The notes below the pieces were generated by a model. It had not been told where the DNA came from. It searched no databases and saw nothing but the letters and a program-made list of their open reading frames with translations. This document shows, in pieces, positions 1-64,000 of a DNA stretch of 64,000 nt. The translations under genes were made by a program, and so were the position numbers. Source of the stretch: Plumapathes pennacea (lineage: Eukaryota; Cnidaria; Anthozoa; Antipatharia; Myriopathidae); the NCBI GenBank assembly GCA_964036295.1, contig OZ038462.1:13812440-13876439 (forward strand), written 5' to 3'. Numbering within the stretch: the first letter of the stretch is position 1; each line of letters starts with the position of its first letter.

Positions 1-236
1 CTTTGAACTTGGTCCTAGCGAAAATCCATTTCCTATCCTTTGTGTTCTAATTCGGCCAGTGTGAAAACTATTAGGAAATCACTGGGACGACTTAACACTT
101 GTGGCGCATAAGAGCTGTCAGCTAAGAAACTAGTAAGATATAGTGAGACTTGTTCTTGAAAACGGAACATCGACGCTAAAGTGCATTAAAAATGAGCTTC
201 AACTCTAAAGTCTGTTATAGCCCCGTAACAGATTTG

Positions 237-256
237 TGGTGGAGAATCTGGGCATC
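237..256 (+). other. Primer-binding-site-like leader of Gypsy copy A
   Basis: TGGTGGAGAATCTGGGCATC follows a GTAACA end typical of an LTR 3' terminus. The same sequence with one difference occurs at 24116-24135 upstream of the better preserved relative. Its position before gag supports a minus-strand primer site; the tRNA was not identified. Confidence 0.5.
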
Positions 257-540
257 GATCTTGGAAAAAGACCTTCGCAAGAGGACCTTCGAGGTATTTG
301 AAGCCACTTTCTTTTACACATTGATCTCTGTGAGTGTTATGGGTTTTTAGTGAAAACCAAGCCAAACCGTGTTCCATTAGGAATGATGTAGGTTAGAGTT
401 CAGAAATAAGGAAAAAAGAAAAAGAAAAGAAAAAAGAGTGTTTGTTAGCGTAACAGCTTTAAGTTTTTCTCGAAAGTAAGTGTAAACGAGAGTCAAACTA
501 TCTGTGGCTGCTTCGACAAAGATTAAACGACCACAAGCAA

Positions 541-1160
541 TTACCCACAGAAACAGTGACTACTTACGCTGCTGACAAAAGACGCATAAGCGGTAGAATA
601 AATTTACCACGTTCTGAAACTGTAAATTATTTTATCCAAGGCTTAAAACCCAGACTAAAATCGTATGTCATGCTTCAACAACCAAAGACTATTGAAGAAG
701 CAGAAACTCACGCTAAGTTGAAAGAATCTGCCCCAGACCCGAACAGCGACAAAATGGATCAAGTGATAATTTTGTTGATTGCTCAAAAACAAAGCCCGGT
801 AGTAGCTGCGTATATTCCATCAAATCTATCTAATGAACCTCAACAAAACTCACCCTTAAATAGGGATGATGTGACACAAATAATCCGCCAAGAATATTGC
901 TCCGCGTTAATGGCAATCAAGCCAACAACAGGGGATTTCCAAATCGAAATCGTAGAACCTTCGATGGACGCCCAATGTGCAATTATTGTAACAAAACAGG
1001 CCCTGTTGCTTATGCTTGTCGCCAACGTTTGGGACAACGAGATCCCAGACTCCCAAATTACAATTATGAGCACCGCCAACACAATCCGAGATATTCAGGC
1101 CGACCTGACCATCGTCCAGCAAACCAAGCGGCGCCTCTAAACTCCCCTCGGTCTTGTTAG
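541..1160 (+). pseudogene. Gag fragment with defective zinc knuckle
   Basis: The first part (541 to about 760) matches the capsid C-terminal region of Gypsy Gag, resembling the segment around ETASEYAADIGRIRQR in the copy at 25.1 kb. The reading frame then shifts: around 966-1010 another frame encodes a CCHC-like knuckle, CNYCNKTGPVAYACRQR, in which the histidine position is proline. The N-terminal half of gag is missing, so the fragment joins the leader directly to the capsid C-terminal region. It cannot encode a working Gag. Family assignment rests on the match to the 24-kb element. Confidence 0.6.
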
Positions 1161-1448
1161 AACGGGAAACTAGCAAGGCCACTGTATATCGTGAACTTAA
1201 TGGAAATATGAACGCCAAAGCAGAAACGCCACAAACAAACATAGAACCACACTTAGTAATGAAGCACTTAGTGACAGGCAAACGCCTCAACGACAGGAAG
1301 GCCAAATGATTTAGTAGCGCACGAGCCTGTAGTCCCGAACAGTCTCGTGAATTCAAAGGACAACAGTAAAGACACTAAAGTTAAAGGATATCCAGCGAGA
1401 TCTCAACAAATGCAAGAGAGAATGCGAAAACGCAGATAACTTGAGAAA

Positions 1449-2495
1449 ATGGCCCAAATTAAAGGTGACAAACCAATGTCCACAAAGGTTAAATCACACG
1501 AATCATTTACACCTGTCATGCAAATTCCTGCCTCAAAACTAAAAGTGCGTTTTGCTGAAGATGAATTAATAAATTGTTCAGAGGAAAGAACTCAAAACGT
1601 TCCGCGAATTAACACTATTTCCCTGATCACAACGGAAAATCATGTTAGGAGACCCGAAACTTTCACTACAACCGCAGAAGAACAAACGGAAGAAAATTTC
1701 GAAACAATAATGCCGCAAGAAGAGAGTTTTGTTACTGAAGAAACTAAAATTGTGTTTGAAGAACCAAGCATTTCATGCAAAGAGATAAAAGTGGAAACTG
1801 AAGAAACCAAAATCAAGTCGACGAAAAATAATCTGAATCGCTAAAACCCACCGTGGAAAATATTTACAGAGAAAACACACGATCAGCCGCGCTGAACCAA
1901 TTTGAGAAAATAATGTCGTATATGAAGTTGATGAAATACATATCTGTTCTAATAAGGAAACCACGGTTAAATTTAGAAGTCACAGAAGAAACTGATCAAA
2001 CAGATATAGTTAAAACCGGAATTCCAGATACCACTCAAAATGTGTCACAAGAGATGACAATCCCAGTTACAAATCAAACACAACAAGTTGCTAAACCAGC
2101 AGCCCAGGATTCAGATCACAAAGCAATTAATGATGTTCAGATTGCTAAGACAATACAAACATCCAAGCGAAATAATTGAAATTGAAACCAAGACTGTAGA
2201 TTTTGCCTTGAATACATCAAGTGGTCAGGATTGCATATCGAATGAGAATGAACAAACGCAAGTGACAGGTGCCGAGCACATTATTTCTTCAGATGACAAT
2301 CCAAACACGATAGAGTCAATTACCGAGGCATGTCAAAATGCTATTCAGTTTTCTAAGTCTAACAATATTCTTTCAATAGAAGGTTCGATTTGTGGCACGA
2401 AATTATCTTTCTTTGTTGACACCGGCGAAGAAGTTCGAAGCGCGAAATTTGAATCGTACAACGGCTGTTCTCCCAGTGATGTAAAAAGTCAATAA
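1449..2495 (+). pseudogene. Gag-Pol linker and aspartic protease remnant
   Basis: Three overlapping reading frames carry glutamate/threonine-rich linker sequence followed, near 2370-2450, by a retropepsin-like segment with the catalytic triplet FFVDTG. The stretch before it (NILSIEGSICGTKLSFFVDT) closely parallels the protease of the 24-kb element. Sequence after the DTG quickly departs from the family and ends at 2495. Frameshifts separate the linker from the protease. No RT follows. Confidence 0.55.
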
Positions 2496-3542
2496 ACGGG
2501 TGTAAAACTTCACAGATGCTTTATAATCAGTAAAGAGCTTCCATTTCTTTACTCTAGGAGAGGAAATCAAGGCAGATTGTTAGTTTTTATTTGAATTTCT
2601 CGGAAAGCATTTTGACCGTTGGCCGCCATTTTGGTCAGTTCACAGTTTGAATACTAATTAGGGGACGGAGCATTCCCTTTTATGGCGCGTCTTCGTGTTT
2701 AACAAGGAGGAATACTTATTGTATAACAAACATCGGAGAAACAAATTTTGAGCGGCGTGAATCGCTAACTCTTCCTGCGTCTCAGAGAAGCAATCCCAAG
2801 TGTCTTTCAGATTTTGCTGGCGTGATTACAAAATACGTTGTTTATAGCCGTACGTCAAAGCAACTGTGTGCTCTCTGCTTAAATTGGAATTCTATTGGTC
2901 GACATACTCATAAATGATTTGCTGAATAATCCTCGCACAGCTGCAATTATTCGCGTGGGCCTTCAAGGTGATTGAAACTGTTCAAACATGTTTTATCGCC
3001 CTTCCCAGGGGTCTAAAAGTCATATCACGAAACCATTTGTTAACCTGACGGCTTTTTGAGTCGTCCAATTTTGTCAATCATTCGATAACTGAATGTTGCT
3101 AGAACTAGGTTTAATATAAACTCTTGAGAGTGATCCTGACATCAGGTTTCGTTTTAAATTTCAGGCATTTTATCTGACAATTCAGTAAGTTTAATTGAAT
3201 TACTAATTGTTGTAATTATACGTCACTCATTTTCTGCTGGAATGATTCGGATAATTTGACTTTATGAGGAGCTCAGAAACTGTTTTTAGTGCAAAGGAGG
3301 GGATTTCTAGCGAAGAGTTGCGGCATAATACTTGGGTTTTTAACGTGCCTTTCTGTTAAATGTAGAAGACAACTATCAACCGGCTCTTGAGATCAGTAAT
3401 TTGTTAGTTATGCTCCAAAGCGGCATTTGCGCCTGTTTATGTTAAGTGTCCCGGCTTTCTGGTGTCATCACGTTAAACGTACAGGGCTGCGATAACGCAA
3501 TTTAAGTTATGTTCTCAGAATTGTTTAGTTCAGATTAAGTAT
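2496..3542. other. No gene seen
   Basis: AT-rich sequence with no convincing ORF, repeat or RNA gene between the decayed Gypsy copy and the first Polinton-like element. Confidence 0.5.
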
Positions 3543-3628
3543 TAGGAAAGCGCCGGTTCTGGCACATCGAGTAAGGAGTGGTGAAATCCCTAGCATTGTT
3601 CCTTATGAGTGCGGAGTGTGGTTTACTT
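3543..3628 (+). repeat. Left 86-bp inverted repeat of Polinton copy 1
   Basis: Identical over 86 bases to the reverse complement of 9878-9963. Outside the repeat the two flanks are unrelated; inside, weaker similarity continues for about 10 bases. Confidence 0.9.
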
Positions 3629-3634
3629 AAGCTC

Positions 3635-3686
3635 GCGATCGGTCAGCGGTTTTACCTATGCGCGAGCGAAACCGCTGACCGATCGC
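3635..3686. repeat. Hairpin inside the left end of Polinton copy 1
   Basis: Perfect 18-bp arms (3635-3652 and 3669-3686) with a 16-nt loop. The arm core AACCGCTGACC recurs once more just downstream (around 3720-3731), giving three related copies near the element end. Function unknown. Confidence 0.8.
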
Positions 3687-3760
3687 GGGCTCAGGTGTGC
3701 GGTGAGTGGGTGTGAGTGAAACCGCTGACCAGCCAGATCGTGGGCGAAAGTGTTTTTCGG

Positions 3761-3766
3761 CTTAAA
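3761..3766 (+). promoter_or_regulatory. Putative core-promoter motif CTTAAA
   Basis: Lies 27 nt upstream of the ATG at 3788. The homologous gene in copy 2 has CTTAAG 30 nt upstream of its ATG at 51974. Position and conservation match the motif found before most genes of both elements; promoter function is inferred. Confidence 0.45.
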
Positions 3767-3787
3767 GGAGTGAAGAACGAAGGTTAG

Positions 3788-4346
3788 ATGGCTGAGTTGA
3801 GGAGGTTGAAGGAATATATCAATGTCCGAAACAGAGCCGGGCTACGATTCTCGAAATGGGATGATCCGATGAGCTGATTGAGGCCTGTAAGAGAGAGGCA
3901 ATCTGGTGGTGGGGGAATCTGTGAACACAGGAGAAGCAGATACTATTGCAAAGACTGGTGGAGAGGGAATCTGTGAACATGGTAAGAAAAGGGTAAGGTG
4001 TAAGAATGTGGAGGAGAGGGAATATGTGAACATGGGAAGGAAGAGTACCATTGCAAAGAATGTGGTGGAAAGGGGATGTGCGTAGATAGTAAACAAAGGT
4101 ACCATTGCAAAGACTGCGGAGGGAAGGGAATCTGTCAACATGGATGACGCAAAGGGGATTGTAATGAGTGTGGTGGAAAGAGGATGTGCGAGCATGGAAA
4201 AAGATGGTACTATTGTAAGGAGTGCGGTGGGAAGGGAGTCTGTGAACACGAGAAACGAAAGGGTAACTGTCGCGAGTGTAAGGAAAGAATGGCAGCAAAA
4301 AGTCCACCAAGCGACACTCCCACAAACGACTGCAATGGCAGGCAAG
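3788..4346 (+). pseudogene. CxH/CxxC tandem-repeat protein, broken
   Basis: Counterpart of the intact gene at 51974-52510. The start reads MAELRRLKEYINV, like the helical N-terminus of copy 2, and hits a stop after about 30 codons. Downstream, repeats of the type GICEHGKKR and CKxC can be followed, but they move between reading frames and several cysteines are lost. The 3' end overlaps, antisense, the end of the large minus-strand gene, so the two genes converge tail to tail. Confidence 0.6.
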
Positions 4347-5851
4347 GTGTTTGAGTGAACCTCTGACTTTTGAGAGGGTGTCAGAGTTGAGACAGGAGTC
4401 TTTGAGTTTCCACCGACTTGATCGTCAGTGGAATCGGCAGAGGTGGGTTGCAGGCCATCACCGGAGGTGGGTCGTAGACCATCGTCATCACCAGAGTCGG
4501 GCCTTTGAACTTCGCTGTCGTTGATGTCACCGCTTGAGCCAAACTTCATATTGTTGGTCGTCTTTTCGAGCTTGTTGTTATATCCAGCCACACGGTCCTT
4601 GTTAATAACCATCTCAGAGGGTAACAGCCAAGTCCCAGGCGTAATGGCAAAGTCTAGCCTTACCTTTGCATTCTGAACAGCCAACTGATACCTCGATATG
4701 CTCTTTGCAAGGCTTTCCTCAATGACAGCACTCTCAAAGAGGACCAACATCTCTTGCTGAGCCTCCTGAAGCCCACCTCCAGAGCCAACAATCGGATTCC
4801 TCACGTTGGCTTGCGCACCCAGTACGCAGTAAACAAGAGCTTCGATGCTACGATTCAACCTCCCAAAGCCTGGCGTAGTGATCCCCTTTCCACGCCTCAA
4901 GGCAAACCACTCGTATTGCTTCCCTCCATGGCTATCGTTGCGGATATACCTAACGTCCTTGTTAGACTCACCTTCATCCTTTAAATGCAGCCTTCCTCCA
5001 GGCCACTTCTCGTCAGAGCTCTTAAACCAAGGACTTGTGTGAACGTTACTCACATGCCCGTGTGCGTGATCAAAAGCAAACACAGTCCCAAAACTTCCAT
5101 TCTGTCCCCTCATCCAACGAAGGTCAAGACTCTTGGGTGTGTTGAATTCTTGGCAAAGAGCCTCGTACTTCCCGAGGTTCACAGGGTTGTTCAGAGGGTC
5201 AAACCCCTGACTCTTTGGCAACGCCACCTCAAGCTCCCAAAGAATCCTCCTGATCGTAACGTAGACGTGAAACTCAATGAGGCACTGAACAGGCTTGCTG
5301 TAGTTCTCGTCAAGTCCAATTCCACATCCGCAGGTCGCGCACCATACAGCAAAGCAGAGTTGTTGAGGCCAAAAGGAGATGTCAGGACCAGCCAACCACG
5401 CCTTGGCCGTCTCAGACGTTGTAAAGGTAAGCGTTTCATCAGTAAAGATGTTCTTCATCTTGGTAACAAAGGACTTGCCAGGTGAAGCAAAGATCTCGAG
5501 GTTTGTTGGAATTGGCTGTGCGGAGGAGGAGAACGATGTTAGGTGAACGGCGTAAGTTCCTTGGAAGGGGAGAAGCGTGTGTGGGAAGAAGGACCTCTTC
5601 CCCATGTCCTTGACGCACTGCTCATCCAAAGTCATCCCAGGTCGCAGGTCATGCTTCTTCCACTCAATTTGATACTTATCCTCCACGTTTGTGACAATAA
5701 ACGCATCTTTGACTGCGTTTGGAAAGGACTGCTTAAACCTCGCCCAAGCGTCTTTCAAGCCCTTCATGTAAAGATCGAGGCTCTTGTGAGGGTAATAATC
5801 CTTCCATTGAGCCCTCATGGTTGCAGAAACGGGGGCATCGATGTTCAACAT
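3842..5851 (-). CDS. ~500-aa conserved Polinton-lineage protein with chimeric C-terminus
   Basis: An open frame of 669 codons. Residues 1 to about 515 match the three fragments at 53553-55032 of copy 2 (shared blocks GAQANVRNPIVG and GTWLLPSEMVI). I do not recognise a named domain; several Trp/Cys/Gly-rich stretches suggest a structural protein, but this is inference. Copy 2 ends in a hydrophobic segment (AVVVGGAVWWLF) and a stop. Here the stop is lost after the equivalent AWWTF (near 4290), and translation runs another ~150 residues through the antisense strand of the repeat-protein pseudogene, giving a low-complexity hydrophobic tail. It starts at an ATG preceded by CTTAAG. It is the longest intact frame in this element. 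Native product about 515 aa. Confidence 0.7.
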   Translation of the reverse strand: MLNIDAPVSATMRAQWKDYYPHKSLDLYMKGLKDAWARFKQSFPNAVKDAFIVTNVEDKYQIEWKKHDLRPGMTLDEQCVKDMGKRSFFPHTLLPFQGTYAVHLTSFSSSAQPIPTNLEIFASPGKSFVTKMKNIFTDETLTFTTSETAKAWLAGPDISFWPQQLCFAVWCATCGCGIGLDENYSKPVQCLIEFHVYVTIRRILWELEVALPKSQGFDPLNNPVNLGKYEALCQEFNTPKSLDLRWMRGQNGSFGTVFAFDHAHGHVSNVHTSPWFKSSDEKWPGGRLHLKDEGESNKDVRYIRNDSHGGKQYEWFALRRGKGITTPGFGRLNRSIEALVYCVLGAQANVRNPIVGSGGGLQEAQQEMLVLFESAVIEESLAKSISRYQLAVQNAKVRLDFAITPGTWLLPSEMVINKDRVAGYNNKLEKTTNNMKFGSSGDINDSEVQRPDSGDDDGLRPTSGDGLQPTSADSTDDQVGGNSKTPVSTLTPSQKSEVHSNTLPAIAVVCGSVAWWTFCCHSFLTLATVTLSFLVFTDSLPTALLTIVPSFSMLAHPLSTTLITIPFASSMLTDSLPSAVFAMVPLFTIYAHPLSTTFFAMVLFLPMFTYSLSSTFLHLTLFLPCSQIPSPPVFAIVSASPVFTDSPTTRLPLSYRPQSAHRIIPFRES

Positions 5852-5890
5852 TCCTTAACGGCTTTCGTTAAGGAATCTTTTGTCCTTAAG
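5850..5890 (-). promoter_or_regulatory. Start-site hairpin and CTTAAG motif
   Basis: CTTAAG (5885-5890) lies 39 nt upstream of the start at 5851. Between them an 11-bp inverted repeat (5850-5860 and 5866-5876, core CCTTAACG) folds immediately over the start codon. The motif is shared with other genes of the lineage; the hairpin is seen only here. Confidence 0.4.
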
Positions 5891-5971
5891 CGTATGGTGG
5901 AGGAGCAGATGGTATTTCTTGATGAGGAAACTCGTTAGTCATGAAAACATTAACCGTTGAGTTTCTTATTA

Positions 5972-6809
5972 TCATGACTTTCCCCCTTCCCGTGAGCCAT
6001 TCTCCAAAGCGTTCAGTAGCCTTCGCGTCAAGGTCCTCGCGCTCTTGGTTCTTTGGAGTGACAAGTCCTTTTTTGCTGCAATTGTTGCAGAGTGCCTCTG
6101 ACTTTCCCACAACGCCTTTTCCTTGTTAAACTTGTCAAACTCCTCCTCGGAGATCTTACCATCACTCAAAGACCTGGAGACCATCCCTTGGATGCTTGTA
6201 ATCTTGGCCTGGTCAAGAGAAACCAACCTCTCGAGGGTCCTAACCTTCTTGACGGTCTCCTTGTCAAGAGCGATCGTAATGAGACCTGTGAGACATAGAG
6301 CACCCCCAACGCCAATCAATGGTACACCGATTGCGACACCAAAGACTGTTTCAGATAGGGCAGTCCCAGTGATCGATAGAGCAGAAGGTCCAGCCGTGGA
6401 CCCTTGGCTCACCATCCTCAGCCTGTCATACTTCTTTGACAATGTAATACCAGCTCTTAAGAGAACTAGGTTGACTGTGTCGGCGTGGCGGAAGACAAAC
6501 TGGTGTATCAACTAAGTGTTGATGAGGGTAATGGAACGCCGTCAAAAAGACAATAGCTGACGTTTCGAGCGCTAGCCCTTCGTCATTCGCTCTGACGAAG
6601 GGCTAGCGCTCGAAACGTCAGCTATTGTCTCTTTGACGGCGTTCCATTACCCTCATCAACACTTAGTTGATACACCATTTTATGCTTCTTTGACGCCTTC
6701 CTCAAACTCGTCAAGTCCTGCTCAAGCTTACCCTTGATATCTTCAAGGTAGTTGCGTTTGGTTGATTCATCGTTGGGTAGATCGGGGGGCATGTCTTAAC
6801 CTCGCTCAT
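5972..6809 (-). pseudogene. Glycine-rich membrane companion protein, split by a foldback insertion
   Basis: Homolog of the gene at 55188-55784. The conserved core (GVPLIGVGGALCLTGLITIA, then a helical region ending SLSDGKISEEEFDKFNKEK) is intact at 5972-6500. The upstream portion, including a start at 6809, lies beyond a 177-bp hairpin element inserted at 6501-6677 and carries at least one further frameshift after MSEVKT. A TTTAAA motif sits 30 nt upstream of the start. The family has a central hydrophobic Gly/Ala segment suggesting membrane insertion; function is unknown. I recall similar proteins recurring in cnidarian genomes. Confidence 0.65.
6501..6677. mobile_element. Foldback (hairpin) MITE-like insertion
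   Basis: Nearly perfect inverted repeat with arms of about 85 bases, meeting near 6589 and containing GAAGGGCTAGCGCTCGAAAC. The two flanks resume the same gene. I recall closely similar sequences dispersed in many marine invertebrate genomes. No clear target duplication. Confidence 0.8.
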
Positions 6810-6863
6810 GTTGTCTCGTTCGCGCTAAACGACTTTAAAAGGCCTACGGCCCGCCCCATGCGT

Positions 6864-7030
6864 TCATGATACAGAGTGGTGAATCACCAGCTGAACGAGG
6901 AGGTGAGCCTCTTCGTCAGCCGTCAGGCTCTTTGCGCGAGGAAAGTAGACTGAGAACTCAACCTGGTTAATCAACGTCTTGGCATGAGGAGCCGCAGCCG
7001 GGTTGAGCCGTAAGTACCCGTTGCTAACCA
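6864..7030 (-). pseudogene. C-terminal fragment of the 143-aa Polinton-lineage protein
   Basis: About 55 codons match the end of the gene at 55816-56247: both share an acidic FxxRxKSLxxD block and finish with QLVIHHS / QVIIHHT before the stop. Upstream similarity stops at about 7030, the left edge of the large internal deletion. Confidence 0.55.
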
Positions 7031-7945
7031 AGCTGTTTTAATCCCAATTAACTGCGGCGAACAAAGGTGTAAGCAAAACAGCATGCAAGCGCCTCGATTC
7101 TTGGAGTGAGAATGTTTCCCGTGGGGAAAACGCCAGCCTGCTGAGCTGCTTTGTGAAAGCCGGATATCAAGAATTTACTAAGCTTTGGGGCTGTTTTGCA
7201 GAAAAAAATGCCATCTAAAAAGTTAAAATTGGATAGCACTGACAGAGACATTGAGTTCTGGATGCCTTCAGTGCCTCAAGGTTAATAATCAATTTGCAAA
7301 GATACATAACAATTACAAGCCAATTGAAGAATCAGTTTGCATTTACCACAATTAGTAACATTTTACTCGCGCCAGCTTTCTACTACATTGGTTTCTTCCT
7401 TTTCCTTAAGAAGAAATTCACTGAGCCAAACTGGAAAAAGTACCTTTCTGTGATTAGGAAGAGTTAGTTTACCCATATGACATGGGAAATGAGACTCTTC
7501 TCGTGTCCCACAGCATCTTACACTGGTAGACAATGTGCTAAGTTGTCTAATATTCTGTAGAATCATTGTGTATTTTATAATGCATTTTTTCCATTTTCAC
7601 TCTCACAGAAACTTCCAATTTTCCAATATAATGGGGAGTATAGATTTAGGGTTATTTTTCCTGGCATGAGATTTTGTGCTTTAGTACATGTACCAGGGAA
7701 CACATGCAACAACATTGAAACCTTTTGAAAAGTGGGATGTATTACTTACAGGTACTTGAGAAATAAATATACAGTACTTCACCAATGAATGGAGTGCAAA
7801 GACCGTCTCTGTATATTTTCTTAATATGCAACAAAATAAATCACTGTGATTTGTGTGAAAGAGAAGAATAACTTTCACGACCAACCAACATATATAACAG
7901 AATTACTGTGCTCTTCAAACAGCAATGGGTAGAGTTCTCATGTAT
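7031..7945. other. Unrelated filler replacing the Polinton centre
   Basis: AT-rich sequence without coding similarity to copy 2, sitting where capsid, ATPase and the integrase N-terminus should be. No gene or repeat recognised. Confidence 0.5.
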
Positions 7946-8317
7946 GCTTACACCACGCATGTCGATATCCAAACATCGTGAAAGCCATCAATAACCACGC
8001 CACAAGGCTGACAGGTAAGAAGGCTATTGTTGCATATCACGAGAAGAGCGTTAAGCAACAGAAGGTACTGGAGGCCTGTTAGGTTCGATGAGAGCCGCCT
8101 CGAAGGTGGTCTTAGGGTGAGGTACCTCCTTAGCCCAGGTGAGGAAGAGGGTGAAAGCGTTAGGAGGGCTACTGATCTTATTTGGAGTACCAAGGTCTTT
8201 GACTTGAGCAGGTCAAAAATAGCTGAGAATCAGCTTGTTTTGTACTACCTGGCGGATGGGCCGAAGAGAGGGTTCGTCAGGGAAGAGCTGCAAGTCGTGC
8301 CACCAGACACTGAGTAA
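7946..8317 (+). pseudogene. Integrase C-terminal fragment (Polinton type)
   Basis: Matches the last ~140 residues of the integrase at 61714-62760. The first part (ATRLTGKKAI) ends at a stop at 8080-8082 and the frame then changes; the second part (RYLLSPGEEEGESVRRATD ... REELQVVP) is the conserved C-terminal domain. The catalytic DDE core is deleted, so it is inactive. Confidence 0.75.
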
Positions 8318-8339
8318 CCGCCAAAGTTTGTGGTTAAGA

Positions 8340-9928
8340 CCTAATTCCATGGTGACTTAGCGCCAGGATGTCCACCCCATTTGGTAGTATGTGCCTCTTA
8401 TCGTCCTCCCTCCTCAGGGCTACCTTGGTTACCTCCTCCAAGTAGATGTCGTGCTTGTGACTTCTTATAGACTTCAGCGAGCGGGTTTGCTCTTTCCCAC
8501 TGAAGAGGAGTCTCTGTAATCCGCCAAGGTAATCTCCTTCCTGACAACAGCCTTTTTGACCCCCTTGTATTTCTTCTCTTCATTGGAAGAGCCGTCGACT
8601 GAGAAGGACTAGAGCTTTGCTCTCAAACCCACAAACTCTGTGATCTGTTTACCTCCGACCTCGTCCTTGAACATACCGATCACCTTCTTGTTGACGCCAA
8701 CCTCTACCCCTGACGGATGGTTCTTTGGATAGTTGCTCGTGTCAAACTTGCTATTGACGTCTGAAGCAATGTCCTTGTAAAAGTCATCCGTTTCAATCTC
8801 GTAAAGCAGTGAGTCTGTGTCTGTAAAGAGTAGCCTGATTTGCTCCGGTGAGCACTTGCTCCGTATATTGTTGTAGTGAAAGTCGTACATGAGGGTCTTA
8901 CTCGTGTCCAGTATCGTTAGCCCAAGGTAGACCGGCTTGTTAAATACGACTTTGTCCCGATATATGTGAACCGCAACGAGGCTGTTGCTAAAGATATTTC
9001 TCCTATCGAAGCTTGGCTTGGCAACGAGCTTTCTGACCTGATCCTCGCTCGTGACTAGCCTGACGTCCACTCGATCTCTGACGTTCTCCATTGTCTTGCC
9101 AAACACAGAGTTGTTCATCAGCTTAAATAAGTCCTTCTCAAAGTCGTTCTTTGCGTTTGCCCTAAGCCTCGTATTCAAGTCAATGTAGCACTTCAGCCAG
9201 TCTGTCTCTTCGAACTTTATTCCTCGATGTACCTTTTTGAGTTTCAAACCGTGTAATACATAGTTTCTCAGAGCGTTGTGGTGAATTGCGTACTTTGTCT
9301 TGTTGCTTAGGGTTGGGACTAGTTTCTCTGTTCCGTTTATAACAAGCCTTTCAGGGACAAAAGGATAGTCGTTGTGAGCGTCGTGTGGGTGGGTTGGATA
9401 CTTAAGATCGACCTCAAGTATAAAAGGGTGGTTAGTCCAAGCACCCAGCTTATCCTCGTCCATCCACTTAAAACCGTGCGTTGGTAGCGGTTTAGACATT
9501 GCCCACCCGTACAGATTGTTTGCATCAAGGTACTGCAGGTACTTGGTTGGTTTGTTTGGATCGTAGTTTGTCATGTAAAGGTTGTTTGCCACCCCATGCC
9601 TCTTCGTTATCATCGAGACACCACCACGTATTCCCTTCTCAATCATGAGCACCATGTCGTTGTCGGCTAATAGCTCAAGGCTGACTCGCGTTTTTTCCAA
9701 CGCTGCTGACCACGCTAGGCCTGGTGAAGTGTAGTACCAGGGAGAATCAAGTTTGTAGTTCTCGAGGCAGATGTCCCTAAAGTGGGTCAGGATTAGCACG
9801 TCTGATTCGAGGTAGAGGTTGTGGTAATCCCTCATCGTCTTGCACTCAAAGCACATCCAAACCCTCTTTGCGTGCTCAAGTAAACCACACTCCGCACTCA
9901 TAAGGAACAATGCTAGGGATTTCACCAC
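8340..9928 (-). pseudogene. Protein-primed family B DNA polymerase, C-terminal half
   Basis: The long frame 8609-9928 (439 codons) carries the palm motifs: A at residues 134-145 (LDANNLYGWAMS, Asp135), B at 270-281 (LMNNSVFGKTME), and C at 369-373 (TDTDS). This is the protein-primed polymerase family (DNA_pol_B_2) used by Polintons/adintoviruses to copy linear DNA. The exonuclease and N-terminal domains are absent: the frame begins inside the element's inverted repeat. After LRAKL the frame breaks; the remainder (for example KRHILPNGVD) continues to about 8345 in other frames. Not functional. Confidence 0.85.
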
Positions 9929-9963
9929 TCCTTACTCGATGTGCCAGAACCGGCGCTTTCCTA
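9878..9963 (-). repeat. Right 86-bp inverted repeat of Polinton copy 1
   Basis: Exact reverse complement of 3543-3628. It overlaps the first ~17 codons of the truncated polymerase frame, so the element's end lies within what should be polymerase coding sequence. Confidence 0.9.
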
Positions 9964-10822
9964 CTACTGATTACTTTTGTGCTTTTCAACTTCTTATTTC
10001 CATTACCGATACATAAACGTTTAATAATCATATACTATTGTTCACTCTATCGATCCCTCGAAAGATGATTTATTATTAGTCGCGACCAGAGAACTCTGAC
10101 GAGAATGTATTGTAAAAATCAGCCAAAAGATCACTGGTTAAGAATATGAACAACCTTGAGTAACTTGTAACTGTGGATATTTACGGAAACATTACACTGA
10201 ATTTCGGCATTTTTGGATATGATTTAATTTAAGAGCGGGTTGCTGTAAATATCGACTATAGGTATGCAAGATAGAAAAATCCGATGTTCTCAAACTTTGC
10301 CATATTAAAGGCCTTCAGTAACTATTACCAAAAATATAGATCCGAGGTTGTTTGGACCTTTTTTTTTTTTGGTGAATTTTTTCGTGTGCGCGCGCGGAAT
10401 TATGCAAATCCAATGCAAAAATACCGAATTTTTCGGAAGCTCCCTCGCAATGGTAAAGACCATTCTACAGAAAATTAAGCCCTACAATGTAAGCTAATTC
10501 TCTCCTCTATGGACTATTGTTGTCAGATCGCAGTATCATTGAAGCCTGAATTTTTGGCAGATTTTTAAAATTTATGACCGTGACAGCGGTGTGTGACTTT
10601 GAAATATAGGTCAAGTTCAACGCCACAAATCTCACTCTGGTACATCGCTTTGACAACTGAAACTCTACCCCAGGGAAGGACCATCCCTTGAGCTAAACAT
10701 ATAGCAAATAAAAAATTGGGGTAAATTAAATGCTGGATTTCTGGAACGGTTTCATATAAGGTTACTTGACCAAAACAACACACCTTTCGATCTTTGACTT
10801 TATCGGAAATTAGCGGTCGGAC
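9964..10822. other. No gene; contains a dispersed repeat
   Basis: AT-rich with poly-T at about 10361-10371. The part at 10228-10365 recurs in inverted orientation at 45712-45850; the rest is unrecognised. Confidence 0.5.
10228..10365 (+). repeat. Dispersed repeat, copy 1
   Basis: Close inverted match to 45712-45850, sharing for example AAGATAGAAAAATCCGATGT and the block around GATCCGAGGTTGTTTGGACC. Type not determined. Confidence 0.75.
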
Positions 10823-10980
10823 TGTAACGATATTAGCCTGGTCGCTAAGCAACCAGTTCCCCGGATGGACGCGAACCCTATTGTTTCAGAGTGTGAGTGA
10901 TCAGTGTGAACAGAGTGTGAGAGTATTAAAAGTGTTTATGCAAGTTCAAGTCTACTCTCTGAGAAGCCCAACACGAAACA
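10823..10980 (+). repeat. 5' LTR
   Basis: Begins TGTAACGATATTAGCC and ends CACGAAACA; near-identical to 15285-15451 apart from a 9-bp gap. Confidence 0.92.
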
Positions 10981-10998
10981 TGGTGTCAGAAGTGGTTA
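10981..10998 (+). other. Primer-binding site
   Basis: TGGTGTCAGAAGTGGTTA directly abuts the 5' LTR, the position expected for the tRNA primer site. Confidence 0.7.
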
Positions 10999-11110
10999 CT
11001 CTTGAGTACCGGATTGATTAATTCACTCAAGGTAACTTATGGAACATTGTCCAGCAAACACAACAGTGTGAGAGAAACGCTCAAGAAACCACAACGTCGA
11101 AGAACACAAC

Positions 11111-11884
11111 ATGGCCGCGCCGCTTGGGTTACCGCCACCTGAACCCCTGCCATTACTTCAAGGAAACACGTCGCTGAAATGGAAGAAATTCAAGCAGAAA
11201 TGGAGCAACTATGAAATCGCAACCGGTGTAGCAAAGAAAGAACCGCCAACGCGAGTCGCGACTCTACTGACGGTAATCGGAGATGAAGCTGTCGAAGTAT
11301 ACAACACGTTCACATGGGACGAAGAGGGCGACGAACTGAAAATCTCAAAGGTTCTGGAGAAGTTCGAGGCGTTTTGCAACCCGAGAAAGAACACTATATA
11401 TGAGCGCTATGTTTTTTTCTCAAGGAACCAAGAGCATGGAGAGTCCATCAACCACTATGTAACCGTCTTAAAAAACTTAGCTGACACGTGTGAATTCCAA
11501 ACTCTTAAAGAGTCGCTTATCCGCGATCGGATTGTTCTAGGCATCCAAGACAGCACAGTGAGAGAAAGACTTCTGAGAGATGCAGAACTAACTCTGAAAA
11601 CCGCGATTGAGAAAGTGAGAGTGGCCAAATTCACTCAAGTTCAGTTGAAGCAGATAAAGGCGGACAAGACAGTCGACGAATCGATTCACGCGATCAAATC
11701 TGAGGCGAGCTGTTCAGAGAAAGAGGAGAAGATACACAGTAAAGCACCAGTGATAGATTGCAGGTACTGTGGCTGAAAACACCCAAGGGACAAGTACCAG
11801 TGCCCAGCATATGGTGCAAAGTGCCAGAAGTGTGGCGTGGCAAACCACTTTGCAGTAAAGTGCAGAAAGAAAAGCTCCAACACC
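11111..11884 (+). pseudogene. Gag, with stop in the zinc knuckle
   Basis: Starts at the first ATG after the leader. Residues 1-221 hold a Gypsy capsid region (LKWKKFKQKWSNYEIATGVA near residue 22; ERYVFFSRNQEHGESINHYV near 97). A TGA at 11774-11776 falls right after the first Cys pair of a zinc knuckle (CRYCG); the same frame then continues with a CX2CX4HX4C knuckle, CQKCGVANHFAVKC. Gag packages element RNA, so the stop should remove its nucleocapsid part. Confidence 0.8.
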
Positions 11885-13291
11885 AGACGACTTCACCTGG
11901 TGGAAGTAGAAGAAGACAATACTGAAGACGAATTTTCTATTGACATGGTCAGTCACAAAATTGGAACACTAAAAACCAAGAGTGAGTCTAGTGGTGCAAG
12001 TCAATTATTTGCGACCGTGACAGTAAATGACAAAGCGAAAGTCAAGTTCCAGCTGGACTGTGGAGCAACTTGTAACCTGTTACCACTAAAGGATTATTCA
12101 CGAGCCATGGAAAACCCCGATGACCTTTATCTGGAGAGGAGTAGAGCCAAGTTAGCCATGTATAATGGAACTGTTATGTACCCTGTGGGCAAGTGTAAAC
12201 TAAAGTGTACGCGAGATGGGTCCTCACACAGCCTTGAATTTCAAGTTGTCAAAGGAGATATGCGTCCACTGTTAAGTGCAGAAACCTGCCAAAAGTTCAA
12301 GTTCTTGAAAGTGCTGGTGAAGGACCCTCCCCATCAGGTGAATACTGTGATCGATCAAGCAAATCCTGGCGTACCATTGACAGTCAGTCACGACAGCATC
12401 TTGGAGGAATATGCAGAAGTTTTCGAAGGAGTTGGATGTCTCTCCGAGCCCTACCACATCGAAATTGACCCAACGATAAAGCCTACAGTACACCCACCCC
12501 GCAAATTACCCGTAACACTCAGAGAGCTCTTAAAGAAAGAGTTAGAAAGAATGGTGCAGGAAGAAGTCCTGACTCCAGTGAGTGAGCCAACGGACTGGGT
12601 CTCAAGTATGGTGACTGTCGTGAAGCCGAACAAGTTAAGGATTTGTATTGACCCTAAAGACCTCAACAAAGCTATTAAGCGCTCACACTACCCACTCCCA
12701 ACCATTGAGGAAGTTGCCTCCAAACTTAGCAAAGCAAAGGTCTTCTCGGTACTGGATGCGAAAAGTGGTTTTTGGCAAGTGAAACTAGATGATGCCTCCA
12801 GCAGATTAGCCACTTTTAACACACCTTTTGGCCGGTACCGCTGGTTGAGAATGCCCTTTGGCATCTCCTCTGCACCAGAGGAGTTCCAAAAGAGAATAAA
12901 CAACACATTTGGGGATCTCAACGGTGCAGCAGTCATTGCGGATGACCTTTTGGTGTACGGAGAAGGGGACAACATGGAAATGGCTATAGAAGACTATGAC
13001 AAGAACCTCCGGAGTATCCTGAAGCGAGCTAAGGAGAGAAACCTCACCTTCAACAAGGAGAAAGTTCGCCTGAGACTTACCGAAGTACCCTACATTGGCC
13101 ATTTGTTAACAGGAGGAGGCCTGAAAGCAGATCCAAAGAAAGTTGAGGCAATTCTAAATATGCCCAAGCCGACGGATGTACAGTCAGTGAAGAGGTTGCT
13201 GGGCATGGCCAACTACCTTTCAAAGTTCCTTCCCCGGCTATCATCGGTCACGGAGCCATTAAGACGCTTGGAAGACAAAGATGTCGAATGA
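11837..13291 (+). CDS. Pol: aspartic protease and reverse transcriptase
   Basis: 484 codons open from the knuckle region. The protease active site is FQLDCGATC, with catalytic Asp kept and DCG in place of the usual DTG/DSG. RT motifs follow: RICIDPKDLNKAIKR, FSVLDAKSGFWQVKLD, RWLRMPFGISSAPEEFQ and the catalytic VIADD, then the thumb (GHLLTGGGLKADPKKV, RLLGMANYLSKFLPRL). The frame stops at 13289-13291 where RNase H should start; RNase H continues in another frame, indicating a frameshift. RT copies the element RNA into DNA in cytoplasmic particles. Confidence 0.88.
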   Translation: MANHFAVKCRKKSSNTRRLHLVEVEEDNTEDEFSIDMVSHKIGTLKTKSESSGASQLFATVTVNDKAKVKFQLDCGATCNLLPLKDYSRAMENPDDLYLERSRAKLAMYNGTVMYPVGKCKLKCTRDGSSHSLEFQVVKGDMRPLLSAETCQKFKFLKVLVKDPPHQVNTVIDQANPGVPLTVSHDSILEEYAEVFEGVGCLSEPYHIEIDPTIKPTVHPPRKLPVTLRELLKKELERMVQEEVLTPVSEPTDWVSSMVTVVKPNKLRICIDPKDLNKAIKRSHYPLPTIEEVASKLSKAKVFSVLDAKSGFWQVKLDDASSRLATFNTPFGRYRWLRMPFGISSAPEEFQKRINNTFGDLNGAAVIADDLLVYGEGDNMEMAIEDYDKNLRSILKRAKERNLTFNKEKVRLRLTEVPYIGHLLTGGGLKADPKKVEAILNMPKPTDVQSVKRLLGMANYLSKFLPRLSSVTEPLRRLEDKDVE

Positions 13292-13795
13292 CACTGGAAG
13301 AAGTCCACGACAAAGCCATAAGAGAGGTGAAGAGTTTCATTGTAAACCACCCCGTGCTGAGATACTATGACGTAAAAAAGGAAGTAACCCTACAGTGTGA
13401 CGCGTCACAGTCAGGCCTCGGAGCGGTACTGCTACAAGAGGGCCAGCCAGTAGCTTTCACATCAAGGGCACGCACAGCAACAGAGAGAAACTACGCTCAG
13501 ATCGAAAAGGAACTTCTGGCAATCGTACATGCCTGTGAACGGTTTGATCAGTACCTGTTTGGTCGTTATGTCACCGTAGAATCCGACCACAAGCCTTTGG
13601 AGGTTATACTGAAGAAACCACTGTTAGCAGCTCCGAAGCGGCTCTAGCGCATGATGATGCGTCTACAAAACTACACCCTCAAAGTAGTTTACAAGCGAGG
13701 CCAAGAGATGGACATTGCAGATGCCTTAAGCAGGGCTCACTTATCTACACCAGACCAGACAACACAGAAGGAACTGGAATTTATCCGGGGGTAGA
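13288..13795 (+). pseudogene. RNase H domain of Pol
   Basis: First catalytic Asp in LQCDASQSGLGAVLLQ, then ERNYAQIEKELLAIVHACER and the ESDHKPL motif. A TAG at 13645-13647 interrupts the frame; it then reads on through the tail NYTLKVVYKRGQ and ADALSRAHL, the usual linker into integrase, to a stop at 13793-13795. Degrades the RNA strand of the RNA-DNA hybrid in the intact family. Confidence 0.85.
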
Positions 13796-13805
13796 GGAGA
13801 TCAAC

Positions 13806-15121
13806 ATGACTCAGCATCTCTCCATTACCAAAGAGCGCCTCACAGACTTCCAGCAGAAGACCAAAGATGATGCAGCTTTACAACAGCTGAAGCAGACCAT
13901 ACAACTTGGGTGGCCAGGTAACAGAGACGCATTCCCAAGAGAAATCAGGGCATATTACAATTTCCGGGATGAACTGTCCGTACAAGACGAAGTACTCTTC
14001 AAAGGGAGCAGAGTCATAGTCCCAACAGTCATGAGACCAGAGATGGTAAAGAAAATCCATGCAAGCCACATCGGCGTTGAGGGCTGTCTGGGTCGAGCCA
14101 GAGACATCCTGTATTGGCCTGGTATAAATGCAACTATCAGGGATCATGTCTTGGCCTACGGACCTGCAATACCTTTCGCATGGAGCAAGCCAAACAACCC
14201 CTCATGCCGCAGGAAGTACCTGATAGACCATGGTCAAAGGTTGCAGTGGATATGTTCATGCTGAACAGAGAAGAGTATATCATCATGGAGGATGATTACC
14301 CTAACTTCTTCGAGTTTTAACTTCTGCCCGACACGAAGCTCCCAACAGTTCTCACCAGCATGAAGTCACAGTTTGCCAGACATGGCATTCCGAATGAAGT
14401 CAGAACCGATAACGGCCCACAATTTTGCGCTTCAGAATTCCAGAAGTTTGCCAAAGAGTGGGACTTTGAGCACATTACGTCATTGCCATATTATGCTCAA
14501 TCAAACGGCAAAGTAGAGAAAGCATTCAACACTGCTAAACGGATCCTCAAGAAAGCAAAGGCAGACCACAAAGACCCCTACCTAGCATTGCTCGACTGGA
14601 GAAATACGCCGACAGAAGGCCTCAACTCCTCGCCAGTACAGAGACTAATGGGAAGGAGAACCAGGACACTCCTCCCAACCAAAGCCACTCTACTTAAACC
14701 CGAGCTGGTGAAGCCTGCCACTGAGCTCCTAACACAAAAAAGGATGAAACAAGCTCGATACTTCAACAGAGGGGCCAAGACACTGAAAGAGCTCAAGCAA
14801 GGAGACATTGTAAGGATACGACCAGACCCAAAGGATCATACGAAGATATGGAAGAAAGCAGTATGCCTCAGAGAAGTTGCACCAAGATCCTATGAAGTGG
14901 AAGTTGAAAGGAACAGGTACAGGAGAAACAGGAGACACCTCATTGTAACACAAGAGAAGCCAGTAGAGGACTGTTTTATGGATGAACTAGCAGAGCCATC
15001 CTTACCCGAAACACCAGATCCCGTTAGCCCAGACCAGCCAGACACACCGCCTTTGGATGACTCACCTGAAAGAACACCAGAGACTCCGCAGCCTACGGAA
15101 AGAAGATCAGCGAGAGGGTGA
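13806..15121 (+). pseudogene. Integrase, frameshifted
   Basis: The N-terminal His pair of the HHCC zinc domain is in KIHASHIGVEGC; the Cys pair (SCLGLRTCN) is in a different frame, placing a frameshift near 14115-14150. The core has the first Asp in KVAVDMF, the second in RTDNGPQF and the Glu in SNGKVEKAF. A TAA at 14318-14320 breaks the core before the second Asp. The C-terminus (14.7-15.1 kb) is a basic region followed by a Pro/Glu-rich tail and shows no chromodomain. Confidence 0.85.
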
Positions 15122-15273
15122 ATACTCAGGACCCCAGTCAGTTTCAAGGACTACTACATGTCTTGAGCGCTACACACAAAACAGTTCATTAACTACATGC
15201 AAGTAGTGTTCCCGCCAAAGATAAACACTCAACAACGGACATGTTTATGTTTATTATTTAGTGTTCAGTGTTT

Positions 15274-15284
15274 AGTGAGGAGGA
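15274..15284 (+). other. Polypurine tract
   Basis: AGTGAGGAGGA directly precedes the 3' LTR, the expected plus-strand primer position. Confidence 0.6.
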
Positions 15285-15451
15285 TGTAACGATATTAGCC
15301 TGGTCGCTAAGCAACCAGTTCCCCGGATGGACGCGAACCCTATTGTTTCAGAGTGTGAGTGATCAGTGTGACCAGAGTGAACAGAGTGTGAGAGTATTAA
15401 AAGTGTTTATGCAAGTTCAAGTCTACTCTCTGAGAAGCCCAACACGAAACA
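15285..15451 (+). repeat. 3' LTR
   Basis: Near-identical to 10823-10980, with an extra 9-bp tandem copy (GTGACCAGA). Followed at once by the CGGAC duplication. Confidence 0.92.
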
Positions 15452-15456
15452 CGGAC

Positions 15457-16186
15457 GGTCCTATATGTTCATAATTTTCGTTTGAAACCACGACGAAATG
15501 ACTTATATGGGTTTTTCAGATCCCAGAAACTACAAATTCGCGTTTGTGTGGATCTAACAGGCGTTTATTTGGAAACTTCCCAAATTTACATTTTGCGAGC
15601 GACACTAATTCATCACAACATAGCCACTTCTGTACGATTAAACACCCAATCGTAAAAATAGTCTATCAATAAAAACAAAAAGCTGGATGCTACCTGGTAC
15701 ATCTTACCGTAAAAGGCTATTTCCGGCCAGTAAATGCACTGCTGTTGCTGCAGAAGGGGCAGTCGCCATGTCGAATACGTCCCGGCCGCGGCGTTTAGCG
15801 GTTCCAAAGACAACGATTAACCGCAATCATACAAGAAGAACTTGCTGCACAACTCTCACATTCATGCTTTAAGGGTCGACCGATAAACAATCATAATGTG
15901 AATGCTTTTTGCGACAAACTTATGAACCTCAAAACTTGTTATGTAATGTGGTTGTCAATCACAAAGCCGCCCCGGATGTGATGTCATGGAAATGGTTTTT
16001 AAAGCCGATTAAACAATACACAGGCATTGTTGCCCCACTTCAAGGCTACGCCCACCTCACAGTGCTATATATTTCACAGCGGACAGCTTTTAAAACAAAG
16101 CGCAAAGATAATCGTTATCATAACAATTGTCCCGAAGAAATTATTCCAGGTTTCCCGTTTTGGATTAGAGTTCCTCTTAGTTGAAC
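15457..16186. other. No gene seen
   Basis: AT-rich flanking DNA that starts just after the target duplication; no coding or repeat structure recognised. Confidence 0.5.
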
Positions 16187-16926
16187 ATGGCTTCGTGTAG
16201 CTGTGCAAAACTTGCCGGAGGAATCTGTGGTCCAAGTGCTGACAACCCAGCCAATGTACACGTTGTTCCACTGAACAGTTGTAAGAGAAATATTCAAGCA
16301 CACCTGAGATCGTACAGAGTTCGCGACTCGGCCTGAGGCGAAACTTCTATTGGCACGAGCAGGTATGTTAATGCTGCTATTGTGTTGGCCTCTTAGACTG
16401 TTCGCCGTTTAGTGTATGACAAGACAAGACAACCCTTTTTAGAGAGCCATGTGACTGATGTACATAGAATTGTTTTTCTAATAGTATAAGTGTAGCTGTA
16501 TTATATAACACTAGGTATGGGTATGATGGTAAATTCGTAAAGGATATAGGTTATGTAGGGGAGGGCGCAGTTATTATTGACTGATATATAATTCGAAAGT
16601 GCCGAGGGACAAAAACTAAACTGAGCAACTGAAGATTTCCCTTTTGGCAGTTACCTTAAAATATATTGCATCCGAAAGACGTTAAAACAGCAGCATATCA
16701 ATTTTGAAGGTGTTTTTGATACTGATGAGTCTTACCTTGCACTCACAATTTGCCCAAGACATCGGGATGTGTTCGGAATAAGATGGCGCTCAAACAAAAG
16801 AACCTGCTCCACCCCCAGTCAATGGTCGTTGCACCAGTCGGCCGTCAAAGGAGAATGTGGTATCACTTTATCACAGTGCAGGCAGATATTTGAGTGCACC
16901 GGAGTTATGCTTCCTGTTGCCTCACG
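16187..16926 (+). pseudogene. Two N-terminal exons of a multi-copy gene of unknown function
   Basis: Exon 1 (about 16187-16363) begins MASCSCAKLAGGICGPSADN and runs to a CAG|GTATGT donor, but a one-base frameshift near 16334 puts a TGA in the frame. Exon 2 (about 16728-16926) contains LTICPRHRDVFGIRWRSNKR and Cys-rich sequence, preceded by an AG and followed by a GTAAGC donor-like site. I recall paralogs of this Cys/His-containing arrangement in cnidarian genomes; no function is known to me. Coding preference at the splice junctions is the main evidence; exon boundaries are approximate. Confidence 0.4.
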
Positions 16927-18400
16927 TAAGCTCTCTTGCTTTTAAAGTGTAATAACGTTTTGCACCACAATAGGTACTGTGTACTCATTCTTTTTATCGC
17001 CTGGCATATTCTTGCTTGAGTCATGAAATGGAGATTAATTTATTAATTTACGTAAAAGCTTCCACCATTTAAAATTATAATTCGATACTTTTCCCTCCCT
17101 TTCGATTGGCCGAGAGACTGCTACGCCACCTGCAAATAACTGCCTACAAATAAGTATCTGCTCATGCGCGTTACTGTTTTCGGTGTGTCAACTGCAAATA
17201 ATGTTGTGCCGGCATGCGCAGTTTTCTCTACGTGTGTAAACATGGCATCTCGTTTTCGCGCGCTTCCCAGCACATTTTATGCCAAATAATTTGTAAATTG
17301 CAAGCTCACTCGAATGATAAAACATTTATTGAACTCGGTTATGATAAAATAGCGTGATTTGCCAATGCCTCACAGATCAGTTATTTGTCTCTGCCTCCGG
17401 CATCGGCAAATAATCGATTTGCTCGCCACTGGCATACGACCCATAACAAGCGATAAAAATCCGGTTCGCATTACGGGGTTCATTGGTTTTCGGATTAAAG
17501 GGATCTTCTTATAACAAGGTGCATAACTGGCCAACAAAGTGACTGACTTTGTCGGAAAAAAATAGAATGTACTTTCAAAGTTTAAAATATAGGTAGCAGC
17601 TTATAATATTTTTGTAGGCTGAACCACGAATAATAGAATCTGTGGAAGAATCTACTCAATGTTCAAGACTATTTTACTTTCGGTGTATTTTTCATTTCTA
17701 GTATACAATACCACTGCGAAACAAAGGCTACTTGATCGAATGGAAGAGATATTTCCACATGCGCTGTACGATAAGCCGAAGCATTTTGACAACTGTCACG
17801 CTCGTGCGGAGCATAACACATGTAATATATTCACAGAGACGCATTAGTCGAGTCTTAAGCCCTGAGAATGAATATTTTCGTCTCAAAAACGGATATACTT
17901 TCGGCGAGAAAAACTTTACAAAACAGCTACAGTATGTAGGAGGCAACAGATGTCATTTACAGTGCAAAGCATAAATCATCATTGTTTACGGCTAAAGTTC
18001 GTCATGGCTTTGGTGTTCCGTTTTCAGCCTGATATCTTCCCAGAAGTATTTCGTGTCGCCACAGAAAGTTTGTCGAGACTAAATAATTAGCGGCGACAAA
18101 GTTATTTGCAATCCTGCAGCGGTAGCCAACATAATCGAATCAATCACACATTTTTTTGCGGCTATGACGGTGAACTTAAAAACGCAAGCCCAATCTTCTT
18201 TATCCGTGCATGTTCCACAAAGCCAAACGGTGTTGAGTTTGGATGGGATAGAGATAACTTTATACAGAAGCATTAACGTACAATTCAATCGACTACATCT
18301 CAAGTTGTTCGCGAAGTCACCTTACGTCATCACATATCACGTGGCAATGTAAACCAATCACCGTGTGCTGCTTCGTAACCCAGAAAAAAACTAATAACAC
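16927..18400. other. Presumed intronic or intergenic sequence
   Basis: No exon recognised between the N-terminal exons and the C-terminal fragment. Short open frames at 17.6-18.3 kb have no family resemblance. Confidence 0.4.
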
Positions 18401-18459
18401 GACGATGAAGACACGCTGTGCAATCCTAAGCTCGTCGGGGCTACGCCCAACGAGCAACA

Positions 18460-18944
18460 AAGAGGTCTGCGCGTTTCAGCGAAGCACAGAAGACCTATCT
18501 GCAAGATACATTTGCCGTAGGACGAGAATCGGGATGCAAGTAAGACCCTGAAACGGTTTCGAGGGATATGCGTAGTGCAAAGAAGCAAGATGGATCCAGG
18601 CTGTTTTCCACTGACGAGTTGCTGACAACTCAGCAAATCCAGTCAATTTTTCAAGGATGGCGTCTCGGACGCCAAAGCTGTGCAAGAGGAACAACACTAC
18701 GAAGAGATGCGGCAAAAGATCCTGAGCGAAGTCCAGTTAAAACATTCTATTACGTATGACAACTTGAATCTCTGTAACATGAACAAAAAAGGGCACCCTG
18801 CGACAGATTAGTAGAGCCATGCTACAGACTCTTTGTGGATATTTTAATTTGAGCACAGAAAGCTTCAACACCAGGCGCAAGGCTCAGTACGTCACTGTTT
18901 CAAAAGATCTTGTTCAAACTTGTGACTGCTGTAGTACCGAGTGA
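18460..18944 (+). pseudogene. C-terminal fragment of a multi-copy cnidarian gene
   Basis: Contains RFSEAQKTYLQDTFAVGRES, then a stop, DPETVSRDMRSAKKQDGSRL and LTTQQIQS in one frame, and beyond frameshifts YDNLNLCNMN and RRKAQYVTVSKDLVQTCDC. This order of blocks (QKxYL, DPxxVxxxMRxAxxxxG, TxxQIxSxF, YDxxNLC, Cys-rich end) matches a repeated gene family I recall from corals and anemones. At least one stop and two frameshifts make it a pseudogene. It may be the tail of the gene starting at 16187; both are on the plus strand. Confidence 0.45.
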
Positions 18945-18985
18945 ATTACTAGAGGAAATAATTTCCTCACTGATAGTCACATTTT

Positions 18986-19167
18986 CAATAACACAACCAG
19001 CCAAGTGTTGAGATGTCAGAGCTTCAAAAGGTCAATCAGGTCATATTGTATAATATCCAAAAACTATTATTTACACCTGCTCCGATGTGCGAAATTCCAA
19101 TTAGGCCTAGCTTGGCGGACAAACACTTCGTAAGCATAAATCTAAGGATTTACATCTAGGTGACACT
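18986..19167 (+). repeat. Mosaic dispersed repeat
   Basis: 18986-19047 recurs at 34237-34299; 19047-19167 recurs at about 45466-45586. The latter copy lacks the 1.24-kb insertion present here. Confidence 0.8.
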
Positions 19168-20408
19168 TAGCCTGTTCCAGGCTCTCAGATACTGGAAAAA
19201 GGCGCAAAGAAAAGGCACGATCAACTGGGGTGGAGGCACGGGAGGGCTGGGGCGAGGGAGGGAGGAGGTGGGGAGAGCCTGTAGTAATTCTATTCAGAAC
19301 CCTGTTCCGCCCCTGGCCATGTGATTTTGAAAGATGTCACTCACTGATTAATGGCAAATCGAATTAAATCACAGCGGCTCTGAACTCAGTTGAATTGAAT
19401 CACAGCGGCTGTAAACTGAGCCGAATAAAATCACAGCGGCCCTGAACCCAGTTGAATTAAATCACAGCGGCCCTGAACTCAATTGAATTAAATCACAGCA
19501 GGTCTGAACTCAGCTGATTTAAAACACAGCGACTCTGAACTCAGCCGAATTAAATCACAGCGGCTCTGAACAGAGCCAAATTAAATCACAGCGACTCTGA
19601 ACTGAGCCGAATAAAATCACAGCGACTCTGATCTCAACCGATTTAAGTAACAGCAGGTCTGAACTCAGCCAAATTAAATCACAGCGGCTCTGAACTGAGC
19701 CAAAAAACATCACAGCGACGACTCTGAACTGAGCCGAATTAAATCACAGCGACTCTGAGCACAACCGATTTAAATAAGAGCGGGTCTGAACTCAGCCAAA
19801 TTAAATCACAGGCGGCTCTGAACTGAGCCAAAAAATATCACAGCGACGACTCTGACCTGAGCCGAATTAAATCACAGTGACTCTGATCTCAACCGATTTA
19901 AATAACAGCGGGTCTGAACTGAGCCGAATAAAATCACAGCGGCTCTGAACTGAGCCGAATAAAATCACAGCGACGACTCTGAACTGAGCCGAATAAAATC
20001 ACAGCGACTCTGATCTTAACCGATTTAAATAACAGCGGGTCTGAACTCAGCCGAATTAAATAACAACGACTAAATGTTTCAGGCTTGTCTCTTGCTCTTT
20101 TTTGAGAGAATTAATGTGCGAGAAATCCATAAGCATTTTGCGATTGCGCTGTTTACGTCCATGTTTCACGTGCGAAAAGCGTATGGATAATTTACATATC
20201 AAATATCATATGATTGGCATGTGACAAAAATTGACCAATCAGAGGGTATGCCAAGAGCTGGTATACCGGGACAGGGTTCTGAATAGAATTACTACAGGCT
20301 CTCCCCACCTCCTCCCTCCCTCGCCCCAGCCCTGCCACGCCTCCGCCCCAGTTCATCGCGCCTTTTCTCTGCGCCTTTTTCCAGTATCTGAGAGCCTGGA
20401 ACAGGCTA
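19168..20408. mobile_element. Non-autonomous TIR element with 9-bp target duplication
   Basis: Terminal inverted repeats of about 145 bp (19168-19312 and about 20264-20408), starting TAGCCTGTTCCAGGCTCTCA, flanked by GGTGACACT on both sides (19159-19167 and 20409-20417). The related sequence at about 45578 lacks the insertion and has one copy of the target. A 9-bp duplication with long TIRs points to the Mutator (MULE) group; no transposase is present. The interior is mostly a 31-bp minisatellite. Confidence 0.85.
19366..20070 (+). repeat. 31-bp minisatellite inside the TIR element
   Basis: About 22-23 tandem units built on AATCACAGCGGCTCTGAACT followed by an 11-bp variable part (such as GAGCCGAATTA). 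Some units carry a 3-bp insertion (GACGACTCTG), appearing periodically. No coding potential. Confidence 0.9.
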
Positions 20409-20500
20409 GGTGACACTACTCTTGGTGACACATTCTTGGTGACACACTCTTGGTGACACACTTGGTGACACACTTAGCGTCACACTCCTAGCCGCTCTCT
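20409..20500 (+). repeat. Short GGTGACACxxTCTT tandem repeat
   Basis: Units of 9-15 bp (GGTGACACACTCTT) repeated five to six times; a longer array is at about 45578-45676. Confidence 0.75.
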
Positions 20501-20521
20501 GTGACTACTGTACTCCGAGCT

Positions 20522-20766
20522 ACAATCTCGGACAAAAGTGTTGACACATTCTTCCCTCCCCCATTCAATATTGATAAATTAATTATTTAGCAACGGTTTT
20601 CTGTCAAAGTCTTACCGGAACTCTTCCAAATTCAAGCTACAACATTGATACGGGGAGGGGGGTGATTAAAAGCAGTTTTCTTTGGAACTGGTGACTCACA
20701 GAATGGTAAATTTGACAAAAGTGCGACATTTAAAGCATGTGTCAACACATTTTGTCCGGGATTGTC
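20522..20766 (+). mobile_element. ~240-bp MITE, copy 1
   Basis: Starts ACAATCTCGGACAAAAGTGT and ends with the near reverse complement (TTTTGTCCGGGATTGT). Related copies lie at 23788-24030 and, inverted and diverged, at about 45910-46145. No transposase. Confidence 0.75.
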
Positions 20767-20875
20767 TGAATGCGGTTTTCTAATTGTACACGTAATGGTT
20801 TTCCAGAAAAGTTTGAAAACGCAGTGGAGTTTGAGGAACACCGAGTGCTTTATTTTGGCTGAAATGTAAGCTTAT

Positions 20876-22596
20876 ACTAGAAATACGATAATCGCAGATA
20901 TCCCCTCGCTCAGTAGTGGGTTTTCGGAAAGCGGGATTCTTGTTTATTTTCGGTTCGGAGATTATTTAAAAATTTTTTTGCAAACCACGGCTGTGTAGCG
21001 ACGTCACCAGTCGGCCGCTAAAAAAAATCTTTTTCGCACGGCAGTCTGGTTTAGTTCAGACAACGTGCACAGTCTGCAATTTTCGTAGACACTAAGCTGA
21101 ACTTCAAAATTCGCTGAGACAACATTTACACGCAACTACAGAATACTCCCGAGGCTTGAAAGCCAAGCAAAGTCGATCTTGGACACCGAATTTTTTTTTT
21201 TTTTTTTTACTTTATAAGTTTAATACGCTTCTTCGAGTGTGACAAAATTTAGAGCCGTCAAAGCGAGTCGCTTGTTTACACGCTTTCGAAGTCTCGGGAC
21301 CGTGTGAATTTTGGCAGGTATTCAATTTTGAACACAACAACTTTTCAAACTGCGTTTGACGATTTTAAAATCTTTGACAGAAAAAAGAAATCAAGTCACT
21401 AAATAATACAAGGTCCGATTGTATTGAGCGAGCAAACCCGGTCACTAAATAATACAAAGTTCGACTGTGTTGAGCGAGTATCTTACGGGGTCCCGCTAGT
21501 AGACAATAATATACAATAGACTGTAATTGTTTAATTTGGAAAGCAGTGGCCGGATATTTTCTACTTTAATAGCCTTCAAAAAGCAAAAGCATTTTAACCC
21601 GGTTACATTTTATCCTTGAATACAGTGTGCCAACAAACGCGGCGACAAAACTTCACAGCATGTGTCAGACTGTCAGTGAAATTATGCAAATATGTCAGGA
21701 ATCGGATGACACAATCTTGCACGAAGGCACTCTGAAATAGCTTTGAAAACTAGCGAAAAGATCACAGTATAATCCTACTTGGCCTTCATCACAGTTCCCG
21801 GGGCATCAAACGACAAAATATACGGCAATTGTTGAAATACCATAATGATAACACGACCGTCATTTAACAAAAGCGTTGTACGTTAATTGATGTAAATTTT
21901 CAAAACTCACCGGTTTCCTGAAAGCCATAGCTTTAGCTCTTTTCCAGCAAAGGAAACAAAACCCAAAACACCATTGTTTACGTCTTCAATGATTTCAAAG
22001 TACACTGTATAGAGCAGTCCTCATACAGTACGAAAATTCCACTTTCCATTGTATTGTGTGTCGTCATCTTGTCAAACTTGGATTCTGAAAACTACATTCC
22101 TGTTATTGTAAAAGGTGAAATTTGCCACGATGATTGTTCGATTTCCACCAACTGTATTTTGCTATTTCTTTCTGAAGAAGTGTCTGCGTTTTAACACAGT
22201 ACTGGCGTCTGGGATTGTGTTCAGGTCGACCAGTTGTGCCTTTAAGAATCCGTTTCACGGCTAGTAAGCTTGTTGCCTCCCATACACCGGCAAAATATCC
22301 GGGCAAATTACAGCCGTCCGTCGAACTGCTTGGCCTTGTATCTACATCTTATTGTACAAAATCACTTCCGTTCGTACTCTTACAGCTACCGCATGTCACT
22401 AAGAAAATGGCGGTTTACAGTTAAGCTGCCGACGTAACCTCGCAGTGGTCGCTCGACGCGGATGGCCCTGGGGACGAGTCGTACCCCACACACACGAACA
22501 TTAAATTTCAAGATGGCGACACGCTTGGAGTCTTCAAATGATACGATTTTGCTGCATTAGCGTCGTGATTATTTCCCTCACTTCGTTCGGGGATTA
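20876..22596 (+). repeat. 1.7-kb interspersed repeat, copy 1
   Basis: Matches 47964-49696 almost end to end. Starts ACTAGAAATACGATAATCGC and ends TTCCCTCACTTCGTTCGGGG plus ATTA. The 5' end alone recurs at 34301 and 50014; the 3' end alone at 45364-45468. No ORF of note, and a poly-T run near 21190. Non-autonomous; the family is undetermined. Confidence 0.85.
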
Positions 22597-23787
22597 CCTC
22601 GAGTTAGGAATTGACAGTTGAATGAAGCATCCGCTTACAGTAATTGAATAAATGCGCGTCGAGTCAGATCATGTTTCAAGAGAAGATTGCTTTAGATCGT
22701 AAGAGTTTGTGTGTTTTTTATGATCCTATACGGGGCCCCGTATTTCCATCGAATTGCGTGATTCAACAGTGGGCAATGCGACCTGTTCGAGATCAGCACG
22801 GGTGAAAGTCACTCAAAAATAGACAAATAATACATCACGACAAGCGTACATACAACGAGCAATACATTACTAAGTGCGAAGCGTGCCCCAAATAGAGCGA
22901 CTGAGTGAAGGGAGAAGTCGACTACACAACTGCTTTTTTGTCGGTGAAAGTTTTTAAGTGTCGCTCAACTTCAAAAGCTTGATAAAATGACATGTAACGC
23001 AACTGAATCAGATGATTACGTTAATTAGTCTAATTGGTAAAAATTACGCACGCTCTCGCGTCAGGTAAATTTCACTAAAAAATGGAAAAAATTCTTACAA
23101 ACACTTGGAATGGCATAAAGAGTGATATTTTATCCAAATACAATATAAAACTATAGCTTTTGTTGCATTTATTTAGGATTTCCAGCGGTTTACACTTTCA
23201 ACGGTTTACACCACAGAGTGAAAGAGGATTAGACAGATTCTATTTTAATTCATAGTGTAAACCGTGTAAACCGTGTAAACCGTGTCATATTTCAACCTCT
23301 TCGGATCATAAAATTCTACATAGACAACCATTTGCAATACATTTAAGACCATTTTCAATATGTCATGGCCCTTTTCTGGGATTTCGGAGTCGATATTGTC
23401 AACCTTTCGTATATCTCCTGTGTAGAACACGGTTCTGGAAATGCAATTAGGTTGCTTTCCAGGGCACGGAACGGCACCAATTTAATATTGTACTTTCGCA
23501 AAAGGTGCTCTTATTTCTTAATTTGAAACATGTGTACTCATATAACCATCTTCATGAAATTTTGGCAGTCGTCGCTTTCTGAGTATCAAAATCCGATATA
23601 AGTGAATGAACTACTGGCTTCGGCCTATAAACGAATCTTACTTTCTGCCTCTGGCATCCCAAAATACACTACCGCTGCAACCAATAGCCTTCAGAATTGC
23701 ATTCAACCCTCGAATTTAACAAAATAGAAGGCTTTTTACGACTCTTAGCGATGACAGAAGTTACTTTCTTGCTATTTTGTATTCGGA
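22597..23787. other. No gene seen
   Basis: AT-rich. It includes a small direct repeat of GTGTAAACC units at 23257-23287 and otherwise nothing recognisable. Confidence 0.5.
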
Positions 23788-24030
23788 CAATCTCGGACAA
23801 AAGTGTTGACACATTCTCCCCTCCCCCAATTCAATGTTGATAAATTAATTATTTAGCAACGGTTTTCTGTCAAAGTCTTAGCGGAACTGTTCCAAATTCA
23901 AGCTAAAACATTGATACGGGGAGGGGGTGATTAAAAGCAGTTTTCTTTGGAACTGGTGACTCACAGCATGGTAGTTTTGACAAAAGTACGAGATTTAAAG
24001 CATGTGTCAAAACATTTTGTCCGGGATTAT
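23788..24030 (+). mobile_element. ~240-bp MITE, copy 2
   Basis: Second copy of the repeat at 20522-20766 with about 90% similarity by eye. Its right end abuts the LTR remnant of the Gypsy element and may have removed the LTR's 5' part. Confidence 0.75.
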
Positions 24031-24115
24031 AGTCCAGAATAAACGAGATCCAGTGAAGACCTAGCGAGTCCCCATAAAATCTGCTACGACACAAAAGTGC
24101 CCAGTAACAGATTTC

Positions 24116-24135
24116 TGGTGGAGAATCCGGGCATC
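24116..24135 (+). other. Primer-binding-site-like leader
   Basis: TGGTGGAGAATCCGGGCATC, a few bases after a GTAACA LTR-type end; nearly identical to 237-256. Confidence 0.55.
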
Positions 24136-24431
24136 TGATCCCGGAAAGAGACCTCTTCGCGAAGGACCTGGTAGGAAGATTTCACTTCTTGATTGTGAGT
24201 GTGTTAAGATTTAAGGAAACCAAGCCAGGTTTTATTTAAATTAGCTCATTGTAACGTAACTGCATTAGTACTTTAAATGAGAGCGAAACAGACGAGGACA
24301 TAACGGAGGTAGGCACCTATATCATATATTGTAGGTTACGTTGTCCAAATGTTCACTATTAACTGATCGACTTTTACTCGGTTGAACGACTAGCGTCTTG
24401 AATTTTGCTGTGAGTCACTTCTATTTTACAT

Positions 24432-25265
24432 TTGGGTTTAAGTTCGATTATCAAACTGAATACCCGTAGTGGAAAACGATTGCTCAGTTGGGTTTTGCCA
24501 AGAAAGCCTAAAGCGAACATCAAAGAGTGCGCTGCGTGTGTTAAAGAACAACGCTTACAGAGAACTATAGAACAGGCCCAATCAGTTTCTCGCGAAACAG
24601 AACCATTAATTGACTTAACAACGCCAGAACTAACCCCAACAAACGAACTTGATAATACAGAAACGACAGAATCAAACGACATGTCAGAAGAGGGGCAACC
24701 AAACCCACTATCACCTGAAGATGTTTTTAGACTAATAAGCGAACAAAATGAACGGTTTTCTGAACAGTGGATTAGGCAGGCAGACTCACTAGCCAGGTTA
24801 GTTGAACATTCACTCCAGTCAGCCGCAATTTCAACTCCTAAATATAACGGAGTCAAATTACCCACATTCTCAGGGAAATCACATGAAGATGTAAACGATT
24901 TTCTAACTAATTTTGATCGCGCTGGGGATTTTCACGCATGGAATGACTCAAAGAAAGTGCAAGCGTTACCACTTCATCTAAAAGACAATGCTAACACATG
25001 GTTTAGCACTACACACGGGTTGATAGAGAAATCATACAAGGAGTTAGTACAAGCCTTGAAAAATCAGTTTCACTCAGCTTCAGATAAATGGGTATTGCGA
25101 CAGAAATTGAACGAACGGAAACAATTACCAATTGAAACAGCATCAGAATACGCCGCGGACATAGGGCGAATTCGTCAAAGAGTAGATATGCCATCTTCAG
25201 AATGTGTGAATCATTTCACACATTCTGAAGATGGCACAGAAGACTTGGGACACAGAAGGAATTAG
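24432..25265 (+). pseudogene. Gag, truncated by an inverted duplication
   Basis: 277 codons. The N-terminus is basic, followed by an acidic Thr/Glu-rich region; residues about 140-250 form a Retrotrans_gag capsid segment (LPTFSGKSHEDVNDFLTNFD, ANTWFSTTHG, ERKQLPIETASEYAADIGRI). At residue ~253 (MPSSECVN) the DNA folds back on itself (25190-25235) and the zinc-knuckle nucleocapsid region is missing. The related copy at 0.5-1.1 kb keeps that missing portion, showing what was lost. Gag would build the particle; this version lacks the nucleic-acid-binding end. Confidence 0.75.
25190..25235. repeat. Perfect 21-bp hairpin at the gag break
   Basis: Arms 25190-25210 and 25215-25235 are exact reverse complements around a TCAT loop. 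The left arm is genuine gag sequence; the right arm is its inverted copy and replaces gag downstream. Typical of template-switch or foldback deletion events. Confidence 0.9.
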
Positions 25266-25297
25266 AATTCCAGGTCCTATTCTTAACATTTCTTAAC

Positions 25298-25705
25298 ATG
25301 ACGTGTACAAAAAGTACACCGGTAGTCGAAGAGCAAATACAGCATAGTTATAAGCAAACACAGGCCGTGAATGCTAAACAGGGTTCCGACTCAGATGAAA
25401 AGGCAAACAGTAAAGATTTATTTACAGAATTAACTCAAAATGCTGTTCAGTTCTCAACATCAGCTAACAATCTGTCGATTGATGGTTCAATTTCTGGAAG
25501 AAAATTTTCTTTTCTCATTGACACCGGCGCTAACGTGAGTACCATCAAAGCGGACGTATGGCGCCAATTGCCTCCACCGACCAAGCATACTCCTATACAA
25601 ACTGAGTTTAATCAAATCAAGGCAGTGAATGGCGATGTGATTCCTGTGCTGGGCCAGGTTGAAATTCCGTTTGAGATACAATCATATATCCATACAAAGT
25701 TTTAG
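25298..25705 (+). pseudogene. Aspartic protease, truncated
   Basis: The retropepsin core reads NLSIDGSISGRKFSFLIDTG with the catalytic DTG, then ANVSTIKADVW and the second half INAVNGDV-like region (KAVNGDVIPVLGQVEIPF). The frame stops at 25705 right where the domain should close; an abrupt jump to the end of RT follows. The protease would process Gag-Pol. Upstream linker codons are Gln/Ser/Lys-rich. Confidence 0.7.
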
Positions 25706-25710
25706 TCATT

Positions 25711-26475
25711 CAAGAGATAGCAGTTTTTAAGAGGTTACGCGAAGCTAACGTACGATTGAAACCCAGTAAGTGTCATTTTGTCAAACCTGAGGTCGATTAT
25801 CTAGGCGACCTGGTCTCTCAACACGGGTTACAACCTAATCCTGCCAAAGTTCGCGCCGTACAAGAGTTTCCAAAGCGAAAGAACACCACACATGTGAGAA
25901 GTATCTTAGGGTTAGCTAATTACTATCGCCGTTTTATTCAAGGATTTGCACAAATCGCAGCGCCATTGAATAAGCTCACTAGTAAGAATGTAAAATTCAA
26001 TTGGGATGAATCTTGTCAAGTAGCTTTTGATCAGCTCAAACGAGCTCTCACTTCAGCCCCAATACTAGCTTACCCTAATTTTACCTTGCCATTTCATCTT
26101 TATGTGGATGCCAGCCAAGACGGCATAGGTTTAACCTTGGGACAAATTGTTCACGGCAAAGAAGTAGCAATCGCCTATGCCGGTCGAGTCCTAAACAAAG
26201 CCGAACGCAACTATAGCGCAACAGAACGTGAAGCCCTTGCAGTAATAGATGGAATCAAACGTTTTCAGCCATATCTCTCAGGACAGAAATTCGTTATACA
26301 CACTGATCACGCAGCCTTGAAATGGCTCATGTCTATCCAAGACCCAAAAGGTCGATTAGCACGCTGGAGTTTATTGATTCAAAACTTTGATTTTGATATA
26401 ATTCATAGACCAGGCAAACCTAATGGAAACGCTGATGCTCTTTCTCGTCACACGCACGTGGGACTTGTAGCGTGA
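25711..26475 (+). pseudogene. RT thumb remnant plus RNase H
   Basis: Starts within the RT palm/thumb (KPSKCHFVKPEVDYLGDLVS, RSILGLANYYRRFIQGFA); the fingers and palm, including the YxDD active site, are deleted. RNase H is complete: first Asp in HLYVDASQDGIGLTL, Glu in SATEREALAVIDGIK, Asp in FVIHTDHAALKWLM, and the tail NADALSRHTH. The frame is open for 239 codons and ends at TGA 26473-26475, overlapping the integrase frame. Confidence 0.85.
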
Positions 26476-27649
26476 ATGTAATTGACACTCTAGGAGTTCA
26501 AACGGAGCGAATTTTCGAATATCAACGCCGTGACCCAGACCTTGCCAACATGATTGATTACCTTGAACAAGACCATTTACCCCACAATCAAGCTCGTGCT
26601 CGCAGAATTCTTCTTTCAGCAGACATGTTTTATCTAGGGCAAGATCAATTGTTGTATCGCGTAGAAACCGCAGAGAAGCGAACGACCAAAGGTTGCTACA
26701 CACAACTCGTAATTCCAAACGCACTACGATATGAAATTTTAGTGAACGCACATGATGAGCTCGCAGGGGGGCACTGAGGTCTTTTCAAAACGTATGAGAA
26801 GATTCACACTAAATACTACTGGAAGGGAATGTACAAGGACGTGGAACATTGGGTTCGCTCTTGTGTTAATTGTGCAACACGCAAACACCGTAGAAACAAA
26901 CGTAAAGCGCCCCTTCTTTTAATTCCAGTGGAAGGTCCATTCGACAGAATCGCGGTAGACTGTTTGGGGCCCCTTCCCAAAACACATGACGGTAATAAGT
27001 ATATTGTTGTGTTCACCGACTACCTCACTCGATGGGTTGAAGCATTTCCACTTCCAAGCATCGAAGCAACCCAAATTGATCGTCTGACTACACAGGAAAT
27101 CATTCCTCGACATGGCGCACCACGTACGCTGCTTTCAGATCGGGGAAAAAACTTTTTGTCACTCTTAGTTTCTGAAATTTGTAGACTATTTAGCATTCGA
27201 AAATTGAACACCACGGCATATCTTCCACAAACAGACGGCGTTGTAGAGCGTTTTAATGCAACCCTGTGTCAAACACTCTCCATGTATGTTAGTCACAACC
27301 AAAAGGACTGGGACCAATTCATTGATGCAGCCTTCTTTGCATATTGGACGTCGCCGTCCGAAACAACCCAGGAAACACCTTTTTACCTCCTTTATGGACG
27401 GGAGCCCAGACTCCCAGTGGACACGCGTTTGTTAACCCCAACTGATCCAACCAGTTCAATAGCTGAGCATCGTAGTCGTATTGTGAGACAGATTGAGATA
27501 GGTCAGAGAATTGCCAAGGAAAACACACAGCGAGCTCAACAGAAAATGAAAGATCAGTATGACAAAACGGCAAAAGATCCAACATTTTGCGAAGGAGAAA
27601 GAGTATGGGTTTTTACACCTAAGTCTTTTAAGGTGGCTCCATAGGGTAT
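26472..27649 (+). pseudogene. Integrase (zinc domain and DDE core), interrupted
   Basis: The HHCC domain begins with HDELAGGH; a TGA at 26775-26777 immediately follows its second His, and the Cys pair (SCVNCATRK) is in the next open segment, 26829-27644. The DDE core is complete in sequence: Asp in RIAVDCLGPLPK, Asp in LLSDRGKNF, Glu in TDGVVERFNATL. After GERVWVFTPKSF the gene is cut by the TTAA transposon and resumes at 29204. The core still has its catalytic residues; the breaks are one stop and the insertion. Confidence 0.88.
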
Positions 27650-29203
27650 TTCCCTGCACTTGCTTGTATTTAGTTTATGACACCAAAACCGTCATATTTT
27701 CATTTCATTATATTCTTTCTTCATCAAAATTGCAGGGTAGATGTTTCGAAAGGTCTGTTGGGTATACGTCTTACTTTTGTCACTCTAGTGTGGTTTCCAT
27801 GGAAACAATACGTCCTTGAAATAAAGGTCTTCTACCCCATTTTCAAACTTTCTGCTCTATTTTCTGGAGTTTTCTTCGGTGAATTTTTCTGAAACTTTCG
27901 GTATGTTTAGAAATTTGTATAAGGTAAACATAACTGTGAAAAAAAGTGGTGTTAGAGGAGCGGATTCCGAGCTAATTGGCAATTTATGTTTTTTGCAAAT
28001 AAAAAAAATTCTGTTCCATAAATTTCCATTAAAATCAAATATTACAAAACCGGATATAATCTTCGTTTGCCTGCAAAATTTAAGACAGATTCACCGAAGG
28101 AAACTCGAGAAAAATGCAGAGAAAAACTTGATATTTTACGTGCGTATTGCGCCATCAAATGCAAAATAATGACTCGACAAGATCGACAAGTGCGCATGCG
28201 TTAGCCGTAGTCCTTGCGCGTGAAAACAAGTTGTGCATGTAAACACGAGGAGAAGGCGGCGATCGCACGCCTGCAAGTTTTCTTGGTGCGAAGCTAAAAG
28301 GAAACACCATATGCAAATCCTAAATTTCTGTCTTGAGAAGCTCGTACTGGATATGTCAGCCACGAATTATGCTGTGCGAACTACTGTTGGCGAAGTCTCG
28401 AACAATTTGAGGGTGATAGCTGTTCAACAACTCAATCCTTTTCAATACAAAGCCGTGAAGACCGTTCGAAAGTCGTCAGTTCAAGCCGTCGTATGCTAGT
28501 CCACTAGCTCCCAACAAGTTTGTTGGCAGTTGTTTCCCATCACGTTCATTCATACTTATTCAGTACAGTTCGTGAATATTTAGTTTTGCGACACGATCAC
28601 CTGAGATAATATGCCACAGACTGACACGGGATCAAACTCTGCAGGTTAGTAGGATTTGCAAAGCTTCATAACAACGCCAATAATTTGTCTAAGTTTGCTT
28701 ACTTTCAAGAATTGTTGTCAGTGTTGTGACTAGGCCGAATGTACTAGTGGCTTGTCCATTGCAACTGGATGATTGCCGAAATGACCGTTCGAGCCGCGTT
28801 TGTGACGGCTGTTCATTTCAAAGTCAAACAGAATAAAATCTGAATAGTAGAACTTCTTCATCGTTGTGTTGCTTGTTTAGTTATTGGCCTGACAGGATGT
28901 GCAGAAACAATACTTTCAAACTAATTCAGTAGAGTTATATACATTCGAAGGTAAAGTGATAAAGATCGGCGATCAAGTAAAGCCGGCGTGTACTTAGTTT
29001 GCTTGAAAGGCTTGCAAGTTTGGTTTCTTCGTGACTCGAAGAACCGTGCACGCATCGCGGTAAACTGTTTTTATTCCGAGATTTTAGAATTTCCTGTTAA
29101 ATTCAGATTTCCTCCAGAGAATTACGACAGTCGGGTTTATATTTCATTGTAATTTTGGTTCCCACGCGAAATTGCGTCTGAAAACCCTATGGAGCCACCT
29201 TAA
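27628..29203. mobile_element. TTAA-flanked non-autonomous transposon
   Basis: Interior 27632-29199 has terminal inverted repeats GGTGGCTCCATAGGGT (16 bp) and is flanked on both sides by TTAA (27628-27631, 29200-29203). One TTAA in the integrase gene would leave its frame uninterrupted, so the target duplication is clear. TTAA targeting is the piggyBac signature; no transposase is encoded and the short ORFs inside are unremarkable. Confidence 0.85.
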
Positions 29204-29720
29204 AGGTCTCACAAAGAAGCTTTTACACAGCTGGCACGGTCCATATCGCATTGTTGAACAACTTAGTCCCGTTCATTACAGACTTCGCACCTTTAGTAAT
29301 CGCCCTGTAACGCCACCGTTCATGCTAATCGCATGAAACATTTTTATGACCCTACGGATCGGCCAATCGAACCCCCAGAGCAGGACATTCTAGATAAACT
29401 GTACTTAGGTTTAGAGGACATTCCAACAGATAGTTTTGACTTGACAACGGACGAACCGCCCAGTCCGGCACCAGTAGTGCCACCAATAGTTCCAACACCA
29501 GCTGTTGATCCTATTGTTTACAATGACCACAACTTCCACAGCAACCCAACATTGACAACGAAACTGTTTTCCATGCAGAAACACTGTTACGTCACCGCAT
29601 GCGGAATGGTCACACTGAATACTTAGTGAAATGGGCCGGATATCCCATCTCTGAAGCCACCTGGGAACCAGAAACAAATCTTTTAGATCCTCGTCTCTTA
29701 GAAGAATACCGACAGACTTA
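29204..29720 (+). pseudogene. Integrase C-terminus with chromodomain
   Basis: After the insertion, the typical Gypsy GPF/Y-like region appears ([20 protein letters not shown]), then a Pro-rich linker and a chromodomain at about 29580-29717 (EYLVKWAGYPISEATWEPET). At least one frameshift lies in the linker (around 29550), since the Pro-rich stretch and the chromodomain use different frames. The chromodomain is normally used to steer integration toward marked chromatin. Confidence 0.8.
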
Positions 29721-29812
29721 ACTCGCGGCATCTTCACCAACACATACACACACTCTACTCGACACACCAGTAATTTCCATTGTTCTCAATAGGTTTTACC
29801 ACAAATTGCACT

Positions 29813-30574
29813 ATGCCGCGACACAACGAAACGCGTGTCATGATCCTGGACCATTCTTTCGTAAGAAGTTTGGAAACTTTCCTTAATCAAGCAGCGAAGC
29901 CTTGTCTCCTCAACTGCCTACATACCACAAACGGCATCAGACTTGAGTTTCGCGGGGTTGGAGGACAAACGGTCGCACAATTGAAACAAATCAACCCACG
30001 TCACATACGACAATTTTGCCCTCATATTTTGATCCTTGAAATCGGGTCAAATAACCTCTGTAATTCACATATCTCACCCGAGCAATTAGTAGAGGCTATC
30101 ACGGCCTTCGCCGACTTCTGTCACTGTCACCTAAATGTACCACTCATCTTATTGAACCAAATCTCGAAACGTACTCAGATACCACCTACAGTAGCTTCAT
30201 ACAATGACCGCGTACTGCGCACAAATTACCTCCTGCACAAGAATTTTCAAGCCAGGCCATTTGTCACGTTTTGGTACCATTGCCTGCTAACACGAGCCAC
30301 ATTTAACATTTTTGCATACGACGGTGTTCACCTTAATTATGTCGGAAACCACTTACTGGCACACAGCTACCAATCCACTATAACATTCGGACGAAACCAG
30401 CTGAGACCGTTGTGGTCTAATTTCCGCCAAATTACTTCTCAAAGGCACAAATGGCATTCCAAACCCTTACGTGGGCTACACTCAGTTGCCTCCTTTTGCA
30501 CACCGCGCCACTACAAGCGGACGAGATTGGGGCGACGGGGAAACATGTCACATTCTACCCATCATCACTCATGA
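29813..30574 (+). CDS. SGNH/GDSL-type hydrolase
   Basis: 253 codons from the ATG at 29813, 92 nt after the chromodomain stop. The SGNH blocks are present in order: block I VMILDHSFVRSL with nucleophile Ser15, block II RGVGGQTV (Gly48-Gly51), block III LEIGSNNLC (Asn80/81), and block V YDGVHLNYVGNH with Asp170 and His173. All four consensus catalytic or oxyanion residues are therefore retained; block I has LDHS rather than GDS. The last ~60 residues are basic. SGNH domains are known in ORFs of some retroelements (CR1 LINEs, Ngaro/DIRS). Esterase activity and substrate are unknown. The frame overlaps the start of the envelope-like gene by 124 nt. Intact. Confidence 0.7.
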   Translation: MPRHNETRVMILDHSFVRSLETFLNQAAKPCLLNCLHTTNGIRLEFRGVGGQTVAQLKQINPRHIRQFCPHILILEIGSNNLCNSHISPEQLVEAITAFADFCHCHLNVPLILLNQISKRTQIPPTVASYNDRVLRTNYLLHKNFQARPFVTFWYHCLLTRATFNIFAYDGVHLNYVGNHLLAHSYQSTITFGRNQLRPLWSNFRQITSQRHKWHSKPLRGLHSVASFCTPRHYKRTRLGRRGNMSHSTHHHS

Positions 30575-32470
30575 TCGGCCATAACGTACAACCATTACTG
30601 TTCTTTTCAGAAACCAAATTAATGAATCTCGTTACTGACTTACGTGTGATTCCCCCAGGTCCGACCTCCCGTATGACAAACAACTGTTCTGACGAAAAAA
30701 AGACATTCTTCTCTAACCTACTGTCTAACATGCAGCACACGCAACACGTAATCAATAGAGATATCTCGTTACCAGCCTTTTCAAACCTTTTAGAATGTGA
30801 TTCATACTTACGCCGTTATTATGCATACACAACTGGTTTACCTAGTCGTATGATTTGTCCCCGTATTTACCAACCTAGTCTCGACGCATGCAAGGCATGG
30901 GCATTAAAATCGTGCACAGATATTACCTTACACGAGAAAATGTTCTTACAGTCGTCACATCGTTCCCGTCGCAGTAGCTGGATGTGCCACGCTGGGTTAT
31001 TTGGCCTTTTTTGCAAAATTGGCGAATCTATGGGCAACATTTGCGAGCCAAATCATGCCCAAAACCTTGTATCGACATTGAAGACACTTTCACGAACCCT
31101 TCGGGTGTCCCAGGCACTTATTCACTTAGTCAACGGCAAAATAGTATACGTAATTAAAACAACTGACGCCTTAACGACAAAAGTCAATCGCCTCATTCAT
31201 GATGCGAACATCATGGAAACTACCTTTACACAATGGCAAGTTCAACTAAATCGTTTTGCAGCGGGTACCAAATGTCACGATGGCCTTCTTTTCGAATTCT
31301 TATCAAAACACTCGCAGGCCGTCAACATGGCCTTTGCGTCTTTTCTGCGACTCACAGAAATTCAGGACGTACTTCACCAATTAACCAGCCTCGCCAAAAG
31401 GTAGATCTTTGGTTACTCAATGTTACCTCGGTTTCTCGATACAGAAATCCACACCAAATTACAATCAGACTCAACGCTACTATTCACGGCCCAAGCCCTA
31501 CAGAACGGTTTTTCCGTTCTGCTCAACCAAAAGGTTGATACTTAACATCATGGACAACACATTACCACTAGCTTATTACTAACCATTCCGGAAATCCCTA
31601 ATCTTGATGCGTTTTGCACTGTTGAATATCTGTCAGCACTTAAGTTTAAGGCATCCAATATTTGTTATACCGGTCCAGTGACCGCCACAAATTTAGCATT
31701 GATTTCGCGTCCAAACTCTAAGCAGATAGCGACGACCGAAATGTTGCAGAAATGCTACCATGACGACACTACTTTTGTATGTCCAACACATGTACTAGAT
31801 TTTGCTCAAAATGTTACCTGGTTGGGTTTTCTTTTTAATCCAAACACAAAACTCCCTTTTCCACGACACCACATTCGTGCAAAAGACTGCACAAAACTCC
31901 ACCCGCTAGTCCACCTCGGAGGACGCTCATACCTCTCCACCACGTCAACCCCACTGGCACTGTCCTCTGGATCCATGGTGACCTCGCCTTTTATGGTGTA
32001 CTATTTCCCCTGTAATGTAACTTTTCGGGAATGGTAACTAGCTTGGGGCATTGCCCAGCACGCACGACCCTCTTAGTACCTATGGTTAGCAGTATGGTTA
32101 GCAGGGGCTCACACCGTACTCAATACACTATGTTCCATGGACCAAAGCTGCTTCGGCAGATGAGACTCTGCACTTACACCACACATCGTTGGACATACCA
32201 CCTCCCACGACCCTTAAAAAATCCATCCTCGGGGCCCTAGGCACGACCTACCACACCCTCGACGGACAATTCACGACTACCTTGGATCAAGCAGACCATC
32301 AGATTGACACCATCAAAGAGACTACAACCACCAATACCACAGATATGCTGGTCTATACAGCTCTGAGTATCGCAATAGTGACCCTACTAGCCCAAATCGG
32401 CGTCATTATCTCCCTCAGACGCCGCCCTGCTGTTCCAGAACACCAAAGTTGCCCACCGGCCAGCATCTAG
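30451..32470 (+). pseudogene. Envelope-like fusion glycoprotein, broken
   Basis: The first open segment (30451-31404, 317 codons) begins with a clear signal peptide (MAFQTLTWATLSCLLLHTAP, cut near residue 23) and a Cys-containing ectodomain. It then has a furin-type site RSRR (171-174) followed by a Gly/Phe-rich hydrophobic stretch (AGLFGLFCKIGESMG, 181-195) and a heptad-like helical region (about 205-270). This is the layout of class I-like fusion proteins, including errantivirus/baculovirus F. Stops at 31402-31404 and 31543-31545 interrupt the same frame, which ends at 32035-32037. After a frame change, 32189-32470 carries a predicted membrane anchor (residues 53-75) and a basic RRRP tail. 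N-glycosylation sequons (NCS, NVTW, NVTF) occur. A 12-bp in-frame duplication lies at about 32083-32106. Confidence 0.65.
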
Positions 32471-32835
32471 ATTTATCTACCTTGAGCGACCACCTAAACG
32501 AACTATGTTTCTGTTTGGTAGACCGTCACTCTCCTGTTTTATTCCTCCCATGTTGTCGCCGCTCCTCACATGAACTCTGCATCGCCCACTGGCTCCAGTT
32601 TGCATCTACCTGTCCCTTCTGTCGGGGCCAACTACGTGACAACCCCGCCTTCCCGCTACGGTTGACCGGTGTCCACCCGGCAATTGCCCACCTCGCCCAC
32701 CTCATCGGGGCACCTCAACCCCGTTGGCAACCCGGTCGTCCATTTCCGTGGGACTGGGTCCGCGCTCAAATCCCTTTAGCAGTATATAATCGACAACGGG
32801 CCGAATACGGCAACGCCCTCAGACGCCCGGGGTAA
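32449..32835 (+). CDS. RING-finger-like accessory protein
   Basis: 128 codons, overlapping the end of the envelope frame by 22 nt. Residues 20-60 resemble a RING-H2 finger: Cys20/Cys22, then LPCCRRSSHELCIAHWL (Cys35, His41, Cys44) and STCPFCRG (Cys55, Cys58). The LPC...H..C...WL...CPFCR pattern is typical of E3 ubiquitin ligases. The first Cys pair is spaced C-x-C rather than C-x2-C, which may be a defect or a variant. The remainder is Pro/Arg-rich with no recognised domain. Intact; the role in the element is unknown, possibly modification of host proteins. Confidence 0.6.
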   Translation: MPTGQHLDLSTLSDHLNELCFCLVDRHSPVLFLPCCRRSSHELCIAHWLQFASTCPFCRGQLRDNPAFPLRLTGVHPAIAHLAHLIGAPQPRWQPGRPFPWDWVRAQIPLAVYNRQRAEYGNALRRPG

Positions 32836-33881
32836 CTAACACCTCCCACGACACTTCGGACAGTCCAGACAAGACATTCCCAGCATCTCAACACTCAAGA
32901 CTTTCAAGACATTTCCCTGTATGAACACTGACATTCTACGAACACTTACTTTTGCTAGCTCAGCGTATACCTTTCATCATTCCTTTAGTATGGTAGGTTA
33001 GCACAGCCTCTTTCCAACAACTTTTTTGCATGGCCGCATGTTCTGTTTTATCACATGCTTTTCTTCCATTCTTGCCCATAGGAAATACCGAACAAAACCA
33101 AAAACAAATCTATTAAAATACCATAAGAAAACATAAAATAAGCAGTAAGCAGTAAGATACGAATATTTATGATTTCGCATACTACAATTATCGTTTTCAT
33201 TTAGCAGAATGTCAATTAGTTTTCAGTTCCTTGCTTTCCAGCGGGACTCAATCACGTATCGTATGTTAGTCACATACTCTTTGGAAAATTATACCCAAAA
33301 TCATGTAAAATTGATTAGAAAAATTTGAGCAAATCCAGCATGTAACAAGTGACATGCTATCCAAAATAATATATACTTAATTGTATGATTGTCCGGCATG
33401 TAAACGATGTAACATGCCTTTCGTATTATTATTTAGCGCAAAAATAGGGCTTTCAGTTATCATTTCATATAATTAAGGTTTCATGTTCATGTTTATTAAT
33501 TATGGCCTTCGCTTCCTCTTGCCTTACTCAAACAACTCTTGCGTATGCAATCACAAGACTATCTTGTTTCAGACGAATTTTCTGCTAAATTGATTCTACT
33601 CTCCTTTTAAGTCGCCGGAGTCGACATTACTACACAGGGAGGTAATGTTAAGAGAAAACCGGCACGATTTCGGAGAGCAATTTTGGAATAACATTTTGGC
33701 CGACTTTGAAAGGAACGTTTGGTTGCAAACGGAAGTAATAGAAAGTATAATCATTAAGAAAAGAAATTCACTTGGACAGTTTAATTGTGACCACATGCTA
33801 TTCTGAATGTCAACACATTTTTCTATACATTCCGGAATCTTTCTAGTCGAACGGAGTCGACTCTCGTAAAAAAGGGAGTAA
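32836..33881 (+). other. 3' untranslated region of the retroelement
   Basis: AT-rich without ORFs. Two related purine-rich segments, each preceded by GGAGTCGAC and followed by TAATGTTA (33609-33651 and 33850-33886), resemble a duplicated polypurine tract. Confidence 0.4.
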
Positions 33882-34225
33882 TGTTATAGTGTAAATCTAG
33901 CTAATCTTCCCGTAGTTGGAAACGAATAAATTTAGTGAATTAGAGTTCTGTTGTTGACACTCGGAAGAGCCCAGGTACCACTGCTAAGTAAATAGTTACT
34001 AAGAGCCTTTAGAATTAGAATTCATTGGCTAATTAAATAGCCATTACTTGGTAGAAATAGATTAATCCTGCTGAACCAACATCCATTAGGTTAATTACGA
34101 TAGTTAATGCTGAAGGCTCTGCCTGGTCAAATACCTATCTGGGAACCATTATATCCAATTCTATGGAAGAGCAGATGTGCAACCACAGCTGCGTCCTTGA
34201 ACCAAGGTAGACCTTTTAGTGTGAA
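33882..34225 (+). repeat. Probable 3' LTR, truncated
   Basis: Starts TGTTATAGTGTAAATC immediately after AAAAAAGGGAGTAA, as expected after a polypurine tract. The 5' LTR is too truncated to confirm identity, and the 3' end runs into a dispersed repeat near 34230. Confidence 0.3.
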
Positions 34226-34236
34226 CTATCTTATAT

Positions 34237-34440
34237 CAATAACACAACCAGCCAAGTGTTGAGATGTCAGAGCTTCAAAAGGTCAATCAGGTCATATTTT
34301 ACTAGAAATACGATAATCGCAGATGCCCCCTCACTCCGTCCTGCATTGGCATATATTAGTAGTTTCGACGCAAAAAAAATAAACATAGAGGTAATGTGTC
34401 TATTTTATACGGCCTTTGATGCAACCAGCTTGTTGTAGTT
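34237..34440 (+). repeat. Two adjoining dispersed repeats
   Basis: 34237-34299 repeats 18986-19047. From 34301 the 5' end of the 1.7-kb repeat family (ACTAGAAATACGATAATCGC) begins but soon diverges, resembling the copy at 50014. Confidence 0.7.
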
Positions 34441-34559
34441 GACGGAGCAAGCGTGTTAAATTAACGTTTTACTATTTGTACTATATCAAGTGCTGCACAC
34501 TTAAAGGAGAAAAAGAGTGGTCTGAAATCTACTAACTATGTGTTACTAGTGGTTTACCA

Positions 34560-34795
34560 AGGCCCCGTCCAGACTAATCTGGATAAATTTGAGAACGGAA
34601 ATTTACTTGTACGTTTTGGCCTCCCGTCCACACTAAGACGCGTTTTCGGTGACCGAAAACGGTTATTTTCGAAAGCGTGCTTTAGTGTGGACAGTAAAAA
34701 CGACTCGAAAACGATAGTGTGGGCGGAAAACTTTCGATGCGTTTTAATACGAAACCTTCGTTTTCAAATTTACTGGATTAGTGTTGACCGGGCCT
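34560..34795. mobile_element. MITE with palindromic ends
   Basis: About 235 bp. The left end AGGCCCCGTCCAGACTAATC pairs imperfectly with the right end (GGATTAGTGTTGACCGGGCCT), and inner sequence continues as a long imperfect palindrome around GTTTTCGGTGACCGAAAAC. No coding potential. Confidence 0.65.
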
Positions 34796-34799
34796 AACT

Positions 34800-35880
34800 T
34801 TGCGTTGAAAATTATATATCCAGAGCTCGGAAACCCCACCCCGCCTGGCCTCTTTTACGTGCCGCCGCGCATTTTTTCACAGTGAAATTTCCGAGTGAGG
34901 GAAAAATTTTTTTTTACCACAACAACATTAAAAACAAAGCGCGACTGCTGGCGTCAGCATCGTTGTCTGGACTCTAACTTACCCACGGTAAATAGACCAA
35001 TCAGAGAATGGCAAAAAAACTTGAAATACCTATCGTCGCGTCTGCTGCAAAATTCTTCTGCGCATACAAATTTTGAAACTTTACGAGTTCAAAGCGCACG
35101 AACTTGCTCAGTCTGTGGTGATAAATCAAGTTGGATGTTGACAACACTGATGGTGTGGGTACGGGTGCGGGTAAGGTTGCAGTCACGGATGAGGCAAGGT
35201 GAGACCTTTTTTGAAGTTATACTTTTAAATACCAAAACGTGATTTTTTCTTTTGTCGAAGCGGTTTTGTACTGGTAGGATCCAAATAAATTGTGCTAGTT
35301 TGTTTTGAGGTGCTTCAGTTTTGATCATTAGAATAAATTCAGTGGTTTTTGCTGTCGAGTCTTCCTGCCTCTCCTTTTTTCTTGAAAACGTTAGGCAGTG
35401 TTAGACGGTTAGTTTCTTTGCCCACCAACATTCGCCAGTTGACATTTTTGCGTGTTTTTATGGAATGTCTTTTTGCCTTTTGTACAAGTTTCGGTTCTTT
35501 ATGCACTATTGCAGGAACAGGCAAGAAAATCGGGAAACGGTTTTTGTGGTGACCCGTTTTAAAGGAAACACCACTACAAAGATAATTGACATGCTGTTAG
35601 TCATGTCAAACTTCACTGTTGGTTCCGAATATTGATGCACGACCGCTGATCTGTTTCATTTTCAGAGTGTGCCCTGGAACTCAAAAGCTTTACTCGGCGT
35701 TTTTAAACGCAAGGTGGCGACATGGTTTCGCCTCCCCAAAACTTTAAAGTTCTTTTTCTACGGGGAGGATGGAAAGAGGAAAAAGAAGATAAGGTGCGAC
35801 AATATTTAACTCCTGTTGTTTTCAGTGTGAGATTTGCGCTGTTCTCAACATGCACCACGGTTTGCTTGTTTCCTCAGTAA
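34800..35880. other. No gene recognised
   Basis: Mixed composition; short open frames without family resemblance. Confidence 0.45.
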
Positions 35881-35909
35881 TGGAGATACAATCTACATCT
35901 CCACTGGAG

Positions 35910-36125
35910 AAGAGAGGGGGAGGAGAGGAGACAGGAGGAAGAGAGGAGACCAGGGAAAGAGAGAAGAAAAGGCGAAGAGAGAAGAGAAGGCGAAGAGAGA
36001 AGAAAGGCAAAGAGAGAAGAGAAGGCGAAGAGAGAAGAAAAGGCAAAGAGAGAAGAGAAGGCGAAGAAAGAAGAGAAGGCGAAGAGAGAAGAGAAGGCGA
36101 AGAGAAAACACCGGAAGAAAGGAGG
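35910..36125 (+). repeat. Purine-only GA-rich repeat tract
   Basis: More than 200 bases almost entirely of A and G, made of AGAGAAG and AAGGCGA units with an approximate 14-21 bp period. Several frames remain open through it (Arg/Glu/Lys-rich), but that follows from the missing pyrimidines. It is bounded by non-repetitive sequence that could be a host exon; not provable here. Confidence 0.75.
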
Positions 36126-36183
36126 ATGGCAGCCTACAAAATGATGCTGTCAGGGCTGCTGTCCTCCTTGGAAGTGTAGTTTT

Positions 36184-36373
36184 ATTATAGAGTGGTAAGA
36201 TAGGACATAATTTTGCAGGTTTTCATTCAAACTTTCAAACCACATAATGAAATAAATGTGTACAAAATTTTAAAAAGTTCACGACTCCAAAAAGAATGAG
36301 CAATTTTTTACTAACTTAATTTTCAAATTTCAAAAAATCATTTTTGTGATTAATCACTTTACCACTCTATAAT
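36184..36373. mobile_element. 190-bp MITE
   Basis: Inverted terminal repeats ATTATAGAGTGGTAA (36184-36198) and its exact reverse complement (36359-36373) around an AT-rich core. Confidence 0.65.
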
Positions 36374-38384
36374 GGATCAGCTCTGACCCAGTAAGAAAAC
36401 AACATCTATCAGTATCAATTCTTTCTATTCTTAATCTTATTATCATCATTATCATACAGCACACTATTCATTGTATGCCCTTTTTATCATACTTCTGTGA
36501 TATATTATTTAAGCTTCATCAGGTGCTCCTGCCTGGTACGAAAGCCAAAACCTTGTAGGAAAAAGTAGGAACGTATTCTCCAACCAAAAGCATGCAGAAG
36601 TACAATCCCTTGGAGGATATGGGAATAATAACTATCATGAACTATACAGGTAAACAACCATTTCACTCACAAGCTTAAATACAGAATCTCTCTGCAGCTT
36701 TTTAAAAATACATTAACAATACAGTTTACAGTCAGCATCCATTTAACCAACAATGTTTAAAAAGCTATATGTTCTCTATACTGTACAATACAGTACACCT
36801 CTAACTGAAAGAGAAATTTGAATTTGATCACTCTTGGGTGTGAAAGGGTTTACGTTATTTTATTACAATATTGGTTACTGTCTACCTTGGTGCTGGTCTT
36901 ACTGAAGCTTTCCTTCATAAATAGCTAACACTTTTCTAACAAATAAGTAAATAACCCTACAATGCAGAATATTGCCACAGCAGTTTACATTATTATTACT
37001 TGCACCAATGTTAAACCTTGTGTCAGAGGGGTACACACAGAAAAAAAATTAGCTCTGAGCATGTTTTCCACTTGAGCACAGTACAGCATCATTCCAAATT
37101 TTAAGAAAACATCCAGGTACACCAAATTTCTTTTTGAGGTTTTTTGACACACTACACAAGAATATACAGGCCAGTCCTTCAGAACAATCTTTTGCCATTC
37201 TTGTTAGACACAAATCAGCATTGTCAGTTCATTTTTGGCTGCACAGGATTTGACTTCTCAGCCTGATTTCTTCACTTGAACATTTCCTTTAGCATGATCT
37301 TTGGAGTTGAAAACACATACTCAGTTTTTGTCTCTAGTACACATTGTTGCAATTTATTATACAGTACTTACCTATAAACAACATAGAAATTGAACTTCCA
37401 TTTGGACTGAAGTGTAGGTTTAGCTAAGGAACCTCCCTCTTTGCTCCTACAAAAATCAGAAAGGCACCATTTTTTTAGAGGATAATGGAATAATTCACAA
37501 TGACGAACACAATACAACGCACTTTCATAGCTAACCTGTACTATTCATCCACAATTGACATAATCTTGGATGCTGCAAAGGATCTGGCGCACTGTAGATA
37601 AAAACTTATAAAATAAAAATCAAAATAAAATTCTTGAGTACATTGTAAAGTGTTTCACAGTACACTGTAGGTGATAGCAATATTTAGTTCAAGATTAATG
37701 TGTGATAAAGAGACTATTTTTATGCACAAACAAAAAGTTAATGTTACATTGTATTATTACAGTACCTTCTTTTGGTATTGTCTTTTTTCATCTTTAATGC
37801 TTAGTACCAGCACTGTTTTGTGAATAATAACAATATTACCTGTATAGTATAATTTAGTATGTTACTATGGATAAAATACTGCTCATGAGAAAAGTTAAGA
37901 ACAAAATAATATTTTTTACTAAAACAGATACAACATGTACATGCAGCAAAATAGATAATAAACACAGCATTGTCCTCATACTCACTATTCCATGGTACTG
38001 CAATGGCTGACATTGCTGTAGGATGTTGCTCGTAATGTGAAAAAACTTGTATCTGGTGATGCTAAGCCTCTTGTGATTTGGTACACATTAACTTCTGAAC
38101 TCATATAGAATGTCTTTTAACAGTACTATGTACTCATGCAACAAAAACTGGCATATTCATCACAGTTTCAAGATTTGGATGTTTTACGCAAGAGTAAGAT
38201 AACTTGTTCGATATGTTTACTAAAACTGTAAGAACTCAATTTTGACATGTTATAAGTTTTGATCTGTTATAAGTTTAACTTTTTATGCAAAAGTAAAAAG
38301 ACAAAAGCGGTATCTTATCTCACAGTTTTCAGTGGTAAACATATATGTTTGCCAGTGACATTCACACCGTGGAAGTCATCGGAC
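36374..38384. other. No gene seen
   Basis: AT-rich, rich in short poly-A/T runs; no coding or repeat structure recognised. Confidence 0.5.
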
Positions 38385-39055
38385 TGACAACATGATAGTA
38401 GAAGATACAGTTTTGTCTTCCTTGCCTGAAGGCTCACAAACTCTGGAAGTCATGAAACTATCGCCTGTGATGATAGAAGATACAGTTTCATAACTTCCTT
38501 ACCCGAAGGCACACAAACTCTGGCAGTCATTAAGGCTTACGCTTGTGATGATAGAAGAACTGCTGTCTTCCTTGCCTAAAGGATAGAAGTTACTGTTGTC
38601 TTCATTGCCTGGAGGCGCACAAACTCTGATGGCCACGAGACTATTGCCTGTGATGAAAGAAGATCAGTTTGTCTTCCTTACCCAAAGGCACACAAACTCT
38701 AGCAGTCATAAGACTAACGCTTGTGTGGTAGAAGAACTGCTGTCTTCCTTGCCTAAAGGATACAAGTTACTGTAATCTTCTTAGCCCGAAGGCTCACAAA
38801 CTCTGGCAGTCATAAGACTAACGCTTGTGATGATAGGAGATCTGATGTCTTCCTTGCCTAAAGGCGCACAAACTCTGGAAGTCACGTGATTCACGTCTGT
38901 TGATGGAAGTTACTGCTTTCTTCTTAGCCTAAAGGCTCACAAATTCTGGCAGTCATAAGACTAACAATTGTGATGACAGGAGAACTGATGTATTCCTTGT
39001 ATAAAGGCTTACAGACTCTGGCAATCATGAGACTAAGTTTGTGATGATAAAGAAT
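38385..39055 (+). repeat. Degenerate satellite-like array
   Basis: The block CACAAACTCTGG recurs eight times, at about 38439, 38513, 38619, 38691, 38794, 38868, 38939 and 39009, with TCTTCCTTGCC and GTGATGATAGAAGA elements between. Spacing alternates roughly 72-74 and 103-106 bp in the first half, then settles near 72. It abuts the 3' end of the Helitron coding region. Confidence 0.8.
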
Positions 39056-39070
39056 TACAACTCTACGGCT

Positions 39071-40405
39071 TCACCTGAAATGATGAGACAGGAGCCTTGT
39101 GTCTGCCCGACGGAACAGTTTGGTTGTGGGATGAAGCATCAAGGACAAATAGCCATGATTTGGCAGAATGGCAGTAAAGTGAGCTGCTGCAAAGAACCCC
39201 AAGATAGGTTTGCAACCCACTAAGAATCCTCCTGGCTTCTGATATATGAAATGGTGCCTAGTGTGATCTGCTCCTTCCTCAAAAAGCTCCGCCAGTTGAG
39301 CACTGTTTTGGAATGGATAAGGGAAGGAGCCATCCCTGAGACGGAACGATGAGTAGACATATATTGCTCTGTTCAGGGCAAGGGAAAGTGCATGGAGATG
39401 AAACTTTTCACCCCAAGCTCCCCATGTGGCAGCTGTTTTGACAATGTCTGCAAATTTGTCATCATTACACTCAAGGCTGAGGAGCTGCCTGAAGTACTGC
39501 TCATTCTCTACCATTGTCAGCACGGTTAGGAGTTGCAGGTCAGCTGTCAAATCTTCTGTGCCTATCTGCCCCTGTGAAACCATATGCCACAGGCAATTGC
39601 CATCAGGACTGGTTGGAACTGCTGTGTAATGAGTTTGTACAACAGGATGGAGCTGTGCCATGATGTGCCTTTCCAAAACCTGCATGCCATCATAGATTGC
39701 TGGTTCAATGCCTCGCACTTGATCAAGTTGATGATACAGTGATTCCCTTTCTGAGCGGATAAAATCTTTGATGAAGTGAACATTTGTAACATCAGAGTGC
39801 AATATTTGGGTGCTGACTTTGCATTTTCTTGGTTTATTCTTTGGCACACTGCTTGAAACAGTTGGCTTGGAGACTTTTGGCTGGACCACAGGGTTTGCAC
39901 ATCTGAATTTGCTGCATGTGTGTCTTGCATTTACAGCCAGTAGGTCGTCTTTAGCTATCCTGTTTTGGGGACTTTTAGCCTTACCAATAGACTGAAGTCT
40001 GTGAAAGCTCATTGGCTGGAAGAGCACATGGTCAAGGGAACGTAGTCTCGATGCTGCAACAAAGGTGCATCCAGTTGCTTTCTCACCTTTACCCAGGTCA
40101 ATCACTACCTTAGATAGGGTCTGACCTTGTGACTTGTGGATAGTCATGGCATATCGGAGTCTCAGGGGGACCTGAAGGTGTGAAAGTCTGCTACCATGGG
40201 AGTCCCACTCAAACAGTTGTAGTGGTACTGGAATTGCGGTCTTTCCTTCATGAAAGGGGGGTCCAGTGTAGTTTAGAAAATTTACAAGGACAGCAATGGG
40301 AAGATCTGGTGGTCCAGTGTTTGCAGCAAAGAGAATGTCGTGTACTGTACCAGGGGAACCATTACACAGGCCCATTTGTTGCGAAAGGTTGGGTGTGAGC
40401 ATCAC
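39071..40405 (-). pseudogene. PIF1 helicase C-terminus and OTU protease domain
   Basis: 444 codons. Residues 1-150 hold helicase motifs (GLCNGSPGTV, and motif VI-like LRLRYAMTIHKSQGQTLSKV). Residues about 255-415 form an OTU cysteine protease domain: the PDGNCLWHMVS box with Asp/Cys near 266-269, and HFTAILP with the catalytic His near 408. Both catalytic residues remain. In Helentrons the OTU domain is part of the RepHel polyprotein; it may remove ubiquitin, although no role in transposition is established. Joined to the upstream helicase piece by a frameshift near 40402. Confidence 0.85.
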
Positions 40406-41355
40406 CTGTGCTCCCTTTGTGAGGAAGATATCTGGGTCCAGGCCACCAGCATCATCTGACTTGGCAGAAGCTGCACCTGTGCCAGAGTGTTTGCAGAGAT
40501 GCGAGCAATGGGGGTGTTAAGGCTCTTCAACTTCACATAGTTGTATTCAGCCACACTCTGTTTATCAAAAAACAGTCTGACTGCTTCTTTTAACTCGGCC
40601 TCGTTGCTGGTGCTTGGTGACCTTGTAAATAGTTTCCTCCAGTCGTCTTCTATTGACTGGCCATTTCTCAATCTCAACAGCAGGCCACGAAAAGCTGCTG
40701 CTTCAGGGTTGTTTCCTGCTTGCCGCATGACTTGTTTTAGCAGAACAACTGTGTCAAACATTTTGTAAACGGCGTGGCCTTGGTCACCAAGAACTGATCC
40801 TGTAGCAGCTGCATAAATTGGTCTGTCACCAACAGGTGGGAGTTGGCCAAAGTCACCAATCAAGATGACAGATAGTCCCCCAAAGGGTTCAGCAAGCTTG
40901 CCTGTTCCTTGGCGTAGCCTCCTGTCAACCCACCCCATGCTCCTTTGGCCCAACATTGACATTTCATCTATGAGGATGTAATGCTTTCCTTCCAGAATCA
41001 TCTGAAGCCGCTGCAGTGACTGTCCCTGTAATTCTTTGTTTCTCTGCTCTCGTACAGGGAGCTGCAAAACAGAGTGGATGGTGCAGTCATGGATGTTGAA
41101 TCCTGCCATTCCTGTTGTTCCTGTTAGAACACATTCCTCTTTGAGCACATCTGCAATAGCACTAATGAGGTATGAATTACCAGTGCCAGCAGTCCCTGAA
41201 ATGATCCATGAGCCATTGGACACTGAATCGTGCTTGAACCTTCCTTTTTTGCTGAGCAACCCACTGTGGACAGGATCGTAGGAGAGGAGGGGGAAGTTCA
41301 GAAGCTCCACTGCTCCAGTCATGGTTGTCTGTCTGATCTGTGGGATTATTCTCAT
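40402..41355 (-). pseudogene. PIF1-family helicase N-terminal part with altered Walker A
   Basis: 317 codons. The Walker A box reads ISGTAGTGNSYL: the invariant Lys that contacts ATP phosphates is Asn. Walker B (ILIDEMSMLGQRSM) and motif III (VILIGDFGQLPPVGD) are intact. In working Helitrons the helicase unwinds the donor strand 5'-3'. The Lys loss should abolish ATP hydrolysis, so this copy is inactive even apart from its frameshifts. Confidence 0.85.
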
Positions 41356-41554
41356 AGTGCTGGTTCAGGCGGCACAAGAGCATCCACTCTTCACATGTCT
41401 CTTCTGGGGGTGGTGGTGGTGGTTCATCTTCTGACTCAGGTGTGACTAAGCAGCGCTGAGCACTCTCAATTTCAGATGCAACCTTTGGGATGTGCTCTAG
41501 TGCACATTCTGTGGACAGGAACGCACTGTATGCTCTGATGAAGACATTGCTGCA

Positions 41555-43155
41555 TTATTCTTCCCCATCCCATGAATTCTGAGGCTCTCCACTCCATGGC
41601 TTGTACTTGATCAGCTGATATTTGCAGTACAGAGAGTAGTTCTTCCCAGCTGGATTGGATGAAAATGATGGATAAGCCCTTATAAGAACCTCATTGGCCC
41701 GTGGCCTTGGAATGCCGCTGACGACATTATACTTGGAGGCAAATTCCATGAAGCTTAGATTCGATATTCCAGGTAAGCGTTCCTCCCACTGTTCTCGCTT
41801 GGAGTAGACACCGAGCATTGATTGGTCCAATACTTCACCTGGTTCGCTGCCTTCCTTGCTCTGCTTATGGTTAACTTTGCGACTTTCATCACGTGACACA
41901 GTAACAAAGAAATAGGTGCAGCGGTACAGGGGCTCCTGCAGTAGAAGGTGGGCTGTTTCCTGTGCTGCCATGTAACAATCCCCAGCAACTTTGATCATTG
42001 CTTTCTTCAGTGCAGATGATGCCTGGGCAGTGTCCTGAAGCCGGTCTACACAGGTCTTCAATATGCCGGTTACTGGCTGAGATCGCGGTTCTCCCTTGGC
42101 TATGTACTTGGCCATGTAGCGTGCACATGGATCGACATCCACAACAATCTGGAGGTCAACATTATCACGCTCGTGCTGCAGCATGACCCGATTGTGGGAA
42201 TTGAGGCGGCCATCATTGCGCTTTGTGACAAGGGTGTCCCTGATCTTATCTTCACTTATCTCCTCAAAAGTGACACCAGTTTCTTCTCTCAGCTCTTGGG
42301 GATAGCCAAACGGACAGCTAGGCTCTTCTCCTGCTTTCTTGCGACGAAGGCAGTAGGCTGCATTACAACGGGTATGCCGCTCAACAGAGTTGACCAGTTG
42401 ATGGTAATCCTCATCCTCATCTTCCACACCTCTGAAGGGAACAGAGGATGGGTGTGGATCTGGTGCTGACCAGTCATTGAAGTCTGGCATTGCCTCATTC
42501 ATTGTTGTCAACAGCAAATCTGCATATTCGACTGCTGTTGCCTTGGCTTGGTTGCCCTCTGCAATTCTTGCCAGCAGCTCTTCGCGATTAGCGTTAGGAT
42601 CAGAGAGCATATTCTGTGCTTCCCAGCCCTTGGCAGCTTTGGTGATGAGGTCACAAAGGCCAGGGTCATTCTTCAGCTGAGCACAGCCATGGGCATGAAT
42701 AGATCCATGTGCTTGCCATTCATACCAGTGCCAACTTGCATCAAGGCACTCATACATCCAGCGGTTGATGAATTCTGGCAGTCTGATGAGAAGTACCAAT
42801 CTGTTAGATGGAGATTGTTGATAGTGGCTTGCATATGCATACCACGGGTTGCACCCTCTGGCTACTGCAGTAGGCGATGGAGATCTGGCCAGTAGTTATC
42901 TGCTGCACTGACAGTGAAGAAGAAGGTAGGGTGTCCCTTCTGGTCAAACAGTGCTTCACGTTCCTGTAGGCAATGGAACCAGTACTGCCTGGTGCCCTGG
43001 ATCTTGGTGGCATACATCTGTACACGGTTCATCAGTTGTTTGGCTGACATATCTTTCACCATAGAACGCAGCTCTTCTATTGTGAGATTAGCATCTTTGG
43101 GGTGCTGCTTCAGGTAGATGTTTGCTTGGGATAACAACTGGTGCCTGTGCTTCAT
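41555..43155 (-). pseudogene. HUH Rep endonuclease of the Helitron
   Basis: Two frames: 42862-43155 covers the start of the Rep (helitron-like N) domain ([18 protein letters not shown]), and 41555-42799 the catalytic part. HUH is GSIHAHG (His35, His37 of the second frame); the two-Tyr motif is [13 protein letters not shown] near residues 228 and 232. A Cys/His cluster ([20 protein letters not shown]) lies between them. Rep nicks and rejoins DNA through tyrosine. The residues needed are present, but a frameshift near 42800-42860 separates the domain start. Confidence 0.88.
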
Positions 43156-43197
43156 GTTTAGAGCCCAGTATGGGAAGCGAGCATGAGAAGCAAACCT

Positions 43198-43735
43198 CTA
43201 ACGAAAGCGGCCATTACTTTCTTGGTCAGCATACTTAATCAGGTGCTTGAATGAATCAGCTAAAGATACAGCCCTCTTTCGCCCTTGGTTAGTTGGGTCA
43301 CCTTTTCCATACGGGAAGAGGGTGGGAAAAGCCATAGAAGCCAGGCCTGCGGTCTCGAACTCATTGATGGAGTTTCCAGTGACTGATGGCCATTCTAGTG
43401 GATCTTGTCCATCAACAGCTGATCTGATTGCATCCTGATCTGGCTTTTTGTGGAGTGGGAGAGGAAGGAAACTTCTCGAAACTTCATGATATCCATCGAC
43501 ATCCTCCTGTGTATCAGGAGGTACATCTGGGCTATGTGTGACTTCTTTCTCTTCTTCGTGGACTGTGTCATCATTGTCCTTAACCATTAGCAGACTACTT
43601 GGAACATCATCTTCAGGCAGTTGTTGCAGTGATTTGTGGTCGATTATAATGTCCTTGTAGTAGGGATTGTTAGCCTTGAGCCACTGAATAGCATCCAAGA
43701 CTCGCTTGCGGCGCAGTCTATAGTCTTTATGAGTG
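43198..43735 (-). pseudogene. Helitron N-terminal domain segment
   Basis: 166+ codons starting near DYRLRRKRVLDAI. Contains NNPYYKDIIID and EFETAGLASMAFPTLFPYGK, the conserved lead-in to the Rep domain. A stop at 43198-43200 separates it from the Rep frame. Confidence 0.8.
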
Positions 43736-44303
43736 TTATTTAATAAATAATAGAGGCCAATTCTTTCCTAAAAACACTGCTGTAAATGCTTTTAAATATA
43801 TCAAGTGTATATGGCATAAAAACAAATGTACATCATCATCATATGGACAGCTAAAGAAACTTCACTTCATAGATCATGAAACACTGTAAATTAATTAGGC
43901 ACTGATACTGTAGTAAAAATTGGCAAATATTCCATAAAAAAACTACAGCCTTTGCAATTGGTAAATCAAAGCACAAACACATGTATACAGTATTGTGTTC
44001 TCTTCAATCCTTGTGTATGAAAATGCTACAAATAATAGAAAACACATTTATTGGTCTGATTAAACAGGAGTTCAGATAAAACAAAATTTCACCATGCATC
44101 CTTTGTTCAGCTGTTCTTCGTTGAAAATAAACAATGACAAAGAGTGATCCTTGTGTATGAAAATGCAGCAAATAATAACAAAACACATTCATTGGTCTGA
44201 TTAAACAGGAATATTTCACCATGCATCCTTTGTTCAGCTGTTCTTCGTTTAAAATAAACAATGACCCTTTGTTCAGCTGTTCTTCGATGAAAATAGCTGT
44301 TCT
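43736..44303. repeat. Non-coding spacer with tandem duplication
   Basis: AT-rich sequence dividing two Helitron coding blocks. 44010-44148 is duplicated at 44149-44264, with a third partial unit to about 44300 (TTTGTTCAGCTGTTCTTCG). It may be an intron or an insertion; the coding part expected here is missing. Confidence 0.7.
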
Positions 44304-45182
44304 TCAGCAGAAAGCTCTGACGATCAGCACTTCCTCTACTTCGGTAAGGTCCTGTAGTTCTGCAGGCACTGTCCCAGGATCCATGTCGTTGTCAGCCGAG
44401 AACAATCGACACAAAGTCTTTTTGTCGCGCTTGCACCTGGTGCAGGTGTAGTCCTGCTCGGACATACTACGGTTGGTGATCGGCCATGTTTCTTTGTATA
44501 CCTTGCAGCGTAAGTGTCGGGGATTTTCCTCAAAGCTGTGAAAGGCAGTGAGTTCCTCCCGTACCCACTCTTGTTCGTGGAATGGAGGAGTTTCTGGATT
44601 TGCCCACCCACGGTTATGCAAATATTGTTGTGTTTGGCTGCGACTTTCTTCGATTACTGCAGCACGCTGTTGCCGGCGTCGCGTGTTGGCTTCATTTTGA
44701 ACTTGAAGCCTGCGGGTACTCCGTTCAGACGATTCATTGCTACGTCGAAAAAGTACTCGCTGGCGACTGGATTCTCTTTGCGGAGTTGTCTGTGTCAACC
44801 GCTTCTCTTTATGACGCTTTTGATTGGCACTCATACGCTGTTGCCTTTGCGGAGTATTTTCTTCGGCCCGTTTTTCCTCCTGAAGTTTCCGATTTACTTT
44901 CAAGCGCTGTTCTCTTTGCGGAGTTGTCTGCGTTACCCGCTTCTGTTCATGTCGCTTTCGATCGGCATTCATGCGCTGTTTTCTCTGCGAAGTCGTTTCT
45001 TCGGCACGCTTCTGTTTATGATGCTGTTGATCATAACAGGATTATCGCCTTTTCTCGAGACGAATTTGACGCTGTTCGCTCGTTTCACGATTTCACCTTG
45101 CTCGTGCCTGTTCCCTTCTTATTTGAAGACAAGCTTCGCGAGACTGTTGTGTTTCAAGTTCTTCAGTTTTTAAGTTTTCCAT
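44304..45182 (-). pseudogene. Helitron N-terminus: QR-rich repeats and zinc motif
   Basis: Repeats of the form QRxxxNxKxxxEKR over at least 100 residues, then YTCTRCKRDKKTLCRLFSAD and NDMDPGTVPAELQDLTEVEE, the usual start of helitron DUF6570-like regions. The 222-codon frame starts at 44972; related repeats extend upstream to about 45182. Likely nuclear and DNA-binding by analogy. Confidence 0.75.
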
Positions 45183-45189
45183 TTTCGTG

Positions 45190-46970
45190 AACGCAGCCAC
45201 GATATATTGTTGCTTCGTTCAAATAAATACTTCTTTCAAATCTAATTTCTCTTATTCGGAGTAAAACTACAGGCCAGGGCACACGTGATCAATCCGGCCT
45301 TTGTTATTGGCTAGCAGGGTAACCGCGTCTAAAGTCGTACGCCAGACTGACTGACAGACGACGTTAAATTTCGAGATGGCGACTCTCTTGGAGTCATCAA
45401 GTAAGGCGGTATAAAGCGGTATTACTGCATTAGTGTCGTGATTATTTCCCTCACTTCGTTCGGGCATAATATCCAAAAACTATTATTCTACACCTGCTCC
45501 GATGTGCGAAAATCCAATTAGGCCTAGCTTGGCGGACAAACACTTGGTAAGCATAAATCTAGGGATTTACATCTAGGTGACACTACTCTTGGTGACACAC
45601 TCTTGGTGACACCACTCTTGGTGACACACTCTTGGTGACACACTCTTGGTGACACACTTGGTGACACACTTAGCGTCACACTCCTAGCCGCTCTCTGTGA
45701 CTACCAAAAAAAATTAAAAGGTCCAAACAACCTCGGATCTATATTTTTGGTAATAGTTACTGAAGGCCTTTAATATGGCAAAGTTTGAGAACATCGGATT
45801 TTTCTATCTTGCATACCAATAGTCGATATTTAAAGCAACCCGCTCTTAGTTTTTCAGTAAGACTTCTTAGTAATTGGCATAATTTTGCAAGAAGAAATTT
45901 ACACAGTACTACAATGGCGGACAAAATATGTTGACACATGCTTTAAATTTCGTACTTTTCTCAAAATTACCATGCTGTGAGTCATCCGGTTCCAGAGAAA
46001 ACTGATAATTGAGTCCTCCTTCCTCGTATCAATGCTGTAGCTTGGGTTTGGAAGAGTTCCAGTAAGATTTTGTCGGAAAACCATGGCTAAATAATTCATT
46101 TATCAACATTGAATGGGGCGAGGGGGAAATCAACACAGTTTTGTGGGCGGTTGTAGCATGGTTAGGAGTTTGGATTTGTTTGATTGATAAACAATAGTAA
46201 AATTCTAAAATAAGAGTTGATGATTCTTCTGATATTGTCACACCATGAACAACAGTCAGTTCTTCGTAGGCTCATTACACAAGTCGTCATTTATTCGTTT
46301 CAAGTCAATTCGAGTCAATCACCAGAAACTTTTATGTCCTACTAATACATCAGAATTGTCGTAAAGAGAGCTTGTGTGTACAAGTGTCAACCGGCAGAGT
46401 GAATAGAAGAACTGGAGAAGCCAGATGTGTTGATATTTTTGGGAGCACGGGAGCAACTGTTTGATCAAAGTACTAACACGAAGCAGTCCAAACGCTTCAG
46501 TGTTATTTCTTATACGACTTGCGTTTCTATTCCTGTCGTCAGTGTTTCTTGTTCTACTTGTGCTGGGTGTTAAATTACGCATATAAGCCGGATGGTTTGT
46601 CAATTTACCAAACAGAACTGTTCGCTTGTAAAAATCAAATACGCACTTTTTCCTCTAATACTATCTGTATGCAATTCCTGAAGACTAAACTGTGAAACGT
46701 CTTAACTTCTTGTTTTTGCTTCATAAACTGGGCTGAACATTTATCTAACATGCACGCATAGGGTATTTAGATAGTCTGGACAAAAAACGAAATAGTTATA
46801 GCGTTTGGTCGCTCAGCGGTCAGCGAGCGAGCATGGCGGACATTTTTCCTCTCCGGAGAAATTGGCGGTAATCTCGGTAATTTTCTCTTGTCAAGTCACC
46901 ACGGCATCAATTCATTGTTCTTTATACTTTCCTTCATGTTGTATCCGTTCTTTATACTGTACTACTGCAT
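45190..46970. other. Mosaic of dispersed repeats, no gene
   Basis: Includes the 3' end of the 1.7-kb repeat (45364-45468), the mosaic repeat without the TIR insertion (45466-45586), a GGTGACAC tandem array (45578-45705), the inverted repeat copy 45712-45850 and an inverted diverged MITE (about 45910-46145). 46150-46970 shows nothing clear. Confidence 0.65.
45712..45850 (-). repeat. Dispersed repeat, copy 2
   Basis: Inverted match to 10228-10365. Confidence 0.75.
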
Positions 46971-46974
46971 GATG

Positions 46975-47963
46975 GAGATTGAAACCTTTAGCTCGTTATT
47001 CGATGAAACTCTTGCCTCTGAATACTAAGATGGGCGATCTACAAGACTGTGAAATTTATAAGTGCCCAAATTCGACGACCTATTGAAAAGGCTGCAAGCA
47101 TCTGAATCCAACTATGAGGCTGTGAAGCTGGAGAACCAAGGCTTGAAGGCTGAGTTATTTACCATAAAAAGTGAACTGCAAATGGCTAAAGATAGCTTAA
47201 ACAACATGAAGCAATACTCGAGAAGAGACTGCGTGAAATTAAAGGCATTCCAGTAGAACCAAAGGAAAACATCACCATGATTGCATTGAAAACTGGCTCG
47301 TTAGTGGGCTTGGATCTTAAAGAAGATGATATTTACCAGCCACAGATTGTCGAAACCCATACATGGTCCACCGGAAGGCCCACAAAACAGTACTCCAAGC
47401 ATAATTGTCAAATTTGTACGAAGGATTTCCATCTCTTTGCTGACGACTCTAATCTTTTTCTCGCAAAAAAAAGCTTACCTCACTTAGAATCTACTGCTAA
47501 TGAACAACTACTCAACATTAACAATTGGCTATGTGCTAACAAGCTGTCATTAAACATTGACAAAACAAACTTTGTAATTTTTCACCCCCTTCAGAAGAAA
47601 ATTAGTCACTCAGTCTAAATTAAAATCTATGATAAAGACTTCAAGCAAGAAAACATTATTGAATATTTGGGAATCATGATGGATTTGAAGTTAAATTGGA
47701 AAGACCACATTTATGAAGTTTCCAAAAATATCTCAAGAAACATTGGAATACTTTCAAAATTTAGGCATTATGTTCACACTAATACCTTGACTCAGTTATA
47801 TTACTCTTTAATCTATCCACACTTGACATAGGGACTTATTACATGGGGTAATACATATATCACTAACATTAAACCAATCATAACCCTGCAAAAGAAAGCT
47901 CTCCGAATCATCACTTTCTCCAAATATGATGCTCATACGAATCCCATTTTCTTTAAACTCAAA
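46975..47963 (+). pseudogene. LINE remnant: ORF1 joined to RT
   Basis: 47062-47256 encodes a coiled-coil ORF1-like segment (LKRLQASESNYEAVKLENQG ... NNMKQYSRRD). After a deletion the sequence switches to the RT of ORF2 with the catalytic FADD box (FHLFADDSNLFLAKK) and the thumb-like NNWLCANKLSLNIDKTNFVI. Stops and frameshifts follow. The element is then cut by the 1.73-kb repeat at 47964 and resumes at 49697. Confidence 0.75.
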
Positions 47964-49696
47964 ACTAGAAATACGATAATCGCAGATATCCCCTCGCTCA
48001 GTAGTGGGTTTTCGGAAAGCGGGATTCTTGTTTATTTTCCGTTCGGAGATTATTTAAATTTTTTTTGCAAACCACGGCTGTGTAGCGACGTCACCAGTCG
48101 GCCGCTAAAAAAGTCACACGAAGTCTGGTTTAGTTCAGACAACGTGCACAGTCTGCAATTTTCGTAGACACTAGCTGAACTTCAAAATTCGCTGAGAAAA
48201 CATTTACACGCAACTACAGAATACTTCCGAGGCTTGAAAGCCAAGCAAAGTCGATCTTGGACACCGAAGTTTTCATGAATTTCAAGAAAAGCCGCGATTT
48301 CTCCAGCCAATGCTTTATCCTAACCACATACGTGTGTTTGTTTTTTTTGTGTGTGTGTGTGTGTGCCAAATTTAGAACCGTCAAAGCGAGTCGCTTGTTT
48401 ACACGCTTTCGAAAGTCTCGGAATCGTGTGAATTTTGGCAGGGATTCAATTTTGAACACAACAACTTTTCAAACTGCGTTTGACGATTTTAAAATCTTTG
48501 ACAGAAAAAAGAAATCAAGTCACTAAATAATACAAGGTCCGATTTTATTGAGCGAGCAAACCCGGTCACTAAATAATACAAAGTCCGATTGTGTTGAGCG
48601 AGTATCTTACGGGGGTCCCGCTAGTAGACACATCGTTTAATTTGGAAAGCAGTGGCCGGATATTTTCTACTTTAATAGCCTTCAAAAAGCAAAAGCATTT
48701 TAACCCGGTTACATTTTATCCTTGAATACAGTGTGCCAACAAACGCGGCGACAAAACTTCACAGCATGTGTCAGACTGTTAATGAAATTATGCAAACATG
48801 TCAGGAATCGGATGACACAATCTTGCACGAAGGCACTCTGAAATAGCTTTGAAAACCAGCGAAAAGATCACAGTATAATCCTAATTGGCCTTCATCACAG
48901 TTACCGGGGCATCCAACGACAAAATATACGGCAATTGTTGAAATACCAATGATAACACGACCGTCGTTTAACAAAAGTGTATTTAACGTTAATTGAATTA
49001 AATTTTCAAAACTCACCGGTTCCTGAAAGCCATAGCTTTAGCTCTTTTCCAGCAAAGGAAACAAAACCCAAAACACTATTGTTTACGTCTTCAATGATTT
49101 CAAAATACACTGTATAGAGCAGTCCTCATACAGTACAAAAATTCCACTTTCCATTGTATTGTGTTGTCATCTTGTCAAACTTGGATTCTGAAAACTGCAT
49201 TCCTGTTATCGCGAAAGGTGAAATTTGCCACATTGATTGTTCGATTTCCACCGACTGTATTTTGCTATTCCTTTCTGAAGTGTCTGCGTTTTAACACAAT
49301 ACTGGCGTCTGGGATTGTGTTCAGGTCGACCAGTTGGGCCTTAAAGAATCCGTTTTACGTCTAGTAAAGCTTGCCTCCCATGCACTGGCAAAATATCCGG
49401 GCAATTTACAGCCGTCCGTCGAACTGCTTGGCCTTGTATCTGCATCTTGTTGTACAAAATCACTTCAGTTCGTACTCTACCGCATGTCACCAAGAAAATG
49501 GCGGTTTACAGTTAAGCTGCCGATGTAACCTCGCCTGCTGTGGTCGCTCGACGCGGAGGGCCTTGGGACGAGGTCGTATGCCACAAACAGACAAACATTA
49601 GATTTCGAGATGGCGACACGCTTGGAGTCTCCGATAAGGCGATAATACTACTGCATTAGCGTCGTGAGTATTTCCCTCACTTCGTTCGGGGATTAT
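47964..49696 (+). repeat. 1.73-kb interspersed repeat, copy 2, nested in a LINE
   Basis: End-to-end match to 20876-22596. Its edges are fixed by the LINE: ...ACTCAAA before and AAATTTATAG after, leaving at most an AAA overlap. Contains a (GT)n run at about 48347-48364 absent from copy 1. Confidence 0.85.
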
Positions 49697-49985
49697 AAAA
49701 TTTATAGACCTAATCACTTTTCATACTGCCTTCTTTCTGTACCAGTTCTCTAATAATCCCTTAGTATTGAAATCTTTTTTCGACAACTAGCCAAATGTAT
49801 TCTTACAACACGAGATTAGCTTCTAAATTGTCCTTATATCTTCCCCAGATTTGCACCAGCTATGGCAAATTTAACATAAAATACTCAGGCCCAAAGGTTT
49901 GGAATACAGTAAACGATAACATCAAATCCAACACGAGATCCATTTTCAAAACGCACCTTATTAAAGCATACGACAATATCTGAGA
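49697..49985 (+). pseudogene. LINE 3' fragment
   Basis: Continues the RT C-terminal region after the nested repeat: YSYNTRLASKLSLYLP and KFNIKYSGPKVWNTVNDNIK, typical of the end of CR1/RTE-like ORF2. Confidence 0.7.
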
Positions 49986-50013
49986 AGCTATTTTGTTTAT
50001 AAGATGTCTATTT

Positions 50014-50140
50014 ACTAGAAATACGATAATCGCAGATACCCCCTTGCCCTGGCATGGATGTTTTACTAGTGTTTTAACGCAAACACTTCTTGGAAGTCAA
50101 GTGCTGCACGCCAAGAAAAGCGAAAAAACATCGCGTTAAA
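50014..50140 (+). repeat. Short member of the ACTAGAAATACG repeat family
   Basis: Shares the first ~25 bases with the 1.7-kb repeats and a further ~90 bases with 34301-34440. Confidence 0.65.
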
Positions 50141-50364
50141 AATAATTCTTGCTTGACGCCGTATGCCTTTCTCATGGTAAAGATATCGTCGCGCCAAAAA
50201 GAATTATGCTGTCTGCTTGACCGGCCGTAGTACGGAAAATAATAAACACAAACGAAGAAGTGTGTTTCAAGTTTTCCACCTTTGATTTTATTCATATGCA
50301 GTACAAATAAATACTAGGCTTCGTGTGCCATATGTAGATTTAAACTCTAGAGTGCACTGAACCG

Positions 50365-50997
50365 TGGCACCTGGGGGGGGGGGGGTACTCCCTATGATTG
50401 GCTTTACGGGGAGGTCCCGCCCGAAAGGGGTCCTTTTTTGACTCACGTATAAGAAAGGTTGTGGGAAAATGTCAATTTTGGTATTTGAAAGGGTCACTAA
50501 AAGACTAACCACGGCGAGTGATGTTGAATTACATGGTATTTGAAAGGGGTGCGAAAAACGGAAAATCCGCCATGGAACAACTACATTTTAATTACGATTT
50601 TCATGTTTCTTTGCGAAAACCGTAAACTCTGCCTCGAAACAATTACATTTTAATTAAGATTTTCATGTTTCATTCGGAGTACTACATCCTGTAAAGCGCC
50701 TTGTCGGTGTGATAGAACAATCAAATCACCGTCACATCTGCCATCGGTCACATCCCGCTAGTTTAGGAACTGAATAAATAATCTGTTGAAGAAAATGGCG
50801 TAGCTGCCCGCAGGTATATAAATGGGGTGCATTTTTACTGGAGGTATATGAAAGGAGTGTATTTTTACTGGAGGTATATGGGTCTCGATTTTGACCCAAA
50901 AATGGTATTTGAAAGGGTAAGGGGTTGAACGTCCAGGCGGAGCATCCCCGTACCAAAGTCCTATGAGTACCCCCCTCTCCGGGCCGTGGCATTGTCT
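50365..50997. mobile_element. G-rich-ended foldback repeat
   Basis: The left end (CACCTGGGGGGGGGGGGGTA, CTCCCTATGA) and right end (TATGAGTACCCCCCTCTCCG, GGCCGTGG) are imperfect inverted repeats. The interior has repeated GTATTTGAAAGGG / GTATATGAAAGG units, duplicated GAGGTATATG blocks and two AACTACATTTTAATTA-like copies. I recall this type as abundant in corals. Confidence 0.7.
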
Positions 50998-51930
50998 TGA
51001 GCGTGAATATTTATGAGACCAAATTGTTTTGTACATCAAAACAGCCCAAATATCTCCAAGAATCAAAGCAAAACCTGGGTTTACTTTATATATATTGTAC
51101 ACGTGTTTCAAACCTAGTCATTATTCGAAGGGTTCGTCAGGGATTCTCCTTTGCAATCGCATGCCCAGTCAAATCGCAGCTGTATTTCTCGAACTAGACA
51201 GTTGCAGTTCCAACTGAATTGTTTGATCTTGAAAGAAAACATGCAGTAACTCCATCTGACTAAATCATTCAAGACCCCAAGTTCCGGATTGCGCTGAGCG
51301 AATACGCTAGCCCAAACTGGTGACCGAAGCGTATTAAAAACAATACTTTGAGAGAAAATGATCAGCATGCAGATTTTATTTTATTTTTGTCACGGTGATT
51401 GTACAATTTCCACCGACTACAGGCCTTTGTTGCTTGTCCTTTATGAATAAGTACCCGAGTTTAACACAAAATGGCGTCGCGATCGGGAGTTTGTTGTCCT
51501 CAGATCAGATGCCTCAAAGCCGCTACTTTCATGCGCTGTTGTTTTGGCGAACTTCAGTTGTCTGCTGTGTCCGCTTTTGCTCCTGATACTCTGTCATAGC
51601 ATCCTTTTGTAGCAGCAATTTTTGGTCTCTGCTTTTGTTTTCGAAGGCTTTGTACTTTGCTTCTTTGCTCAAGAAGGATTTTCCACTCAATCCTTGTTCG
51701 AAGTTTAGTTCAAATCTGTCAAACGCATCCTTTATAAGGAACGAACTGCCTTATAAGGAGTAGAATAGTTTCCCGTTAGTCTTTATATGAAGTGTTGTCT
51801 GCCCCCTGACTGAGTGACAAACAAACAAACAGTAGTTATAATATGTACCTTCTGGGACAAACCCCACCTCACCTAACCTCATGCTGGCACAATTTTTAAT
51901 TTTTAAGAAAATTTTAATTTTTAAAAATTG
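50998..51930. other. No gene seen
   Basis: 51395-51480 weakly resembles part of the 1.7-kb repeat (GATTGTxCxATTTCCACCGACT region); the rest is unrecognised. Confidence 0.45.
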
Positions 51931-51943
51931 ATTTTTAAAATTA

Positions 51944-51949
51944 CTTAAG
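51944..51949 (+). promoter_or_regulatory. Putative core-promoter motif CTTAAG
   Basis: 30 nt upstream of the ATG at 51974. Same position and core as in the copy-1 homolog (3761-3766). Confidence 0.5.
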
Positions 51950-51973
51950 AACATAATGTAATAAATCAAAAAC

Positions 51974-52510
51974 ATGACTACTTTTAATGAACTCAGAAAA
52001 GGAATTGCAAAAGAGTTGGGTATTAAAGGGAGGTGGAAAATGAATAAGTCACAGCTTGAAGAAGCAACTTTAAGAGCTAAAGACGAGAAGAAAGTGATTG
52101 AAAAACCAATACCTGATATTGGTAATCGTAAGTGTTGTGAACACAATAAAGTAAGATATTATTGTAAGGATTGCAAGGGAAAAGGAATTTGTGAACACAA
52201 TAAAGTAAGATATTCATGTAAGGATTGTAAGGGAAAAGGAATTTGTGAACATAACATATCAAGACATAATTGTAAAGATTGTAAGGGGAAAGGAATTTGT
52301 GAACACAATAAAGTAAGATATTTTTGTAAGGATTGTAAGGGGAAGGGTATTTGTGAACATGGTAAAAGAAAGTATGTTTGTTCTGATTGTGGTGGCTCAT
52401 TGTTTTGTGAACATGGTAAAAGAAAGTATTATTGTAAGGAATGCGGAGGAAAAGGTATTTGTTCTCACGGAAGACAGAAACATAATTGTAGGGATTGTGG
52501 GACTAGGTGA
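51974..52510 (+). CDS. CxH/CxxC tandem-repeat protein
   Basis: 178 codons, intact. Residues 1-50 form a basic helical segment (ELRKGIAKELGIKGRWKMNK) resembling SAP/Rho-N-type nucleic-acid-binding helices; this is tentative. Then come seven tandem 18-residue repeats of the form C-x-H-x6-C-x2-C-x5 (CEHNKVRYYCKDCKGKGI), the last ending CRDCGTR at the C-terminus. Each unit supplies three Cys and one His, one complete zinc site per repeat. I recall such arrays in algae, oomycetes and large DNA viruses. No established function; nucleic-acid or protein binding is inferred. It is at the left end of the element with its own CTTAAG motif. Confidence 0.75.
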   Translation: MTTFNELRKGIAKELGIKGRWKMNKSQLEEATLRAKDEKKVIEKPIPDIGNRKCCEHNKVRYYCKDCKGKGICEHNKVRYSCKDCKGKGICEHNISRHNCKDCKGKGICEHNKVRYFCKDCKGKGICEHGKRKYVCSDCGGSLFCEHGKRKYYCKECGGKGICSHGRQKHNCRDCGTR

Positions 52511-52555
52511 TCGTTTAATTTATTTTTTAAATTTGAAAAATAAATTTAAAAATTA

Positions 52556-52561
52556 TTTAAA
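52556..52561 (+). promoter_or_regulatory. Putative core-promoter motif TTTAAA
   Basis: 32 nt upstream of the ATG at 52588. Confidence 0.4.
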
Positions 52562-52587
52562 AAATATCTAGATATAATTAAAAAGTT

Positions 52588-53192
52588 ATGAAAATTGAAA
52601 ATTTTGAACTGTCTAATTTGAGATTTAAGGAGTTTGAATCAGGAAGGGCTAAGAATGGTAACAAATTTCATTTAATAAAAATTTATCAACAAAAAAAAGG
52701 AAAAAATCCTCCTTTGACATTTGAAGTAGACGGAGTGACGACACGTGGTTTAAAGAAAGTTTTGAAAGAAGATGGAAGCATTGATGGTATTTATTTTTCA
52801 ATTGTTTTTGGACTATTGTCAGAGATGACGTTTGGATTGATACATTTAATGAGATTGTAGATGTAATAAAGACTCACGCAAAGGATGAATACATTAAAAA
52901 AGTTAATAAATATGATAAAAATGAAATAAGTTTTGAAAGGTTTAATCCATTAAGAGAGGATATTGGCGAAGATCCTGTGATGTTCATTAGAGTAGATCAT
53001 TCGAAGGGTAAGGTTTTTCCAATGTTTTACGGACATGATGGAAAAAGGTTGTCAATTGATTTCATGCTTGATAAACCTTTTGACATAAACGCATCTGTTA
53101 GAGTTGATTCTGTCTTTGTTAATTCAACGAATGCTTATTTGCAATTAACTTTACAAAAAGCTATTGTGTGTCCAATGCCATTGTCAACTTAA
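52588..53192 (+). pseudogene. Small Polinton-lineage protein, frameshifted
   Basis: The first segment 52588-52860 (90 codons) starts MKIENFELSNLRFKEFESGR. After a frame change, coding-like sequence resumes and runs to 53192 (for example VFPMFYGHDGKRLSIDFMLD). The mixed strand-like and charged character would fit a DNA-binding protein, but I recognise no domain. Absent from copy 1. Confidence 0.5.
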
Positions 53193-53249
53193 TTAAAATG
53201 CCACGTGTATGTCATGGATGCCATCCATCTCAAACAAAAGATAGCGTTT

Positions 53250-53490
53250 CTTAATAATCAATAACTACATTTGTTATGAATTTAATTGCTTGTAGCGTTA
53301 CTTAATATTTTTGAGTTTGTAGGTTTCTAACACGTTAGGTTTTTATTTTAATAATTCATAACTACATTTGTTATGAATTTAATTGCTTGTAGCTTTACTT
53401 AATATTTTTTGAGTTTGTAGGTTTCTAACACGTTAGGTTTTTATTTTAATAATTCATAACTACATTTGTTATGAATTTAATTGCTGTTTA
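53250..53490 (+). repeat. 97-bp tandem repeat between convergent genes
   Basis: About 2.3 copies of a 97-98 bp unit: ATAACTACATTTGTTATGAA starts at 53261, 53358 and 53456. It fills the gap between the plus-strand gene ending at 53192 and the minus-strand gene ending at 53553. Confidence 0.9.
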
Positions 53491-53519
53491 CGTTTTGGTT
53501 TTGTAAAAATTAACTTGTG

Positions 53520-53539
53520 TGAAGACACGCGTGTCTTCA
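53520..53539. terminator. 20-bp perfect palindrome at a tail-to-tail gene junction
   Basis: TGAAGACACGCGTGTCTTCA is its own reverse complement. It lies 14 nt beyond the stop of the minus-strand gene and after the plus-strand gene. A role in RNA 3'-end formation is a guess; a protein-binding site is equally possible. Confidence 0.4.
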
Positions 53540-53552
53540 GTTAGTGTAATAA

Positions 53553-55032
53553 TTAGCGAAACAACCACCAAACAGCTCCCCCAACAACTACAGCTATTGA
53601 AGCTAATTTTTCTTCGTGAGTTCTTGAGCTAATTGAAGGATTTAATTTCGTTGCGGTTATTGTTTTGATAGCTACATTTTGGCTTTTGTGTACGACATGA
53701 TCTGGTTTTACAACACTTTGAGATGAATTTTTTTTCGTATTTGTATCCTCACTAGATTTCTTGTTGACTGATTCATTCTCTCCAAATTTCATGTTATCTG
53801 TAGCTTTTTGTAACTTGTTGTTATAACCTTTGACTCTTTCATTATTAATGATTAATTCAGAAGGGAGCAACCATGTTCCCGGCGTGATTGCAAAATCTAA
53901 TTTTACTTTCGCATTTTGAACAGCTAGTTGATATCTTGAGATACTTTTCGAAATGTCTTCTTCAATCACGGCGCTTTCAAATAAAATCAACATTTCTTGT
54001 TGCGCTTCTTGTACTCCACCTCCGTCTCCAACAATCGGATTTCTAACATTCGCTTGTGCTCCCAAAACGCAATAAACAAAAGCTTCGATACTCCTATTAA
54101 GCCTGCCACAGGATCTTCGCTTTTGTAATTCCTTTGCCTTTTCTCAAAGCGAACCACTCATGTTGTTTTCCTTTATGAAAATCATTTCGAATATGTTGAA
54201 TTACTCTACTCGAAGAACCACCCATCGAAAGTCAGGGTTATTTAATCCAAACTCATTACACAAAGCTTGATATTTTCCTTTGTCAACAGGATTATTCAAC
54301 GCGTTGAAAGCATTTGTATTAGGCAAAGCGACGCCTAACTCGTAAAGAATTCTTCGTATCGTGAAATACACATGAAACTCAATTAAACTTTGACTACTTT
54401 TGAATAATTTTCATCAAGCCCAATACCACACCCATAAGTGGCGCACCAAACAGCGAAGCTTAGTTGTTGCGGCCAAATTCTATGTCAGGTCCTGCTAACC
54501 ACTTTTTAGCCTGTTTAGAAGTCGTAAAAGTGAGTGTTTCATTCATGAAAACATTTTTCATTTTCGCAACAAAGGACTTTTCAGGCGTGACGTAAATTTT
54601 CAAATCTGTCGGAACTGGTTTAGTGGAATGATTGAAAGGAGTGGGATGGAGGCTATAAGTTTCTGTCGTCAATAATAATGTGAATGGAAATAAATCTCTT
54701 CTTCCCAAATCTTCTTTCAAGTCTTCTGAAAATGTTTCTGGATTCAATAAAAAGTTTCCATCGGCCCAGATGTCTCTTGTGGCTCCAGGTCCATTAGCAG
54801 TATCTTTCCATGATGTAATAAATTTTCCGTCTGAGTCGTATTCATAAAATGTTTCATCTTTCGCGTCTGGGAAATGTTTCTTGAACATATCGTAAGCCTT
54901 TTTCTTCTTCTCAAGCCACTCTTGCATGTTTACTTTTGGAAACATTTTGTGAAAAATGGCAGATTCATCTGAACTTACTGCTCTTAGTTTATCTCTTTCG
55001 CTGAGTATTGCTTTCTTGCTCATGTTTCGCAT
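53553..55032 (-). pseudogene. ~500-aa conserved Polinton-lineage protein, broken
   Basis: N-terminal segment 54460-55032 (190 codons) and C-terminal segment 53553-54065 (170 codons), with the middle in other frames (54066-54459). It aligns throughout with the open copy at 3842-5851. The C-terminus is a hydrophobic helix (SIAVVVGGAVWWLF) suggesting a tail anchor. Blocks FVAKMKNVFMNETLTFTTS and GTWLLPSELII are shared. Unknown function; a virion protein is possible from size and neighbourhood. TTTAAG lies 29 nt upstream of the start. Confidence 0.65.
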
Positions 55033-55187
55033 TTTTTAATACGAAACAATAAACTCTTAAATAACATTTTCATATGCTGGTGGAGCGCTTGGTTCCAGTC
55101 TTTGGTATCTATTTCGACTTCTAATGCTAATGTTTATGTTAATATCTAATTCATCCAATAAATTTCCAAAAGTTCTTTTGTCGATGT

Positions 55188-55784
55188 TCAAGAAGTTTTC
55201 GATTGCCGAAGAAGTTTCAAAAGTTCTTCTGTTAAGTCTCTCACGCTTTGCGATCTTTTTAGCGTTCCTCCCTTTTTTGGAACCTTAAGAATTTCGTTTC
55301 TTTGTGATTCATAATTATTTCGTTCGTCGTTCATTTTTCTAAACTCTTCCTCAGAAAAGTTTTTATCTGAAAGTGCCTTATTTACCATTTCATGAATGCT
55401 ACTAATTTTTGATTGACCAAGTGATATTAACTTTTCATAAATTTTTAATTTTCTAGCTGTTTCTTTATCAAGTGCAATAGTAACGAGAGATGTAGCTCCT
55501 AAAAGTGCTCCGACTCCGATGAGCGGAGCACCAACGACAACACCAAAACCAGTTCCTGAAACACCTGCTCCAGATACTGATAAAACAGGAGCGCCTGATG
55601 AGGAAAATATGTTTACTGTTCTTAACCTAGAATGTTTTTTTAATTTTTCGTTTCTCTTTTTGATATCAAGTTTCAAGTTCTCTTTCATCGTTTCGAGAAT
55701 TCTTGAGCAAACATTTAATCTGAAAGCGTTAGAATCCTTTGGAATATCCGGGTACAATCTTTCTTTTGTAATAACTTCACTCAT
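55188..55784 (-). CDS. Glycine-rich membrane companion protein
   Basis: I choose the second Met (MSEVITKERL), which places TTTAAA 31 nt upstream, as in other genes; 198 codons. N-terminal basic helix, then a Gly/Val/Ala hydrophobic stretch (residues about 68-100, GTGFGVVVGAPLIGVGALLG), then a helical region ending in LSDKNFSEEEFRKMNDE. It resembles proteins I recall beside Polinton capsid genes in cnidarians. Membrane-active virion protein is an inference from the hydrophobic segment. Intact; the copy-1 homolog is broken by a hairpin insertion. Confidence 0.65.
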   Translation of the reverse strand: MSEVITKERLYPDIPKDSNAFRLNVCSRILETMKENLKLDIKKRNEKLKKHSRLRTVNIFSSSGAPVLSVSGAGVSGTGFGVVVGAPLIGVGALLGATSLVTIALDKETARKLKIYEKLISLGQSKISSIHEMVNKALSDKNFSEEEFRKMNDERNNYESQRNEILKVPKKGGTLKRSQSVRDLTEELLKLLRQSKTS

Positions 55785-55815
55785 TTTGTTATCATTCATT
55801 TAATACTCTTTTAAA

Positions 55816-56247
55816 TTAATTCTCAGTGTGATGAATGATGACTTGTATGAATGACTCCCTTTTATCATCGTTTGATAAACTTTTATCTCTTAGAAAGAAA
55901 ATTTCAATTTCAAATTCATTTATTACGCTTTTTGATGGATTTACTGGAATCATTCTGATGGCTTTGTCGTTTTTGATAAGCAACATAGTTGTTGTTTGTC
56001 TAACTTTTTCTAAAATGCTGTCTGAATCAATGCTCTCGATGTTTGAAAAGTGAGAACCGTCGTCTATCAAATCACATTTTACTGCCATTGCTGACCTAAC
56101 GTAAGAGAAATCACAAAAGATTTCAAGAAACTTTGCTCCTTGAATTTGTTTAGAAAGTATTACTTTGGCTTTGACACCACCATCGCTTTTGATGGTTCTT
56201 CCTATTCCGGTGGAGGTTAATTTTAATAATAAATTTGTCTGATACAT
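55816..56247 (-). CDS. 143-aa Polinton-lineage protein
   Basis: Intact, starts MYQTNLLLKLTSTGIGR, preceded 29 nt upstream by TTTAAG. Predominantly beta-like alternation with no membrane segment; conserved end IEIFFLRDKSLSNDDKRESF. The C-terminal third also survives in copy 1. Size and composition would suit a single-jelly-roll minor capsid (penton-like) protein, but I see no diagnostic motif. Confidence 0.6.
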   Translation of the reverse strand: MYQTNLLLKLTSTGIGRTIKSDGGVKAKVILSKQIQGAKFLEIFCDFSYVRSAMAVKCDLIDDGSHFSNIESIDSDSILEKVRQTTTMLLIKNDKAIRMIPVNPSKSVINEFEIEIFFLRDKSLSNDDKRESFIQVIIHHTEN

Positions 56248-56255
56248 ATTTGCAA

Positions 56256-56985
56256 TTATTTTTTCTTATTCTTAAATTGTTCAATGACAAAAGTCACGAC
56301 GAGAAGAATTAGTAACCAAGCATGTTTAGAGAGAAAACCTATAGCCTCTCCAGCAGTTTTAAACAAAAAACTAACTATCGCTCCAACCATTCCAGGAAGA
56401 ATTTCAGCCAACTTTTTTCCAATCTCTTTGAGACCATTTCCAACACCTTTTGCCACCTTTGTCAATCCTGCTTTAAGATTTGATACGATGACACCAATAA
56501 TGGTTCCTACAGCTGCTAAAACACCAACAACTGATAAACCATATTTTTTGAAAATATATTTAACTTTTTCTTTGAGAGAAAGCCTTTCAAAAATTTGTTC
56601 ATTTTCTCCTTCTAATCTTTCGTTTTCTTGTTCTAATTCGTTTATTTGTTCTTCAATCCTTTCTCTATCTTCTGGATTATTGTTTATTTCTGCTCTTAGT
56701 TCTTCAATTGTTTCTTTGTTTTGTTTTATGGTAGCTTCGCTTTCTTTTCTTGCCTTGGCCACTTCTGCCCTTTGTTTTTCTATTTCTTCTTCTAGTTTTT
56801 TCCTATCTTTAGGCGAGGCTGACTTTTGCAACTTATTCTCAAGATTCTTAATTGAATCGTCTCTTCTTGAAACACGATTTCTCAATGATTCGATATCATC
56901 TGTTAATATTTTGATTTTTCTGTTCAAATTGTCGTTCCTTTCTTTTTCTTCTCTTAGTTCTTTTTCTTTTTTCTTATTTCATCCT
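56256..56985 (-). CDS. Coiled-coil membrane protein
   Basis: 223 codons from 56927, intact from there. Residues 1-120 are a long Glu/Lys/Arg coiled coil (KKLEEEIEKQRAEVAKARKE). The C-terminal part has two hydrophobic segments (YGLSVVGVLAAVGTIIGVIV and HAWLLILLVVTFVIEQF) separated by an amphipathic Gly/Lys-rich region. A better-placed ATG near 56982 is followed within two codons by a stop, so a frameshift may have trimmed the N-terminus. I recall close relatives in cnidarian genomes; no function known. Confidence 0.65.
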
Positions 56986-56999
56986 ATTTTTTGATTGTT

Positions 57000-57422
57000 T
57001 TAATCAATAATCTCTGTTGTTGTCTTTCCTAATGCGGCGAGTAGTGTTTTAGATGGGTTATTTCCTCGTTTCTCGTGTGTTAACGTTCCATCTTCGTTTA
57101 TGAAGAATTTTACAGAATTTTTTGAGGTTAACGAAACCCAATGTCTCCCAAATCGATCTTGATCATAATGTAACTTACTTAAATTAGCCTCTGGCCATAT
57201 CTGTTTTAAGAAATCTTCAGATTCTTTATTATTTCCTGGAGTATCAGGTAATAATAGATCTGTTTCTGAATCACCACCAAAGGATGTTTCATGTGTATCG
57301 TGATGATCGTAATGACTTAGAGGAGTATCTGTTCCTCTATTTGTCATTGGAATTTCTTCACCACCCTCATCTCCATCATGAGTACTAGGATCGAAAGGAT
57401 TTTCTGGATCTATTTCTGCCAT
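57000..57422 (-). CDS. Acidic 140-aa protein
   Basis: Intact. Residues 1-65 are acidic and low-complexity (DPENPFDPSTHDGDEGGEEI); the second half is folded-looking with W and F residues (DQDRFGRHWVSLTSKNSVKF). No family recognised. An ATTAAG-like motif is 37 nt upstream. Confidence 0.55.
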   Translation of the reverse strand: MAEIDPENPFDPSTHDGDEGGEEIPMTNRGTDTPLSHYDHHDTHETSFGGDSETDLLLPDTPGNNKESEDFLKQIWPEANLSKLHYDQDRFGRHWVSLTSKNSVKFFINEDGTLTHEKRGNNPSKTLLAALGKTTTEIID

Positions 57423-57459
57423 TTTTGTATGATTTTATTCATCACATGACAACATTAAG

Positions 57460-57879
57460 TCAATAAATTTTTGAAACACCATATGCTAAAACAGCTACAG
57501 TCAATCCTGTAAATATAATCTCTCGATTCTTTTGATCTTTGCTTGGAGAATAATAATCGTTGAAATTAGGTTCTTTCAAATTTGAAAATGATTCATTTGG
57601 ATGTGCTTCAGCATAAGCTTTTAACGCCTCGTCTTTGCTTCGAAAATTATATGAAGCGATGGATTTATCTCTTTCTCGTTGTTCTTGCCAAAGTTCTATT
57701 TTTCCCATTTTTTCTTTCCAATCGTTGTAATCTTTTTCATACTTTTCCATCGCCAAATTATGTCTTTTTCTTTCTTCGCCTTGGTCTTTTCCTGATAAAA
57801 ATTTTGCTAAATAACTACCTCCAATGAATGTTCCTGCGTTTAATATAGCTCCAATAGCGGACGTTAGAATTATTGCCAT
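57460..57879 (-). CDS. Small bitopic membrane protein
   Basis: 139 codons, intact. Hydrophobic N-terminus (ILTSAIGAILNAGTFIGGSY), charged helical middle with many Glu/Lys/Trp (EKYEKDYNDWKEKMGKIELW), then SKDQKNREIIFTGLTVAVLA as a C-terminal membrane segment. I recall similar LKEPxFxDxYxPSxxQK proteins in cnidarian Polintons. Confidence 0.6.
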   Translation of the reverse strand: MAIILTSAIGAILNAGTFIGGSYLAKFLSGKDQGEERKRHNLAMEKYEKDYNDWKEKMGKIELWQEQRERDKSIASYNFRSKDEALKAYAEAHPNESFSNLKEPNFNDYYSPSKDQKNREIIFTGLTVAVLAYGVSKIY

Positions 57880-57916
57880 TCTTTTTTAGAATGGTAATAA
57901 CAAAATGTTAAATTCT

Positions 57917-58158
57917 TTATGATAAAAATCCATAAGATAAAGCAATAAGTGTAAAAGAAGCGGCTATAACGTCAAGTTTTTCATCATATTTCTGATTTTC
58001 CTGACTCTTTTTTAATGCTTCCCACTCTTTTTTACTAACCTTGCTTCTATTTCTTCCATTTCTTCTACTGATTTTATTGATCCTCTTGCTAATATTTCTT
58101 CTACTGCTTCTATCTCTTTTTTTCTTCTATTTTTTCTATCGTTCCCATATTCACCATT
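57917..58158 (-). pseudogene. Tail-anchored small protein, frameshifted
   Basis: The C-terminal part (VSKKEWEALKKSQENQKYDE then an Ala/Leu hydrophobic end with Ser before the stop at 57917) is clear. Upstream, the Glu-rich segment (RGSIKSVEEMEEIEARLVKK) is in another frame and the start region contains stops. Related by its KSQENQ stretch to the gene at 58713-59078. Confidence 0.4.
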
Positions 58159-58171
58159 TTTTCTATTTCTT

Positions 58172-58387
58172 CTAACGCCTTTTTCCTTTTCTTGCTTGTT
58201 TTGCTTCCATTTCTTCCATTTCTTCTTCTATTGCCCTTAATCTTTCAAAACCCTCTCTTCCTTTCTTCTCAGGTTTCATTTCTTCAACTGGAGTTAATTT
58301 TACTTTACTTTTCATTAATTTAATTGTAATTTCATTTAGCGCTCTACCAAGCAAGTATCCATACATTAATGAAGTTATACATCCCAT
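58172..58387 (-). CDS. 71-aa membrane protein
   Basis: Intact. MGCITSLMYGYLLGRALNEI forms a short hydrophobic N-terminus (a possible myristoylation-type MGC start), followed by a charged helical tail (REGFERLRAIEEEMEEMEAK). CTTAAG is 31 nt upstream. Function unknown. Confidence 0.5.
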   Translation of the reverse strand: MGCITSLMYGYLLGRALNEITIKLMKSKVKLTPVEEMKPEKKGREGFERLRAIEEEMEEMEAKQARKGKRR

Positions 58388-58413
58388 TTTATTACTTTAT
58401 TTTATTTTATTTC

Positions 58414-58632
58414 TTAAGTTGGAATAATTTTTTGTTGAAAGAGATAATCTCTTGCATATATTGCAGCAATCATTACTCCTGTCCATTCGACAGCATTCAT
58501 TAAACTTGAAGAAGGATCTGAAGTTACTGCTTTTCTTAATGCTTTTTTCACAGCATATCCGATTCCTGCAGAAATCGCAACCAGAGCAACTGCCTCTTTC
58601 GCATTACTAACAAGTTTATTTTCACTACTCAT
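58414..58632 (-). CDS. 72-aa membrane protein
   Basis: Intact. Two weakly hydrophobic segments (AVALVAISAGIGYAVKKAL; AVEWTGVMIAAIYARDYLF). TTTAAG-type motif 29 nt upstream. Function unknown. Confidence 0.5.
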   Translation of the reverse strand: MSSENKLVSNAKEAVALVAISAGIGYAVKKALRKAVTSDPSSSLMNAVEWTGVMIAAIYARDYLFQQKIIPT

Positions 58633-58712
58633 TTTGAAAATACGATGTGTTAATCTTTAAGTCACTCCATATCAATGTTTTGTTGATTCTTAGGTTTCTC
58701 AACTGGAGCTGA

Positions 58713-59078
58713 TTATTTTTCTTCATTTGTCTCAACAGGTTTTTTCACAACCATTTCATGTTTTACATTTTCTTCTGCTTTTGGTGGATAAAAAAATCTA
58801 TAACCGTGATAAATAACAAAACAAGAACCTATCAAACCAGCTGTCATTCGTAATCCATTGGTAACATCCAAGAAACTTAGAGGATTAACACTTTCATTAT
58901 TTTTCTGATTTTCCTGACTCTTTCTTAATGCTTCTCTTGCTTCCTTGTTCTTTTCTGCCAAGGCTTTACCAGCGGCGACTTTCTTTGGATCTTTTTTCTT
59001 CACAGGTTTCTTTTCGATGTCGGTTGGAACATTTGTTATTTGGTCCACTTTTTCTGTATTTTCTGTATTTTCTGACAT
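58713..59078 (-). CDS. Lys/Glu-rich protein with one membrane segment
   Basis: 121 codons, intact. The first 75 residues are highly charged (KPVKKKDPKKVAAGKALAEK), then a membrane segment (GLRMTAGLIGSCFVIYHGYR) and a short basic/acidic tail. CTTAAG lies 29 nt upstream of the ATG. Function unknown. Confidence 0.55.
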   Translation of the reverse strand: MSENTENTEKVDQITNVPTDIEKKPVKKKDPKKVAAGKALAEKNKEAREALRKSQENQKNNESVNPLSFLDVTNGLRMTAGLIGSCFVIYHGYRFFYPPKAEENVKHEMVVKKPVETNEEK

Positions 59079-59101
59079 TTTTATGAAATCGCTTGCAAAT
59101 T

Positions 59102-59107
59102 CTTAAG
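59102..59107 (-). promoter_or_regulatory. Putative core-promoter motif CTTAAG
   Basis: 29 nt upstream of the start at 59078; part of the series of equally placed motifs in this element. Confidence 0.45.
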
Positions 59108-59157
59108 TCATGTTAGCATTTTGTTAGAAAAATTCTAACAAAATAGAAATACGTTTA

Positions 59158-59544
59158 TTATTTATTTATTTCAACATTTGTTGATTTTTCATTTTCATCT
59201 TTTGTAAATACGACATGTTTTGCAATATCACAAGCAACTTTCAAAAAAGCTACAACGTCTCCATATTCCTCAAAAACGTTTGACGCATATCTTCCAATTC
59301 TTCTTCCTAATTGTCTATTATCTAACAAATCTTTCTTCAAAGACTCTTCGTCACCAAAAGTGAGAAAATACGAAAGTCCTTTGACAACTCCTTCAACAAA
59401 TACCCCCATTCCATCTTTCATTAATTCTTGACCAGATTTTTCTTCATAAATTTTGAATAAAGATTCTATTTTAGAATCTTTCATCTTTCTAATGCCAACT
59501 GCACTTATGTTTTCTCCTACATATTTTTCCAAACCATCCAACAT
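59158..59544 (-). CDS. 128-aa protein of unknown function
   Basis: Intact, mainly helical, no membrane segment (LDGLEKYVGENISAVGIRKM, then EGVVKGLSYFLTFGDEESLK). No motif seen at the usual distance upstream, so the start is uncertain. Confidence 0.5.
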   Translation of the reverse strand: MLDGLEKYVGENISAVGIRKMKDSKIESLFKIYEEKSGQELMKDGMGVFVEGVVKGLSYFLTFGDEESLKKDLLDNRQLGRRIGRYASNVFEEYGDVVAFLKVACDIAKHVVFTKDENEKSTNVEINK

Positions 59545-59581
59545 GGCAACTGATGCAAGAATATCTCTTTTTCTAGATATT

Positions 59582-59731
59582 TCAATTTGTACCTGGATCT
59601 ACTTCAGGTTCCTTTTGTGATTCTTCTTTCTTTTTTCTTGGTTTTCTTTTTGGTTTTGGTTTTTCGACTGGAGTTGATTCTTCTTTTGTTTCGTTTTCTT
59701 CAAGATTGATATATTCATCTACAGTTTCCAT
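59582..59731 (-). CDS. 49-aa Lys/Pro-rich basic protein
   Basis: A short frame starting METVDEYINLEENETKEEST and continuing into a Lys/Arg/Pro-rich tract (PKPKRKPRKKKEESQKE). CTTAAG lies 26 nt upstream of the ATG, arguing that it is a real gene. The basic tract could bind DNA like viral core proteins; inference only. Confidence 0.45.
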   Translation of the reverse strand: METVDEYINLEENETKEESTPVEKPKPKRKPRKKKEESQKEPEVDPGTN

Positions 59732-59752
59732 TTTATTTTTGTAAATAAAATC

Positions 59753-60403
59753 TTAAGTAGTTTGAGGAATTTCAATATCATATGAATATGGATGGCGGAG
59801 ATAAAAACAAATTCTTGAGTGTTTTTTATCCTTTAAAATTTCACAAATATTTCTCTTATCATTATTATCAATTCCAGAACCAAAATTTTTGAAAAGGAAA
59901 TCTGTTCCATCAGATTCTGGATTATAAAATGTAATTATACATCCAAGATTTTCTCTGAATGGCTCTGCAATGCTTGTTAATTGTTGTGTTAAAACCCAAA
60001 CAGAAATTCCAATATGTCTTCCACTAAACGCAAGATCAATTAATTTACTGCTTCTCTTCTTTACATCTGCACTCATTGCACAATCATCGAGAATCAAAAG
60101 AACTTTCGTTTGTCTTCCGAGATCATCCATTTTATTATCGTGAAATAGATCAGCACATTTTTAAACACTCTTCAACTTCTTCAGATCACTCGCATTTGGC
60201 ATCATAACGAAAAAGCATTTGTCAAGATTGGCAAATCCTTCAAAAGTTTTGTTTGTTGCAAAAGTTCGACAAATCAATACGATAAAGTCGAATACATGTC
60301 TAAAAGGACCTCTCAAAAGATCAACCAAGTATTGTGTCTTTCCACAATTAGTCGGTCCAGTGATCAAACAATGAAATGGTACTTTTGATTTCATATTTTC
60401 CAT
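59753..60403 (-). pseudogene. FtsK/HerA-type packaging ATPase with an in-frame stop
   Basis: Starts at MENMKSKVPFHCL with TTTAAG 29 nt upstream. Walker A is LITGPTNCGKTQYLVDLL; Walker B is KVLLILDDCAM; the conserved Gln-containing motif is SVWVLTQQLTSIAEPFREN. A TAA at 60161-60163 splits the gene between Walker A and Walker B, both parts being in the same frame. This enzyme pumps genomes into capsids in Polintons/adintoviruses and NCLDV-like viruses. Apart from the stop it looks complete. Confidence 0.85.
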
Positions 60404-60442
60404 TTTTGAATATGAAATCATATATTTTTAAGTCTTGGAATC

Positions 60443-61673
60443 TTAAGAAGATGGTTGAATTCTCACGTCTTTTACTACTCCATCACTAACTAAAACTGCT
60501 GCATCAGATACAACAAAGACGTGACAATTTACAGTCGTAGAGGCAACTCCACCCATGTCAACAACCAATCTAACACCTTCTGACCTTCCAACCACGACTC
60601 CGTCACCATGAAGATTATTATCTGGTGTGGATCTTAAATCAACCCATAATGCAAACTTGTCATTATAAAAAGTCTATTTCCTTGAAGTGATCCTCAACAT
60701 AATCAAACCTTTTCAAACTCATTGGCCAAAGGTCCTCTCGTAAGATTCCGTTTGAAAATAACTTGTGTGGAACACCATTGATGGAAACTTTGATAGAATT
60801 AACTAAAGGGTTAACAAACTATTCAGCGTTCCTCTTTCCTGAATCAAAAGTCTTCAAAAAGAAAAGCATAATTCCTTTCATACAACTTCTTGGTGTATTT
60901 ACATGAAGATTAATTACAGATCCAGAACCAATATCAATTGATGGAATTGTTTTGAAATGATGAACAACCTCAAAGTAAAAAGTTCCACCACTTTGATAAA
61001 CGTTACTCGCTTGAAATGCCAAACTTTCATCTTTAATGGTTGAATATTCTAATTGTATTTCAGTCAACTCATAACCATGTTCTTTTGCATTATCTGAAGT
61101 GACGACTATTGCAGAAGCTTGAGATAGTTTTATTTCAAATCTCAAGTTTGAATTCAGTCCTCCTTGATAATAAACTCCATGATCGTCTAACACTGGGTGA
61201 GATAAAGGAATGTGATACCTTTTTTCATAAGTAATACTTGTTTGTTTCATTATCTTAGAATCACCAGATCCTTTCGCCATCGCCTTTCTCTTAGCTACAC
61301 TCATTATTCCTCTTGTTACATCTTTCTCACACATTAACATGTCATGATACCCATGAAAAATGTTATATTCATCTGTATCACAAATAGTTTTTCCGCCAAA
61401 TGTAATCTTCATGTTATTCACTAAATTTCTTGATACATTTTGAATGAGATGATTATCAGCATGCCCCTTTTCTACCTTTATTTTGAACCTCAAAAACATG
61501 CCCCTTAGAACAAATACCATGTTTTCATTTAATCTTGGTACATAAACATAAAGCGTTTCCCCAGGCTTAGCAGATGATGGTGTGAAAGTCGTTCTATGAA
61601 CTGTTCTTTCAGTTTTCATCGCCTTCGACAATTTCGGTTTCCTAGTTGGATTAAGTATTTCTGCAATTGACAT
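60443..61673 (-). pseudogene. Major capsid protein (double jelly-roll type), broken
   Basis: Start chosen at MSIAEILNPTRKPKLSK (61673), with the TTTAAA motif 33 nt upstream. The N-terminal half contains FLRFKIKVEKGHADNHLIQN and NNMKITFGGKTICDTDEYNI, which match my memory of a Polinton hexon lineage in cnidarians; the C-terminal region has the DKFALWVDLRS block. A stop at 60819-60821 interrupts the frame, and a frameshift follows near 60668. Expected product about 410 aa. The fold assignment is family knowledge, not visible directly. Confidence 0.7.
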
Positions 61674-61679
61674 ATTTAT

Positions 61680-61706
61680 CTTAAAACGTAATACCAAATC
61701 TTTAAA
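61680..61706. promoter_or_regulatory. Divergent promoter region between capsid and integrase
   Basis: Two interleaved hexamers in opposite orientation: CTTAAA (61680-61685) is 34 nt before the integrase ATG, and TTTAAA (61701-61706) is 33 nt before the capsid ATG. The 40-nt intergene thus holds one correctly spaced motif for each gene. Confidence 0.5.
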
Positions 61707-61713
61707 TTAAAAG

Positions 61714-62760
61714 ATGGAAAAGATTTATTACTCGTCAAAAGGATATTGGAAAGGACAATCAGCAATTAAAAAACTTTCTTCAGAAGCAAAAGTTAGCGTA
61801 GAAGAAGCTAAAAAATGGCTATCAAAACAAGCACTTTGGGAAATTTATAAATCTCCACCAAATTATGTTCCAAGACCACATTGGATTATTTCAAAACCAA
61901 ACGAAATTTATCAAGCCAATCTCTTATTTCTGATGATGGAAGATGGAAGAAAAACTTATAAATATGCTTTGGTTGTCATCGATATTGCTTCAAGATATGT
62001 TGATGTAGAGGCTTTGACGAGTAAGTCAAGTGATGAAGTATCAAACGCTTTCAAAAAAAATTATTCAAGACATCCAAGAAAGTTGAAATGGCCAAAGACT
62101 TTGATTGTTGATCCAGGAAGAGAATTCATGGGATCTGTAACAACTTTAATGAATGAAAAGAAAGTTGAAATTAAAAGATCAGAAGCCGGTAATCATAGAA
62201 CTCAAGCTTTCGTTGAGAGAGCAAACAAAACATTGGGAGAAAAAATATTTAGTCAACAATACGCTGACGAAATGTTAACTGAAGGCAGATCAACAAAGTG
62301 GGTGAAGAGATTGTCAAATATCGTTAGGTCAGTCAACACCCACGTCACTCGATTAACTGGTAAGAAAGCAATTAATGCTGCTTATCATGAAAAGAATGTT
62401 AAACAAAAAACAAAAAATTATTCTCGACCCGTTGGATTTGATTAAGAAAGACTTGATCCTGGTGAAAAAGTGAGATATTTACTTTCTCCTGGTGAGGAAG
62501 AAGGAGGAAGTGCGAGGAGAGCTACTGATCCTATATGGAGTACAAAAGTTTTTGAATTAAAGAAAACTGTAATTTCTAAAGATCAACCAGTTTTGTACTA
62601 TTTATACGATGGAACAAAAAGAGGATTTGTCAGAGAAGAATTACAAGTCATCCCAGAAGATACTGAATTACCTCCTAAGTTCGTGTTGAAACAATGCTTT
62701 AATAAATTAAACATCCTAAACAGCAGCAGCACCCGTAATTTTGTGATGACCGAGAGCTAA
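61714..62760 (+). pseudogene. Retroviral-type integrase with altered active site
   Basis: N-terminal helical region, then the rve core: the first acidic position reads EIYQANLLFLMM, Asn where the family has Asp; the second Asp is in LIVDPGREFMG and the Glu in QAFVERANKTLGEK. A TAA at 62443-62445 interrupts the frame before the conserved C-terminal domain (RYLLSPGEEEGGSARRATD), which continues in the same frame to 62760. Polinton integrase inserts the linear DNA. Both the Asn change and the stop predict loss of activity. The frame's end overlaps the polymerase gene antisense. Confidence 0.85.
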
Positions 62761-63949
62761 TGTGTCTATCCCATTTGGTAAAATGTGTCTTTTATCATCA
62801 TCAGCAGAAAGTGCAATTTTATTAACTCTTTGAGAAAATAGATTATGACCATAAGAACGTATTCTACCCATCTCTCTCATTTGCTGTTTTTTAGAAAATA
62901 AAACTTCTCTCATATGATCCATTCCAATCGTTTTCTTAACTACTTCCTTATTAATTCCTTTACATTTGCTATCATCTTTTAATTCCAAAGATATTCCATA
63001 CAACTTAGCTCTCAAACCAACAAACTCAAAAATCTCAACACCATTTGTTTCGTCTTTAAACATTCCAAGTACTTTTTTGTTCAAACCAGATGGAATACCA
63101 CTTGGATGATCTTTTGAAATCTCACTAATGTCAAAATGTTTTTCACATCAGGAGTAATATCTTTATAAAAATCCTCTGTTTCAATTTCATAAGTCAAAGA
63201 ATCTGTGTCGGTGAATAAAAGCCTTGCTTTTTCATTGTACTTTTTCTTTATGTAACCATAATGAAAATCATACATGATCAATTTACTAAGATCAAGAATG
63301 GCCATTCCAAGGTAAATTGGCTTTTTGTAATAAGTTTTAGTTTTACCCATGTGAACGGCAATCAAATTTTCACTAAAAACTGTTCTCCCTTGATAATTAG
63401 ACTTTTTGACTAACTTAAAAAATTGTGATTCATGAGTCGTAAGTCGAATATCTACTCTATTTCAAATATTTTCCATAGTCTTTCCAAAAAGAGAATTGTT
63501 CATTAGTTTGTAAAAGTTTTTCTCAAACTTCGTCTTCCCAGCCATTCTCATCTTTGTGTTAAATAAAATGTAATCTTTCATGAAATCTTTTTCATCATAG
63601 GTGATCATTCTGTGTACCTTTTTAATCTTCAAACCCATTTTCTGATAATATTTCAATAACTCATGATGAAGCACATATCTCTCTTTGTCATAAAATGTAG
63701 AGACAAGTTTTTCAACTTTGTTTATTTTTCTTCTTTCTGGTGCTAATGGGTAATCATTGTGAAGATCATGTAACTCTTTTGGATCTTCCAAATCAACCTC
63801 AAGAATTGACGGAGGAATTTTCTTCAAGGCTCTACTCTTTTTAATATTATCATTCATCTCATCTACAATATCTTGTTATACCCACTCAAAGTTTGAATAC
63901 GGCATCTTTTTTGACATAGCTAATCCATAAAGATTATTTGCATCCAATT
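62716..63949 (-). pseudogene. Protein-primed family B DNA polymerase, C-terminal part
   Basis: Motif A (LDANNLYGLAMSKKMP) lies near 63910-63948, motif B (LMNNSLFGKTMEN) near 63470-63510 and motif C (LLFTDTDSLTYEIET) near 63190-63230. Lesions: TAA 63876-63878, TGA 63462-63464 and a frameshift near 63081-63120. The gene is cut off at about 63949 by unrelated sequence, so exonuclease and priming domains are absent. It aligns with 8345-9928 of copy 1 and shows the same integrase-polymerase convergence. Confidence 0.85.
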
Positions 63950-64000
63950 ATAACATAGTCACGATACAAGCCGCGCGCTGATTGGTCGAAAACTGTGGTT

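Follow-up and report, generated by a model that had tools for sequence, protein, structure and literature searches.

The window analyzed here is a 64,000-nucleotide stretch of Plumapathes pennacea DNA that is rich in mobile elements. One of these, a Ty3/Gypsy element in the + orientation, spans approximately 24.0-34.2 kb. Its gag, protease (PR), reverse transcriptase/RNase H (RT/RNase H) and integrase (IN) domains occur in the order of Ty3/Gypsy elements (Metaviridae), with the RT core deleted in this copy. An SGNH hydrolase ORF is followed by an env-like gene and then by a RING-like ORF, all of them behind a chromodomain and ahead of the 3' polypurine tract (PPT). The features of the element are as follows, with E values given after the Pfam accessions.

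24029..24109, + strand: presumed 5' LTR remnant, 3' part only, its final GTAACA separated by six bases from the PBS-like site
24116..24135, + strand: PBS-like sequence, with the GGTGGAGAATC motif common to a related element at 238
24414..25265, + strand: gag (capsid), 3' end apparently lost (PF03732 2.7e-8, PF19259 2.3e-7)
25298..25705, + strand: aspartic protease (PF13975 1.1e-6)
25747..26475, + strand: end of RT plus RNase H (PF17917 8.6e-35, PF17919 4.8e-34)
26472..27627, + strand: integrase, H2C2 zinc finger and rve core (PF17921 4.7e-13, PF00665 1.8e-8)
27632..29199, no strand assigned: inserted non-autonomous DNA transposon of 1,568 bp, foreign to the retroelement; its inverted ends read GGTGGCTCCATAGGGT, and a TTAA duplication flanks it
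29127..29336, + strand: stretch with the integrase C-terminal GPY/F-type module, matched part from about 29178 (PF22938, PF24626)
29530..29721, + strand: chromodomain (within 29530-29718), end of pol (PF00385 2.3e-16)
29813..30574, + strand: SGNH hydrolase ORF (PF13472 1.4e-5, homologues, four catalytic blocks)
30451..31404, + strand: N-terminal part of the env-like gene, with leader, first subunit, RSRR, presumed fusion segment and helical region
31405..32037, + strand: middle part of the env-like gene, in the frame of the N-terminal part, with a second in-frame stop near 31543
32183..32467, + strand: C-terminal part of the env-like gene in another frame, stalk and membrane anchor (match to relative P0038, hydropathy)
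32449..32835, + strand: RING-like ORF, open from 32308, matched part 32503-32625 (zf-RING_2)
33868..33881, + strand: polypurine-tract-like site about 1 kb after the RING-like ORF, with a candidate 3' LTR start at 33882

The RT core gave no Pfam match in the scanned ORFs, and the gap falls between the protease and the RT tail. The integrase is interrupted by one in-frame stop (26775-26777), and its C-terminal region is split by the 1,568-bp insert. The TTAA duplications of this insert are at 27628-27631 and 29200-29203, and it resembles a piggyBac-type non-autonomous transposon; by arithmetic, the reading frame of pol is identical on either side of it. The GPY/F-type module scored 26.9 bits against a cut-off of 27 with PF22938 (E 5.1e-6) and fell under the cut-off with PF24626 (E 1.5e-4). 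The chromodomain sits behind this module at the integrase C-terminus, the position that identifies a chromodomain element in the chromovirus sense.

At the 5' end of the element, the layout of GTAACA followed by the PBS-like site (24029-24135) is the same as in a related remnant at window positions 189-364, where the surroundings of the PBS-like site recur with 70% identity. This Gypsy remnant extends over 189-2495, and its gag and protease DNA is 66-71% identical to that of the element over short stretches. The window before position 24200 contained no match to the SGNH-env block. A dispersed repeat at 23787-24028, 95% identical to 20522-20763, adjoins the 5' LTR remnant on its upstream side. 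No LTR pair was found for the 24.0-34.2 kb element by blastn or by local alignment against shuffled sequences, perhaps because this repeat apparently truncates the 5' LTR. Similar GTCGAC...GGGAG-TAATGTTA motifs occur at 33638 and 33875, 237 bases apart; the PPT-like site may therefore be duplicated.

Other parts of the window also resemble mobile DNA. A second Gypsy-like element lies at 11072-15121 (RT E 4.6e-23, integrase core 1.5e-8, and a gag-like ORF recognized by eye). On the - strand, 39074-42895 encodes a PIF1 helicase (E 2.9e-23), and the adjoining ORF has an OTU protease domain (E 1.2e-9); no Pfam family matched the ORF at 41558-42895. The locus resembles a Helitron that carries OTU. 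Two parts of the window, 8612-9931 and 60822-62442, hold a match to viral/organellar-type DNA polymerase B (E 1.8e-13) and, both under their cut-offs, matches to a capsid N-terminus (2.8e-4) and to an rve integrase (2e-7); they resemble Polinton/Maverick pieces. At 19160-20416, inverted repeats of 150 nt (93% complementary) surround a tandem array with a 31-nt period. An ORF at 51965-52507 is made up of a repeated Cys/His unit (CKDCKGKGICEHNKVRY) and had no Pfam match at E 1e-3. Rfam and tRNA scans of the window gave no matches.

A preliminary description of this DNA had placed an SGNH-type hydrolase downstream of a chromodomain integrase, and this assignment is borne out. The chromodomain frame ends with a stop at 29721, and the first Met of the SGNH ORF follows 91 bases on, at 29813. 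Its match to PF13472 (26.2 bits) is below the cut-off of 32.9, but a protein search yielded five matches among 114 candidates, the best with an E value of 5.6e-24. By eye, all four SGNH blocks have their catalytic residue, in HSFV (S), GVGG (G), GSNN (N) and DGVH (H). In the alignment, the D, G, H and L of the DG-x-HL block are invariant in all nine SGNH rows. The Ser of block I is found in six of the eight rows that cover this block and is replaced by Ala in P0002 and P0003; the window sequence has DHS here, and the seven other covering rows have GHS or GHA. With Ala in these two relatives and DHS in the window, catalysis by the putative esterase is likely but not assured. By eye, neither the SGNH ORF nor the corresponding part of its relatives shows a signal peptide or a membrane anchor. 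Since no leader is apparent at its N-terminus, the predicted protein is placed in the cytosol, and the esterase is probably cytosolic.

The 3' end of the SGNH ORF (30574) overlaps the start of the env-like gene (30451) by 124 bases, in a different frame. The env-like gene is broken: it contains two in-frame stops and changes frame at least twice, and its N-terminal ORF (30451-31404) ends at a premature stop. Nevertheless, all three of its pieces match relatives. The protein search found 35 env relatives with 37-74% identity. The furin-like site RSRR is at residues 171-174, and R-x-x-R is kept in 27 of the 28 relatives that cover the cleavage site. The piece at 31546-32034 is 64% identical to P0038 over 160 residues, and the anchor piece at 32183-32467 is 42% identical to P0038 over 74 residues; because MAFFT misplaced the anchor piece in the env alignment, its relationship was taken from the pairwise comparison. 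On these protein comparisons, the env-like gene is a member of a real protein family.

The layout of the predicted protein is that of class I fusion proteins (leader, furin site, fusion segment, helical repeats and anchor), with the leader and fusion segment assigned by eye and by position. Hydropathy over 19 residues reaches 2.38 in the anchor piece. The hydrophobicity of the leader is only moderate, with a peak of 1.37, and when 15-residue stretches of the N-terminal ORF are ranked by hydrophobicity, the putative fusion segment is not in the top five. The leader-like start, furin-type site and anchor named in the preliminary description are thus present, but in a gene that is not intact, and with a leader and fusion segment of only moderate hydrophobicity. 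A low-confidence structure model of env resembles class I viral fusion proteins, which account for 49 of the 50 structural matches listed; in a Foldseek search such proteins occupied ranks 1-18. A model of the C-terminal part was unusable (pLDDT 45.3). Sequence searches with Pfam on 31 members of the env family at E 0.1 found no env family, although divergence could hide a match, and neither Pfam at a maximum E of 1 on seven env relatives nor PHROGs on four proteins found a fusion-protein env family. A sequence search of the PDB gave two non-significant matches, to myosin (E 1.2) and to an influenza HA2 fragment (E 1.8).

In three of the 35 env relatives, P0037, P0040 and P0020, the env is immediately preceded by SGNH sequence. 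The GDSL domain ahead of env was over the Pfam cut-off in P0040 and under it in P0037. The SGNH parts of P0037 and P0040 are 49% and 36% identical to the window SGNH, respectively, and both align from the same first Met; P0020 holds the end of an SGNH domain (41% identity over 81 residues). By eye, P0040 seems to form one family with P0020, and P0037 to belong to a different one, so that two families besides that of the window would carry the pair. SGNH-env is thus a recurring cassette. The other 32 relatives have no SGNH part, which is uninformative either way because in the window SGNH lies in another frame than env. Viral contigs were searched with env, SGNH, RING and two alignments, and genome contigs with the env alignment. 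Pattern matches in both sets had to be confirmed by tblastn; all failed, and neither search yielded a confirmed locus.

The lengths of these ORFs were compared with the longest stop-to-stop frame, in six frames, of 500 dinucleotide shuffles of 29700-33900. A length of 327 codons was reached in none of the shuffles, 266 codons in two, 175 codons in 55 and 163 codons in 84. By length alone, env and SGNH are therefore unlikely to be chance frames, but the RING-like ORF is not.

The RING-like ORF is the least certain member of the block. It matches zf-RING_2 at E 1.1e-6, and at 29.2 bits it is above the curated cut-off of 27.3. It is a stop-to-stop frame without Met, and the end of the C-terminal env piece (32467) falls inside it. 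By eye, the spacing of the zinc ligands is irregular, with C-x-C as the first Cys pair and a non-canonical arrangement in the center. A protein search found no homologue, only one candidate with shared words, and no relative was confirmed in the viral contigs. The ORF may represent a gene in decay, a frame that is joined by splicing or frameshifting, or no gene at all. The last of these, in which a C-rich frame behind env arose by chance or was captured, has in our estimate a little under an even chance: the length attained in 55 of 500 shuffles, the absence of a Met, the irregular ligands and the unproductive searches speak for it, and against it are the score above the curated cut-off and the C-rich strand that the ORF (GC skew -0.26) shares with SGNH and env.

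Base composition also bears on whether the block belongs to the element at all. GC skew is -0.005 to -0.065 from gag to integrase and -0.18 to -0.35 from GPY/F to RING; the coding strand is C-rich over 29151-33150, from GPY/F to behind RING, unlike the region from gag to integrase. This shift could indicate a composite locus, in which SGNH-env, with or without RING, is of foreign origin: another element or a virus would have entered an ordinary chromodomain Gypsy by insertion or recombination, and only this copy would combine the block with this pol. The lack of an LTR pair, and of another copy of pol with the block in the data searched, would fit such an origin. However, the skew shift begins within pol, in GPY/F and the chromodomain, and not at the start of SGNH, and a skew like that of the block recurs at 57.5-58.5 kb of the window. 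No boundary was apparent over the 91 bases that separate the chromodomain stop from SGNH, and no LTR-like one between chromodomain, SGNH, env, RING and PPT, and the PPT with the candidate LTR start lies behind the block. We consider a composite origin improbable, and a nested element is less likely than a single Gypsy element. That the block lies inside one Gypsy element, as originally proposed, agrees with its position between the chromodomain and the 3' PPT. Its description as the accessory block of one lineage is supported for SGNH-env by the pair in three of 35 relatives; for RING, no relative was found. The link between a chromodomain pol and the SGNH-env cassette is seen at this one locus.

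The copy at 24.0-34.2 kb is dead: the RT core is gone, a transposon lies in pol and env is broken. We regard it as likely that the locus belongs to a retrovirus-like Ty3/Gypsy lineage whose downstream cassette consists of an SGNH esterase and a furin-cleaved, anchored, class I-type glycoprotein, with the RING-like ORF behind. Intact relatives of this element would copy themselves through gag-pol, with the chromodomain guiding integration to marked chromatin, and would presumably form particles, as in envelope-bearing Gypsy elements. By analogy with those elements, env would be cleaved by a furin-like protease and fuse with a target cell, and so could cross cell membranes from soma to germline or from host to host. 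The RING-like ORF, if expressed, might be an E3-ligase-like accessory. The esterase may be a lipid or ester hydrolase acting in particle or RNP trafficking, at membrane or RNP steps; a membrane or RNP role has been proposed for the esterases of other retroelements (PMC5408684).

A broader reading would make this a hitherto undescribed, infectious chromodomain Gypsy lineage with a two-gene entry cassette of esterase and class I fusion protein, in which the esterase acts in entry or exit and a RING ubiquitin-ligase-like protein is the third partner. We consider this improbable; if true, the esterase-fusion cassette would be a retroelement counterpart of the viral hemagglutinin-esterase plus spike. 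The hemagglutinin-esterases of toro- and coronaviruses offer a comparison for an entry system of SGNH and fusion protein. It is very unlikely that SGNH is itself an extracellular receptor-destroying esterase beside the class I fusion protein: the pairing of SGNH with a class I-like env does recur, but by eye neither the SGNH protein of the window nor that of its relatives has a leader or anchor.

For the preferred reading, a dead retrovirus-like Ty3/Gypsy copy with an SGNH-env cassette, the interest is twofold. Retroelements become viruses by envelope capture, and unrelated retroelements have captured esterases. An esterase and a fusion protein in one recurring cassette tie the two together and make the role of the esterase testable: were it always beside env, its job would likely be in particle entry or exit, and were it also found without env, this would be less likely. 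The element also adds an env family for which no Pfam model was found.

Among described elements, the Gypsy-like LTR elements Vesta, Juno and TelKA of bdelloid rotifers have an ORF3 downstream of pol (PMC5408684). As in the window, the product of ORF3 is either a GDSL/SGNH esterase or an env of paramyxovirus-F-like type that has an RxxR site, a fusion peptide, a coiled coil and a TM. In the bdelloid elements, as presented in that source, env (TelKA) and GDSL (Vesta) belong to separate clades, whereas the window element has SGNH and env together. The sections on these lineages state that none of them was found to have a chromodomain and mention no RING; the window element has a chromodomain and a RING-like ORF (PMC5408684). 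The giant Gypsy-like Burro/GYPSM1 of planarians resembles the window element in its env homology and many accessory motifs, among them AIR1, described with a RING Zn-finger and linked to ubiquitination and apoptosis (PMC6431247). However, its env is located between gag and pol in a giant polyprotein, not behind pol, and the account of Burro in PMC6431247 names neither an SGNH domain nor a chromodomain, both of which the window element has. The positions of the accessory ORFs are not new, since captured ORFs of LTR elements are known both from the interval between pol and env and from behind env (PMC6431247); the statement there does not name the proteins that they encode.

SGNH/GDSL esterases are also carried by the CR1, L2 and RTEX non-LTR elements, but upstream of pol rather than downstream as in the window; a role in the assembly of RNPs and in transport that depends on membranes has been proposed for them, and their capture was described as independent of the bdelloid one (PMC5408684). 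Three other comparisons were set aside: Troyka, described without an envelope in the portion of the source consulted; Kuafuorterviruses, for which the corresponding text does not mention env; and PMC9025612 and PMC7599744, in whose relevant passages SGNH appears only through a reference on a Helitron-captured gene. Envelope-carrying Gypsy elements are reported to be widespread in metazoans, from cnidarians, ctenophores and tunicates to insects (Chary and Hayashi 2025, as cited in PMC13172572 and PMC12859917). The window element has an env gene as do errantiviruses and other metazoan env-bearing Gypsy elements, but its env matched no Pfam env family. Because such elements are widespread and ORFs between pol and env are known (PMC13172572, PMC12859917, PMC6431247), neither an env nor an additional ORF would by itself be surprising in the light of these accounts. 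In the open-access papers searched, we found no description of an element with SGNH and env together behind a chromodomain. The surprise is the combination of esterase, env and chromodomain in one element.
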